This document shows positions 1-64,000 of a DNA stretch of 64,000 bases, one piece after another. Made by a program: the position numbers and the translations under genes. The DNA is from Deroplatys truncata (lineage: Eukaryota > Arthropoda > Insecta > Mantodea > Mantidae): positions 112,201,692 to 112,265,691 of the forward strand of contig CM060978.1 of NCBI GenBank assembly GCA_030765065.1, in the 5' to 3' direction. Below the pieces are notes generated by a model. It was not told the DNA's origin. It made no database searches and was given only the letters and a program-made list of their open reading frames with translations. How positions within the stretch are numbered: the first letter of the stretch is position 1; the number at the start of each line of letters is the position of its first letter.

Positions 1-1118
1 AGAATTAAAAAGAGGAAAGAATGAAACAGGACCATGTTTCCAATGCATCGTCCTGTCAAATGTAATTATCTACACCTTGCGCAAATTAGGATATGTTGAC
101 TTTTATGGGGCGAATGAGACGCTAACTCAGTTTCTGAGGAAGAGAAACCAAATTCGCAGTGAGTAACAGCTTTTAGTATACGACGTTTACCCTAGAATAA
201 CAAAATTATTTTGTCTGTAACGATATTCGGCCGTTGATTCAGTGAGAATGGCCCATTTTCACTGTTACCGTATTCAAGACACTTAGCCCGCCTCTGTGGT
301 GTGGGGCTAGCGTGTCTGCCTCATATTCAAGAGGTCCCGAGTTGAACTGGTCGTGGAAATAATTTTGTTTTTAGCATCTGTTATATTTTTCTGAGGTTGG
401 TAGTTCATAGATGATTCAACATTATCTGCCATGGTCATTTGGACGCGGTTTTTAGGCATTCAAATTTTCGTTATTTTCCAAATGAAAATTATTATTTCTA
501 AATTCTGCCTCCTAACAATTTCAAAGTAAAATGATAGCAATAAAAGACCAAAGTAACAATCAAACCGAAAGTATGAACAACAATAAATTTATTGCGCAAA
601 ACAATTTGCGGTTGCAAATTCATACTTTACAATTAAGAATTATATCCCCCCAAAAGAAAAGCCGGACATGGACTACAGAATGGTTAATACACGGCATATC
701 GACAGCGAAAGAATCGAACTAGGCAAAATAATGCATAGGCATTTCAGAATTATCAACCTATAATCTGTCATCCTAATATATAAAAGAAAAAAGTTTCTCT
801 CATTAGAAGAAAGAACGACGGAACGAAAAAAGAAAGAAAGAAAGATGCTAACTAAACACAACTGATAAACTTCTAAACGTATTTTTTTTAGAACGATTGG
901 TACCCCTGTATACCTGGGTCCACACAAGGCGGGATTTTAAATCTCACAGGTCCGGATCTGCGCAAGCATTTTAGATTTGCAAGAAGCAGACTCTTTTGTG
1001 GTTATTATTAATGTATGCAATGAATATACACAACAATTTTATTACCTACTTGTGTTTATCTAGTGTTTTTACAATATTTTGAAATTGTAAGAATTGATTT
1101 CGTAAGAGTATTTAAGTG

Positions 1119-1172
<54 letters not shown>

Positions 1173-1298
1173 GAATTCTTTCGACGTAACTTGTTTAAAA
1201 ATAAATCATTATTCTTTTCTAGCATACGTCATTATTATTAAAATTATTATTGTTTTTTTTAATTTGCGGAAAACAGAAAAGAACCCTGTTGTACAGAG
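1..1298. other. No gene recognised; SINE head and ATT microsatellite only
   Basis: Apart from the SINE head at 286-355 and an (ATT)n run at about 1119-1172, I see only AT-rich sequence with short random open frames. Confidence 0.6.
286..355 (+). repeat. tRNA-derived SINE head (partial)
   Basis: A box-A-like segment (TGGTGTGGGGCTAGCGTG) and a box-B-like segment (GAGTTGAACTGG) have tRNA-like spacing. There is no full cloverleaf. The 3' SINE body is not delimited. Confidence 0.45.
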
Positions 1299-1540
1299 TC
1301 GTCCTCCGTGGACTAGTGGTACTGTGCTAGCCTCTAGTTCCCGAGGTCGCGGGTTCAAACCCGGCGTAAAAATCCTTAGCCGGTGGTCCCGTGTCGTAGA
1401 TTTACGGCACGTAAAAGAACCTCAAGCCTGATAAAGAGGCCTCTGAGCAAAATTTCCGGTCTTTCACGCCCAATATAGAATGGGACGCTAAGAACCATAG
1501 TAGTTAAAGAGCGTTCGTAAATAAAACTCAATTTCAATTT
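1299..1540 (+). mobile_element. SINE, 242 bp, intact with 14-bp target duplication
   Basis: A tRNA-like head contains a strong box B (GGGTTCAAACCC). A body ends in AATAAAACTCAATTTC. The element is flanked by identical 14-mers CCTGTTGTACAGAG at 1285-1298 and 1541-1554, the target-site duplication of LINE-driven insertion. A second member of the same family sits in reverse orientation at 9628-9869. Confidence 0.88.
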
Positions 1541-1554
1541 CCTGTTGTACAGAG

Positions 1555-2353
1555 CACATCAGAGTTGTATTTTGACAATTACATACTATTAACAAACAGA
1601 CTGAACAATGATGAAAGCTTATTAAACATGCAATGAATGAATGTTAGAAAGTGGGAATAGCATATACACTAAAAATCAATAACAACCAGTGTGTTCAAAA
1701 CCAATAAATACATTCCAGCCTACCCTATTTCCTACTACTTTACTCAAGTATCTATGAATAGAGAAAAAAAGCTTCCACTTCAGGATAGATTTTAATTACA
1801 GTCCTGAGCAGCTGTTACTGCACGATGCAGTCACAATAGGCTTCATCCTGTTTATGGCGATATCTTATACATTAATAAAGCTGTAATGGCACCTTCATGA
1901 CAACGCAAATGAAGAATGTGTTTGTACAAATTAAATGCGTTTTTTTTTTGTGCACTCATACTGTTGGTACAGAGTGGAAGGGGTATTACTGCAGTAATTT
2001 AAAGAGGATATTGTTAATATTGTTTAGTACAGCCATGAGGCAGAGCGAGTGTCGCGATAATCGATATAATTGTAACCTTTACTGCCGCTTATAAGCATTC
2101 TCAATATGCCTTGCTGTTGCAAACCTTTCATTGTAGCATTTATTCATCCTTGGCTTAGGGCATAGGTAGTGAAAACATTACCTTTAACTCAAAGCTGCAT
2201 TAAAACGACGAATTTCTTAAGCACCCACAAGGAAGAGCTTCATTCTTAATGATATTCTCATTCATATCACGTCATTATGCGTCTTTCTCTAATCACACAC
2301 TAAAAGCCAGAAAGACAGGCAGTAGAGACATAAACATCGAGAAAATAAAAAAA
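1555..2353. other. No feature recognised
   Basis: AT-rich sequence with no repeat family member or coding signal that I can support. Confidence 0.5.
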
Positions 2354-3198
2354 ATCTTGTTACATTCACAAGACTTTCTCTTTATTAATGGGTATAAAAA
2401 CGTATCTTACGAAAGCTTATTTTTCTGTCTACTTCATTTTAATTGACATAAGATTTGCAGAAATGGCTATACTACACATTTCGTTATATGTAGATACAAA
2501 GAGATAAGCGATAGTCAAATGTTTAAGATCTGGACGCTATATGCTGGCCTTAAAATTCCTTGCTGACTTCATGCAATCGCAAGGAACAACCGAATGTCGA
2601 TAGGACTTAGAAAGAATGACAAAGTATTGAACAAATCGAACCATTAATAATGAATATTTTCGGAAATGGCTTATTTCAGAAATAAATTATTTTAAATAAA
2701 CTGTGTATTTTAAATACACCTACTTTTTTTTGGGCATAGTGCGTTTTCGTCTATCGCTTAACGCTTACCGGTTATACAAGATTATACAAAGTTCCTTCCG
2801 AATGAAGGGGACTTCACAGGCTATTCCCAGAAAATTTAAGATACACAGTTTATTTCTCATGTAATTAATTATCTTTAATTTTGATATATTAATCAAAATC
2901 GTTACAGCCATTTTTGCGAAAATTTGAAAAAGTTTCATGTAAAGGTAGTTGAGAGGAATTTTCTTGAAAATCTTCGTGTCACATCTTTGGGAGATAATAA
3001 ACTTACATACCAAGCTTGGTATTTATCCGACTTTTCGGATAAAAGTTTGTTATGTTATTCATAGGCACACACGTGTGCGCGCGGACTTTTTCCTAAAAAT
3101 GCTTTTCTTTTTATTCAGGGGGCCTCAAAATATGTATTTCCGGTGAAATCTCGGTATCAAATACTTCCCCTGCTTACTATACGTAGCAGAGAAAGTAA
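2354..3198 (+). mobile_element. HINE-like ~870-bp repeat, diverged subfamily
   Basis: This copy shares the start (TTACATTCAC..GACTTTCTC), the internal landmarks (TCAAAATCGTTA, AATTTTCTTGAAAATCTTCG) and the end (ACTATACGTAGCAGAGAAAGTAA) with the better preserved copies at 18-23 kb and 55 kb. It is clearly older than those and belongs to a subfamily with a different middle part (CTTAAAATTCC..ATGCAATCGC). Confidence 0.75.
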
Positions 3199-4516
3199 TA
3201 ATATGGATATACTCGTTTTCCCAAGCATATTCATATCGAAAAATATATCGATATATCTGATATATCGAGCCAAATTGATATTTTTGTTAATTTGGCCTTT
3301 ACTACTGCTCAGTGTTGCAAAAGAGAGGTTTTTCAAGTAGAGGTAGTGTATTTTTAGTGATAAGAATGCACACATTTGTATTTTAGTAACAACGTACGTA
3401 TTTAATGAGATTGCAAACGCACTCAGCTAAAAAAAAAGTTTTCTCGACACTGTTGACAAAAGCATTTAGCGGTCTTCTCTTCTTATCTGATTTATTCTCC
3501 CAAAGTAGTATTGGCAACTTCAATGCTGCTGGCCTAATTGATGGATTATCAGCATTCGGTTATGCTAGTTGTATGTGTAGCGTAGTTGTATTGTAGTTTT
3601 TACTCGAGTAATAAAGAAAACAAAATACTGAAAATAATTTAAGAATGTTACAGAAATAGTCTTAAAAGTTACCTTAAAGCACGATTAAGCAAGTGTTCCC
3701 CACAAATACAATTCTTATACACTATACAATAATACATGCACTTATCGTGTTGTAGAATATTATTACTTATTAGATACACTCTTAATGAGGTGCATTTTAA
3801 TCAGGCGATCGATAGTTGACATAACGTGGCACCATATTCCCTAATTGGACTATTTATTGCCAGCAAATCCTTAATTGGTGTTCAAATTTGTCTCCTTTCT
3901 GATATCACAAATACTTTCGGTAGTAGAAAGGAAAGATCATTCCATTTCTATTTATTATAGATAAAAGCTCGCAAGGAGCCAAAATTGGTGGAAGCCAACC
4001 GAGGGAATGACCTATTGGGGTTCGGTCACGAAGGAGCATGTAAAAATTATAATTAAAATAACATTTGTATAAAACAGAGAGGAAGAAAATGCTCGCTATT
4101 TGTAGCGCGACGATGGTGGACACTGCTTACGCTGTTCGTGTCATCATTTGTCTGGGGCTAACTCGTGGGCGTGGGTAATACTCTGATTTTTAAATAACAC
4201 TTTCTTTGCCCTTTACCGCTATAGTTTTTATTTATGCACGAGTCCAGTGAAACAAAGTATCAAATATGTTAAGTCATGCTGAGCTATTACATTACTCGAA
4301 TAAACTTGACCTATTGCGGATGTCACTTTCAAGTAATTAATTTCGCTTACTAGAAGATCTAAGAACAGTTACTCTATACAAGTTACATCGCCCAACTATC
4401 TGAGCTGATGTAAATAAACATTGAGCGTTAACGAGCAGAATGAGCTATTCAAGTGACTTCAACAAGCGAGAGGCGTGAACTGAGTTCTGAATGAATAAGG
4501 CGCGTTGAAACACGCC
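3199..4516. other. No feature recognised
   Basis: AT-rich sequence without a recognisable gene, transposon end or structured repeat. Confidence 0.5.
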
Positions 4517-4518
4517 TT

Positions 4519-5395
4519 TTTATTTTCTCTACTACGTATAGTAAGTAGGGGAAGTATTGCATTCCGCCCAAAAATTCGATACATAGATTTCACCGAAAAT
4601 ACATGTTTTGAGGCCCCTGAATAAAAAACTTTAGAAAAAGGTTAGTGTGTGTGTCCGTGAACAGCATAACTCAAAAACGAAAAGTCGGATAAATACCAAA
4701 CTTGATATTTAGGTTCCGTATTTTTCAAAGACATGAGACGAAGATTTTCAAGAAAACCCCCCACCCCAGACTACCCTTTACGTGGAACATTTTTCGAAAA
4801 TTTTGATTTTCTCAAAAATGGCACTGACGATTTTGATTAAAATATCATATATTTGAGATATTTTCATGACAAATGAAATGTATATCTTAAATTTTCTGGA
4901 AATATCTCCAAAGTCCTCTTCATTCTGAATGGCTTTTGCATAGCTGGTAAACCGTAAAAGATAGACAACATTTTACTACGCAAAAAATGTATATTATCTT
5001 TAAAACAAACAATTTATACCATATACATTTCTCTCTCTCTCTCTCTCTCTCTCTTTTGTGTAGAGTGAACCATTTCCGAGATATTTCTTATTATTTGTTT
5101 GAATTTTCCATACTTTTTCTCAGAGGGAATACTTTATTGGGTTTTTTTTTAAATTATTTTTTATGTCCTGGACATGCAAAGGGAACGGAGTGCTCCACAT
5201 AGCAACCAGCTCTTAAAAGATTTGACTATCACTAAAAGCCTACCATATTCCCTTGCACCCAAGAAATTTAGCAATAAAATAACTTCTGCAAATGTTTATC
5301 TCGATTAATATGAAGTAGATGGAGAATAAGCGTTTGTAAAAATTGTTTGCACAAGAGTAGAGAAAGTCATGTGAATGTAACACATCAGATTTTTC
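4519..5395 (-). mobile_element. HINE-like ~870-bp repeat, near full length
   Basis: This inverted copy runs from TTTTCTCTACTACGTATAGT to AGTAGAGAAAGTCATGTGAA..ACACATCAGATTTTT, both ends of the family consensus. A (CT)n microsatellite lies inside at about 5028-5055 and another outside at 5427-5466. Confidence 0.78.
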
Positions 5396-5422
5396 TGAAT
5401 GAAGTTCCGCCTTCCTGTTTAG

Positions 5423-5469
<47 letters not shown>

Positions 5470-7260
5470 TACTGGCACAATATTCTTTCCCCTGGCAACT
5501 ACTTGCAATGGATGATTAGTTCTCGGAACCCCAAATATACATGCATCTACCTGGAATTTACTTAAACAACTGCGTTACAAGAACTTGGACTTCGCTAATA
5601 GCTGATCCCGGCCTAAGCCAATAATTATTTCCCGTCTACCAAAGTGTTAATTTCTCCCTCTTTTGCAGTTCTAATTATTACACAAAATATTACATGAAGC
5701 TTTAAATAGGTATACACATATTTAAATTGTTACAAACATATCATGTGTCATTATTAACATTAAATCTTCCCTTTCCTGTTATTACTATTATTATTCTGCG
5801 TTGCTCTTTCTTATGAATCACTTCCATATGTATTTACTTTATTCATTTATTATAGAATTAATTACTAGCACATTCTACTATACTATCTCAATGGTAAACA
5901 AAGTATTACAAATATCGGCATATATGACTATTTTAAAATAATTTTATTCGATATGTCTTGGTTAATAGCAGATTATGATACAAGGGGTAAAAGTAGGATT
6001 TTATTTTGCGAAACGAAGGCCGTCGAAGAGCTACGCATGCTCGTACCCCCAAATAATTTCGCGGGGGGGGGGGTTCCATAACTAGATCTAAACTTAACAG
6101 TACCCTACACAGTTACCATGTGCCTACTCTGTAGTATACGTACGTTATGTGTACAAGAAAATTGCTTGGAGACATCGCTCACCAGAATGAAGATACTCCA
6201 TCTTACAGCACAAAAGCCTGAGACTGCTTAGAAAACCGGGACATATGGTCACCTTACCTATGTAAGGCAACAATATTGAGTATCCCTTTTCCTAGTAAAT
6301 GTGGTACTAGAATTTAAATAAATAAAACTGTCAGAAGTTTCGGGGGGAGGGATTGAACCTCTACCTCCCCTCTAAATACGGCCCTGGGGCTACGGCTTTA
6401 GTTTCGCAATCCTGCGAGCAAATTAAGACCACTTTTAATACGTGGCATATACCATTTTTTAGACAGCGCTCGAATTTGTAAAATATCAATAATACTATAT
6501 TGATTCCCAAAACTGAGAAATCAGTTTAGAACGCGGTTCTTGAAACAAGAGGAATGGCATTAAAAAGACGAGATGTCAGATGTTTTATTGCTTTGTTGAT
6601 TCGCTAGCAGCTATTTTCAGTGAAATTTTTTCAACATATTTTGTCTTACACCAGGCAATGAAGCGATTAAATGCTATATCATATTGCTTTATGGATTTTT
6701 TGGGGTAAGTACTGCTAGTGTTATTCTTTCTGCTGCCTCTGTAATTTCACTTCCATTTATTTTCTTCTGAATTCACAATTTTCGCCATTGAATCTTTATA
6801 CAGGTTATCATAGATAAAAGAATGTCGTTTTACATCAAAGAAAGCAGAAGGCTGCCAATATAACGTAGGTATAGGTTAACTCTACAACGAATTGTGATAA
6901 ATTGAAGTACGAGGATTAGTATTGTGAACAGATAATGCAAGCGTCATGAGAAATTAATCATGAAAAAAGACAATGAAAAGTAAACCTAATCAATTCAAGT
7001 CGAGTTATTAAATACAAAGGGTAATTTTCATATAATTGGACTTGAAATCAAAGTTGGTCACACTGAAGATATCGCACTAGTGCGATAATCTAAAGCTTTT
7101 AGCTGTGTGCACTGTGTTAGAAGTTCTGCTTTTAGGCTTTGCTGTCTAAAAAATATTTTTCGACTCTATCAAAAAATATCGAAATAATATTTTCGGTGAA
7201 ATTTAGCATCTCTAGCTGACAGGCAGGCAGGCATTCGACTGTAAGGAAGGACGGGAGGCC
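5396..7260. other. No gene; microsatellite and homopolymer G tract
   Basis: The stretch holds a (CT)n run at 5427-5466 and a run of about eleven G at 6062-6072. A segment at 6335-6395 combines GGGGGGAGGG with a later CCTCCCC and TACGGCCCTGGGG, resembling a decayed DNA-transposon end. Nothing else is supported. Confidence 0.4.
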
Positions 7261-8175
7261 GTCATGGAAAGGATACCTATGGAATTTCAGGCCAGCATAC
7301 AGCTACCCGGTTTTTAAGCATGACTATCGATTCAGTTTCCTCTATCCCTCTTGTATCTTTAACGAAATGTGTAATGAAACTATTTATGCAAAGGTTTATT
7401 GCGATTAACATGTATTAGATAGAAAAATAGGCTTTTATAAGAATAGTTTGTAGGAGCTATGTAAAATCAAACGATAGTAGGTATGAAAAGTCATATGTAA
7501 CACATCAAATTTTTCTCCTGGTCACGTAAAGAGAACGGAATTTCAAAGCCATCATAGAACCAGCTGTTAAAAGATTTGACTGCCGTCTATTACCATTGTA
7601 CCTACAAAGAAATATGTAGTAAAACGATCTCTGCAAACGTTTATCTCGATTAACATGAAGTAGATAGAAGAATAAGCTTTTGTAAGAATAGTTTGTTGAA
7701 GAATGGGCGGAGAAAATCATGTGAAAGTAACATATATTTTTTAGAAAAAGGTTCGTGTGTGTCTTTGAACAGCATAACTCAAAAACGAAAAGTTGGATCA
7801 ATAGCAAGACTTGGTATTTAAGTTCGGTATCTTTTAAGATGCAACATGAAGATTTTCAAGAAAATTCCCTCACCCTAAACCACACTTTGCATGCAACATT
7901 TTTAGAAATTTTCGATTCTCTCAAAAATGGCTCTAACGAGTTTGATTAACTACCATATATTTAAGATATTTGCATGATAAATAAAATGTAGGTGCATTTT
8001 GAATTCTCTGGGAATAGCCTGTGAAGTCCCCTTTATTAGATTGAATTTTGTATTAACTTATATAACTAGAAAACCATAACAAATAGACAAAAATATACTG
8101 CAGAGGAAACGTAGAGCTCATTAAAACACCTTTTGTGTCAATTAGTTTTTTTTCGCAGTGAAGCCGTTTTCGAAA
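7260..8175 (-). repeat. HINE-like repeat fragments, minus orientation, tandem
   Basis: At least two terminal pieces (about 7260-7513 and 7514-7735) both end in the GTCATGTG..CACATCAAATTTTT or similar terminal motif. They are followed by a body piece (about 7740-8175) with the AACAGCATAACTCAAAAACG landmark. This is a small decayed version of the modular array seen at 18.7-23.3 kb. Confidence 0.65.
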
Positions 8176-8425
8176 TATTCCATGTTGTATAGAGGTTACA
8201 ATTGCGAGAGGTTACTACAGTACAACTTACAGACATTTTCCCTCCATTATGGGATAAGTTACTAGAATCTGGAGATATTCGGGTTATTAGGTTCCATTCA
8301 TAACCGGAACGGCTCTGCAAATACGCACCTGCTACATGTATTGGGAAGGTTAGTTATATTGTACATGTTACATTGGCGCCCTGTTTTTATATTCGCAGAT
8401 GTTCAAACTTTGCAACCGACCATTT

Positions 8426-8995
8426 GAGATAGGATAGGGTTAGAAGCAGAGCGGGACTTAGCACCTTGACCTACCCAGATCTTTTGTACCTAAGTCCCTG
8501 ACGGGAAGCCCCCTGGAGGAAAGGATGAGGTGAGAGGAGACAGAGGGCGGCCAGACCAGGTGGAACGACAGGAAGAGGGCAGGGTCCCTACCGTTTACAG
8601 ATTTGAAATTTCCCGAGCGGTGGCTGGTACAGCCGGCTCCCTCCCCCCTGTGGGCTTACACATCCCTTGGGGGGTCCGAAACCCGGAGACCGCTAGCAGT
8701 CAGTTTGTTTCTTATATTTACTGAGAGCATCCTTTTCCCCTGCCATGCACACGCCGACACCTCCCACCTCCCGCACACACTGAAAGAAACCAAATAGATG
8801 AACGGTGAAATGAAATAAGAATGGAGATGAAATGAAGGGACAGGAAATGCGGGGATGTAATGATCCTTCCCAGCATTCGTCTAGCGAACCAGGGAAACCC
8901 CATAAAACCCATGGTTCAGTGGGGTTGGCCGCGAGAATCGAACCCACGACCTCCCGAATGCGGGCATAACCACCTGAGCCATCCCGCTGGGTACG
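8426..8995 (-). mobile_element. Long tRNA-derived SINE, ~570 bp, intact with 10-bp target duplication
   Basis: On the minus strand the head reads GCGGGATGGCTCAGGTGG (box A) and GTGGGTTCGATTCTCGCG (box B). It is followed by a GC-rich body unlike the AT-rich surroundings. Identical 10-mers CCGACCATTT flank it at 8416-8425 and 8996-9005. The open frames inside it are by-products of its GC content, not genes. Confidence 0.85.
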
Positions 8996-9005
8996 CCGAC
9001 CATTT

Positions 9006-9523
9006 AGTGACCAACTGACGCACTGATTATAATACTAATTATATTACATGAATCATATTATATTATTCATTATTAGGTTCTTGCAAATAACTAGAAATTT
9101 GAATTGTTTTGCAATTTTTGGCGTAACCGTTGTTTGTGTGGGATTTTGTTTTTAGATAAAGAAGATCTGCGTAAAGAAAACCAAGAAACTTGACTGTTTG
9201 GTTTACGTAAGTACGTCGAAATCCATTGAAACGTAACTATAAATTTTTCTTCACACTATTGCAGTATGGTAATTAGCAGCGTTTAATAACATACGCATGT
9301 TATTTAAATTAAGTCCATAGTACGGTTCAGTGCCTAATTTAACTCTTAAGGTGCACCCAGGCTATAGGTAATTAGCTATTATGGCATGATTATGAGCAAA
9401 CCTTTCCACCGAAGGAAAAAAATATTACAGAGTAGTATATATGATAAAAACATTACTCATAGTGATAGCAGAAGACCGACATGGTGCGTCTTTTGCATAC
9501 AGGTTGTCTGATGATTTTTCTAG

Positions 9524-9568
<45 letters not shown>

Positions 9569-9615
9569 CTCAAGTTAGAACGTTGATCGCTCTGATATGC
9601 GGCATCAGCCATCTT
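9006..9615. other. No gene; (TA)n microsatellite
   Basis: A (TA)n run covers about 9524-9563. Nothing else is recognised. Confidence 0.5.
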
Positions 9616-9627
9616 TGTTTTTAGTAA

Positions 9628-9869
9628 AAAAAAAATTAATTGAGTTTTATTTATGGACGCTCTGTAACTACTATGGTTCTTAGCGTCCCATTTTATATTG
9701 GGCGTGAAAGACCGGAACTTTGCTCAGAGGCCTGTTTATTAGACTTGAGGTTCTTTTACATGCCGTAAATCTACGACACGGACCACCGGCTTTACTTTCC
9801 TTCCGAAGGAGCCATGCTAAGGATTTTTACGCTCGAAAAAATCCATCGCCCTCCACCGGGTTTGAGCCC
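9628..9869 (-). mobile_element. SINE, 242 bp, same family as 1299-1540, 12-bp target duplication
   Basis: This is an inverted copy of the SINE at 1299-1540, with a similar GGGTTTGAGCCC-type box B region and AATAAAACTCAATT tail. The 12-mer TGTTTTTAGTAA is present on both sides (9616-9627 and 9870-9881). Confidence 0.87.
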
Positions 9870-9881
9870 TGTTTTTAGTAA

Positions 9882-11420
9882 CCTGAGTTATGCTGCGTCT
9901 CCTATAATTTTAGACATACCAACAATGTTATCTAAGCGACATGCTTGAAGGTTTGCTATCCTCCTTTGTTTCTTTGTTGTTTTTATATTTCTTTCCATAG
10001 CAAGCACTTGTTACATGTCACGAAGGAACAACTGAACGAGGTTTCCGCATGTAGCAACTATGCACTTCTTGCTTTTTTACAATCAATTTACTACTCTGGT
10101 TTTGTGAATGAATGTAAATATCTGTGGTAACGTTATTAAAAAGACATTTTGTGAATATTCTTTCATTGGCTTTTGCTTTGAAGGAGTGCCGACTGAACCA
10201 ATTTCGTATGATGGATTCATTTTAACTTTAATTCATATTTTATTGTTTGCTATAGTACTGTTTTCAAGTGTTCCTTCTTTTCGTTTTTCTTGTTCATAAT
10301 CTAAGATTTTTCAGAATGCCTAGTAAGAAACGAACCAGTTTTAATATTAAGAAGTACTTTTCCGTGAAAACAGTCAAAGTGATTGCTGGTTTTCTTCGCC
10401 AAAATAATGACATATTTGGTAATGTTAAAGGCACACAGTGCACAAGTGATGGCGTTATGTTTATCAACTAAGATAACAGGTGCAGAATTATAATGCAAAT
10501 GCATATATTTTCTCTGCTGTAAGAAAGTATGCTCAACTGGAATGCAAGTTAATTACTAAATTTCAAACAATATTTAAACAGTATTTTATGCTACATATAA
10601 TACATATTTTGCCTATTTTGTTAATAAACACAATATTTCAGCAGTTTGCAAATTATGCTCTATGTTTGCTTATTTTACGTGCATATTTTTATTTTATTCA
10701 TTTTATCTTAATATTTAATTTACAAATACGATATTTCCAAATATGTGCCAGTGAGTCAGTCTTGAAACTTGGCAACACTGATGGTAGCTCACATGAAACG
10801 CAATAGCTATGTCACATCGGTGAATTCCTGTCTTATCTGGTCGTAGCCGTTCCCTTGCAGTATGAAGATGGCTGTTAAGGAGTTCTCAGAGTTGAGTTCA
10901 AGTGCAGTGGTTATACTTATATACGTAATATTAAATTTAGTTCAAATTTTATTGTTAGGCATCTCTTAACATTTATAAGCATCTAGCCTAATAATTTGCA
11001 CAAAGGAAAGCAGTTCAAAATATTCAACCGTTAATAATTTTAGAAATTAAATTCCGGAAATATTCCTGCAGGTTCGCAATCGTTCTGAACTTGAAACTTC
11101 GGGTCATTCAGTTTAGAAGTGTGATGCTTGTATAATCAAGCTAAAGTGAGGTAACAGAGTATATCCTAATCCTTCAATATTGAAGATAAATGTTGATGAC
11201 TTAAATAATTAATATGGTTTCCACAATAGTTTTATTCACGCAGGGATTACATAAAATTCTCTTAAACTTTTATTTTATGTCAATATCATGTCTTAATACT
11301 TTTTATATGGGCATACTTATGTGCATATTATGGATGTTTTCAACGCATAAATTTAATACATATTACTGCATAAAATTCCTGTCCCTGACGATAAGTTGCT
11401 TGGAGTTCTGTCGTAATTGA
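9882..11420. other. No feature recognised
   Basis: AT-rich sequence. A short stretch at 10755-10915 is less AT-rich and contains TTGGCAACACTGATGG and an ATG at 10863 opening a 35-codon hydrophobic frame. This is not enough to call a gene. Confidence 0.4.
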
Positions 11421-11424
11421 TAAA

Positions 11425-11550
11425 ATTCTTTATTCTCGTGGTCATGTAAAGAGATAGAATTTCAAAGCCATCACACAGCGAATTTGACTGTCGCTTAAGC
11501 CTAATGAAAGTGATGTGAATGTAACAGATATTTTGTTTTAGTCGTGTTTA
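11425..11550 (-). repeat. HINE-like repeat, terminal fragment
   Basis: The fragment shares TGGTCATGTAAAGAGA..GAATTTCAAAGCCA and TGATGTGAATGTAACAGAT with the terminal module of the family in minus orientation. Confidence 0.55.
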
Positions 11551-11721
11551 AATTACGTTCTTACTGTATACATCAAATGCATGTGTGTGTGTGACTAGAT
11601 GAAGTACAATAAAAACTACAAGAAAGTGGTTCCACTTATTCTTAATAGACTAAACATTACTTGTACCTCGTACTTTGAAACAACTACAATGCTATTCAAG
11701 AAAGAGGGGGCAAAACACTCG

Positions 11722-11796
11722 CAGACACAGGGATTTGAATCAGGTGTCTTGCAAATAGCAGGTAAACGTTTTAACCATTCAGTACAAGAGGGTTTC
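11722..11796 (-). repeat. tRNA-like SINE head or tRNA pseudogene
   Basis: Minus-strand box A (CTGAATGGTTAAAACG) and box B (TGATTCAAATCCC) have tRNA spacing, but the acceptor and T stems do not pair. Confidence 0.45.
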
Positions 11797-12660
11797 TGGA
11801 ATTAATTTTCACGTTCACACTTATCGGGACACGTTATTCCAATCGAAATACAGAGGAGAACACAAATATTATCGCGTGCAGGGTGCTCTGTAAACAGTTC
11901 CAAGAGTGGACCCATTACTTTATTCAGTTAGTGTGCACCAAATAACTGCGAATTGCAACGAAGCATACTGGTAAGTCAGTGATAACATCAGCACCATATA
12001 TTTCTTTTGGAATTTCACATTAGCAAAAAGGAGCGTTAAAGCAGTAACTAGTCGTTTGCTTCACATTTCTATATGTGATTTATTACTGTACTCAAATTTT
12101 ACGTCAAATAAATAAGTTTTAAAGATTTAATGACAGTAATGTTATTAAACAGCCTTTCACAAAAACAGTGAATATCTGTGGTTGTATTCGTTTTTTTTTT
12201 CTGTTATCGAATTTCATATTTACACGTCAGAAGAGCTATTATAAATAACCCTAGTAATCGAACTAGGGATGCGCAGAAAATAATGTAACGGTTACCTTAA
12301 TGTAATGGTTACTGAAGTATTGGAGACAGACAGTAACTAGAACGGTTACAAAAGTAACGAATGCAAAGTAATTAGTTACCCAATAAAGGTTACCAAAGTA
12401 ACGACAGTAATTAGCTATACTGTTAACGGTTACCAAACTGTTAGGTTGACATCATTCACTGCATGTACATCCGTGGATAAAAAATGAGTCATTCCCAGAT
12501 TCCATGTGACGATCGGGGAGCTTCATGTATCTTTGTAACAGCTGTGCTCACAACGCACATGCAGGAACTGTAGAATCGTCTGTGCTTGTGAGCGCAATGG
12601 TCCCTTATAACGGTGTGACGCTTATAAGCTACTGAAAAGAGAGCACCAAACAAGGTTTCG

Positions 12661-12722
12661 TTGGCCGAGAGGTTAAGAAGGCACGGCTTGCGCTCATAAG
12701 CTCCTCGGTTCAAGTCTCGCGT
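12661..12722 (+). repeat. tRNA-like SINE head
   Basis: TTGGCCGAGAGGTTAAGAAG is a Ser/Leu-type box A and CGGTTCAAGTCTCGC is a box B. The stems do not close, so a functional tRNA is unlikely. Confidence 0.5.
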
Positions 12723-12894
12723 TAGTTATTGTTATGACTGGATGTGTTGCATTAATATAATGTTACCACTTTCGGTTTTAGGTATACCTATGCACACAAA
12801 AACATAATTCTACTAAAACACTAGTTTTAAATAACTAAAGCAAAACCCAAATAAAACATTATCTTCTAAACCTAAAACACATAAAAATAAACAA

Positions 12895-13290
12895 AATTAA
12901 TATCGGGTGTATGAACCCTGAGCACATATAACTGCCCTCAATTTTCGGCTTATAGATGAAATTAAATCTGTGTAGTAACGTGTAAGAGAAGCTACAACAT
13001 CGCAGGTTTCTTGAATTTGTGCCCAGAAACCATCTTTTGCCATTAGTACATCTGCAGGGAAATTCGAGCGCCGCTCCCTTTTCACCGCAGCCTAAACATT
13101 ATCAATAGGGTTGAAATCTGGTGAACAGGGAGGCCAGTCTATTACTCTGATATCCTGCCTCTGTGAGAACCAATTTGAAACCTTTCGACTTGTGTGGACA
13201 GGATGATTATCCTGTACGAATTCATCAATTCCATCAGGATATCTCATCCTCACAGAGGGAATCAAAATATTCTCGTGTTACCGTGTATTG
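12895..13290 (-). pseudogene. Tc1-like transposase, C-terminal remnant
   Basis: Read on the minus strand, the segment shows FVQDNHPVHTS (second catalytic Asp motif), then WFSQRQDIRVIDWPPCSPDF and NPIDNV (the block before and around the third acidic residue), then a C-terminal tail ending SYTRY and a stop codon. This is the order and spacing of a Tc1/IS630 DDE transposase. The TGG of NPI..W is a TAG stop and the frame shifts before FVQDN. The N-terminal DNA-binding half is missing. It lies within the candidate transposon at 12281-14444. Confidence 0.75.
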
Positions 13291-13507
13291 CGCACTGTCC
13301 AGTGTATCGTCAAGCTGACACAACACACCTAGACCGTCCCTTGATATTCAAAAGGATGCAGGCATGCAACCACGGTGAAATTGTGAAGCCACGTATTTTG
13401 CATCGTAATAACTATTCTATTATGAACTTTATCAAATGTCGTGTAAAGTATATCAACTATGTGTTCATTAAACATTATTAGCAGAAGAAGAAAAAAAAGT
13501 GTTCGCT

Positions 13508-13575
13508 AATTGGAGACTCAAACCTACGGTCTTAACCACAGAAGTACCCTACGTTTACCACAGCGCTACAGAGAA
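13508..13575 (-). repeat. tRNA-like SINE head
   Basis: Minus-strand CTGTAGCGCTGTGGTAAACG resembles box A, and AGGTTTGAGTCTCC resembles box B. There is no closed cloverleaf. Confidence 0.45.
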
Positions 13576-14444
13576 GATACATGGAAGGTAGTATGTTTAA
13601 TAATGCCATATAACTTGCTGCAGCTACACAACTGTATTGCGTATGGTGTAAACAAGGCGCTGTGTCGTGTAGGACTTAAGACAAATTTAGCGTTCAAGAC
13701 ATTAATTTTTTTGTCCACGGGTGTACACGGGTGTCACTTATCAGGAACTATATGCTTACCTCAACTTGTGTCTCAGTATTAATCTCCTCAACAAAAAATC
13801 GTGAGTGATATTATGGATCTAATATACCATCTGGCGAGAAAAATGCCTACTAATTATCCGCTTTGCCACATATATGTAACCACCTGAGATTATCGGCACA
13901 TTTTGTGATGTTAGACAATAAGGCGTGTTTGGGCGTTAATATTTCTCTTCTCTAGCAGCATCGCCTTTCAAAATGGCATTACCATGTTTTACTTAAGTCC
14001 TACGAGAATATTTAAGTCATTATATGCTTAAATTTGGTCACAGTATGTTGGCAATAGTGTTGTTATGTCTGCATCACGTGATGTTTATTTTCAGGTTCCC
14101 ATATAGCTCAGATCACCTGTATAACTTGGGACATACATCTCTAACGTTGTTTATTTGCAACCAACTTAACAACTACCCCTGTTGTGTATAGCGAGTACAG
14201 TACAGGCTACTTGCATGTAAACATAACAGCGCCATCAATCCAGCACTATTGCCGAATGTCCCAAATGGTACACACTGCGTGCATGTGCCGGGATGTAGAA
14301 AAAAAACCACCGTAGTAATCAAAGTGTTGACAAAGCTAGAGAAACTTCGTTTTAGATTGCATTCAAAAACAAAGTAAGTCTGTATCGGCTTAGTTCGCAT
14401 TAAAACGTAGTTATAGTTAATCGTTACTGGTAACCGTTACATTA

Positions 14445-16040
14445 ATGGTTAACTTTTATCCGAAAATAACTATTTATCACGTCCGTACTCCATATGCCCT
14501 TCAATTCATAAACAAATATTCTTTGTTCTTGTGAAAGCAAGGATTTTTATTAAGTTTTGGCACACCCTAGTTTCTGTTAATTCCAGTGGTTATTTCTATT
14601 TCCACATGATGGTGTCACAGGAAGCTTCAAATAAAGGCTAATGTAAGAGAAACCAACTCTGTAATATAGTATTATTGTCTGAAGAAACTGCTTGTAAAAA
14701 CAGAGCAAGAACGGTAGGCCTTAGGAATAAAGTCAGAAGCAGTACTCCGGTAGGCAATAAGAAAAGAATACAATTTGGTTTTAATGATGATTAAGATCGT
14801 TAAGTTTCACACTATCTGCAAATACCCTTCAAGAAGAGAATATAACATTTGAACGCGAAACCTTGTTTTCTCAGGCATGAATGTTTTCACTCCCCCGTTT
14901 TCTCAGGAACTAATTGCATGGAAAGTACAATTAATAAAGTTATACTGAAGGTATGCATCCTCAGTCAATGATATTTATTTTAATATGTGCTACGTAATGA
15001 CTTTTAGAGAAAAAAATACAATATTTAAGAAAAAACAAACAAACTACTTAAGCCCACAGATACGCACTTCACCGAAAATCAGTAGCCTTTTTAATTAATA
15101 AGAGAGTATACATAAACTCATCAAATTCGTTTAGTACTTAATGAAAAAGGGGATCACAAGCCAGGTATCTTACCCTAGTTTTAACATGGATAAGATGTAG
15201 TCTACAGTATTACATTAAACCAACATATACCAGCTGCTCCGTCAACGCAAGTGAAAACTGCAGCTTTTCGGCAAATTCCGGAACGATGTGGATGTAAACA
15301 ACTTAGCTTAATGCATATTTATATTATTCAAATGCGTACTGATAAGCTCTCCCGACCCAATTCGGTGTTCGTTATAAATTCCGCAGGTATAAATGTTTAG
15401 GCAAATCCAGTAGCATGTTGCAATCTTCAATTTAAACCCAGCCTAATAAGCAGCAGATTCAAAGGGGCCAAGACTTATTTACGCCGCAGCTTCATTCATT
15501 TCGTTTATCTTCTAGAAAGGCCTATGCCATTTGACGTCATATACTGAAAAAGAAAAGGAAACACGCTGATAGTTTCCCGGAAACAAGAAACTAAAGGCCT
15601 TTGTTCTCTATCTCTATTAGAGTCACTGTGTGGGTATTAAATTCTGGAAGAATCCTAAGAGCATTAGCCACGCTAAGGAGTACATGGCGTAAGAAAAATA
15701 ATTATCTGATAATAAATGCAGAATTTGCAAAATATGCGATGATAAGAACCTTGCAGAATGAAGTGATCCCCGATAAAAGAATAATATAGGTCTTATAAAA
15801 ATATACAACTAAACAAGCGCGAATTCTTAATACAACATGGTCGAGATTTTAGTTTTGGTGACCTATGGAGTCTCAAATATCCTTGATCTTTTACAAAAGG
15901 TCATAGCATTTGTTTGTTTCTTGATCTACTATCAGTAAATCCTTTTCCTTTATTTTTGTAACCCTTAACCTGCCGCGGCCATAGCGGAGAATTCTCACTC
16001 TTTCGTGCCCGAGTTAAAACAATTTACGGTGCAATGTACT
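14445..16040. other. No feature recognised
   Basis: AT-rich, with no family member or coding signal I can support. If the exon at 16045-16100 is real, this would be its first intron. Confidence 0.45.
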
Positions 16041-16044
16041 TCAC

Positions 16045-16100
16045 CTGTTTGCAGAGGCCGTTGCTGCTACTGTCAACAGGAAGATGGCGAGGAGCTGCAT
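16045..16100 (-). CDS. Candidate first coding exon with signal peptide
   Basis: On the minus strand an ATG at 16098-16100 opens MQLLAIFLLTVAATASAN, a typical secretory signal peptide: short n-region, about ten hydrophobic residues, and an A-S-A type cleavage site. The frame runs directly into a consensus donor AACAG|GTGAAG at 16045/16044, leaving phase 2. Local GC content is higher than in the flanks, as expected at an arthropod gene start. Upstream there is an initiator-like TCAGT (A near 16220) and a TTTTAAA at 16278-16284, but their spacing is not that of a canonical TATA/Inr pair. No second exon was recognised towards lower coordinates, so the product is unknown; cuticle proteins, odorant-binding proteins and proteases often start this way. 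It could be chance. Confidence 0.45.
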
Positions 16101-18426
16101 GTCGGGCGAGGTCAGTGCTTCTAACGGAGTCCTCCTCCTACCATGGCGTGATTCCACTGCAGACCTCCAGCCCGGTCTAAATGATATCATCACTCATTCG
16201 CTTGTCAACGTCTCCCTACTGACTGGCTCACTTCGCCTCCAACTTGATTAATAATTTCAAAGTGGACTTGCTGCTCGTTTAAAAGACAGAGGGGAGATGA
16301 GATACACTCCTACAGTCAAATGTGTCTTACCCTTCTAGAGGTACTTTCGTTTTGTGCTCAACTTCGTAGACCAAGAAGCAGGTATTTGGATGTAGCTACT
16401 TTCGAAATCTACAGGCCCAGGGAAAGTTATTCAAAGTGCAAAAATAAACACTAGGTATACAATAATTCAATACTATTAAACGATGTAATCTCCGAGAAGT
16501 GACTTTTGTGGACGAGAAATCCCTCTGTAAGTCTTATCTCCAGGAAAATTTATTTTCATAGGTTTTGAAAGAAAAGTTATTATGAAAATAACTTTTACAA
16601 TAAAAGAAAAACAGCAATGTCAATAGTTATGCACAAAACAGCTTCACATGCTACAATCTGTGAAATTCAGGGGAGATAGTGAATTCTGTTGAAATGTATT
16701 ACTTAACTTGTAATGTTTCATTAAATTATTTTACATTTACACATATAATTGTAACTTAATTTTTTTTGTGTATATTTTCATTTTGGATAAATGTCAGCAT
16801 TATAATGAGCTACTCTGAAGTCAAAAGTTTAATTTTTAACATTTGAGTGTGTGCCGATGTTTATCAGTCTGTACACAATATCATTTCATTAGATCCCACA
16901 GCTAGCTCATACTTACCTTAAAGGGGATGTGGTTTAATTCGTCAAGAAAAGTTTTGTATAACAGAAGTTTATAAACATAATGTTTCTCTGAAATTAGGGC
17001 TTAACCACTTATAGATGGGATGGGAGTTGTAGGATACCGGGTGTGACTGAGGTAAAATGACTGAAACCAAGTAGTCCTAAGTAATATAATGATAAAACAG
17101 TAATATATTTTCCCAGGCCATGTTGTCATTGTGGTTGCTTATTCGAACAAAGTGGACGGCGATTCGGGAACACCGTGTATACAATTCAGGCAAAACTCGT
17201 TTTAACATCACCCATTTTTTCATAAGTTAATTTTCAGTTAAAATTTAGGTTAGTGAATCTACACTTAGTAAGTATGACACTCTAATATATGTATTTAATT
17301 TATAGTTTCAGTGTTATGGTATTAAGCACAGCATTAAAGGCAAGCGTTCGCATGTGCCCCATGCAGAATGAACCATACATCTATGAAACTTAAATCTTGT
17401 GTACACATTTTAATGAGATTAAAAGCTATATATCTAGAGCTTTAATTGCTACCATTTTAAAACAGCACAAAATTATCCATTTATACTTAATAGAGCAATT
17501 GCAATTCATATAAGTTCAGAGTATCTCTGTGTATATTTGCTAGCAGTTGGGTTTCCCGTCCATATTTTGCTTAAATCGATTTTCTCAGACTATTTCATTG
17601 ATGTATAAGCGACAAATCCGGAACACAAACCCTTTGAATTTGGAACTATTCATAGAGTACGTCCTGTCAGTATTATCCTTTCTTTTTGATGGGGTGTGGC
17701 ATTTTGGAATATTCAATTATGTTGTCTAAGAGCAATACAATGTCTGCATCTTTTACGGTTTAGCAGTTATGCCCTTTTTACCATTATTTTATTGGCCTGC
17801 TTTAAATGTTTCAGTTCTGTTAGTTTTAAATGTACGGATTCAATGTTACACTGCATATTCTTTATATCATTACTAAAGATTTGTACTATCATAAATTTCA
17901 AAATACTGAAATGCATAGAAAAATTAAATAATTGAATAAATTGTTATATACTTTTTAATTTCTAGTAATTTTATTCTTAAGTTATATTTCAAGTTAATTG
18001 AATCACTTTAATCAGAAAATAACCCGAGAAAAACCGTCCTAAACCTCTACATACTAATAAACTGTATTCAAAGTGGATGCCTGAAGAGTCGTTAAGAGTG
18101 GTAGAAAGGTAGTAAAATTGTGATTTGTTTCTAATTATACCAAGGAACAATTTACTGCAAAAAAAGAGCGCACTTTTCAACTTTGGGGTAAAACACCCCC
18201 TTAATTTTGTAATTTCATTTTATCACCTAGACATGCAGTTGCGTTTTCTTGGTGTCGCCCACTGTTATTCCATAAATGCGTTTGAATTTCGACGTCATCT
18301 GTTTCGACTGTTCCTGGAAATTAACATTTCAGAGTGGAGATTCATAACCATAACTCTATTTTTTGTTTCTCTCCACCTACCTATAATACGTAGATAAAGT
18401 ATCGTATTTCATACAAAAATTAAATA
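16101..18426. other. No feature recognised beyond possible upstream region of the 16.1-kb exon
   Basis: 16101-16330 is moderately GC-rich and may be the 5' UTR and promoter of the candidate exon. The rest is AT-rich with nothing recognisable. Confidence 0.4.
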
Positions 18427-18655
18427 TCTACATTTCACCGAAAATACAAGTTTTAAGGTTCTCTGAGTAAGTAAAAATAAAACATTAGAAAAGGGTGTGT
18501 GTGTGTGTGTCTGTGAACAGCATACATAATTAAAAATCGAAATGTCCCATCAATACCAAGCTTGCGAACTCGAAAATTTAGAACGTAATTCCCCACCCCA
18601 AACTATTTTCATGTGTAATTTTGGTTATTTTTATTTCTCAAAAAAGTAAAGAAGG
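18427..18655 (-). repeat. HINE-like repeat, body fragment
   Basis: It contains TTTCACCGAAAATACA and GTGTGTGTCTGTGAACAGCA in minus orientation, opposite to the array that follows. Confidence 0.6.
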
Positions 18656-18667
18656 AAAGAAAAAAAA

Positions 18668-21600
18668 TCTGATGTGTTACACTCACATGACTTTCTCTAC
18701 TCCTGTACAAACTATTTTTACAAACGCTTATTCTCCATATGCTTCATGTTAATCGAGATATCGATATGTCAATATTATTGGTAATTTTCTTGTAGATGCA
18801 AGGGGAATATGGTAGGTTTTAAGCGATAGTCAAATATTTAAGCACTGGTTGCTATGTGGCGCATTCAATTCTCTTTGCATGTCCAGGACATAAAAAAAAT
18901 CTGATGTGTTACACTCACATGACTTTCTCTACTCTTGTACAAACTATTTTTACAAACGCTTATTCTCCATATGCTTCATGTTAATGGAGATATCGAGATG
19001 TCAATCTTATTGATAATTTTCTTGTAGATGCAAGGGGAATATGGTAGGTTTTAAGCGATAGTCAAATATTTTAACGCTGGTTGCTATGTGGCGCATTCCA
19101 TTCTCTTTGCATGTCCAGGACATAAAAAAAATCTGATGTGTTACACTCACATGACTTTCCCTACTCTTGTACAATCTAATTTTATAAACGCCTATTCTCC
19201 ATATGCTTCATGTTAATCGAGATATCGAGCTGTCAATCTTATTGGTAATATTCATGTAGATGCAAGGGGAATATGGTAGCTTTTAAGCGATAGTCAAATA
19301 TTTTAACGCTGGTTGCTATGTGGCGCATTCCATTCTCTTTGCATGTCCAGGACATAAAAAAAATGAATAACGAATTTGAGAAAAAGTACAAGTATTGGAA
19401 AATTTAAGGAAATAACAAGCAATATCTCGAAAACGGTTCACTCAACAAAAGAAATGTATATGACATAAGTTGTGTATTTTAACGCGATCTACATTTTTTG
19501 TGTAGTAAAATTTTGTCTATCTCTTATGGTTTACCAGTTATGCAAAAGTCGTTCACAATGAAGAATACTTTTGGAGACATTCCCAGAAAATTCGAGATAT
19601 ACATTTCATTTCTCATGACATTATCTTAAACATATGACATTTTCATCAAAATCGTTAGAGCCATTTTTGAGAAAATTAAAATTTTCGAAAAATGTTCCAT
19701 GTAAAGGGTAGTCTGGGGTGGGGGGATTTTCTTGAAAACCTTCGTGTCGCATCTCTGGAAGATACTGAACCTAAATACCAAGTTTGGTGCTTATCCGACT
19801 GTTCGTTTTTGAGTTATGCTGTTCACAGACACACACACACACACAGACACACACACACACACACACACACAGACACACACACGGACATGTTTCCAAAAAT
19901 GCTTTTTTTGGATTCAGGAGGTCTCAAAACATGTATTTCCGGTGAAATCTCTATCGAATTTTTGGGTGGAATGCAATACTTCCCCTACTTACTATACGTA
20001 GTAGAGAAAGTAAAAATGAATAACGAATTTGAGAAAAAGTATAAGTATTGGAAAATTTTAGGGAATAACAAGCAATATCTCGCAAACGGTTCACTCAACA
20101 AAAGAAATGTATATGACATAAATTGTGTATTTTAACGCGATCTACATTTTTCGTGTAGTAAAATTTTGTCTATCTCTTATGGTTTACCAGTTATGAAAAA
20201 GTCGTTCATTATGAAGAATACTTTTGGAGACATTCCCAGAAAATTCGAGATATACATTTTATTTTTCATGACAATATCTTAAACATACGATATTTTAATC
20301 AAAATCGTTAGAGCCGTTTTTGAGAAAATTAAAATTTTCGAAAAATGTTCCATGTAAAGGGTAGTCTGGGGTGGGGGGGATTTTCTTGAAAACCTTCGTG
20401 TCGCATCTCTGAAAGATACTGAACCTAAATTCCAAGTTTGGTGTTTATCCGACTCTTCGTTTTTGAGTTATGCTGTTCACAGACACACAGACAGACACAC
20501 AGACGCACAGACAGACACACACACGGACATGTTTCCAAAAATACTTTTTTTGGATTCAGTGAGTCTCAAAACATGTATTTCCGGTGAAATCTCGGTATCG
20601 AAATTTTGGGTGGAATGCAATACTTCCCCTACTTACTATACGTAGTAGAGAAAGTAAAAATCTGATGTGTTACACTCACATGACTTTCTCTACTCTTGTA
20701 CAAACTATTTTTACAAACGCTTATTCTCCATCTACTTCATGTTAATCGAGATAAACATTTGCGGACTCTATCTTATTGCTAATTTTCTTGTAGATGTAAG
20801 GGGAATATATATTTACAAGGGCAATATAGAAATACAGTAGCCTTTAAGCACATACATATCCCTTAATAGCTGGTTGCTAGGTGCAGCACCATTCTCTTTG
20901 CCACAGATTATAACTCTTTGCATATCCAAGACAAAAAAAATCTGATGTGTTACACTCACATGACTTTCTCTACTCTTGTACAATCTAATTTTACAAACGC
21001 CTATTCTCCATATGCTTCATGTTAATCGAGATATCGAGATGTCAATCTTATTGGTAATTTTCTTGTAGATGGAAGGGAAATATGGTAGCTTTTAAGCGAT
21101 AGTCAAATATTTTAACGCTGGTTGCTATGTGGCGCATTCCATTCTCTTTGCATGTCCAGGACATAAAAAAACTGAATAACGAATTTGAGAAAAAGTATAA
21201 GTATTGGAAAATTTAAGGGAATAACAAGCAATATCTCGAAAACGGTTCACTCAACAAAAGAAATGTATATGACATAAGTTGTGTATTTTAACGAGATCTA
21301 CATTTTTGTGTAGTAAAATTTTGTCTATCTCTTATGGTTTACCAGTTATGCAAAAGTCGTTCACAATGAAGAATACTTTTGGAGACATTCCCAGAAAATT
21401 CGAGATATACATTTCATTTCCCATGACATTATCTTAAACATTTGATATTTTAATTAAAATCGTTAGAGCCATTTTTGAGAAAATTAAAATTTTCGAAAAA
21501 TGTTCCATGTAAAGGGTAGTCTGGGGTGGGGGGATTTTCTTGAAAACCTTCGTGTCGCATCTCTGGAAGATACTGAACCTAAATACCAAGTTTGGTGCTT

Positions 21601-23256
21601 ATCCGACTGTTCCTTTTTGAGTTATGCTGTTCACAGACACACACACACATACACACACACACACACAGACACACACACGGACATGTTTCCAAAAATGCTT
21701 TTTTTGGATTCAGTGAGTCTCAAAACATGTATTTCCGGTGAAATCTCGGTATCGAAATTTTGGGTGGAATGCAATACTTCCCCTACTTACTATACGTAGT
21801 AGAGAAAGTAAAAATGAGTAACGAATTTGAGAAAAAGTATAAGTATTGGAAAATTTAAGGAAATAACGAGCAATATCTCGAAAACGGTTCACTCAACCAA
21901 AAAAAAGTATGACATAAATTGTGTATTGTAACGCGATCTACATTTTTGTGCAGTAAAATTTTGTCTATCTCTTATGGTTTACCAGTTATGCAAAAGTCGT
22001 TCAGAATGAAGCACACTTTTGGAGACATTCCCAGAAAATTCGAGATATACATTTCATTTGTCATAAAAATACCTTAAACATATGATATTTTAATCAAAAT
22101 CGTTAGAGCCATTTTTGAGAAAATTAAAATTTTCGAAAAATGTTCCATGTAAAGGGTAGTCTGGGGTGGGGGGATTTTCTTGAAAACCTTCGTGTCGCAT
22201 CTCTGGAAGATACTGAACCTAAATACCAAGTTTGGTGTTTATCCGACTGTTCGTTTCTGAGTTATGCTGTACACAGACACACACACGGACATGTTTCCAA
22301 AAATGTTTTTTTTGGATTCAGGGAGTCTCAAAACATGTATTTCCGGTGAAATCTCGGTATCGAATTTTTGGGTGAATGCAATACTTCCCCTACTTACTAT
22401 ACGTAGTAGAGAAAGTAAAAAAATATGATCTGTTACACTCACATGACTTTCTCTACTCTTGTACAATCTATTTTTACAAACGCCTATTCTCCATATGCTT
22501 CATGTTAATCGAGATATCGAGATGTCAATCTTATTGGTAATTTTCTTGTAGATGCAAGGGGAATATGGTAGCTTTTAAGCGATAGTCAAATATTTTAACG
22601 CTGGTTGCTATGTGGCGCATTCCATTCTCTTTGCATGTCCAGGACATAAAAAAATGACTAACGAATTTGAGAAAAAGTATAAGTATTGTAAAATTTAAGG
22701 AAATAACAAGCAATATCTCGAAAACGGTTCACTCAACAAAAGAAATGTATATGACATAAGTTGTGTATTTTAACGCGATCTACATTTTTTGTGTAGTAAA
22801 ATTTTGTCTATCTCTTATGGTTTACCAGTTATGCAAAAGTCGTTCACAATGAAGAATACTTTTGGAGACATTCTCAGAAAATTCGAGATATACATTTCAT
22901 TTCTCATGACATTATCTTAAACATATGATATTTTCATCAAAATCGTTAGCCATTTTTGAGAAAATTAAAATTTTCGAAAAATGTTCCATGTAAAGGGTAG
23001 TCTGGGGTGGGGGGATTTTCTTGAAAACCTTCGTGTCGCATCTCTGGAAGAAACTGAACCTAAATACCAAATTTGGTGTTTATCCGACTGTTCGTTTTTG
23101 AGTTATGCTGTTCACAGACACACAGACACACATACGGACATGTTTCCAAAAATGCTTTTTTTGGATTCAGGAGGTCTCAAAACATGTATTTCCGGCGAAA
23201 TCTCGGTGTGGAATGCAATACTTCCCCTACTTACTATACGTAGTAGAGAAAGTAAA
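18668..23256 (+). repeat. Modular HINE-like array: H H H B B H H B B H B
   Basis: Two modules alternate irregularly. Module H (~225 bp) runs from TCTGATGTGTTACACTCACA to TCCAGGACATAAA at about 18668-18893, 18900-19123, 19132-19356, 20661-20933 (divergent), 20941-21165 and 22424-22648. Module B (~600-650 bp) runs from TGAATAACGAATTTGAG to GTAGTAGAGAAAGTAAAA at about 19364-20015, 20017-20659, 21173-21814, 21815-22420 and 22655-23256. Every junction is a short A run. B contains an AC-rich microsatellite of varying length. The copies are very similar, so the array is young relative to the scattered copies. Similar frames in B (starting MFHVKGSLGWGDFLENLR) reflect copy similarity, not demonstrated coding. 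Confidence 0.88.
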
Positions 23257-23785
23257 AAAAAGGGTAAACGATTTTAACTAAAATACCATATGTTTAGGAT
23301 ATGTGCATGGCAAATAAAATGTATATCTTGAATTTTCTGAGTACAACTTTCCATTGTGAACCAATTTTAGATACCTTTGCATAACTGATAAACCATAAGA
23401 TATAGACAAGAACTTACTACACAGAAAACGTCGATGTCGTTTAAACGCTTTAATTTATGTGATTTACGAGATATTCATTATTATTGAATTGAATTTTAAA
23501 ATACTTTACAGATTTTCGAAGTGCTAAGTTGTCATTCACTTTTTTCTCGTGATCATGCAAAGACGGAATTTCAAAGCCAGCATACAGCGACCCACTTTTT
23601 AAAGATCTGACTATTGCTTCAGCCTCGTGTATACCTACAACGAAATGTGGAATGAAAGCATTTCTACAAGTGTTTATCTCGATTTAACCGAAGCAGATAG
23701 AAGAATAAACTTTCGTATACGTTATACTTTTTATAAGTATAGTTTGTAGATAAGTGGATAGAGAAAGCCATGTGAATGAATACCT
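23257..23785 (-). repeat. HINE-like repeat, decayed minus copy
   Basis: Landmarks are recognisable in minus orientation (AATAAAATGTATATCTTGAA, AAAGCCAGCATACAGCGACC, GATAGAGAAAGCCATGTGAA). It abuts the array tail to tail. Confidence 0.6.
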
Positions 23786-23789
23786 ACCT

Positions 23790-25011
23790 TGGGTATTTTA
23801 TAATTATTAGTATTTTATAAGCGCAATTCGTGGACTGGCTTATCCGGCGTTGCACGGGTGGGCTTTTTGAATCTCGAATGATTTAATTAACTTTATTCAC
23901 ATTCTCCCATTTTCTTTATGGAATTATTGCACAATTGTGATATTATGCTTTACTTCGTACAAGAGTAATTTCTTAAAGCCGCATGATGTTCGCAATAAAG
24001 AAAGAAAAAAAGAAGCCATGATATTCACGAAAAGGAAATAAATGTCAAAGACGTATTTCTTATTTCCTTACATCCCACCGACAATCTTCCAAATCCTAGA
24101 AATTTTGTAAAGCCTATAATTTCAGCGATGAAAAAAAAAGATCCAGGTTGAACAATTTTCAGATAAGCACGATAGATGACATTAAACACCCGTGCCATCT
24201 CTTTAGTTTTATAGTTTATTTAATAACACAATGTTCACACCAAGAGTGTGCATATATCTCCTTATAAAAATATTCAACGAAATGAAGGCGAAACTGGCGG
24301 ATCCGATTATTCTTTGCACTTTTCCCCCCAGGCACCAATTTAAAAATATTGGGCAATGCATATAATTTGTAACCATGCTAACCCTTGAGAAACATTCTCT
24401 TCATTTAGAAAGGTAGAATCAGATGACCGAAGAATTCAATGTCATAGTCGGGATTTGAACCATGGGTTTTCCAGTTTCAGTCCGGCTCTAACCAACTGAG
24501 CTACCATGGCAACATACCTACCTTTCCAACCCTGCCCTACGTACGGCTTGTGTGAAGTAACAATTAATTATTACCATTCTCTTCATTTGTTAATTACAAA
24601 TATCGTTAGAGTAGTTTTTGAAGTTACACTGGATATAATTTTCTTTCTGTGTATGTTTGGTACACATTGATAATTACTAATGTGTAATTGGCCTTTGTTT
24701 TATTTTTACACGGATAAACACAATTCCTTTATCCATGTATTTTGCTGCATGGTATTTTCAACGCAAAACCATCTTATTATGAAAGTGTTCAATTATGACG
24801 CCAACATGTTCGCATTCTAAATTCTTGTCTTTCAGGAGGTGAAACTAGATCTGAGTTATAGCCTGTCCAACGGAAAACAAAATCGGTTCAGCAGTTTCCG
24901 AACTTATCCTAAGCTCCGATTGCTTTCAAGCTCAATGCTAGGGCTGTGGTTATTTTACCAAGATGACTGATATCCTATACCTATGGGCACTGCTAATGTT
25001 AATAACGGACC
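23790..25011. other. No gene recognised; tRNA-like segment only
   Basis: Apart from the tRNA-like segment at 24441-24514 I see nothing supportable here. Confidence 0.45.
24441..24514 (-). repeat. tRNA pseudogene or SINE head
   Basis: The minus strand has GGTAGCTCAGTTGGTTAGAG (a perfect box A and D arm) and ATGGTTCAAATCCC (box B). The acceptor stem only partly pairs and the anticodon arm is irregular, so I do not call a functional tRNA. Confidence 0.5.
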
Positions 25012-25013
25012 TA

Positions 25014-26261
25014 CACTATGTGATCAAAAGTATCCGGACACCCCACAAACATACGTTTTTCATCTTAGGTGCATTGTGCTGCCACCTACTGCCTGACACT
25101 CATTATCCGCGACCTCAGTAGTCATTAGACATCGTGAAACAGCAGAATGGGACGCTCCGTGGAACTCACGGACTTCGAACCTGGTCGGGTGATTGGGTGT
25201 CACTTGTGTCAAAAGTTTGTACGCGAGATTTCCACACTCCTAAGCATCCCTAGGTCCACTGTTTCTGATGTGATAGTGAAGTGGAAACGTGAAGGGACAT
25301 GTACAGCACAAAAGCGTACAGGCTGACCTCGTCTGTTGACTGACAGAGACCGCCAACATCTGAAGAGGGTCGTAAAGAGTAATGCACAGACATCTATCCA
25401 GACCATCACACAGGAATTCCAAACTGCGTCAGGATCCACTCCAAGTACTATGACAGTTAGGCGTGAGGTGAGAAACCTTGGATTCCATGGTCGAGCAGCT
25501 GCTCATAAGCCACACATCACGCAGGAAAATACCAAACGACGCCCCGCTTGGTGTAAGGAGCGTCAACATTACACGATTGAACAGTGGCAAAACGTTGTGT
25601 GGAGTGACAAAATCACGGTGCACAATGTGGCGATCCGATGGCAGGGTGTGGGTATGGCGAATGCCCGGTGAACGTCATCTGCCAGCGTGTGTAGTACCAA
25701 CAGTGAAATTCGGAAGTGGTGGTGTTATGGTGTGGTCGTATTTTTCCTGGATGGGGCTTGCACCCCTTGTTGTTTTGCGTGGCACGATCACAGTGCAGAC
25801 CGACATTGATATTTTAAGCACCTTCTTGCTTCCCACTGTTAAAGAGCAATTCGGGGATGGCGATTGCATCTTTCAACACGGTCGAGCACCTGTTCATACT
25901 GCACGGGCTGTGGCGGAGTGGTTACACGACAATAACATCCCTGTAATGGACTGGCCTGCACAGAGTCCTGACTTGAATCCTATAGAATACCTTTGGGATG
26001 TTTTGGAACGCCGACTTCGTGCCAGGCCTCACCAACCTACATCGATACCTCTCCTCAGTTCCGTACTCCGTGAAGAATGGGCTGCCATTCCCCAAGAAAC
26101 CTTCCAGCATCTGATTGAAAGTATGCCTGCGAAAATCAACGCTGTCATCAAGGCTAAGGGTGGGCTAACACCATATTGACTTCCAGCATTACCAATGGAG
26201 GGCGCCACGAACTTGTATGTCATTTTCAGCCAGGTGTCCGGATACTTTTGATCACGTAGTG
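25014..26261 (+). mobile_element. Tc1-type DNA transposon, full length, 1248 bp, TA target duplication
   Basis: Terminal inverted repeats of about 29 bp begin CACTATGTGATCAAAAGTAT on the left and CACTACGTGATCAAAAGTAT on the right (reverse complement), with one difference. Each is flanked by TA (25012-25013, 26262-26263). The transposase gene fills the interior. Confidence 0.92.
25147..26179 (+). pseudogene. Tc1-type transposase, disabled
   Basis: The frame opens MGRSVELTDFEPGRVIGCHL at 25147 and covers the paired helix-turn-helix DNA-binding region and the DDE catalytic core, ending INAVIKAKGGLTPY at 26179. The total length fits the usual ~340-residue Tc1 enzyme. The first catalytic Asp is in VVWSDK (near 25600). 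The second motif, normally FQQDNAPVHT, reads FQHGRAPVHT, so that Asp is Gly. The third block is SPDLNPIEYLW with Glu intact. There is a TGA near 25327 after KRTG and a frame change near 25610. With a missing catalytic residue as well, this copy cannot encode an active transposase. It is likely a relatively young insertion because its terminal repeats are nearly identical. Confidence 0.92.
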
Positions 26262-27918
26262 TATATACTGAGTAATTAACCTCACGAAAACCGAGTATGA
26301 TTGTTCCATGTGGAACTTAAAACGTTTCATTACTATTTGGACAAACATGGACATTTGGAAATAAATTTGCTTTCATGCTGCTAAAGCATCTACTTTAGAG
26401 TTATTCCTTCGAATATGCCGGTTTTTAAACCAGCATAGTTATATTATGAAAGCGTTTTATTCTCGTTCATTGAAAACTTTTCCTGAAACTAGATAGAACT
26501 CGATCAATTTAGTTATCGATGTTTGTGCGGTTGTCCTTTAAAACCAATGTAGGGAAGATATGGAGGACTCAAGACTGAAACACACTTTCCCTGGCACACA
26601 GAACCCATACGAACAGTGTATGAATTTATTGCTAGGAATTAAACTATTAGGAAACTGGCTTCTGCTTGGGAACGCTTTCATTCATTCTTGAAATGTATTG
26701 ATTAAAGCCGAGATTCTTCAGGTATCCTTATCGGCATTAGCTATGCTGGGAATGTTTTTCCCCTATCTATAAAATGTTCAAAACTACTATTAAACTGCTG
26801 CTCTAACATGGCTAATATTTACTCAGCCAGCGTAATAAAACTGTGATGTAAAGGCTTTTTATGGACCTTTTACGTGAACTTGACAATTTGATTTTCTTAG
26901 CTGCTAAAGAGTAAAAATGTTTTATTGCAATGATGGATTTGACCTCTTCTAAGAAGCAATTACATAGCAAATTTCTCCCTACTCCATACACACAAGCATG
27001 ACAACAGCTTAATGCACTAGCTTTAAAATGTTGCATAGAGAAAGGGCTAAAACACATGAGAGGTTCATTTGATGCGGCTGTTGCTCAGTCGCGAATAGGT
27101 ATAAGGCTTGTGAATTACTATATCCGATGGCACTGGTTGAAACGATTTCTATCCTGATCATCAAGACCTGGAAGCATGAAATTAATTTAAAAAAAGTGGC
27201 TTTCAAGTTAGGGATGAACAGTTAAGAGCAGCTCTTCTATAAATTCGAAAGGAGAGTGGTATTTAATTGATTAATTTAAGTGGAGTGGAAAAAAAATTGT
27301 TGCACTAAGACCTCACTGTTACACTTTCTCCCGTATAATGTTTAACGCTATTTGAAAATGTTGGGAGTATAATTCCTTGGGAGAATCTGTATACATGAAA
27401 CAGGAGTATATAATATCTAGGATACCCGCCATGGTATACAAACATCTACAGATTTATTCCTGGTTTATAATTTTCCGTAAGACGCCATTATCTGTTGCAG
27501 TGATTAGCTATCTCCACGCCACTATACCTCATCTTCCTGAACCTTGAAGTCTTTATGCAGGTCAGATGCTCTGAATAGCGTGCAATGGTACGCGCAGAGA
27601 AAAAGCCGCATGATACAACATGCTGTGTGAATCATGAGCAGAAACAGGAGACTAACTTAATCTAGGCTATTACACTGTATTGCGTGGCCCAGTCTCTACA
27701 GGTTGAGCAGCAAGTAGCGACTGCCATGACCTGTGGCAAGAGGACGGTACCGCATCGTTACCTCACCCAACCTCAACATCCACCTACTTCGACAGGCGCA
27801 GGCTACCTGCGGCAGATATTCCTGCCAGCATGTTGCTGCAACTGATTGTAGTTTATAAGTTCGGTGAGTGTACCTAAATGCAGCCTGGAAAAGTTGTCTT
27901 GCTCGTTTATTTATCACT
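26262..27918. other. No gene recognised
   Basis: AT-rich up to about 27660. The 27690-27900 segment is less AT-rich (minus-strand open frame with Arg-rich composition), but I do not recognise it. Confidence 0.45.
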
Positions 27919-28085
27919 TTCTCTACCACGTGCCTAGTAGGTGGACGAAGTACTATATTCCACCCAAAAATTTGATGTCGAGGTTTAACCGGAAATACAG
28001 GTTTTGAGGCCCCTGAATAAAAACAATTGGTTTTAAAAAACGGTTTGCGTGACTGTGAACAGCATAATTTATAAAAATACATATT
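27919..28085 (-). repeat. HINE-like repeat, B-module end fragment
   Basis: Starts CACTTTCTCTACCACGTGCC, followed by ATTCCACCCAAAAATTTGAT and TTTTGAGGCCCCTGAATAAA, the minus-strand start of the family. Confidence 0.65.
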
Positions 28086-28089
28086 CTAA

Positions 28090-29235
28090 TGTTACATTCA
28101 CATGACTTTCTCTATTCACAATCGTTGATTTTAATAAGAGTATATGTAGCTCCTACAAACTATTCTTCCGAATGCTTATTTTTCTACCTACTTCATTTCA
28201 ATCGACATAAACATTTGCAGAAATATTTGCATTACACATTTCGTTACAGATACAAAAGGAATAGCGATAGTCACATGTTTAACAACTGGGCCATATATGC
28301 TGCCCTTAAAATTCCACATTCTTTCCACGCAATCGCGAGAAACAACTACATAGCGATAGCATTTTAAAAAATGACAAAACATTGAATACTTCAAACTAGG
28401 CTGGCAATGGAAAAAAAAATCAAACTCATTAACGGATATTTCGGAAAGGTTTATGCCCCTCCAAATATATATGTAATAAATCGTCTGGACTCGTAGCTCA
28501 GTCGGTAAGCGCCTGCTGTGCGAGGGGCCCCAGGGTCAGAATTTTTCTCTAGCCAAGATCATTCCCTATTCCCCCCATTGTCTGGAAATATGAAGTGTGT
28601 GAACGTGTGTGCGATCTAATGAATAAAACCACAATGTTTACCACAAACCCAACGACAAGTCAATCGAGTCAACGCCATTGTCTATAGGCAATTAATATGT
28701 TCCAAAGGAAAGGTCCCGTTAAGATCATTGCAGTTGAAGGCGGGATATAGATGGAATTAAAAAAAATCCAAACCAATATTAACCTCGGAAAGACTTATGT
28801 TATTTAAAGCAAATCGTCTGTTTTTTAGAGATCTGCTTTTTTTTTATGGGTGTAGTAGTTTTCGTCTATCGCTTAATGTTAATCAAAATACAAAATTTCT
28901 TCCTAATAAAGAGGACTTCACAGGTTATTCCCAGGAAAATGAAGACATTTTATTTGTCAAAGGTATATTTAATATGATTATAATGAAAATCGTTAGAGCC
29001 ATTTTGAGGAAACTTATTGAAAATCTTCGTGTTGCATCTTTGGAAGATCCTGAACCTAAATACTAAGTTTGGTATTTATGGAACATTTCGTTTTTGTGTT
29101 ACACTGTTCACAAAGGCTTTTTCTAAAACTATTTTTTTTTCAGGGGCCTCAAAACAATGTAGGAGTTGCGTAAAACCTCGAAGTATAATTTTTGGGTGGA
29201 ATGCAATACCACGTGGTGGAAAAAGTAAAAATAAA
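28090..29235 (+). mobile_element. HINE-like repeat split by a SINE insertion
   Basis: The first part (28090-28440) begins TGTTACATTCACATGACTTT. The remainder resumes at about 28780 and runs to the GTGGAAAAAGTAAAA end at 29235. The gap holds a tRNA-headed SINE at about 28491-28798. The decamer AAATCGTCTG occurs on both sides of the gap and may be part of its target duplication. Confidence 0.6.
28491..28798 (+). mobile_element. tRNA-derived SINE inserted in a HINE-like repeat
   Basis: The head GGACTCGTAGCTCAGTCGGT is a clear box A, and CCCAGGGTCAGAATT stands in the box B position but is decayed. The 3' boundary is uncertain, perhaps at the A-rich GGAATTAAAAAAAATCC or at the repeated decamer ending near 28808. 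Confidence 0.5.
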
Positions 29236-29895
29236 CGAAAAGCTGGATAAATAATAAACGTGGTATTGGATAACTAATAAACGTGGTATTTAAATTCAGT
29301 ATCTTCCAAAGACGCGACACGAAGCTTTTCAAGGAAATCCCCACCCCAAATCACCCTTTGCATGAAACACGTTTCGATATCTTCCATTTTCTCAATAATG
29401 GCTCTAATGATTTTGATTAAAATACCACGTATTTAAGTTATTTGCATGACAAAAAGTATATCTTGAATTTTCTGGGCATAGCCTGTAAAATCCTATTTTG
29501 AAAGGAATTTTGTATAAATTTGTATAACGAGCAAACCACAAGACAGACAAAAGCTTACAACACAACAAATTTAAACATCCTTAAAACATACAATTTATTT
29601 CACATAAACTTTTTAGTGGCATCAGCCATTTCCGAGATATTCTATTGTTACTGGCTTGAAGCTTTCAATATTTTGTCATGTTTTACGTACTCTCAGTATT
29701 CAATTGTTTCTCTCGATGTCACGGAAAGAGTAAGGAACTTCAAGGCCAGCTTATAGCGACTCGCTTTTAAATATTATACTATCGCCTCTGTTTCCTGTAT
29801 CCCCTTTCGTACCTACAACGAAATATGTAATGAAACTATTTCTGCAAAAGTTAAGGATTAACATCAAGAATAGTTTGCATAAGCTAAAAAAATAA
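29236..29895 (-). repeat. HINE-like repeat, minus copy
   Basis: Contains AACGAAAAGCTGGATAAATA, ATCCCCACCCCAAATCACCC, TTGATTAAAATACCAC and TCAAGGCCAGCTTATAGCGA in family order. It abuts the preceding plus copy end to end, making a head-to-head pair. Confidence 0.62.
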
Positions 29896-31448
29896 ATGAT
29901 AGTGTTTATTTAGTTTTTTACTTCTATACTACAAAACCATCGTTTTGTGGCCCGGCCCGGATCGCGTGTATGAATGCTCCAAGCGCCATCTACCACATCG
30001 GCGGATTTTCCATTCTAAAACTCCCGCATTACATATTCAGAGTAATAGCAACATACACTATAACGAGTACTAAAGTTATAAATGGTGTCCATCTGCATTG
30101 AGACACTCCGTGTGGTCACGAGGTTTTAATTCATGAACAAGTCACACTATAAGGTTTCAATTTTAAAATAACTAGCTGTATGAACAGAGGTTTTTGAAAC
30201 ATCCACTTGCTGTGCAACACGTCTTAGACTTCTTTGGAGAGAGTTCGAATGATGCACACATTTCGTCCATTTTTTCCTCGGTTAGAATATTTTTTTTTAT
30301 TTAGGTTTAGCGATCCCGTTCTCCTGAAATTGTCTACATGATTCTGTTTTTACGTATGTATCGTAAATAAAAATTCTTTATTCAAGCGCGAATTTTTCGG
30401 TAGCCTTTTCAGAGGACTAATATCAAGACAGAACAGCAAGAATAATAAGAATACTCTGAAGTAATTCAAACACAACACAGATGTTCGAATAAGCTTTCAC
30501 TTTTGATATACCTACATAATGAGACAGTACGAACAGAAGGTGGCAATTGACAGTTGGCATTCACAGCCGATAACGCGTAGACTTGAGCGGGCCATTCACA
30601 AGTAGTGAACTAGTGGAACATACCAAGGTCACTGCAACGCAGGCCAATCACGCGATCTTGGCCGGACTATAAAACTACTGTTCCACGAAGGTAAATATTG
30701 CATTCCATCCAAAACTTCGATACCGAGATTTTACTTGAAATATACGTTTTGAATTAAAAAAAATAGAGAAAATTCCGCGCGTGTCTGTGAACAGCACAAC
30801 TCAAAAACGAAACTCAGATGAATACCAAACTTTTTGGGTAATTCTGCGCGATGACTATCAACAATGGCCGCAGCGCGTAGTGCTTATTGAAGTACCAACA
30901 TCAGAGCTGTGTATTCACTGGATGCCAGTGCCACTACCAACTAATACTTAACATCGCTAGACGTTCAACAGGATTGGAACACATACATATTGTGTTGAAA
31001 TATGAGTTTCGAATAAGAGAACAAGCTGGAAAAGCAATGGATGTCACAATGACTACACGCATAAAATAAGTAAGCGTGTTCTCTATAAGGGATAATAAAA
31101 GTGAAATGTGCATAAATATGGATATTTCACACATAAATATGCCGGATTGTGTGCCAAAACACAAAAATGAAATTCAATAATACGTATAATAAAACGTAGA
31201 TTAAGCATGACGTAAAAATGTTTAAAGCAAAACATATAAACCGCACAATGTGTAAGAAATGATTGGGAAAGCATTAAGTATATGTTAAATTTGGCAAGAA
31301 ACATCGAAAATTTTCGATTTTTAAAATTTTTATACCATTTTTATTTTCATACAACCTGCTCAATTCGTTTTTAATATCAAAGATTTTAAAGCCAAAAATA
31401 TTTATATTTCTTATTAGCACACCACAAAGTGATTAACTATGAATAAAA
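29896..31448. other. No gene recognised; HINE-like fragment at 30690-30830
   Basis: 30690-30830 carries ATTGCATTCCATCCAAAACT and CGTGTCTGTGAACAGCA in minus orientation, a small family fragment. The rest is unrecognised. Confidence 0.45.
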
Positions 31449-32189
31449 CAATCTGATGTGTTACATTTACATGACTTTCTCTAACCTCTTATCATTTATT
31501 AGTGAGCATACAAATTAGTCTAACGAAAGATTGTCTATTTACTTCGCTTTAATCAAGATAAACATTTGCAGAAACAGCTACATTACACGTTTCGTTATAG
31601 AAATAAAGGAATAGCGATAATCAAATGTTTAAGAACTGGACGCTATACGCTAGCCTTAAAATTCCACACTCCTTTATGACATTGCGAGAACCAAGTGAAT
31701 GTCGAACAGGATTTTAAAAAATGATAAAGTACTGAACAATTCGAACCATTAATAATGGATATCTCAGAAATAGCTTATGCTGCAAAAAAAGTTATTTGCA
31801 ATAAATTGTGAGTTTTAAAGAGATCTACATGTTCTGTGCGGTACGTTTACGCATATAGCTTAACGTTTACCAGTTGTACAAATTTATACAAATTTCCTGC
31901 TGAATGAAGAGAACTTCACACCTAGTCCCAGAAAATTCAATATATACACTTTATTTGTTATATATCTTTAATGTACGGTGTATTAATCAAAATCGTTAGT
32001 CATTTTGAGAAAATAAAAAAAATTGAAAAATGTTTCATGTAAACGGTAGTTGGAATTTCCTTAAAAATCTCCATTTCGCAACCTTGAAAGATACTGAACT
32101 TGAACACAAGTTTGGTATTTATCCGACTTTTGGATTTTGAAATACGCTGTTCAAAGACACATTCTCACACATACCGGACCTTTTACTAA
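31449..32189 (+). repeat. HINE-like repeat, diverged subfamily
   Basis: Begins TCTGATGTGTTACATTTACA and passes the subfamily landmarks AGCGATAATCAAATGTTTAA and CCTTAAAATTCC. It is cut near its end, where a new copy begins directly at 32190. Confidence 0.65.
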
Positions 32190-32330
32190 AAAACCTGGTG
32201 TTACATTCACATGACTTTCTCTACCCTTATCGCTTATTGGTGGGTATACAAATTATTCTTACGAGTTTATTTTCCTACTTCATTTTAATCGAGATAAACC
32301 TTTCGGGAAATAGTTGTATTACATATTTTG

Positions 32331-32333
<3 letters not shown>

Positions 32334-32379
<46 letters not shown>
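32334..32379. repeat. (TA)n microsatellite at a transposon boundary
   Basis: About 46 bp of pure TA repeat directly abut the left end of the mariner-type element. The family sequence at this spot has only a short TATA, so the run probably expanded from the TA target duplication. Confidence 0.75.
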
Positions 32380-32381
<2 letters not shown>

Positions 32382-33988
32382 GGGTGAGTCTTCTCAGCCT
32401 GGGATTAAGAAGTTATGCAGTCCCGGCGATGTTCAGGCTCTGCCGTAAACACTATCCATCGCATTGTGTCGTATCAATTTCAACCAAAATGACTGCTTTG
32501 CACCGTTGTGCGTGTAGTGACTTGCACTCAGCGCAACAGTGTGCGCATTGGCCTTCACTGGTGAAGGTCCCAGGTTCAAATGCTGCCACTTGAAGGTACT
32601 TTTTATATTTAGTAAATTATTATTATGATCGTTGTGAACCCCTCTGGTTCCAAAAGTGACTATGGCATCATGCCGGCGGATGCAAGATCTGTCTAACCAT
32701 CATCGCCAGCCTAACCCGGCGCAACATGACCAGTGTGATACGGCAAGCTAAGATGATGCGTTCACTGAGCTGTTGAGGGGTCATTGGCCGCTCCTGGTAC
32801 ACGATATCTTTAAGATACCCCATAAGAAGAAATCTAATAGGATTAGATCTGGTGAGCGTGTTGACCACCCTATCGGTCCATCCGTCCGATCCATCGCTCA
32901 GGGTAGGTGGCATCGAGATAAGCCGTTACACGACGGGCCGAATGAGCTGGCTTCCCATCATGTTGGTACCACATAGTCGGTCCTGTAACGGCATTTCATC
33001 CAGTAGAGTAGGCAGCTGGTGTTGTAGGAAGTGGATATAGCGATTCCCAGTGAGTTGGCCATCATAAAAATACGGACTTATTAGATGATCACCGAATATA
33101 CCAGCCCAAACGTTGAAACCCCATCGGACTTGTAAGGCCGCCTCTCGCATCCAATGTGGGTTTACAGTGCTCCAGTAATGCATGTTGTGGCGATTTACTT
33201 GGCCTTGTTGTGGAACTCTGCTTCGTCTGTAAATAACACAGTTGCCAAAAAATGTGGATCTTGTTCAGTTTGTCGTATGATCCAGCAAGCGAACGCCACT
33301 CTCCGTCCATGGCCCGGCTACAGTAACCCCTGGTGTAGTTGAAGATGATAAGGGTGAAACTTTGCATGATGTAATATCCACGCGGAAGATTGGCTAATAT
33401 TGAAATGCCTGTGAATGTCCCTACTTCAATGCGGATGCTGAATGAGTCACACGATCCGTCGTTGCTTGGTCACAGACAGGGTGATCTTTCCGTGGATGTG
33501 GTGTCTTGTGCACTATTCCTGATTCCAGAAGGCGGTTCGCAACTCGCAAAAACGTGTGATCTGTAGGAAGTGTTCTCTGCGGAAACCTCTGCTGGTATAG
33601 AGATTCCTCCGTTGCGCTTCCCCGTATATAACAGCGTATCCAGATACTCTATTCGAAAGCATTGTTCCTCAGTGAGCACGAACGGCTGGAACTTCGTATT
33701 TATAGGCAAATCCACTTTCTAGTGCATTCGGAAAGAAATCGATTTGCTAGAACGTTCTCGAAACATGAGCAAAAATGAATAAATAAAAAAAACCTCATTT
33801 ATCGCAGGCGCGATTTGCACTTCCGACCTTCACCATAACTTCCCAGCATGTTAAGCATTGGGCTATTGCATGTTACAAAAACACCACCATAGCCCTAATC
33901 AGCGAGCTGGTGAATGCGGTTTATTCGCATCGTCTGTAAAATGTAGGGTTGCCTAGTTACCAATCCGCAGGATGAGAAGATTCACGCG
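32380..33988 (-). mobile_element. Mariner/Tc1-superfamily element with long degenerate inverted repeats, 1.6 kb
   Basis: The left end CCGGGTGAGTCTTCTCAGCC matches the reverse complement of the right end CGCGTGAATCTTCTCATCCT. Weaker similarity between the ends extends about 200 bp inward (for example TGGTGAAGGTC followed by TGCAAATC/TTCAAATGC). Flanks are TA-rich. A decayed transposase lies inside on the minus strand. Confidence 0.75.
32660..33715 (-). pseudogene. Mariner-like (IS630-type) transposase, decayed
   Basis: Minus-strand pieces in order are: an N-terminal segment starting MDLPINTKFQPFVLTEEQCF, a first catalytic block LFTDEAEF (near 33235), then MHYWSTVNPHW, RWGFNVWAGIFGDHLISPYF and HFLQHQLPTLLDEMPL, and a C-terminal block reading FLLMGYLKDIVYQERPMTPQ. 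The last corresponds to the usual PLDFFLWG..KD, with the third acidic residue region altered. The second Asp motif (normally HDG.PAH) is decayed. Several frame changes are needed to pass through it, so it is non-functional. The family is common in insect genomes. Confidence 0.82.
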
Positions 33989-34910
33989 ATATATAAAGGG
34001 AATAGCGATAATAAAATATTTAAGAAATGGACGCTATACGCTAACCTTAAAATTCCATACTATTTCCATTCGCGAGAAACAACTGAAAATCGACGGGACT
34101 TAAGTAATTTGAAATAAATTGCGTGTTTTAAAGTGATCTAAGTTGTTTGTGTAGTACGTTTTCGTCTATCGCTTAACGTTTACCAGTTATAGAAGATTAT
34201 ACAAAATTCTTTTCGAATGAAGAGGGCTTCACAGGCTATTCCCAGAACATTCAAGATATATATTTTGTCATGTAAATATATTTAATCGAAATCGTATTTA
34301 TCTGAATTTTCGTTTTTGAGTTATGTTGTTCACAGACAGATCTTTTTCTAAAAACGCTTTTGTTTTGTTTTTTGGGTTCAGGGTCCCTAAAATATGCATT
34401 TCCGGTGAAATCTCAGTATCGAATTTTTGGGTGGAATGCAATACCTTCTCTACTTACTATGTACATGGCAGAGAAAGTATAAGTGCCCTTAAAACTGAAG
34501 CATTTTATTTCAATATGTTTAAATAAATTCAATATTACACAATATAAAAGACAATTACGCAAATAGCAAGTTTAATAAAGTTATACAAATTAAAAAAGTG
34601 TAATTCTGTAAACCATTTATTTTACTGGAAAATACTGAGTGTTCATTTCATCAGTCCTGCATTGCAATGCACAATAAACACAATTTATAGATTTTCAAAC
34701 GAAAATGCCTGCCGATTATCTGCTAACAGTCTTGTACATTGAGAAGCTCCTTTCCAGTTGTATTGATACTAGAGGAGCATATTTAAAGTAAACTATGTCA
34801 CTTGCTTCTAAGTCTCCTGGTACCGTGTCTCAAAATCCGCATGCAAAGTGGGACGTTCATGAATATCGGATTGTTTTACTTTCACGGGTAAAATAGAGTG
34901 ATAGAGAAAT

Positions 34911-35967
34911 AATGCTGACTTCGGAACAATGTGTGGAGCTGATACTTCTTTGTGGAGATCATCAAAGAACATCTCGAGAAGCTGCAGATGAATTTCATCG
35001 CCGGCACCCTGAAATTCCCAAGCTCTCCCATCAAATTGTTAAATAAGTTTAATACAACGACCACGATAATCGAAACCAAATGCAGTGGTCAACCAAAAAC
35101 AGCCATCAACGAAAAATAGTGGTCACCGAGCCGATGTGATTGCCGTACTGACAGTAAGACCTACCAGATCACTCCACTACGTGGCCAGGGAAAGCGGCAT
35201 CAGTAAAGATTCTGTACACTGAATATTGAAGTCGGCCCATTTCCGTCCCTACAAATTGCAGCACAGACACACGATGTCCGATAATGATCCAATGAGGAGA
35301 CTTGGATACTCTTTAACTAGATCCTTCAAGCTGTAGAGAGGAATCCCATTTGCTTCGAAATGTCATGCTCAGCGATGAATGTTTGTTTTTCCTATGCCCA
35401 TACACAGAATGCTAGATACTGGTCCCCAGAGAACCCATATTTGATGCGTCCTTCCAATAACCCAGGTGCTCCACGGGTTACGGTATGGTAAGGTATCCTA
35501 TCCGACACCACTGTGGGCCCGTACTTCTTTGATCACGTAAACCAACACACCTATGGTGAACTGCTTGATACTGTTGTAATGGACTTTTTGGATGACCTGT
35601 CACTTAATACCCGGCAAAGGATATTTCAGCTTGACGGAGCAACACCACATTACCACTGGCGACTCGCCGAAAATTACGCAATGTTGCGAGATCATTGGAT
35701 TGGATGAGGTGACCGTATCAATTGGCCTCCACGTTCACCAGATCTTACACCACTCGATTTTTCTTTCTCTGGGGCTAAGTGAAACAGGTGTTTCAGACAC
35801 AGCCTGCAAATCTGGATGTCCTAAAGGAAAGAATCACTAATACCATTAACAACATTCCACCAGCTACACTTTTGCAGGTGATTGATAAAAATGTGGAATG
35901 TGTAAGACATTGGCAGTTGTGCGTAAAACCCAGGAATTACTTTTGCTTTCACTCTAGCAAACGATGA
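34911..35967 (+). pseudogene. Second mariner-like transposase, decayed
   Basis: It opens MLTSEQCVELILLCGDHQRT, then REAADEFHRRHPEIPKLSHQ. Catalytic blocks follow: VMLSDECLFF (near 35365), IFQLDGATPHYHW (near 35625) and WPPRSPDLTPLDFSF (near 35735). The SPDLTPLDF..WG end indicates a DD34D mariner-like enzyme. Between them, GPYFFDHVNQHTYGELLD is the usual linker. At least one stop (after HQIVK), a TGA after DHWIG and shifts in the C-terminal third disable it. Clear inverted repeats were not found at its ends. It resembles but is not the same family as the element at 32380-33988. Confidence 0.82.
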
Positions 35968-36184
35968 AACCTAAAGCAATTGCTCTAAATTGTATTTATA
36001 AAGCACGTTTGCTTAAATGCAATTGCTTGCCAGCTACCAGGCCACTGCAGGTGATATATGCTTGCATAATGCAAGCAGACGAACTCCGCATTCCTTTCAA
36101 ACATGTGCTGTGCGTTTTGGTGTATGCCTTCTTGTTGCTTGAGTTATTTTGTTAAATTCGATGTAGATATAGAAATAGACGAGT

Positions 36185-36800
36185 TATGTGTCTGCAAATG
36201 TAATTAAAGACAAACTGACGGTGTTAAACAAATAGCAAGTTCCAAAAATAAAACAAGAGGAGGCAGCGATTGGGCAAGCATTTATGGAAATTGAGCAGCT
36301 TTGTGGCAAAAGCATGAATTCTAAACAAATAACACAGAAAATATGAAAACTGTGGTGAAAAGGAAGACCGATATGAACGCAACAGGAAACAAAAAGATTA
36401 AACTGAATCCATGGCAGCAACTGTTTTCATTAATGTCAGCACTAAACAAAATTCCAGATAAGATTTTCAAAGAAGCCATTTTCTTGATATAAACCACACA
36501 TTTTGATTTGATTACATATTGTGTGCTTTCTGAAAATTCTAAGGCAAGCAAGGAAATTATGCAATATTCCTTTTTTTTCTCCCTCGGTGCATGTCAGAAA
36601 GGTGTGCTAGGAAACGAGCGTCCATCTCTACCATCAGCGGGGAAACAACAAAGCAGACCTGAGAGACCTGCAAAGCGTCAGCTCATGTTTGGCTTTGAAA
36701 CTGAAGAAAACAGAGGATTGTACACCGCCGATTATCAGAGATTACTTGTTAGCGAACAGCTGAAGTTCATCGGAATACAAACCGAGTACTTCCAACTAGC
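36185..36800 (+). pseudogene. PIF/Harbinger-associated Myb/SANT-like protein, decayed
   Basis: A segment near 36340-36470 reads NMKTVVKRKTDMNATGNKKI then KLNPWQQLFSLMSALNKIPDK, resembling the Myb/SANT-like accessory protein that PIF/Harbinger elements encode next to the transposase. A later open stretch (36508-36819) is Lys/Arg/Pro-rich. It lies next to, and opposite in strand to, the Harbinger transposase relic at 36950-37620, as expected for the two-gene organisation. Frame breaks are present. Confidence 0.55.
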
Positions 36801-36949
36801 CCTAATAGTTGTCATATAAACTTTACTTTAAAACATATTTAATCTACAGCAAAATTTTCAAATATATGTGGATTTAAAGTCTAGTGTTCGTTTTTTTTTC
36901 AGCTGGATAACTGATTTACAAAGTATATATAATTTCAGCAAATTTCATT

Positions 36950-37620
36950 TCACTTTCTTATTCCTTCTGCGAGTACTGCAGCTTCATCGCCACCATTTTT
37001 ATTTTCAAAATCGTCCCATCACGTCCAGATCATCGAATCATGAACATCAACCAAGTACTTGGCCAGAACGAAACAATTTTGTATTAGTGTTGGTATGTGC
37101 ACTAAATTGTCTTTCCGTAATGAAGAATTGGAAACCTTTTATACGTATTCATCTCCGTGATGATTTGATTTTGGAATCTTCACGTGTGTGCAGTTGAGAA
37201 CACCAACTGCAGACGGAAAATTGTACCTTTTCTGCCACTGAAGTTTAAGCATCGTGCATACTCTGTTGATCTGAAGAAAACATCAAAGTTTTTCAAAAAT
37301 GTTGTTTGCTACATACGCAACAGTTCTTGACACTGTACTTTGATGTATACCCATGTCTCCTCCAACACCAACCTAAATAGTGGGCTCTCTTTATGTACCT
37401 CAGAAGTGTCATCTTCTGCTGACTGCTCCAAGCTCCACCACATGATTCATCATTTTCTCCTGCGAAATCACGTAACCACGTAAGACGTTTTCACTGCTAA
37501 ATCCATATAGCTTTTTGAAAACCCATTGACTACTCCTAGGTTTGTACACCTTCTTTCCCAGATGTTCATAAACACAGCCATTTAAGCTTATTAAACACCT
37601 TTTGCTAGGCTAACAAAGGC
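36950..37620 (-). pseudogene. PIF/Harbinger transposase, decayed
   Basis: The minus strand shows GIHQSTVSRTVAYVANNIFE (helix-turn-helix-like block), then QINRVCTMLKLQWQKRYNFP, SAVGVLNCTHVKIPKSNHHG and DEYV, then LVDVHDSMIW. These match the Harbinger order IHQSTVSR, FP..VG.IDCTHV.I, and SVHDSRI. The catalytic DCTHV is NCTHV, so the first Asp is lost. Stops interrupt the frame in several places. The DDE nuclease would act in cut-and-paste transposition with the Myb-like partner. This copy is dead. Confidence 0.75.
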
Positions 37621-37989
37621 ACAACTGAGGCAGGATTCAATTTTTCATAGGATTTGATATGAAGCATAAGTAATTCCTTGATGTTATGCATGGCAGTCGT
37701 AGTAATTACTCTCTCTCATAGCGTTTACCTAACCTGGAACATATGATGTAGCTTTTGCTAAAATAAAAGTAATTGCTGCTTCTTATTATGCATACCACCT
37801 TTTGTCTGCAAGTCAATGATGCTCATTTTGAACGTAAATGATAAGCTTGCAGAACCATGTGAACATAAACCAATATTCATAACGTATCATTTGGCACGTA
37901 ACTTTTGAGAGACACAGTAGTTCTCCAAGAGAAAACTTCTCACCTGACAAAACATCTGCAATTAAAGACAATGTAGCAAACTATTTTTG

Positions 37990-39885
<1,896 letters not shown>

Positions 39886-39890
39886 ACGAA

Positions 39891-42800
39891 CTGCACACTA
39901 CAATTCTTTGTGCTGTGTAAAAGACATGTAATTTGCACCTGCTATTCAGAAGATATTAAAACACACAATGACCCATCTGCTAAGGAATGTGGCTATCTGC
40001 TACTTGTGAAGTATTATTACAACTGGTGACCAGGTAACTTCAGTAATTCTAAATTTGATACTGTTAAGAACCAAGCAAAGTAACTTACTAAGAAATGAAA
40101 TGTAAAGATTGGAAGTGTATCTTTGTTCTTGAAAACAGAAAAAGACAAAATGTACCTAAGATGTATTTAAAAATGCATAAATATACAATAAAAACCCCTG
40201 AAGTATTTAAAAACACTAAAAAATGCCCCCACAAAATTAGTAAAAAAATGCACAGAAAAAAGTCCTAACAAATATGATAAGTTTAACTCCTTTTACTCTG
40301 AACAGATTTATATACAACTCGTTAATGAATTAGGCTTCCAAGAAAAAGATGCAAAGCCATCGAAATCCTAGCCCTAGTGATAACTTTGGATAAAGCAAGA
40401 AGAAATTTGGGAACCAAGATTTAAAGAATACTGGAGATTTTAAATATAAACATGTACAAAGTTTGTGGTTATAGCCCTCTTCTAGAACAAAAACAAAAAG
40501 ATTATGGAAAAATCCATTTATTAAAATTTGCTGATAAGCACTTAATTGTAACTAAACTGCTGATGAGGATAAATGACCTAAAAAAATGTTCAAGTACTAT
40601 TAACTTAGTAAGTGAATAGTCTGACTCATTCCTAATTCAAGCACTTAAAGAGTTTGTAAGATTTGTATAACAACTTCAAACCTATCTCTGATGGCAGAGA
40701 TTTTAAATTAATCCACAAACCTCCAGAAGGAACACAGTTGTCAAGTAGGAAATGTGTCCAATGACCCTCAAAACATGTACTGAGTTAATAAGTGTAACAA
40801 GATAGTGAGTATTAAAGTTTGACCCAAGAGCTTTATTAATTTTGAATGAACTTTATATTAGCATGAAGCATTGCAGATTTTAACACACATTGAGTTCTCA
40901 AAATCAACTGGGCTGGTGTTAGGTTTTGCAAGCCTCAAAATAGTACCTAGAAGAGATATTCTCTTAAAGAAATCATGCCATGGAATTCAAGACTTGAGTC
41001 TAATGCAAGAGGAACCATCTAAAGTCAACTGTTCCATACATGAAAGAATGAGGTGAGAAAAGTCTGAGAGTAACTTTTTCAAATAATGCAATTGCAGCTC
41101 CTAAATCAGGATTTTGAGCTGAGAATTATGACAGCATAGTGTCTTCCAGATATATGAAAACATAACCTACAAATCAACCATCCATTGTTCAGTTCAGAAT
41201 TTAATTGTTCCCCCATATTTTTAAGTAATCGAAAATAACTTTATCAAAACTATTGATGCAGTTAAAGCAATGATCTGTTTTGCATTTATACATGAAATAC
41301 AGTGAAATGTTTACTAAGAAAATATGTGATTGGACTTAATTCCTTTCAACAAATAACTAACTAAACATGGTGACAAGTAAAATATTGAATATGCCAGTCA
41401 TCACATTCCTTCAAATAATAATGTAATTCACTGCAGTTAGTTCATAACAGGAACACTGGTTTTTGCTTTAATCTATTCCACAATGAAACACACAATTACA
41501 GGGTTCAGTTCTCTTCCACATGGAATAGTGTAGCTGTCATATATGAAACACTGAAGCGCACTGAATGGCAATTCAAAACTAGTACATTCTTGCTCACTAG
41601 AACACCTATGAAAACATCTATTTGAGTTAAATGTGGATTTAGTTCAACAATGAATGATTCAAATGTAATATATATGATATACACACTTCAAACAGATACT
41701 TGGATTCCTTTACAGCTGCTTCTGTAATGGAAAAATGTACAAAAAAGCAGACAACTGACAATATAGTAATCATTTATTCCATTTTCTTCGGCTGTAAACA
41801 TAAAAAATATCTTACAAAAAAGTATTTTTATATGTGAATGGTCGCTTTAAATTAATCATATATATAGCTAGACAACCTGAACATAAATAGTGCACTAGAC
41901 AAGTTAGCAACAAACCCACAAACATATGTCACTAGCCTGAGAAGTGCTTGGACAAAAGGAATGCATAAGAAGAAATTGACAGATGCTTAAAACTGCATCA
42001 CAGACATGTTAAAACTTTCTTGTACTAATTAGAAAAAACTACATTTAAAAAGAAAAACTACGAAGCAATGACTTATAACTTCTAATGCACTTTCTCAGAA
42101 AGTACAATTTTGATTCTACTCCATGCCTTAGTGTGAAACATTAAGTCTTCTATGAAACCATTTTTGGACCTGTGAGCAGCCCATTATAATGCTATAATTA
42201 TGATGGAATCACACATAGTGAAGCAAAACTTGATGCACTTATGTGGAGTCAACTTAAACACTCTTTAAATGCTTCACTCTCCTACTTGACTCAACAGGTA
42301 ACTGATGTGAGAGCAACCCACGATACATGTCCTGCATAAAAAAAATAGGTAGGTAAAGTATTTAAGTGTTCAAGTTGACGCCACATAAGCGCAGTCTATT
42401 ATAAAATTAACACAACAACAGCTGTTATTACAAGAGTCATTCACACACATTTTTAAACTCGCGGATCATAAGCCTAAAGCTGTTTTAATTCTATTGCTTG
42501 TTAAAATGGACTAAGCACAGGTGTAGTAAACACAGTGTATAAACTCAATACAATTTATACATGCAGAGCAATGATTTCATAAAGGTCTTCATAAAATACA
42601 ACAAAATTATGCAATACTTTCTTTTATAAAGAGGAAATTAAATTGATGAATGCAAGCTAAATAATATTTTGTGCATTTCTGAAATGTCACCAACTTAAAA
42701 CTTATATAAACAAATAATTCTGATACATATAATCACTAGCAAATGTTTTTCCAATATGATATCATTTTTAAAAAAATAAACACTACCATCTCAAAATTAG

Positions 42801-45672
42801 CTGCAAGCATACAAAAATACAAGATACTAAAAAAAATACAGGCATTTATCATAATAGGAATCATTCTTTCCTTCTTGATCTTTCTCTTGTAAACACATCT
42901 CATACTTAATATCATACTAAGTAAGAAATTACACAGATTTTGTTTAAAGATAATCTTGTGCACAACTTTTGGAAAGAGATAACCAGACACAGTGATAATG
43001 GTGCACAAAGTACCCTTCAGCCGAGTACAATACCCACATAGTACAACAATGCCTATCTAAGGCACTTGTGCTAAGAATCCATACTGGAGATGTGTAATTC
43101 AACAACATGAAATATAAAAATGCTTTACACATTATGATTTTTTTTCCCAAAGATCTTGAAAACATTTGTAGGTGCTAAGGTTATGCAGTGTATATGCACT
43201 TAGTATAATATGTGAAATGCAACCAAGACTGTAGACCTGTATTTAGCTAACAGCACATGTTAACTAATATAATGCTATAGATCATGGAAATGTTTGATCT
43301 GCAAATGGAATTATGTTTTCAGACATATTGTACATAAACAAATACCTTATGGGAAATGCCATACTGTAGCTAGAGTTAATTTCAACCAAATTATCAACAA
43401 CCTGGCAATCAACGAGATTCAAGTAGGAGATGGTTTGCTAGCTGCTATCTCTTTTCTTTTCCTTTATTATATTTATATATATGTATATACATAAATCACA
43501 CAAAGCAGCATGCAGCAAGCAAGCTTCTGATAAACTCATTGTCACATCATATAAATACTGCTTAATGGATCATCAGGCATGCTGGCTAGCAAACAAAAAC
43601 GTCTTCTCTTACATTTATCTATACAAATCTTATATACAGCATTTTTTCCTTCCCAGTTTAAACAAAAGGTTTGGACGACAACAGTCATAAAATCACAATC
43701 ATGAAAATGATGCATATTTCAATTTCATGTGACAACATTTCAAGGGGATTAAGAAGTTTGTTTCATCTAAGACAATGTTAACAAGCAATTACAGTCACGG
43801 CTTAAAACAATACTTCAAAGCAGCCAACAATAGTAGAACACGAAAATAATTGGCCACATTCTTTTTTTTTTTAAATAGGAAACATTAGCATGATATATAG
43901 CATTCATGTGTGTATTTTCTTTAAAACACTTTCTCTGCACATTCACACAACATTCATTTTTCCCTCATATTCAGGTTATATTTTACTGTACAGTAACAAG
44001 AAAAAATTATATTCTGTAATAGAGCAAGGGGCAGTGCAGGATGTGAGGCTTACAAAATTTCATTTATTATATATTTTCTCTAACATTTTAACTACAAACT
44101 CTAATACTAATAGCTACCTTCCTACTGTGCTCTTAAAGTGTGGAGTGTGAGAGACAAATATTTTACAATTAAAAGCTTTTCATTTAATTCTTTCTTTTTT
44201 TAAACATCACCCATAGTGTAGACAGAAAAGTTGTAAATAAATTTTTGGAATATGTACTGATCACAAAGCCACTCACCGTATTACCAGTTAATAGAAGCAC
44301 CACCATTTTGTTCCACAGTTGCGCATGTTAAGTCGCAACAGGAGAAAGGAAAAATGAAAAACAGATCACATTAACATTTATTTACACGCAGTCCATCTAC
44401 TTAGAGACCTAAACCCTTCTATTCCATTGGTCCTGCATTAAGTGCCCTTTTCCCTGTAACCTGCTAAATGTTAAATTGGTAATGTCATTTAGTGTAACAC
44501 AAGTATAAACTTTACGTGGCAAGGAACAATGCAAACTTCATCTATGTTTGAAGAAAAAGAGGGGGGGGGGACTGTTTATGAAGCCATTCCTGGTATTTCT
44601 GCCAAACTTAGGGTAAGCAATCTGCTGCTTCTGTGGAGAAGTTCAAAATGAGGTAGGTGAGCACTGCTGTGCTAAATAGAAAAAGTTTTATATGACTTCA
44701 GTAACAATGTGTTTTACAATTGTTTTGTTTTCTTTCTTTCTTGCGACATAAAGATCAAATTCTTTTCTATTTCTTTCCTTTTACTTCTTGAATGAGATCA
44801 CTGAATCTCTGGGTGTGCCCCAAACATCTCTTTCATGAACTGCTGAATGCGAGTGAAAATATCACACATGCTTACAGTTAAGGCAACCAACACACAGTTC
44901 AACAGAGCTATTAAATAGGTTAGCATACCATCGAGATTCTCAGCAACTTAAGACTTATGGTCACAGCTAAAGACCTTTCATCCTTGGAAGGAGCAGAATG
45001 CTTCCAAAATTTGCCTCAACATTTACGGCAATCTGATTCATGCTTCAAGGTCTGCATGCAAACCAGTCATATTTTAAGTACCTGTGACAAAATTACAGGT
45101 CAACAAAATGAACTAAAAAAAATTACAAAATGTCATCTGAATATTTTCTAACAATAGGCTTCAAAACATTTATAATAATTTAAATCAATAAAACTAGATT
45201 CAACAGTGGAGTTATAGGTTTCGATGAACTTTGTGGCCCATCTGAGCATGAAGTATTTGCAGACCACCCGATTGTTTGTATTATTTTCTTCACATAAGTC
45301 TTTTTATACAGAGAGCCATGCAACAAATTAACAAGGCAGTCTATATAAGCCTGAATAGATCAAGAGCAATGAGATTCAAAAGTTAAAATTCTTTCCCTCA
45401 GAACCTTCAAACAGAAATTTATTACTCAGTGTGGGTTTGAAGATTATGATGGACCTACATGTTACAGTTTGTGTCCGCAACAAGGACTCAGTCGGTTTAC
45501 TTCTAAAATGAAATGCTTAATTTCTCCTGCACTTCAGCTTATGTTGTAACACGCTTTGACTGCATAGTAATTGTGGAATATAGCACATAAGCTGGAAGCA
45601 AAGATAATTATTTATCCATTATTTAAAGATCATTGGCATGAAGTTACCATATAGTTAAGCAAAACTATTTGT
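39891..45672 (-). other. Neuroglian 3' flank: possible long 3' UTR, no transposon recognised
   Basis: This stretch lies just downstream of neuroglian exon B. It contains none of the repeat families that crowd the rest of the window and no convincing exon. Long neuronal 3' UTRs are common in ELAV-regulated genes, so part of it may be transcribed, but I cannot place the transcript end. A run of ten G occurs near 44563-44572. A 49-codon minus-strand open frame at 44798-44947 is described among the findings. Confidence 0.3.
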
Positions 45673-45678
45673 TTTATT
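45673..45678 (-). promoter_or_regulatory. Nearest candidate AATAAA poly(A) signal after neuroglian exon B
   Basis: TTTATT on the plus strand reads AATAAA on the minus strand, about 106 nt after the exon B stop codon. Several further AATAAA hexamers follow at lower coordinates, so a much longer 3' UTR is equally possible. Confidence 0.3.
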
Positions 45679-45783
45679 GCATGACGCTCTTGTATATGTG
45701 CAACATCTTTTAAGGAAGTATTTCTGAACGAAGCAACTTCCGTTCATCAACTGCACTTAGTTGACTCGGAGACAAGACTGTTA

Positions 45784-45887
45784 CTACACATATGTGGCAA
45801 TAGCTGATGGAGACTGCTGCTCTTCTGGCCTTCGCTTGTTTCCAGGACCATATTGTCCAATGAATGAACCATCTTCTGTAAATTTTC
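45784..45887 (-). CDS. Nrg: Neuroglian alternative last coding exon B (Nrg180-like, neuronal tail)
   Basis: A TTTACTTTTGCAG acceptor leads into an exon that completes the phase-1 codon as GGA, reads KFTEDGSFIGQYGPGNKRR, and ends AIATYV with TAG at 45784-45786. GKFTEDGSFIGQY and a terminal ATYV are features I recall of Drosophila Nrg180, the neuron-specific form. In the fly the segment between them is a long Ala/Gly-rich insert in another exon arrangement; here it is compact. FIGQY binds ankyrin, and TYV-COOH fits a class I PDZ ligand. The exon shares its acceptor phase with exon A, so the two are interchangeable after the shared exon at 54.6 kb. In Drosophila the neuronal choice depends on the RNA-binding protein ELAV; that the same holds here is inference. 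Confidence 0.9.
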
Positions 45888-45988
45888 CTGCAAAAGTAAA
45901 GAAAAAATCATCGGAAAACGAGTTATTGACTTTCATTCATTAAAGCTGTTTGCTTAGAATCCGCTGCCAAAAGTCAGGCACATACCTA

Positions 45989-46086
45989 TTACACAAGAGT
46001 GGCAAAACCTCCTGATCCCGTCTCCCCTTGTTTCCTCTGTTGCCGGCCATATTGGCCTATAAATGATCCATCTTCATTCATTCCCT
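45989..46086 (-). CDS. Nrg: Neuroglian alternative last coding exon A (Nrg167-like, non-neuronal tail)
   Basis: After a TATACAG acceptor this exon completes the phase-1 codon as GAG and reads GMNEDGSFIGQYG, then a basic Q/R/K stretch, and ends GGFATLV followed by TAA at 45989-45991. GMNEDGSFIGQYGR is, from memory, the hallmark of the Drosophila Nrg167 (epidermal) tail, where only a few residues follow the GQYGR. Here about 18 residues follow. FIGQY is the L1-family ankyrin-binding motif, regulated by tyrosine phosphorylation. The C-terminus ATLV fits a class I PDZ ligand (T at -2, V at 0). A consensus donor TAG|GTATGT starts 3 nt after the stop codon (exon edge at 45986), so the exon could also be spliced onward with exon B as UTR. 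It lies only about 100 nt from exon B. Confidence 0.9.
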
Positions 46087-46160
46087 CTGTATACATGGAA
46101 ATAAAACATAAACAAAATAAAAGTGACAAAAAGTAAAAAATAAGCAAACAAAAATGTGTT
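46087..46160 (-). promoter_or_regulatory. U-rich tract before neuroglian exon A (candidate ELAV/Hu binding region)
   Basis: Read on the minus strand, about 70 nt before exon A consist of repeated runs of four to six U separated by one to three other bases, ending in the acceptor. ELAV-family proteins bind such U-rich or AU-rich runs, and fly ELAV regulates the nrg terminal-exon choice. The tract could instead be only an extended polypyrimidine tract. The 98-nt spacer between exons A and B has a shorter U-rich stretch just before exon B. Confidence 0.35.
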
Positions 46161-46689
46161 CAGTGGTAACATTACACTCAACTCTGCATTCACAACTTTT
46201 TGACAACATAACAGGGATCAACAAAACATGCTAGTGAGGACATCAATGTAATAAAATATAAAAACATGCAAAAAGATAAATAATTTTTGTAGTGAGCGTT
46301 CTTACCTGTTGCACGATCCAATGACTAAAAACCTAATTAAGCTCTTCTTTTGGTAATAATTCTAGAATACTTTACTTTTTGAAGAGCTGACAGCAGTGAT
46401 AAGATAAAGTATACTGTGCAGAATTTCTTGAACTATCATGCATTTAGGTTTGTGACTGTGTTGAGAGAAGGACCACTCATAAAGGAGGGAGAAAGAGACA
46501 CACATTGAGAACCCTGGAGTCTGGAAGACCCCTTTTCCATCCTACTCAAGTCACCACTGCACAAATTATGAGTAAGTTTGTAACCAATAGGGTGCTGCCT
46601 GGGACTTTGTGACAAACGAAAGACCAGGCACTGCAATTGTCAGGGGGCCTGGAATTTATGTAGGTTAGTCCTGGTTGAGAGCTGACTAA

Positions 46690-47450
46690 CAAATCAGTAC
46701 CAGGGGCTCACCTTGGTGAGTACGGGAGTGGCTACCCCGAGGTACCTGAGCCACCCAGTGTCTGGGAGTATAACCAGTCCACCCCGTCTCCTGGGGTCAG
46801 AAATAAGGAGGCCTGGTCCTCCAGGTTGGGAGTTAAGCATGGGGCTCTCAACCCCACTTGTAAACCTATTGTTAAGATGGATGGTTTGTTGTTGGCGACT
46901 TGGAATGTTCAAACTATGTTATGATCTGGAAAAATGAAAGAAGTGGCAAACAACTCTTAAGGTATTGGCTGGACAGTAGTGTTGCAAGAAAAACGTTGGA
47001 GTGGAAAAGGAAGAATAGATAGAGGATTACACATTATTGTATTGTGGATCAACTGAGCCTGGACTACACAAGATAAGATTTATTATCACAAAGGGAATAA
47101 AGAAGAGCCTAATAGAGTTGGACCCAGTTAATGAAGGATTGTGTAAAATAGACTTAAGGTCCAATTTCGAAATGTGACTATACTTTCTGTGTACACATCT
47201 GTGGAGGAGAGGGGAGTTGACAGGGAAGAATTTTCGTGATAGTTTGGAAGGAGAGTGTGGTGAAGGAGTTTCTAGATACGTTTATGTTCTTGGGTGATTT
47301 TGGTGCTGGAGTGGCGGGGAGGCAAGTGTTACTTGAACTAGATGTCGAGGTTGGTGTCTTGCATGGACAGTTTGTGATTAGAATTAATTGGATTATTAAG
47401 GAAGGAAGCTTCTTGTGTGTTATTGTTTTTTATAACTGTGTAGAATTGCA
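46690..47450 (+). mobile_element. LINE fragment: 5' region and endonuclease domain, truncated
   Basis: A GC-richer leader (46690-46880) is followed by LLATWNVQTML (near 46890), LQEKRWSGKGRIDRG (near 46985-47025), ILSVYTSVEERGVDREEF (near 47185-47230) and FLGDFGAGVAGRQ (near 47287-47325). These are the ordered motifs of an apurinic-type LINE endonuclease (N, QE, and GDF blocks). Stops and shifts interrupt it, and the reverse transcriptase is absent. It sits antisense in the long neuroglian intron. Confidence 0.75.
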
Positions 47451-50400
47451 TTGTACGTTTACGTTTGCTTAGTGTTAGTTCTTATTTGCCATATTCTGTG
47501 AGATTTCTATTGCTTAATTTTTGCATTTGTTGATTTACTGTTTCTATTTTTGTAATCCTGGTATTTCTCTCTGTGAATAGTCTGACTGTGTTGGTTTTGT
47601 ACCAGAATGTGATTATCTATATCAGACGTGGAGAAAACGGGACTCGCGAGTCATTTTGACTCATAGGTGCCGTTCTCTCTCTGCAACCGTCCCTTTGTTT
47701 TTCAAATGCTGCTGAGTGATGCAGTGCTGTTGCATATTTGGTGATTCGTGGAAGGAAGTCGTTTTTGCCACCCTTGATCTATACAACCAGAGCTGCTTCT
47801 GTAATCTGAGTTGACTTGTACTTGTTTTGTTTTTATTGTATTGCTGTACTGACTTGAATAAATTTATAGCCAGAGGGTGGTGCTGATGACTGCCGCAGTT
47901 TTGCACCACTCAAACTGCTATTACTACTAGTATCAGGTGTGTTACTGAGATTTATTTCTGTTCTCTTTCTGAGGCAGGTAAATTGAATAGATGACTAACA
48001 TTATATGTGCCTTCATAAAAGGTGTTAGCGACAGGTGCAGTTAGCCCTATGGTATGAAGATGCCAGTATTTGGTTCTATTTTCTTGACATGTCATTCACA
48101 TAAACAACTGCAGAGAAAAGGATAGTTTTTGAGAGCACAGTAAGTAAAGACTCAGTCATCCTCATCTTTGTGTGCTTAGATAATGTGCCTTTGGTGCTCA
48201 AATGCTGTTGAGTAACAGCAAATCTCTATATTTACATAACCAACAGTAACCAACAGACTTAATAATGCTCCATTACAGACTTCTTGTCAAGAGATCCTGG
48301 AGATTTTCTGTCTTTTCAATTACTTTCATTCAATCAACTTGAAAAGAATTGAAGTATAAGCATACTAGATGAACTGCACATTTATTGGATTAAAAGTTGT
48401 TTAGATATGCAGAATACAAGCAATAATTCACATTATTAACATTTACATTAGCACTTGAAAGTGTTCCGAGTTGAGAAGCTGGTATGCTGGGATTTTCTTA
48501 TGCAGATAGTTTGCCCATGGCTACATCAATGATATGGCCAAAGTCTCCTTGGTGAGGGTTTATTTGGTAATTGTAGTATACTCTGTGAATATTAATAAGA
48601 TTCTCAGGCAAGGGAATGAAGGAGGTTAAACTTGAGAGAATATGCCCATCATCCAGGGTATAAAACAACAGAACATCATTGCCAGAGAAGTAGTCTTCAA
48701 TATGAAATGCAAAATGTCAGAAGTTTTATGTCTGTGAAGTGGTTCTTATCGAGAATAAGAAGAAATTCAAGACACAGGCTTTTCTTTTTAAGCATCCCTT
48801 TTACATGTTCAGATCTGCAGATATACTGAAAGAAATGGATGAAATGTTCAAATGTACTGTTTCAAATTTGTCTTGAGCTTAAGGGAAAACTCCAAGAAAA
48901 CATAATCCAGCAAACTCAATCCAATGGATTTGAGCTCAAGCCATCCAAATTGGCCTGAAGTGGGCAAGACAAAGTTGTGAACGCCCATGTATAGTTTAAG
49001 TATTCTTGTTTATTAAATATGATAAGCATATCTCAAAACCATTTCTTACTTACCTGAGATTTTAGAGGGGAGGCAAGAAAAATGTCTAAGAATTTTCTCC
49101 ATGTTGTTATGGTTCAAAGCAAAATTGTAGTCTTTTCAAAACTTGTATTGTAAAATATTTAAGAATTCCAAAGACTACTAAAACCTCTAAACTCTTTCAT
49201 GCTTGGTGGTACAGTACATGATTTGTATCATCTTTTAAATGTGCTACAGATGTAGGCTAGATAATTATTATATGAACGACCTTCCAAAATTGCTAGTAGA
49301 AACTCTTGCACAACATTGCTGTAAGAAGTCCAATGAGCCAAAAACATCACATTTGTCCATCAAATGTCTGCCAAAATATGATGTGCTGCTTCCACCATGA
49401 TTATTGAAGTTTGCAGAGAATGCATTCTGGAACCTTCTTACTAATTGAGGTATGGTAGTTCAGAAAATTATTATATATTTTGGGATACTTGTGCTTAATT
49501 GAAAGCTGAGTAATATTGGCAATCTATATGACCTTTTGCATTGCACTGTAAGCATTTATCTTAAGAAAAAAAAGAGTATTGGCATTCACTATATTTGCTA
49601 GTACATACACAACTTTGCATGAAAGAGTTACAAAGTATGGGCAGCTTGAATTCTGTAATACTGCTTCCTTTCTGCTAGGATTAACACATTTTGTGTGAGT
49701 GATTATAACTGTACCGAGTTGTTCTACTAGTATGTTTACACACATGCATACACCGTAAGTGCAAGTCTAAATTTAATAGGTTGTCTAACTTACATCAAGA
49801 AATTCTGCATAATCTGTTGAAGCATTTTTAAGATTATCACTCTACTGTATGTTCACATTATTTGATTGAAAGTAAAACATTTGGAAAGCTCTACGAATGA
49901 AGCACAAAATTAAGACTGATTCTTATGAAATCACTCTTATTTTTCAACTTAGCTTCCAATAACATTATAGTGTTTGCATTTTCTCCAGTCCACTCAAGGC
50001 AATTTTTCCCTTTCTTTGAAACAGTCCCCCCACTCCACTCAATTCCCCTCTTGCAGTAGTATTGTTGAGTCCTCTTGCAACTCTAATCTCAAGCTGTGAG
50101 GGAAGGAGGGACTCTTGGGGAAACAATAGAAAGAGACAGATATACACAGTGAGAGTGGCGATTACTGTGAATGATCTCGACTGGATTGGCTAGAGTGAAA
50201 CCAAACCACTATAAGACAATTTACCCACAAAATATTCCTTAACTGATGCTTAAGTTCTATAAATGAAAATTGCTTTCCATTAAGAAATTTTGTTAGTCTT
50301 GGGAATAAATGGTATACAGGAATTAAATAAATGTAGCAGAAATCATAGTTTAATCATTGCTTTTTGGCAGAGAAGCTACCAAAACATGAGAGCAAGCAAT

Positions 50401-50477
50401 GTCTTGATGCAAGATGAGTTTGTTTTCTAGCATGTTTTTATATTTAAATGGTCCTAAAGGTTAACACAATATTAGAT

Positions 50478-50564
50478 AATTGAATCTTGAGTTGGTAGAT
50501 ACACTAAAACTTCACTTACATTCAAGTAAGTGAGGTTTTAGTGTATCCGACTCAAGATTCAATT
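50478..50564. repeat. Near-perfect 87-nt hairpin in the neuroglian intron
   Basis: Arms of about 40 nt pair almost perfectly around a loop close to ACATTCAAG. The arm AATTGAATCTTGAGT..TACACTAAAAC is matched by GTTTTAGTGTA..ACTCAAGATTCAATT, with about four differences. The inner TA|CACTAAAAC..GTTTTAGTG|TA looks like a miniature Tc1/pogo-type element, but the pairing continues beyond the TA. Confidence 0.8.
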
Positions 50565-52248
50565 AAATTACCATTTTGGTTCACTGTCTCCAACTTCTGA
50601 ATAACACTTCAACAATATTAGATGTTACAATTGAAAGCTATACCAATCAACAGGATGTCTTTGGCATTCCAGAGAACGGATATCATGATCTTTATGACCA
50701 GCTTCACTCATTTGACCCTTTTTGGTGTACAGAATCATAAAACTTCCATCTTTTAGACTCCTATTTTGTTTCTGGTTTGTAGTTCTGCATCCATGTTTCA
50801 ATACTGTTCACAAATCAATGCATAAAATCTGAGACTCTGGAAATATACCAAAACGTGCTCACACATCTGTCCTGATTCAATTCTGATCAAGTGTAAATAA
50901 GCGAGGTATCCATTTTGTTGAGAATAACATTAGATGATCCTCCAATATTATCTAGTGCACATTTTCGACAATTTTTGATAGAGATGCAGGTTTCAGCTCT
51001 CCAATGGGGCAACTTCCAAGCTTTCATGAGTGTGTTTGAATTTAATTGTGCACTTTTTTAAATAGGTTGCACAGTTCATGGTATGCCATGAAGTACAATA
51101 AAATTTCAATTTAACAGAGGTTAATAAGGTTAAGGAGTGACCATTACAGCAAATGAATAATATTGATAATAAAATATCTAATGGCACTAATATATTTTAA
51201 CAAGAATATTTTTATGTACATGAACAATTCAGAAACGAAACTCTATTATGTAGCGCAGAAAACAGCAGAGGTGATAACGCTGCCATTTTTACATTACCAT
51301 GCAGTATAATTCAGTACACATCCAGATGCACTAGCAAGAACATCGGTACTGCTACGAGTTTGCTCACTGTAACCTACAAAATGAGTGCCATGCTAAAAAC
51401 TCCTACCAATTGTGAGGTGAGTGGTGTTATAGGATTTCTTTAAGAACTTAGAAAACTCATGTAATTGAAGAGATGAAAATCGCTCAGTGCCAAGAGGGAT
51501 GATCAAAACTGTCCCATTTAAAGTTATGCAAAAGTTGAGGTTTTTGAGAACTGTGAAGTCAAGGAATGTCATGCAAAAACACAACACCCAATGTCAGCAT
51601 ACCACATTTGACTTACTTAAGTTTTTTTTTTTTAAAAGAAATTTTATAACATCACACACTTTGGATTTGGCTGGATTTTCTAGTGCTGTATTCATTTTGT
51701 ATGGTTATGGTGAGCAAACGCATAGCAGTAGAATATTCTCACTAGCATAGCTGGATGCGCACTACTGAATTACGCTGTAGAGCGACATAAAAATGGAGGT
51801 GCTATCCCCAACATTTCCTGCGTTACGTGACAATATAGGTTATTTTCCATATTGACCTCATATATACCATTTTATTGGTGATTGGTAGGGAATCCAGTAA
51901 GTCTCAATCATGAATTTTGTGAACTTGATAAAATCATTTGTTTCATTCTTAATTTGCATTTATATACCTTACTGTATTTTAACTTGAAAGTAAACCTTTG
52001 AAAAACTATTAATTTCATAGGAATTCAGGGCACATTAATCCAGGTACCAAACAACTGAGGAGCAAACCATGAGGGGGGGAAAAGGCAAAATTTTAATTCA
52101 ATTACAATTTTTACCAAAATTTGAAAGATTCTGATGAATTTTGAGTGTGAGTTTATTCAGCCAGCAGAATTTATGCATTTTTGAGCTATGAAAAGGATAT
52201 ACAATAAAAATGATTAAGCAGCATTAGGAAATATAATCTGGATCAATT

Positions 52249-52960
52249 TTGATATTAAGTTATACGACAAAACTCAATTTAATCATGAGCAACAAAACTA
52301 AAAAACTGAGAAACAAAGCACAACATTTACGAAAAAACAAAGCTCGAAACAATCGGGATAACACGATAAAAACCACAAAGGAAACAGACACTGTTGTTAA
52401 GCTGTCGACTCAATCTTTTACCGAAAAGATATGAAGCTGTTAAACAATGCTTAAAAACATGTCTGAGTTATTCACACAATATAGATGATTACATTGCAGA
52501 TGCTGAAATTATCACGTATATGATGAAAGATAAAGACAAATGGTAGCTAAAGGAAAATGCCAAAAAGTGTTGGAACAAATGTTAACTTTAAAAACTAGTA
52601 AAGCAGACTCAGAAATTAAATAGCTTATTTTTGAATTAAGTAAGAAACCTGTGATTTACCTAGGCAACAAAACCATCATATGGATAAGGATGATTATATA
52701 AACAGAGTTGATAAGCTACTACAAAAATCAAGAATATAAAGAAAAACCCAAGAATCCTATAAGATCTTATTTGATTGCAGTACAGAAGACAAACATAGCT
52801 TGATCATTCCTTAAACACAACAAGTAATCAAACCAAATAGCCATGAATTTTGAAATATTGGTTCATATGACATCATACGACTCATCAATGGGAATGACAG
52901 CAGAACAAACAACAGGAGAAAGGGAAGCAGATATCTGACAAGAGCCAGTCAACTGATCAA
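52249..52960 (+). other. Unrecognised AT-rich open stretch
   Basis: A 61-codon Lys/Asn/Thr-rich frame begins at 52249 and, after one break, similar composition continues (YEAVKQCLKTCLSYSHNIDD, then DAEIITYMMKDKDKW). It does not match a family I know. It may be a decayed mobile-element protein or chance. Confidence 0.25.
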
Positions 52961-54585
52961 CTGAGGATAAGGAGGAAGTCTCCTTGAAACATGTTCTATG
53001 ATTTGACAAGTGGAGCAAAAAATGTTTTTAAAGGTTGACCAAGTTTTCTACAATATGAAAAAAAATACTTATGATATGTCATACTCTGCATGGTTTTTAA
53101 TGCTCACTGCAAGCGTACTGACTACTATTCTAAGTGGCTCTCTCCATTTGCCTCTGCCATTAACCAGTGTTACTGTAATCTTTAACAATAGAGGATTAAG
53201 ATGAGCATGCCTTCTGCTCTTCAAAAGAATAGCCTGTAATGCCTGTTCTGGCTTCAAAGGTCCTGCCATCGTTTTCTTGGATGTCCCAGAATCTCTTTAG
53301 GTGTACACTTTACTGTCTTTTTGGGGATTCTTGGAATTCATTGTTTTGCTATTATTTTGCAGGTTTCCTGTGTGAAAGCATCATATGCTGGATATTGTGT
53401 TTATAATAATTCTGTGGAGAATTCAAAAGAAGACAGTTGCTTTTACACAGTATTTACATGGCTCTTTCCAGGCAAAGCACTTGTGCAGTAACATTGCTCC
53501 GCGTCACATGACCTGCCAGTGCATAGCAAGTGACAATGAAACAAGATAAAGGGTACTATCTCTGTCTGACTCTCTTTCTCTCTTACAGAGGCTTTCACCC
53601 ACCCGTCTCCATGTGCTCCTGACTCTAGCATCACTATTTACTTTGAGAAATTTACTTCAAGGACTAGAAAATCCAGTTTATTTGTACTCCACTTTTGCCT
53701 GTTAGTAACTAATGACTGAAACTGCCAAAATGTTTAACACACTCGCCTCCAGATAGATGCAATTATGAACAGAATAATGCCATCCGTATATTTTCTAACC
53801 ACTGATAGTTTCAGACCAACAAAAACAGCTGCTTGGTTCATTAACAACTTCCTAACTGTCCTATAAAATATCTCCTATAATCTCTTCTGGACCGAACATT
53901 TTTCAGCCTGGGTTTCCTTTATGATGTAGACCAGTTTTCATCATTCTTGAACCATCACAAATAGAAGCAAATGTATCAAAAGTCTCTATTCATAAATATT
54001 CCCTATCACTGCAAATTAACTATTACAATTACTTCTTATTAATTATTTAATTATTTATGTTCATCAAACTATATTTGTTAAATTACTATTAATTAAATCC
54101 AGATCTACTGTATTTATTTACCATACAGTTACGGTACTGAAATTTGCCATTATGCATCTATAGGCATCTGCTCTGCAATAAAGACCAGTGATTACTCTTG
54201 TGCTTTACTGAGTGCAGTATTTCACAAAGATATTTCTGTAAAATTTGGCAGACTTTAATACAGTAATTTATTGGGAACTAAGTTGAAACCTATGGGCCAC
54301 TTCATGAACTTTCCAAATGACCCTGTACATCTTGGAGTACAACTAGAAGCTACCAATTAAAAAGAATCTTCTTATATTACAAATTATACTAAATAGTACA
54401 CATGTTGAAAGTTTTGGTTCCCAAAATAACAAAAAACTATGTCTTGAGAACATAAAAAACAACACATGAATTGTATTATTTTCATGCTTTCTAAAACTTA
54501 AACGAGGGCACGTTTAGGTACAAATTACTTTTTGTACCTGAGACATTGACTGCTTCTTAATCGACCACGTTGCAATGTAACTAAC

Positions 54586-54689
54586 CTGTATCACCATCCC
54601 CATACTCTGCCATGGAATCTGTATCACTTTCTGGAGGTGCCTTTGGATCACTACTCAGTGAACCGCGGCCATGAGATTTATTGTCAAGT
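54586..54689 (-). CDS. Nrg: Neuroglian, shared cytoplasmic-tail exon (internal)
   Basis: This 104-nt exon is bounded by a TTTATTTCAG acceptor and a CAG|GTTAGT donor on the minus strand. It encodes 34 whole codons and leaves phase 1 at the donor. The peptide begins LDNKSHGRGSLSSDP and ends ESDTDSMAEYGDGDT. From memory, the Drosophila neuroglian tail has LDNKS and ESDTDSMAEYGDGDT just before the ankyrin-binding site, so the match is highly specific. Neuroglian is the insect L1CAM homologue, a single-pass adhesion molecule with Ig and FnIII domains that is linked to spectrin through ankyrin; this exon would be cytosolic. The exon encoding the juxtamembrane part is not visible upstream on the minus strand within the window, so the intron on that side is at least 9.3 kb. 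The exon would splice to either terminal exon near 46 kb, since both accept phase 1. Confidence 0.93.
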
Positions 54690-55020
54690 CTGAAATAAAC
54701 GTTAAATAATGTATAATTTATAAATGCTAAAGAATATCACTCTGCTATACTATTTGCTATTAAGGGTAAAGGTTATCAAGGGATTGTATCATAATTATCA
54801 AACAAAGAAAAAAAGCTGTAAAAGTCATCAGATATTTGCAACGCTTACTTGAATGGTCTCAGTAAAACATGCTGTTCCACAAGGTTTAACTTTAAATCCA
54901 ACATTACTTTTCCTATATATATATATCAATGATATTTTCAGTACGCCAATAATTGGTTTGACAGTAACAAAATTCATATAAACTTACAAAAATAAACTAG
55001 ATGCATTAACTTTTATATAA

Positions 55021-55880
55021 AAAAATCTGATGAGTTACACTCACATGACTTTCTCTACTCTTGTACAAACTATTTTTACAAACGTTTATTCTCCATATGC
55101 TTCATGTTACTTGAGATATCGAGATGTCAATCTTATTGCTAATTTTCATGTAGATGCAAGGGGAACATGGTAGGTTATAAGCGATAGTCAAATGTTTTAA
55201 GCGCGGTTGCTATGTGGCGCATTCTATTCTGTTTGCATATCCAGGACATAAAAAATTGAATAACGAATTTGAGAAAAAGTATAAGTATTGGAAAATTTAA
55301 GGAAATAACAAGCAATATCTCAAAAATGGTTCACTCAACTAAAAAAATGTATATGACATAAATTGTGTATTTTAACGCGATCTACATTTTTTGTGTAGTA
55401 AAATTTTGTCTATCTCTTATGGTTTACCAGTTATGCAAAAGTCGTTCACAATAAAGAATACTTTGGAGACATTCCCAGGAAATTCAAGATATACATTTTA
55501 TTTGTCATAAAAATATCTTAAACATATGATATTTTAATCAAAATCGTTGGAGCCATTTTTGAGAAAATTAAAATTTTCGAAAAATCTTCCATGTAAAGGG
55601 TACTCTGGGGTGAGGGGATTTTCTTGAAAACCTTCGTGTCGCATCCTTGGAAGATACTGAACCCAAATACCAAGTTTGGTGTTTATCCGACTGTTCGTTT
55701 CTGAGTTATGCTGTTCACAGACACACACACAGACAGACACACACATGGACATGTTTCCAAAAATGCTTTTTTGGATTCAGGGGGTCTCAAAACATGTATT
55801 TCCGGTAAAATCTCAGTATCGAAATTTTGGGTGGAATACAATACTTCCCCTACTTACTATACGTAGTAGAGAAAGTAAAA
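55021..55880 (+). mobile_element. HINE-like repeat, full-length single copy (H+B)
   Basis: One uninterrupted H module (TCTGATGAGTTACACTCACA..CCAGGACATAAA) is followed by one B module ending GTAGTAGAGAAAGTAAAA at about 55880. It is flanked by A-rich sequence. This solitary copy shows that H+B is the basic unit and that the 18.7-23.3 kb array is a derivative. It lies in the neuroglian intron upstream of the shared exon. Confidence 0.85.
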
Positions 55881-56107
55881 ATAATGCATATTTCAGGATA
55901 TAATATCAAGGCAATGAAATCACCAAATCTAGCAAAATAGCTTCTTGTTCTTTGTTATCGATCTGTGTATGAATTGGAAGGATCATATTAAACTCATATT
56001 TTGCAATGAAATCATTTACTTATTTTACAAATAAGAGCATCCAAAAAACAATTTGCTTTTCATTCATTAATGACTGGAGATTCATATGCTAAAAGATATT
56101 CCTTAGA

Positions 56108-56162
56108 GGTGGAGGTGGAGGTGGTGGTGGTAATAATAATAGCAGCAGCAGCAGCGGAGGCA
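56108..56162. repeat. Compound (GGT)n/(ATA)n/(GCA)n microsatellite
   Basis: GGAGGTGGTGGTGG, then AATAATAATAG, then CAGCAGCAGCAG in succession. Confidence 0.85.
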
Positions 56163-56528
56163 AAACAATACAACCCGCTATTCAAAACATTAGCCTGTAC
56201 TGTAGCTCTACTTTTATTTGTAGTCAACAACCCAAAAGTGTTGATAAAACATACAAATATCTACCGCAAAGAGATCTCACAAAGACTAAGTAATATTTTG
56301 CAAATATACAGTTTACTACAGTATTTCATAATTCATTTCCATCATCCATAAAGAAATTAATACTAATAATATTAAGTTCAGGTCAGCTTTAAAAAATATA
56401 ATTTTTATTGATACCTTCTATGCAGAGGATTTCATTCAATCATGAAATTTACTGTACTAACTTTGCTCCACTAAATTAATTCAGTTTTACAAATATAAAT
56501 TTACCATTATGCTTCATATACTTATATA

Positions 56529-59143
56529 CAGTGAAACTTTGATTTTACAGTCCTTCAATGAATTGGTTTTTTTGGGGGGGAAGGGGGGCAATTCCATAGA
56601 AAACTCTTGTGGTCTGTACCAATAACGCATGCATACGCAATGTTAAATTTTACCTGAATTTAAGTTTTCTGGTTTTATGTTTTCTTCAATTCTATGCCCT
56701 AAAAATAATTTCTAATGACTCATATTTTTCTAAATTTTACATTTTTTTTTTTTTTTTGCTCTCAAGTGATAATAGTTGATTCTCGTAAGATCATGGCAAA
56801 ATGGCAGGCAGTTGTCTGTTACAGAGCTTGAAAAGGCATGATTTTATAGGTTACGAACCAAACTGAGCCATTGTCTGGCATACTGGAACATATAAAAGTA
56901 ATGAATATACAAAAGTATTACACTTCAATGCATCACTGAAACCATATTAAACAATATAAAATTATAGTTGGATCTGTTTGTGAATCTCATTGAGCGTAGA
57001 AATATAGTTTAAGACAATCATTATCCTGCGGTAATGCATACGTTCAACATTGCACCATGCATGAAGATGACCTTTTGATTTATTTACACATGGCCACATA
57101 TTCAGGATAAATTTTGTTGAAACTTTATTTTGTTTACGTAATGCTCCCTATCCTGCCAAATCCTCTGCTAACCCAGAGAGTATAGAATTCTCCGGCCAAA
57201 TCATGCAACTGGAAAAATTTGTTGTTCATCTGTCTGGTGATTTTCAAAACATCTACAGCTGGCAGCAAGATGCAATCACTGTTACCTTGAACAGCATCTG
57301 TTTTGCTTTGCTACATCTACATGTGTGTTCTGATCTGTTTTGCACTTTGAAGCTGTAAAGACTGAAATCGAATTGCTGCAAATCTTTTTGAATCCACGTT
57401 CACGATTACTGAAATTTAATTTTCAATTGATATATTACAGAATGAAAGGAAATAATGCAAAAAAGCCAAGTTTTTTCAGTTAACGAGAAAACAAAAATTT
57501 TAAATCAAGTCAATGGAAATTTTGGAACACGTGTGGACTTGACTTGCGACTTGACATACCAGCATTTACATTGAATGCAATTGTTAAAAATTGTGTTGAA
57601 ATTGAAGAGACATACATGCATGGAGGTGATTTTTCAAAATGCAAATCATTAAAGCAGTCTCCTCTGCAAGAAGTGGAATCAGTTCTCGGATCATGCATGG
57701 TTTGAACAAGCCCACGCTAGCAACATATCTGTGGATGGCAGTGTGCTCTGGCAGAAAAAGTTGTACTTGGCAGCTCGGCTTGGAATCAATTTAAAAAGTG
57801 CCACAACAGTACAAAAGTCTATCAGGAGAGAGTGCAAGTGTGAGCATTGATACTGAGGAAGAATGGAAAGCTGGAGTTCTCCTTAAGGAATTAGAGGGCT
57901 ATGAAATGAAAGACATTCATAATACTGATGAAATGGGGCTGTATTATAATTTGCAGCCTCAGAAGACTCTGGCTAACAACAGGGAAAGTTGCCAGAGTGA
58001 AGCAAAAGTGAAGCAAAGGCCTACAGTTTTGTTAAGCTGTAATGTTGATGGAAGCGACAAATTATCACCATTGGTAATTGGAAGATTCCAGAAGCCACAC
58101 TACTACAAAAATGTTAAGACGTTGCCAACTCCCTACGAAGCTAATTGCAACTCTTGGATGACATGAGCCATTTTTGAAAATTATCTGTTGCAGCTTGACA
58201 GACAGGTAGGGTCACAAAACTGTAAAATCGGTTTGTTCATCAACCAGTGTGTGGCACACCTTAAGAATGTTGCATCAACATTAAGAAATGTGAAACTTGT
58301 ATTTTTTCCTGCAAACTGTACCAGTAAATTCCAGCCTTTAGGCATGGGCATAATTCTGACTTCAGTATTTTTACCTGAAGCAGGTTGTGCACAAAGCAAT
58401 TGCAATGGTTGACAATGGATTGATGGATGCAACAATAATCAAAATAAGTGTTCTCCAAGCAATGAACTTCATTTCTGAAGCATGGCTTGCTGTGACTCAA
58501 CCAACCATCAAGAACCGCTTCAGGAAAGCTGGTTTCCCTGTAGAGGATCTTGATTTGGAGGAACCTGTGCCAACTGGACTGGATAAGTTGGAGGAATCAG
58601 CATGGAAAATGGAACTCCAATGAAGCAGACTTCAATGACTGTGGCAAGTGTGATAATGAACTATCAGTGTGTGAAGTACAAACCATAGACCAAGTTCTGG
58701 GGCAGCAGGTGTCTGCTACAGAAGATGATAATATGAGGAAGAGGAACCAGAGCAACCAAAGCTACATTCCATGAAGCATTAAGTGGCTTGGATGCAGTAA
58801 AATACCTGTATTCTTTCAACATTGATAGCAAACATTTAGTGATGTGCAACAAGCTTAAAAATGAACTTTACAGATTTAAATCAACAGAGAAAATTAAATA
58901 AGTTTCCATAATAAATTGGCTGAGAGAGTAATGTTTTATAAGTCTTGACTAGCTGTTATTCCATATTGATTCAGTATTCATTTATTATTTATTCAGTTCT
59001 TTGCAATAGTAATATGTAGTATGTTAATTTGAGTAATACTGCATGCATGAAACTTTTCATTGGCTTCCTTGATTTTACATTTTCCTTAATTTTACAACAT
59101 TTTCCAGTGGTCTGCAGATAAGCGTAAAATGGGAGTTTCACTG
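56529..59143 (+). mobile_element. Tigger/pogo-type DNA transposon, 2.6 kb, TA target duplication
   Basis: The left end CAGTGAAACTTTGATTTTAC (56529) matches the reverse complement of the right end, CAGTGAAACTCCCATTTTAC (ending 59143). TA lies outside both ends (56527-56528, 59144-59145). A jerky/Tigger-like transposase relic fills the second half. A third similar end (CAGTGAAACCCTGCTTAACC) occurs alone at 59325. Confidence 0.85.
57424..58774 (+). pseudogene. Tigger/jerky-like transposase, decayed
   Basis: The N-terminal CENP-B-type DNA-binding region starts near LSEKTKILNQVNGNFGTRVD (57465), followed by WFEQAHASNISVDG (near 57695). The catalytic part has KSLSGESASV, EGYEMKDIHNTDEMGLYYNL (first Asp present, near 57925), SDKLSPLVIGRFQKPHYYKN and LFINQCVAHL near 58232. 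In intact relatives that last motif reads LFLDNCPAH, so the second Asp is lost. QPLGMGII near 58340 replaces QPLDQGII, so the third is lost too. EAWLAVTQPTIKNRFRKAGF near 58480 is the usual C-terminal helix region. A TGA follows WMT at 58164. All breaks show a long-dead copy. It lies antisense to neuroglian. Confidence 0.87.
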
Positions 59144-59218
59144 TATAAAAGTATGGGATACCACTGTGGTAAAATATCACAGTGACAGAAATATAAAAGG
59201 ATTTTTTTAATTATATTA

Positions 59219-59400
59219 AAAAAAAACAAAAAAAAAAAGAAAGAAAGAAAAGAGAGAGAGAAAAGTAAACAGTAGAGATGCATGCAGATTTTAATATTTA
59301 AACAATTCAGTATTTTAACTATTACAGTGAAACCCTGCTTAACCACACTGCAGTTAACAGAAACAGTGGAAAAAAAGAAAAAAAGGAAAGAAAGAATGAA
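59219..59400. repeat. Purine-rich low-complexity sequence
   Basis: Poly-A and (AAAG)n/(GA)n tracts at 59219-59270 and 59366-59400. Open frames here are low-complexity artefacts. Confidence 0.75.
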
Positions 59401-59814
59401 AAAATACAAAGTATTAAAATTCATGCAACCAACACTGCTGCGACAATTGGCAATGTTCTTTTGCCCCAATCCTAAATTCCAATGTAGGTTTATTATTATT
59501 ATTGTTTAATTTTTTTTAATTTTAAAGAAAGAGAGCAATAAATGCTCTTTGCAATGTGACCAGTTATGGTCTATTGTGCTTCCCTTCATTTAATCTCATA
59601 AGATCTTTGCCTCCTTTGCAAACTCTCCAAGTCTCTTAGCAGGCACTTCTTGAAATTGTAAGATAACCTGCTTAAGTGATTTAACCCTAAGAACTGAGAG
59701 CTTCACAGTGTGGCAGTAATTTGTATCACAATAATGTAAATGCCAGAGTGATTGTAGTGTAAATAAGCATTATTGTATGACATTGATTTGAGATGTTTGT
59801 TAATTATAAGCATT

Positions 59815-60490
59815 GTTAGGAAATAAGTTTTCACGGCCTCACTGAAACTGACAATAAGATCGGTTAACAATGAGCGAGGGGCTGAGTTGTTTATCAATTA
59901 TTAGAGACAAGCAAATGACGTCAGATTGGCGCGCTTTTCTTAGAAATGGCGGGAATTTCTTCCCTAGAGCATATGTTTTCGTAATTTTTGATTGGATATA
60001 AATATAGACGCTAATGTTGGCACGTTTTATTAACCAATAGCAGCTCGGTTATAATCTTTAGGCATATTAGGGTGTGGGAGTATAAAAAGCTAAAGCCAGA
60101 GGCAAGTATTGCCCAGTTCAACAAAATCATCCACACGTTACACGTCGCTGAGTCCAACAGAATCAGTCAGAAGTTAAATGTCGCTTAGTTCAACTTAAGT
60201 ATTCGTGAGTTATACGTCGCATAGTTCAACGGAAGCATACATGAAGTACACGTTACGCAATTCTACAGAATCTCTCGCGTCGTAAAGTTATTTATAAATG
60301 TGAAATATGCAAATTAATAAAGTGCGGCAAATAAGTGATTATAATAACATTAGAAAACATAACAGTTTCAGTCTGGTGTGTATTAAGAATAATATGTGAA
60401 ATTGAATACTGTGTGACGACAATAAAAGTGTAAAAACAAATTCTTTTATCAGTGTTATCTTTCAGTAACAAAATCCTTTCCGTTTACACA
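59815..60490 (+). mobile_element. LTR-like fossil unit (possible solo LTR)
   Basis: A CCAAT box (near 60037), a TATA box (TATAAAAAG at 60081-60089) and an AATAAA-type signal near 60420 are arranged like the U3-R-U5 parts of an invertebrate LTR. The unit may begin at TGTTAGG (59815) and end at TTACACA (60490). No matching target duplication or internal coding region was found, so a cellular-type promoter repeat remains possible. Age cannot be judged from one copy. Confidence 0.35.
60111..60282 (+). repeat. 36-bp tandem repeat, about 4.8 copies
   Basis: Units start at 60111, 60147, 60183, 60219 and 60255. They share the pattern GCNNAGTTCAAC...GTTACACGTC. The unit length is exactly 36 bp in four copies while the sequence has diverged. 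The array starts about 30 bp after the TATA box, where transcription would start. Confidence 0.85.
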
Positions 60491-60837
60491 CCCTGTTTAA
60501 GAGATGTGCTCGACCAAGAAACAATAGCTAGCCGAAGGAAATTAACCCAACATTCAAAGTAGTAAACCAATAACAGGCGCTCAGAAATAAGATAACACGA
60601 AGTGACCGCAACAAATTGGCTCCCATACGTTGTGCAGATAAACATGAAGCATCTTACAACTACCAAAAAATAATCTACTCCAACAGTCACACAGCAAATG
60701 AGATACTGTTTCATTTGCTCTCCTGCATAGTCTATATATTTGATTTCCAAAATATACTATGAGGAAAAAAAAGTATAAGATCATTCCATTAAAAATAAAA
60801 ATGGTAACTTACCCACAAGTAAAATTGAATAATTAAA

Positions 60838-61440
60838 GAGGTGGCAAGAAATCTTAGTGAAATGTTAAACCTAAATGATATAAATGAAAGACATGAAAAT
60901 AAAAATGAAAATGAAGAAATAAATAAAAATGATATGGAAGAAAATTTTGTACACGATAGAAACATACATTGCAAAATTTATACACCAACTGAAAGTGAAA
61001 TAATTACAGCACTGAAACAAAACAAAAATGGGAAAGCTGCAGGAATAGATATTTCTCCTGAGATACTATAGGCTGATATTAATTTTACAGCAGACATCAT
61101 TCACCCATTTATTGAGCAAATATAGGAGAAAGAGAATCTACCAACTGGAATCTGACTGGAATAAAGGACTAATTGTTAAAATATCTCCCCCAAAAGGGGG
61201 GGACTACAATGGTGTGTAATAATTGGAGGGGAATCATGTTATCAATTTCCAGTAAAATTCTATCAGAATCATGTATAATAGAATTGCGCAAGAGGTAAAT
61301 AAATTGATAAGGAAAGAACAAGCAGATTCTGAATATAAAGGTCATATGTTGATCAAATAAGTATTCTAAGAATAATCTGTGACAGAGCAATGAATGGAGG
61401 AACACTATACCTTTTTTAACATAACACTTAATGGGAAACA
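60838..61440 (+). mobile_element. LINE reverse-transcriptase fragment, N-terminal part
   Basis: An open frame runs from about 60841 through PTESEIITALKQNKNGKAAG then IDISPEIL (near 60985-61070). It continues with FTADIIHPFIEQI, a decayed GLIVKISP..NNWRGI block, and QADSEYKGHMLIKQVF. These match the LINE RT opening: the KNGKAPGIDGIP..L motif, then WRGITLLS and DQIF..R. It stops before the FADD catalytic motif. Strand is plus. Its 5' and 3' parts are missing; it abuts the Penelope-like remnant at 61.47 kb. Confidence 0.75.
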
Positions 61441-61472
61441 CAGTGAAGTAGATAAAATATTAATAAAAAATC

Positions 61473-61567
61473 TAGTGGCAGTACACTCTAACTTCACTCT
61501 TTCAAGATAATTACCTTGAATGCATTTCGAAGACAACTTGTCTTCATCATCAGCTAAAAGCCACTAA
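61473..61567 (-). ncRNA. Hammerhead-ribozyme-like motif in Penelope-like remnant
   Basis: The minus strand contains CTGATGA (61547-61553), a perfect hairpin GAAGACAAGTTGTCTTC (stem II) and GAAA (61525-61528), the conserved hammerhead core. TTCAAG..CTTGAA forms a hairpin in the stem III region. TAGTGGC..GCCACTA closes stem I, with a GTA cleavage-type triplet just inside. Stem III is weak next to the core. Confidence 0.65.
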
Positions 61568-62036
61568 CGAGCCTGTCGGTTCTGGTGTAGAGGTCGCCAT
61601 TGGGCTTCCTGATGTTGACATCATTTTCGGCTTGATGTATTTAAAGATGAGATCCTTTTCCAGAGGGAAATTGAAATTCATTAGACGGCATTTGTTTTTT
61701 TGTATGAAGAGTTTTTCCCGCATCGTCAATTCTATGGGATTTTGGATCGACTTGATTAAATTTATTTTTATGAATGTTGTGGTTTAAATTCCAGAAATGA
61801 TATGTGACGGCAGATTTTTCAGTTTCTTTGTGTCTTATATTTCTAAAATGTTCTTTCAGTCTGACCCCTATGAAAATGACATCAATGTCAGGAAGCCCAA
61901 GAGCAACCTCTACACCGTAACCGACAGACTTGTTAGTGGCTCTTAGCTGGCGTTGAAGACAAGTTGTCTTTGAAATGCGTTCAAGGTAATTATCTTGAAA
62001 GAGTGAAGTTACAGTGTGTTGCCACTAGATTTTTAT
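61473..62036 (-). mobile_element. Penelope-like element remnant with inverted terminal arms
   Basis: Two arms of about 165 bp (61473-61637 and 61875-62036) are inverted copies of each other, roughly 85-90% alike by eye. They begin TCTAGTGGCA/TGCCACTAGA at the outside. The 240-bp centre on the minus strand reads GVRLKEHFRNIRHKETEKSA followed by VTYHFWNLNHN, the C-terminal half of a Penelope GIY-YIG endonuclease (compare TRLKEQMR..SAVSHHFWITNH in the neighbouring element). The reverse transcriptase part is absent. Confidence 0.78.
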
Positions 62037-62120
62037 TAATACTATATCTTTTACGTTGATATTGTAATGAAAAGAAGCTAGAAACAGTGATGTGTATTGA
62101 ATTTATTTAAAGGTGAGTCG

Positions 62121-62205
62121 GAATTGTTACACTAACATCACTTAAGTTTACTCACTTAACATGTTTCGGGAAACCGTTGTTCCCATCCTCAGAAGGTTAA
62201 CTCGA
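62121..62205 (-). ncRNA. Hammerhead-ribozyme-like motif at the 3' end of the Penelope-like element
   Basis: The minus strand has CTGAGGA (62186-62192, fitting CUGANGA), a hairpin GGGAACAACGGTTTCCC (stem II) and GAAA (62164-62167). A CAT..ATG stem III follows directly, then a GTT cleavage-type triplet. TT/AG plus GTTA/TAAC can form stem I. Penelope-like elements are known to carry hammerheads in their terminal repeats. Confidence 0.72.
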
Positions 62206-62823
62206 CTGGCCCGTGTTGTTGGTGTTTCCATTTTTTGGACTGGATCCTGTGGTGGCATCTTGTGGTGGAGAAATGTACTTCCAGAGTGGATTTGGTGGCG
62301 GCAAATCAAAATTCATTAGATGTGTGTTGTGTTTTAGAATGGTGATCTTCTCCCATGCATCTAATTCGGCTGCAAATTTGGCTGGTTTGACTAATGTAAT
62401 ATTGGGTTTGATGTGATTAGTGATCCAAAAATGGTGTGAAACTGCAGATTTGTCCATTAGTTTGTATTTAATACATCTCATTTGCTCCTTTAGCCTAGTT
62501 TCTAGGTTTCTTTTTGTCTTACCTATGTATACTTTATTGCAATCTGAACAATTGATTTTATAGATTCCAGCTTTTTTGTCTTGTGGAATGGGGTCTTTTA
62601 ACTTGTTACAGAGTAATTTCTCTATGTTAAATTTGTTCTGTGGAGCTAGGCTGATGTTATGTTTGAAAATCTTCTTAAATTTGTGAAAAGTTCCTGGGTG
62701 GTATGTGAATTTCTTGAACTTTAGCTCTTTATCTTGCTGGCTGAGATTTGTTCTGTTTCTGATGTGCATCTGTCGTTTGAATTTTGCAATTTTTTTTGTC
62801 AATAGTTGTTTTGTTGTACCCAT
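62197..62823 (-). CDS. Penelope-like GIY-YIG endonuclease domain
   Basis: The frame shows a basic linker (KIAKFKRQMHIRNRTNLSQQ) and then AGIYKINCSDCNKVYIGKTK with GIY at residues 86-88 and YIG at 99-101. R110 (ETRLKEQ) and a downstream ELDAWEKI that probably supplies the catalytic Glu follow. CSDC plus the SHHFWITNH histidines fit the CCHH zinc-binding feature of Penelope endonucleases. The domain would nick target DNA for priming. In intact elements it is fused C-terminally to the RT; here it lies in another frame that overlaps the RT frame by about 95 nt, with one frame change in a T-rich run. That could be mutation or an assembly error. Confidence 0.9.
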   Translation of the reverse strand: MGTTKQLLTKKIAKFKRQMHIRNRTNLSQQDKELKFKKFTYHPGTFHKFKKIFKHNISLAPQNKFNIEKLLCNKLKDPIPQDKKAGIYKINCSDCNKVYIGKTKRNLETRLKEQMRCIKYKLMDKSAVSHHFWITNHIKPNITLVKPAKFAAELDAWEKITILKHNTHLMNFDLPPPNPLWKYISPPQDATTGSSPKNGNTNNTGQSS

Positions 62824-64000
62824 TATGTATTGCTGTGTCTACTATATGCTGGTATTCTAACTGGTATTCTTTTTTATTTAAGGGGGTATATACCAGTCTA
62901 TGTGTTAGGCTGTTTAGTACTGCATGTTTGTGTGTGGTTGGATTGAAACTCTTATTTTTTATGTAATTAGTAGAGTGTGTTGGCTTCCTGTATATGCCAA
63001 AGGTTAGGTTCTTTTGTTCTCTGATGATTTTTAGGTCTAAAAATGGTAGCATGCCTTCTTTTTCTATTTTTATGGTGAATTTTATTGATTGGTTCTGTAG
63101 GTTTAGTAAGGCTAAGGAGTCTTGTATGAACCTGTTAGGGACAACAGCGAAGATGTCGTCAACATATCTGTGCCAAACTTTAAACATGTATGGAAAGGAA
63201 GTTGTTATGTGTGTTTCTAAGTAGCTCATAAATAAATCTGCCAAGAAGGGTGAAAGTGGGTTGCCCATGGTTAAACCAGTTGGTTGTTGATAGAACTTCT
63301 TATTGAAACTAAAACAATTTTGTGCATTGCATAAATTGGTAAGTTGTATGAGGTCTACTATTTCTTCTTCAAGTAGGTTAGTCTGCTGTAGCCATTTCTT
63401 TAATTGACGCAGGAGTTGATCTGTAGGAACACTTGGAAATAGTGCAGTGACATCAAAGGAAACTAATCTGTCTTCTGGTTCGAGTTCCAGGGATTTTATC
63501 TTCTGTATTAAATCTTCTGAATTCCTTATGTTTTTGCTATTGAATTTTGGTAGTGAAGAGAATCTCTGTACTAACCATTTTGCCAGTTTGTAGGTAGGAG
63601 AATCAATATTGCTGACAATTGGTCTCATCTTATTACCCGGTTTGTGTATTTTAGGTAGAGCATACATTCTTGGTAAAGTGGGGTGATCTGGTTTTAATCT
63701 AGATTTATCAGTGCCTGTTATAGTTTTGCTTTCCTGGATGGTTTGATTGAAGGCTTTTAAATGTAATTTTAATGGGTCTTCTTGAATTTGTATGTAATTT
63801 TCTTGTTGCAGCATATTTTCTACTCTGGCAATATAATCATCTTTTTGCAGTACAACTAGTTTATTTCCCTTGTCAGCTTTTGTGTATACTACTGGTTTTG
63901 ATTTTAATGTTTTGATCACATGTTTGGTTGGGAAATTGTTATGTTTATCTGCTTGTATTTCTTGGAGAACCATTTCACATTCTTTTTTTATAGTGGTTTT
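62729..64000 (-). CDS. Penelope-like reverse transcriptase (partial)
   Basis: The visible frame remains open to the window edge. Counting from the Met at 63973, VVYTKADKGNKLVVLQKDDY lies at residues 28-47, MYALPKIHKPGNKMRPIVSN near 103-122, SFDVTALFPSVP near 172-183, TMGNPLSPFLADLF near 235-248, and RYVDDIFAVV near 269-278. LPFLDLKI and FGIYRKPTHSTNYI follow. The FDV..F and YVDD blocks supply the three catalytic Asp. LP.IHK and the single-F FDV motif are typical of the telomerase-related Penelope RT clade. All key residues are present, suggesting a fairly recent insertion. The reading frame leaves register with the endonuclease part near a run of eight T at about 62789-62796. Confidence 0.92.
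   Translation of the reverse strand, partial: KTTIKKECEMVLQEIQADKHNNFPTKHVIKTLKSKPVVYTKADKGNKLVVLQKDDYIARVENMLQQENYIQIQEDPLKLHLKAFNQTIQESKTITGTDKSRLKPDHPTLPRMYALPKIHKPGNKMRPIVSNIDSPTYKLAKWLVQRFSSLPKFNSKNIRNSEDLIQKIKSLELEPEDRLVSFDVTALFPSVPTDQLLRQLKKWLQQTNLLEEEIVDLIQLTNLCNAQNCFSFNKKFYQQPTGLTMGNPLSPFLADLFMSYLETHITTSFPYMFKVWHRYVDDIFAVVPNRFIQDSLALLNLQNQSIKFTIKIEKEGMLPFLDLKIIREQKNLTFGIYRKPTHSTNYIKNKSFNPTTHKHAVLNSLTHRLVYTPLNKKEYQLEYQHIVDTAIHNGYNKTTIDKKNCKIQTTDAHQKQNKSQPAR

Follow-up and report, generated by a model that had tools for sequence, protein, structure and literature searches.

Does the choice between the two cytoplasmic ends of a neuroglian gene depend on splicing alone, or does it involve the choice of a poly(A) site? 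The question is raised by two neighbouring tail exons on the minus strand of a 64,000-nt stretch of mantid DNA (Deroplatys truncata; the whole stretch that was analysed is referred to as the window). According to the excerpted text of PMC11075550, the Drosophila nrg gene gives rise to nine mRNAs, which have six coding exons in common and fall into three groups by their terminal exon. Nrg180 is described as neuronal and Nrg167 as mostly non-neuronal (excerpts of PMC2346466; PMC3796554). In non-neural fly tissue, an upstream poly(A) site is used, which is bypassed in neurons (excerpts of PMC8904962; see also PMC8055025).

The exons of the mantid locus and the elements surrounding them are listed in Table 1. 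The coordinates and frames of the initial annotation, which had placed a shared exon with a phase-1 donor opposite the two acceptors 46086 and 45887, were confirmed by a splice and frame check of the minus strand: the shared exon joins either acceptor in frame. The long upstream intron, given there as 8.5 kb, measures 8499 nt. In the spliced translations, the common part LDNKSHGRGSLSSDPKAPPESDTDSMAEYGDGDT is followed by EGMNEDGSFIGQYGRQQRKQGETGSGGFATLV or GKFTEDGSFIGQYGPGNKRRPEEQQSPSAIATYV, and the in-frame tails end in ...GDGDTEGMNEDGSFIGQYGRQQRKQGETGSGGFATLV and ...GDGDTGKFTEDGSFIGQYGPGNKRRPEEQQSPSAIATYV directly before the stop codon. Translation through the shared donor yields GDTG followed by a stop; by analogy, such a read-through may possibly give rise to a form without FIGQY resembling the fly isoform G.

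Table 1 Features of the two-tail locus in the window (positions of the 64,000-nt stretch)
Feature	Position	Strand	Length	Description
Shared cytoplasmic exon	54586..54689	-	104 nt	LDNKS...ESDTDSMAEYGDGDT; phase-1 donor GTTAGT at 54585
Intron, shared exon to proximal tail	46087..54585	-	8499 nt	
U-rich tract	46099..46155	-		candidate regulatory site just before the proximal acceptor
Proximal tail exon, Nrg167-type (tentative label)	45986..46086	-	101 nt	up to the candidate donor; EGMNEDGSFIGQYG...ATLV
Candidate mini-intron	45888..45985	-	98 nt	GTATGT...TTTTGCAG, GT...AG ends; between the proximal stops and the distal tail
Distal tail, coding part, Nrg180-type (tentative label)	45784..45887	-		GKFTEDGSFIGQYG...ATYV; stop TAG 45786-45784
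Candidate shared poly(A) signal	45673..45678	-		nearest AATAAA on the 3' side of the two tails (hexamer scan); use predicted

Both spliced products match the Pfam family PF13882 (Bravo_FIGEY) with E-values of 2.5e-14 and 9.7e-15 (54.6 and 55.9 bits, curated cut-off 23.8 bits). The three exons taken singly have this family as their sole Pfam match at E ≤ 1 (E 1.5e-4, 1.7e-4, and 5.3e-4, the last for the shared exon), each slightly under the cut-off. A neurofascin–ankyrin-3 chain in the PDB (7xce) matches the distal tail with 29.7 bits (E 7.2e-6) and the proximal tail with 22 bits (E 0.0017). The locus is thus the cytoplasmic 3' end of an L1-type neuroglian gene, located on the minus strand and equipped with two alternative tails. 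The gene family and the tail switch proposed initially are supported by Pfam, by chain 7xce, and by the fly arrangement as published in the excerpts cited above; since a two-tail switch is known from Drosophila, one of the same kind here is an ordinary finding. The origin of the motifs from a different gene or by chance was rejected on the basis of the Pfam matches together with the synonymous-only differences in the core described below.

The gene must continue past the window. The further exons expected of an L1-type molecule (six Ig domains, Fn3 domains, and one transmembrane segment) were not found by Pfam in the three minus-strand frames of 54690-64000, where the matches were to a reverse transcriptase and to GIY-YIG, the latter under its cut-off. 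The stretch upstream of the shared exon harbours pieces of transposable elements. The juxtamembrane motif GGKY is absent from the six frames of the window, and Rfam gave no match in the window at the gathering threshold. Searches with the distal-tail protein gave 6 pattern matches in a collection of viral contigs and 73 in a prokaryote collection of genome contigs, none of which was confirmed, as expected for an animal gene.

The core EDGSFIGQYG is encoded in both same-phase tail exons, as the initial annotation had stated and the spliced translations bear out, and a six-frame search of the 64 kb gave exactly two FIGxY motifs, one in each tail exon. Five nucleotide differences separate the 30-nt cores, each at a third codon position and each synonymous. 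If changes hit the core randomly, with 19 of the 90 possible single changes being synonymous, such a pattern would be expected with a probability of about 4e-4. When the tail regions were compared as DNA, the sole strong match covered 29 nt (86% identity, E 7e-4); the remaining matches up to E 1 numbered three, each of 9 or 10 nt. Taken together, these comparisons would fit an old exon duplication kept by constraint at the protein level.

The coding length of the tails, each including the split codon, is 32 residues for the proximal and 34 for the distal one. Counted from the shared exon, the predicted tails comprise 66 and 68 residues (6.9 and 7.2 kDa), and the fly names based on mass would not apply to tails so nearly equal. 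Both C-termini read T-[L/Y]-V, a class I PDZ-ligand pattern. The labels Nrg167-type and Nrg180-type are tentative, the flank GMNEDGS presumably standing for Nrg167 and G-x-FTEDGS (GKFTEDGS) for Nrg180. This labelling would agree with the order of the tails and with the PDZ-type distal end, as far as the excerpted fly literature describes them. The proximal tail has a PDZ-type end as well, which qualifies the PDZ argument for the labels. By analogy with the fly, the two tails would be used in epidermis and neurons, respectively.

The splice sites of the strand were scored with approximate frequency matrices, and none of the five sites of the locus falls below the 95th percentile for sites of its kind. 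The shared-exon acceptor reaches the 95.4th and its donor the 99.2th percentile. With a score of 10.11, the distal acceptor (45887) is the top one of 3568 AGs on the strand, compared to which the proximal acceptor (46086) is weak (3.11, 96th percentile). The proximal tail is closed by two consecutive stop codons (TAA 45991-45989 and TAG 45988-45986), and the TAA ends 3 nt before the candidate donor GTATGT at 45985. This donor (score 4.02, 98.85th percentile of 3649 GTs) is the sole good one among 7 GTs in 46080-45889; the others score -3.4 or less. The spacing between the alternative ends, reported initially as 100 nt, is indeed close, but the exact figure is 98 nt (45985-45888), with GT...AG ends. 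None of 11 types of poly(A) hexamers was found between 46086 and 45785, the mini-intron included; as about 0.26 occurrences of AATAAA or ATTAAA are expected by chance in 98 nt, this absence is weak by itself. Beyond the first AATAAA downstream of both tails, a second one is located at 45423. Two tail exons are present as annotated, but their description as interchangeable last exons is doubtful for the proximal one, which has no hexamer before the distal stop and a donor behind its own stops.

The lack of a hexamer between the tails, the good donor at the proximal stops, and the strongest acceptor 98 nt further on suggest that a single distal poly(A) end probably serves both forms. The proximal tail would then be a stop-carrying exon behind which the 98 nt are either spliced or retained. 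The shared exon would be joined to 46086, resulting in the Nrg167-type tail, or would skip to 45887 for the Nrg180-type tail. In the former case, the proximal exon would be connected over the mini-intron to the distal exon, which would then serve as 3' UTR; alternatively, the 98 nt may be left in the mRNA of the proximal form. Junction-dependent decay is not expected to act on a stop codon 3 nt from an exon junction, and the proximal-form mRNA with its TAA at this distance would presumably escape removal. The decision itself would fall at the weak proximal acceptor: when recognised, it would lead to the first tail, and when masked, the strong distal acceptor would be used.

In a sub-case of the shared distal end, the switch would consist of a simple alternative 3' splice site, with the donor at 45985 unused and the 98 nt always kept within the proximal 3' UTR. 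One splicing decision would be sufficient for this arrangement, and the donor score is not extreme; the donor nevertheless stands out as the only good one of the 7 GTs and lies across 98 nt from the top acceptor of the strand, which makes permanent retention less likely than not in our view. Fly-like alternative last exons, with a proximal form ending at a non-canonical poly(A) site of its own (in the 98 nt or early in the distal exon) that is bypassed in neurons in an ELAV-dependent fashion, are considered unlikely. Such an organisation is described for Drosophila nrg in the excerpted text of two reviews (PMC8904962; PMC8055025), homology with the fly favours a proximal end of this kind (PMC8904962), and a U5N2U3 motif is located at 45907, 3' of the proximal stop. 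A non-canonical signal for the proximal tail is possible, but 0 of the 11 hexamers occur between 46086 and 45785, and a good donor directly follows the proximal stop codons. That one tail is a relic or the locus a pseudogene fragment appears highly improbable, for the absence of a further detected gene exon in the 9.3 kb upstream (54690-64000) and the transposable-element pieces found there are opposed by introns in place, which exclude a retrocopy, by open frames, by core differences that are synonymous only, and by the uniformly high percentiles of the five splice sites.

In the shared-end scenario, the proximal acceptor might be masked by a U-binding protein, for example ELAV/Hu, that attaches to the U-rich tract next to it. 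The tract (46155-46099) contains 7 of the 21 eight-of-ten-U runs of the intron, the runs partly overlapping. As many eight-of-ten-U positions per 100 nt were counted at 3 of 348 acceptor-like sites of both strands, the proximal acceptor included, and the T count per 100 nt was equalled at 11 of the 348. U-richness is common at acceptors generally, which counts against a special ELAV reading. The ELAV core motif U5N2U3 (excerpt of PMC11551757) is not enriched at the locus: it occurs once within the 100 nt preceding the proximal acceptor and once within the 98-nt stretch, and it is absent from the 504 nt that begin at 45887. ELAV is thus only a candidate regulator of the tail choice.

Taken further, the arrangement leads to a tentative proposal, in which our confidence falls a little short of even: the switch might operate independently of poly(A)-site choice, with a 101-nt non-neuronal cassette located 98 nt before the neuronal exon, escape from decay, one common 3' UTR, and a PDZ-type end on both tails. 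If true, the poly(A) bypass of the fly would either have arisen by rewiring at a later time or be one of two mechanisms behind the same switch, and the switch would alter the flanking sequence more than it gains or loses a PDZ contact. This possible independence, derived from a single sequence, would be the part worth following. The locus extends the neuroglian tail switch, neuronal versus non-neuronal in the fly, to another, repeat-rich genome and offers a simple means of testing whether the switch originally relied on splicing alone or on the bypass of a poly(A) site.

Among the literature matches listed, no paper on neuroglian tail exons outside flies was evident by title or abstract start, most subscription journals lying outside the coverage; the excerpts of two papers on the Manduca neuroglian protein (PMC2746287; PMC2990333) do not treat the tail exons. 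The vertebrate L1 family (neurofascin, L1, NrCAM, CHL1) shares the ankyrin-binding FIGQY tail, and chain 7xce matches both mantid tails, the distal one better. We know of no comparable paired tail exons in this family. In Drosophila ewg and other last exons regulated by ELAV, a choice between a proximal and a distal end is tied to U-rich RNA (excerpt of PMC8055025), as may be the case here; in those cases, a proximal poly(A) site is bypassed, whereas the mantid locus has no proximal hexamer and no enrichment of the ELAV core motif.

The closest counterpart is Drosophila neuroglian itself, in which, according to the excerpts, one gene likewise provides a common cytoplasmic part and two ends, each with FIGQY on its own exon (PMC11075550; PMC3796554). 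As in fly Nrg180, the end of which carries a PDZ-type motif (excerpt of PMC3627646), the distal mantid tail ends in such a motif. The fly terminal exons encode 17 (Nrg167) and 80 residues (Nrg180), with one further isoform lacking FIGQY (excerpt of PMC11075550), in contrast to the 32 and 34 residues found here. The proximal form of the fly has its own poly(A) site, whereas none of the tested hexamers lies between the proximal acceptor and the distal stop codon in the mantid. The PDZ-type motif is named for Nrg180 in the excerpted fly literature, whereas the proximal mantid tail also ends in T-L-V. The near-equal tails and the second T-x-V end call for caution when fly assumptions, such as names based on mass or a PDZ-type end on the neuronal form only, are applied to other arthropods.

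The minus-strand reverse transcriptase matched PF00078 (E 2.8e-11) in the Pfam search and was followed by a GIY-YIG match, whose score was below the curated cut-off of that family. We take this pairing to represent a Penelope-like element, which continues beyond the end of the window and is adjoined by an inverted repeat (arms 88% complementary, 243 nt between them). The Tc1/Tc3-type transposase (HTH_Tnp_Tc3_2, E 1.6e-14; DDE_3, E 3.8e-11) is spread over two overlapping frames and looks broken, and the DDE_1 fragment is presumably pogo/Tigger-like.

Repeats and mobile-element sequences in the window
Feature	Position	Strand	Basis or size
Tc1/Tc3-type transposase	25327-26179	(+)	Pfam: HTH_Tnp_Tc3_2, DDE_3
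Self-inverted stretch	50477-50565		~90 nt, 85%
Repeat	55018-55884; further copies: 18.6-23.3 kb, 4517-5394 (inverted)		~870 nt
DDE_1 endonuclease fragment	57795-58166	(+)	PF03184, E 5.4e-10
Inverted repeat	arms 61466-61628 and 61872-62034		163 nt
Reverse transcriptase, then weak GIY-YIG match	62197-64000	(-)	Pfam

Full-length copies of the ~870-nt repeat displayed 78-91% pairwise identity, and a part of it is tandemly arrayed at 18653-19364 (3.1 copies of a 232-nt unit). The shared neuroglian exon, which can be joined to either tail exon, has one copy of this repeat 330 nt upstream of it. The 8.5-kb intron between this exon and the proximal tail contains the self-inverted stretch, which resembles a small foldback or MITE.
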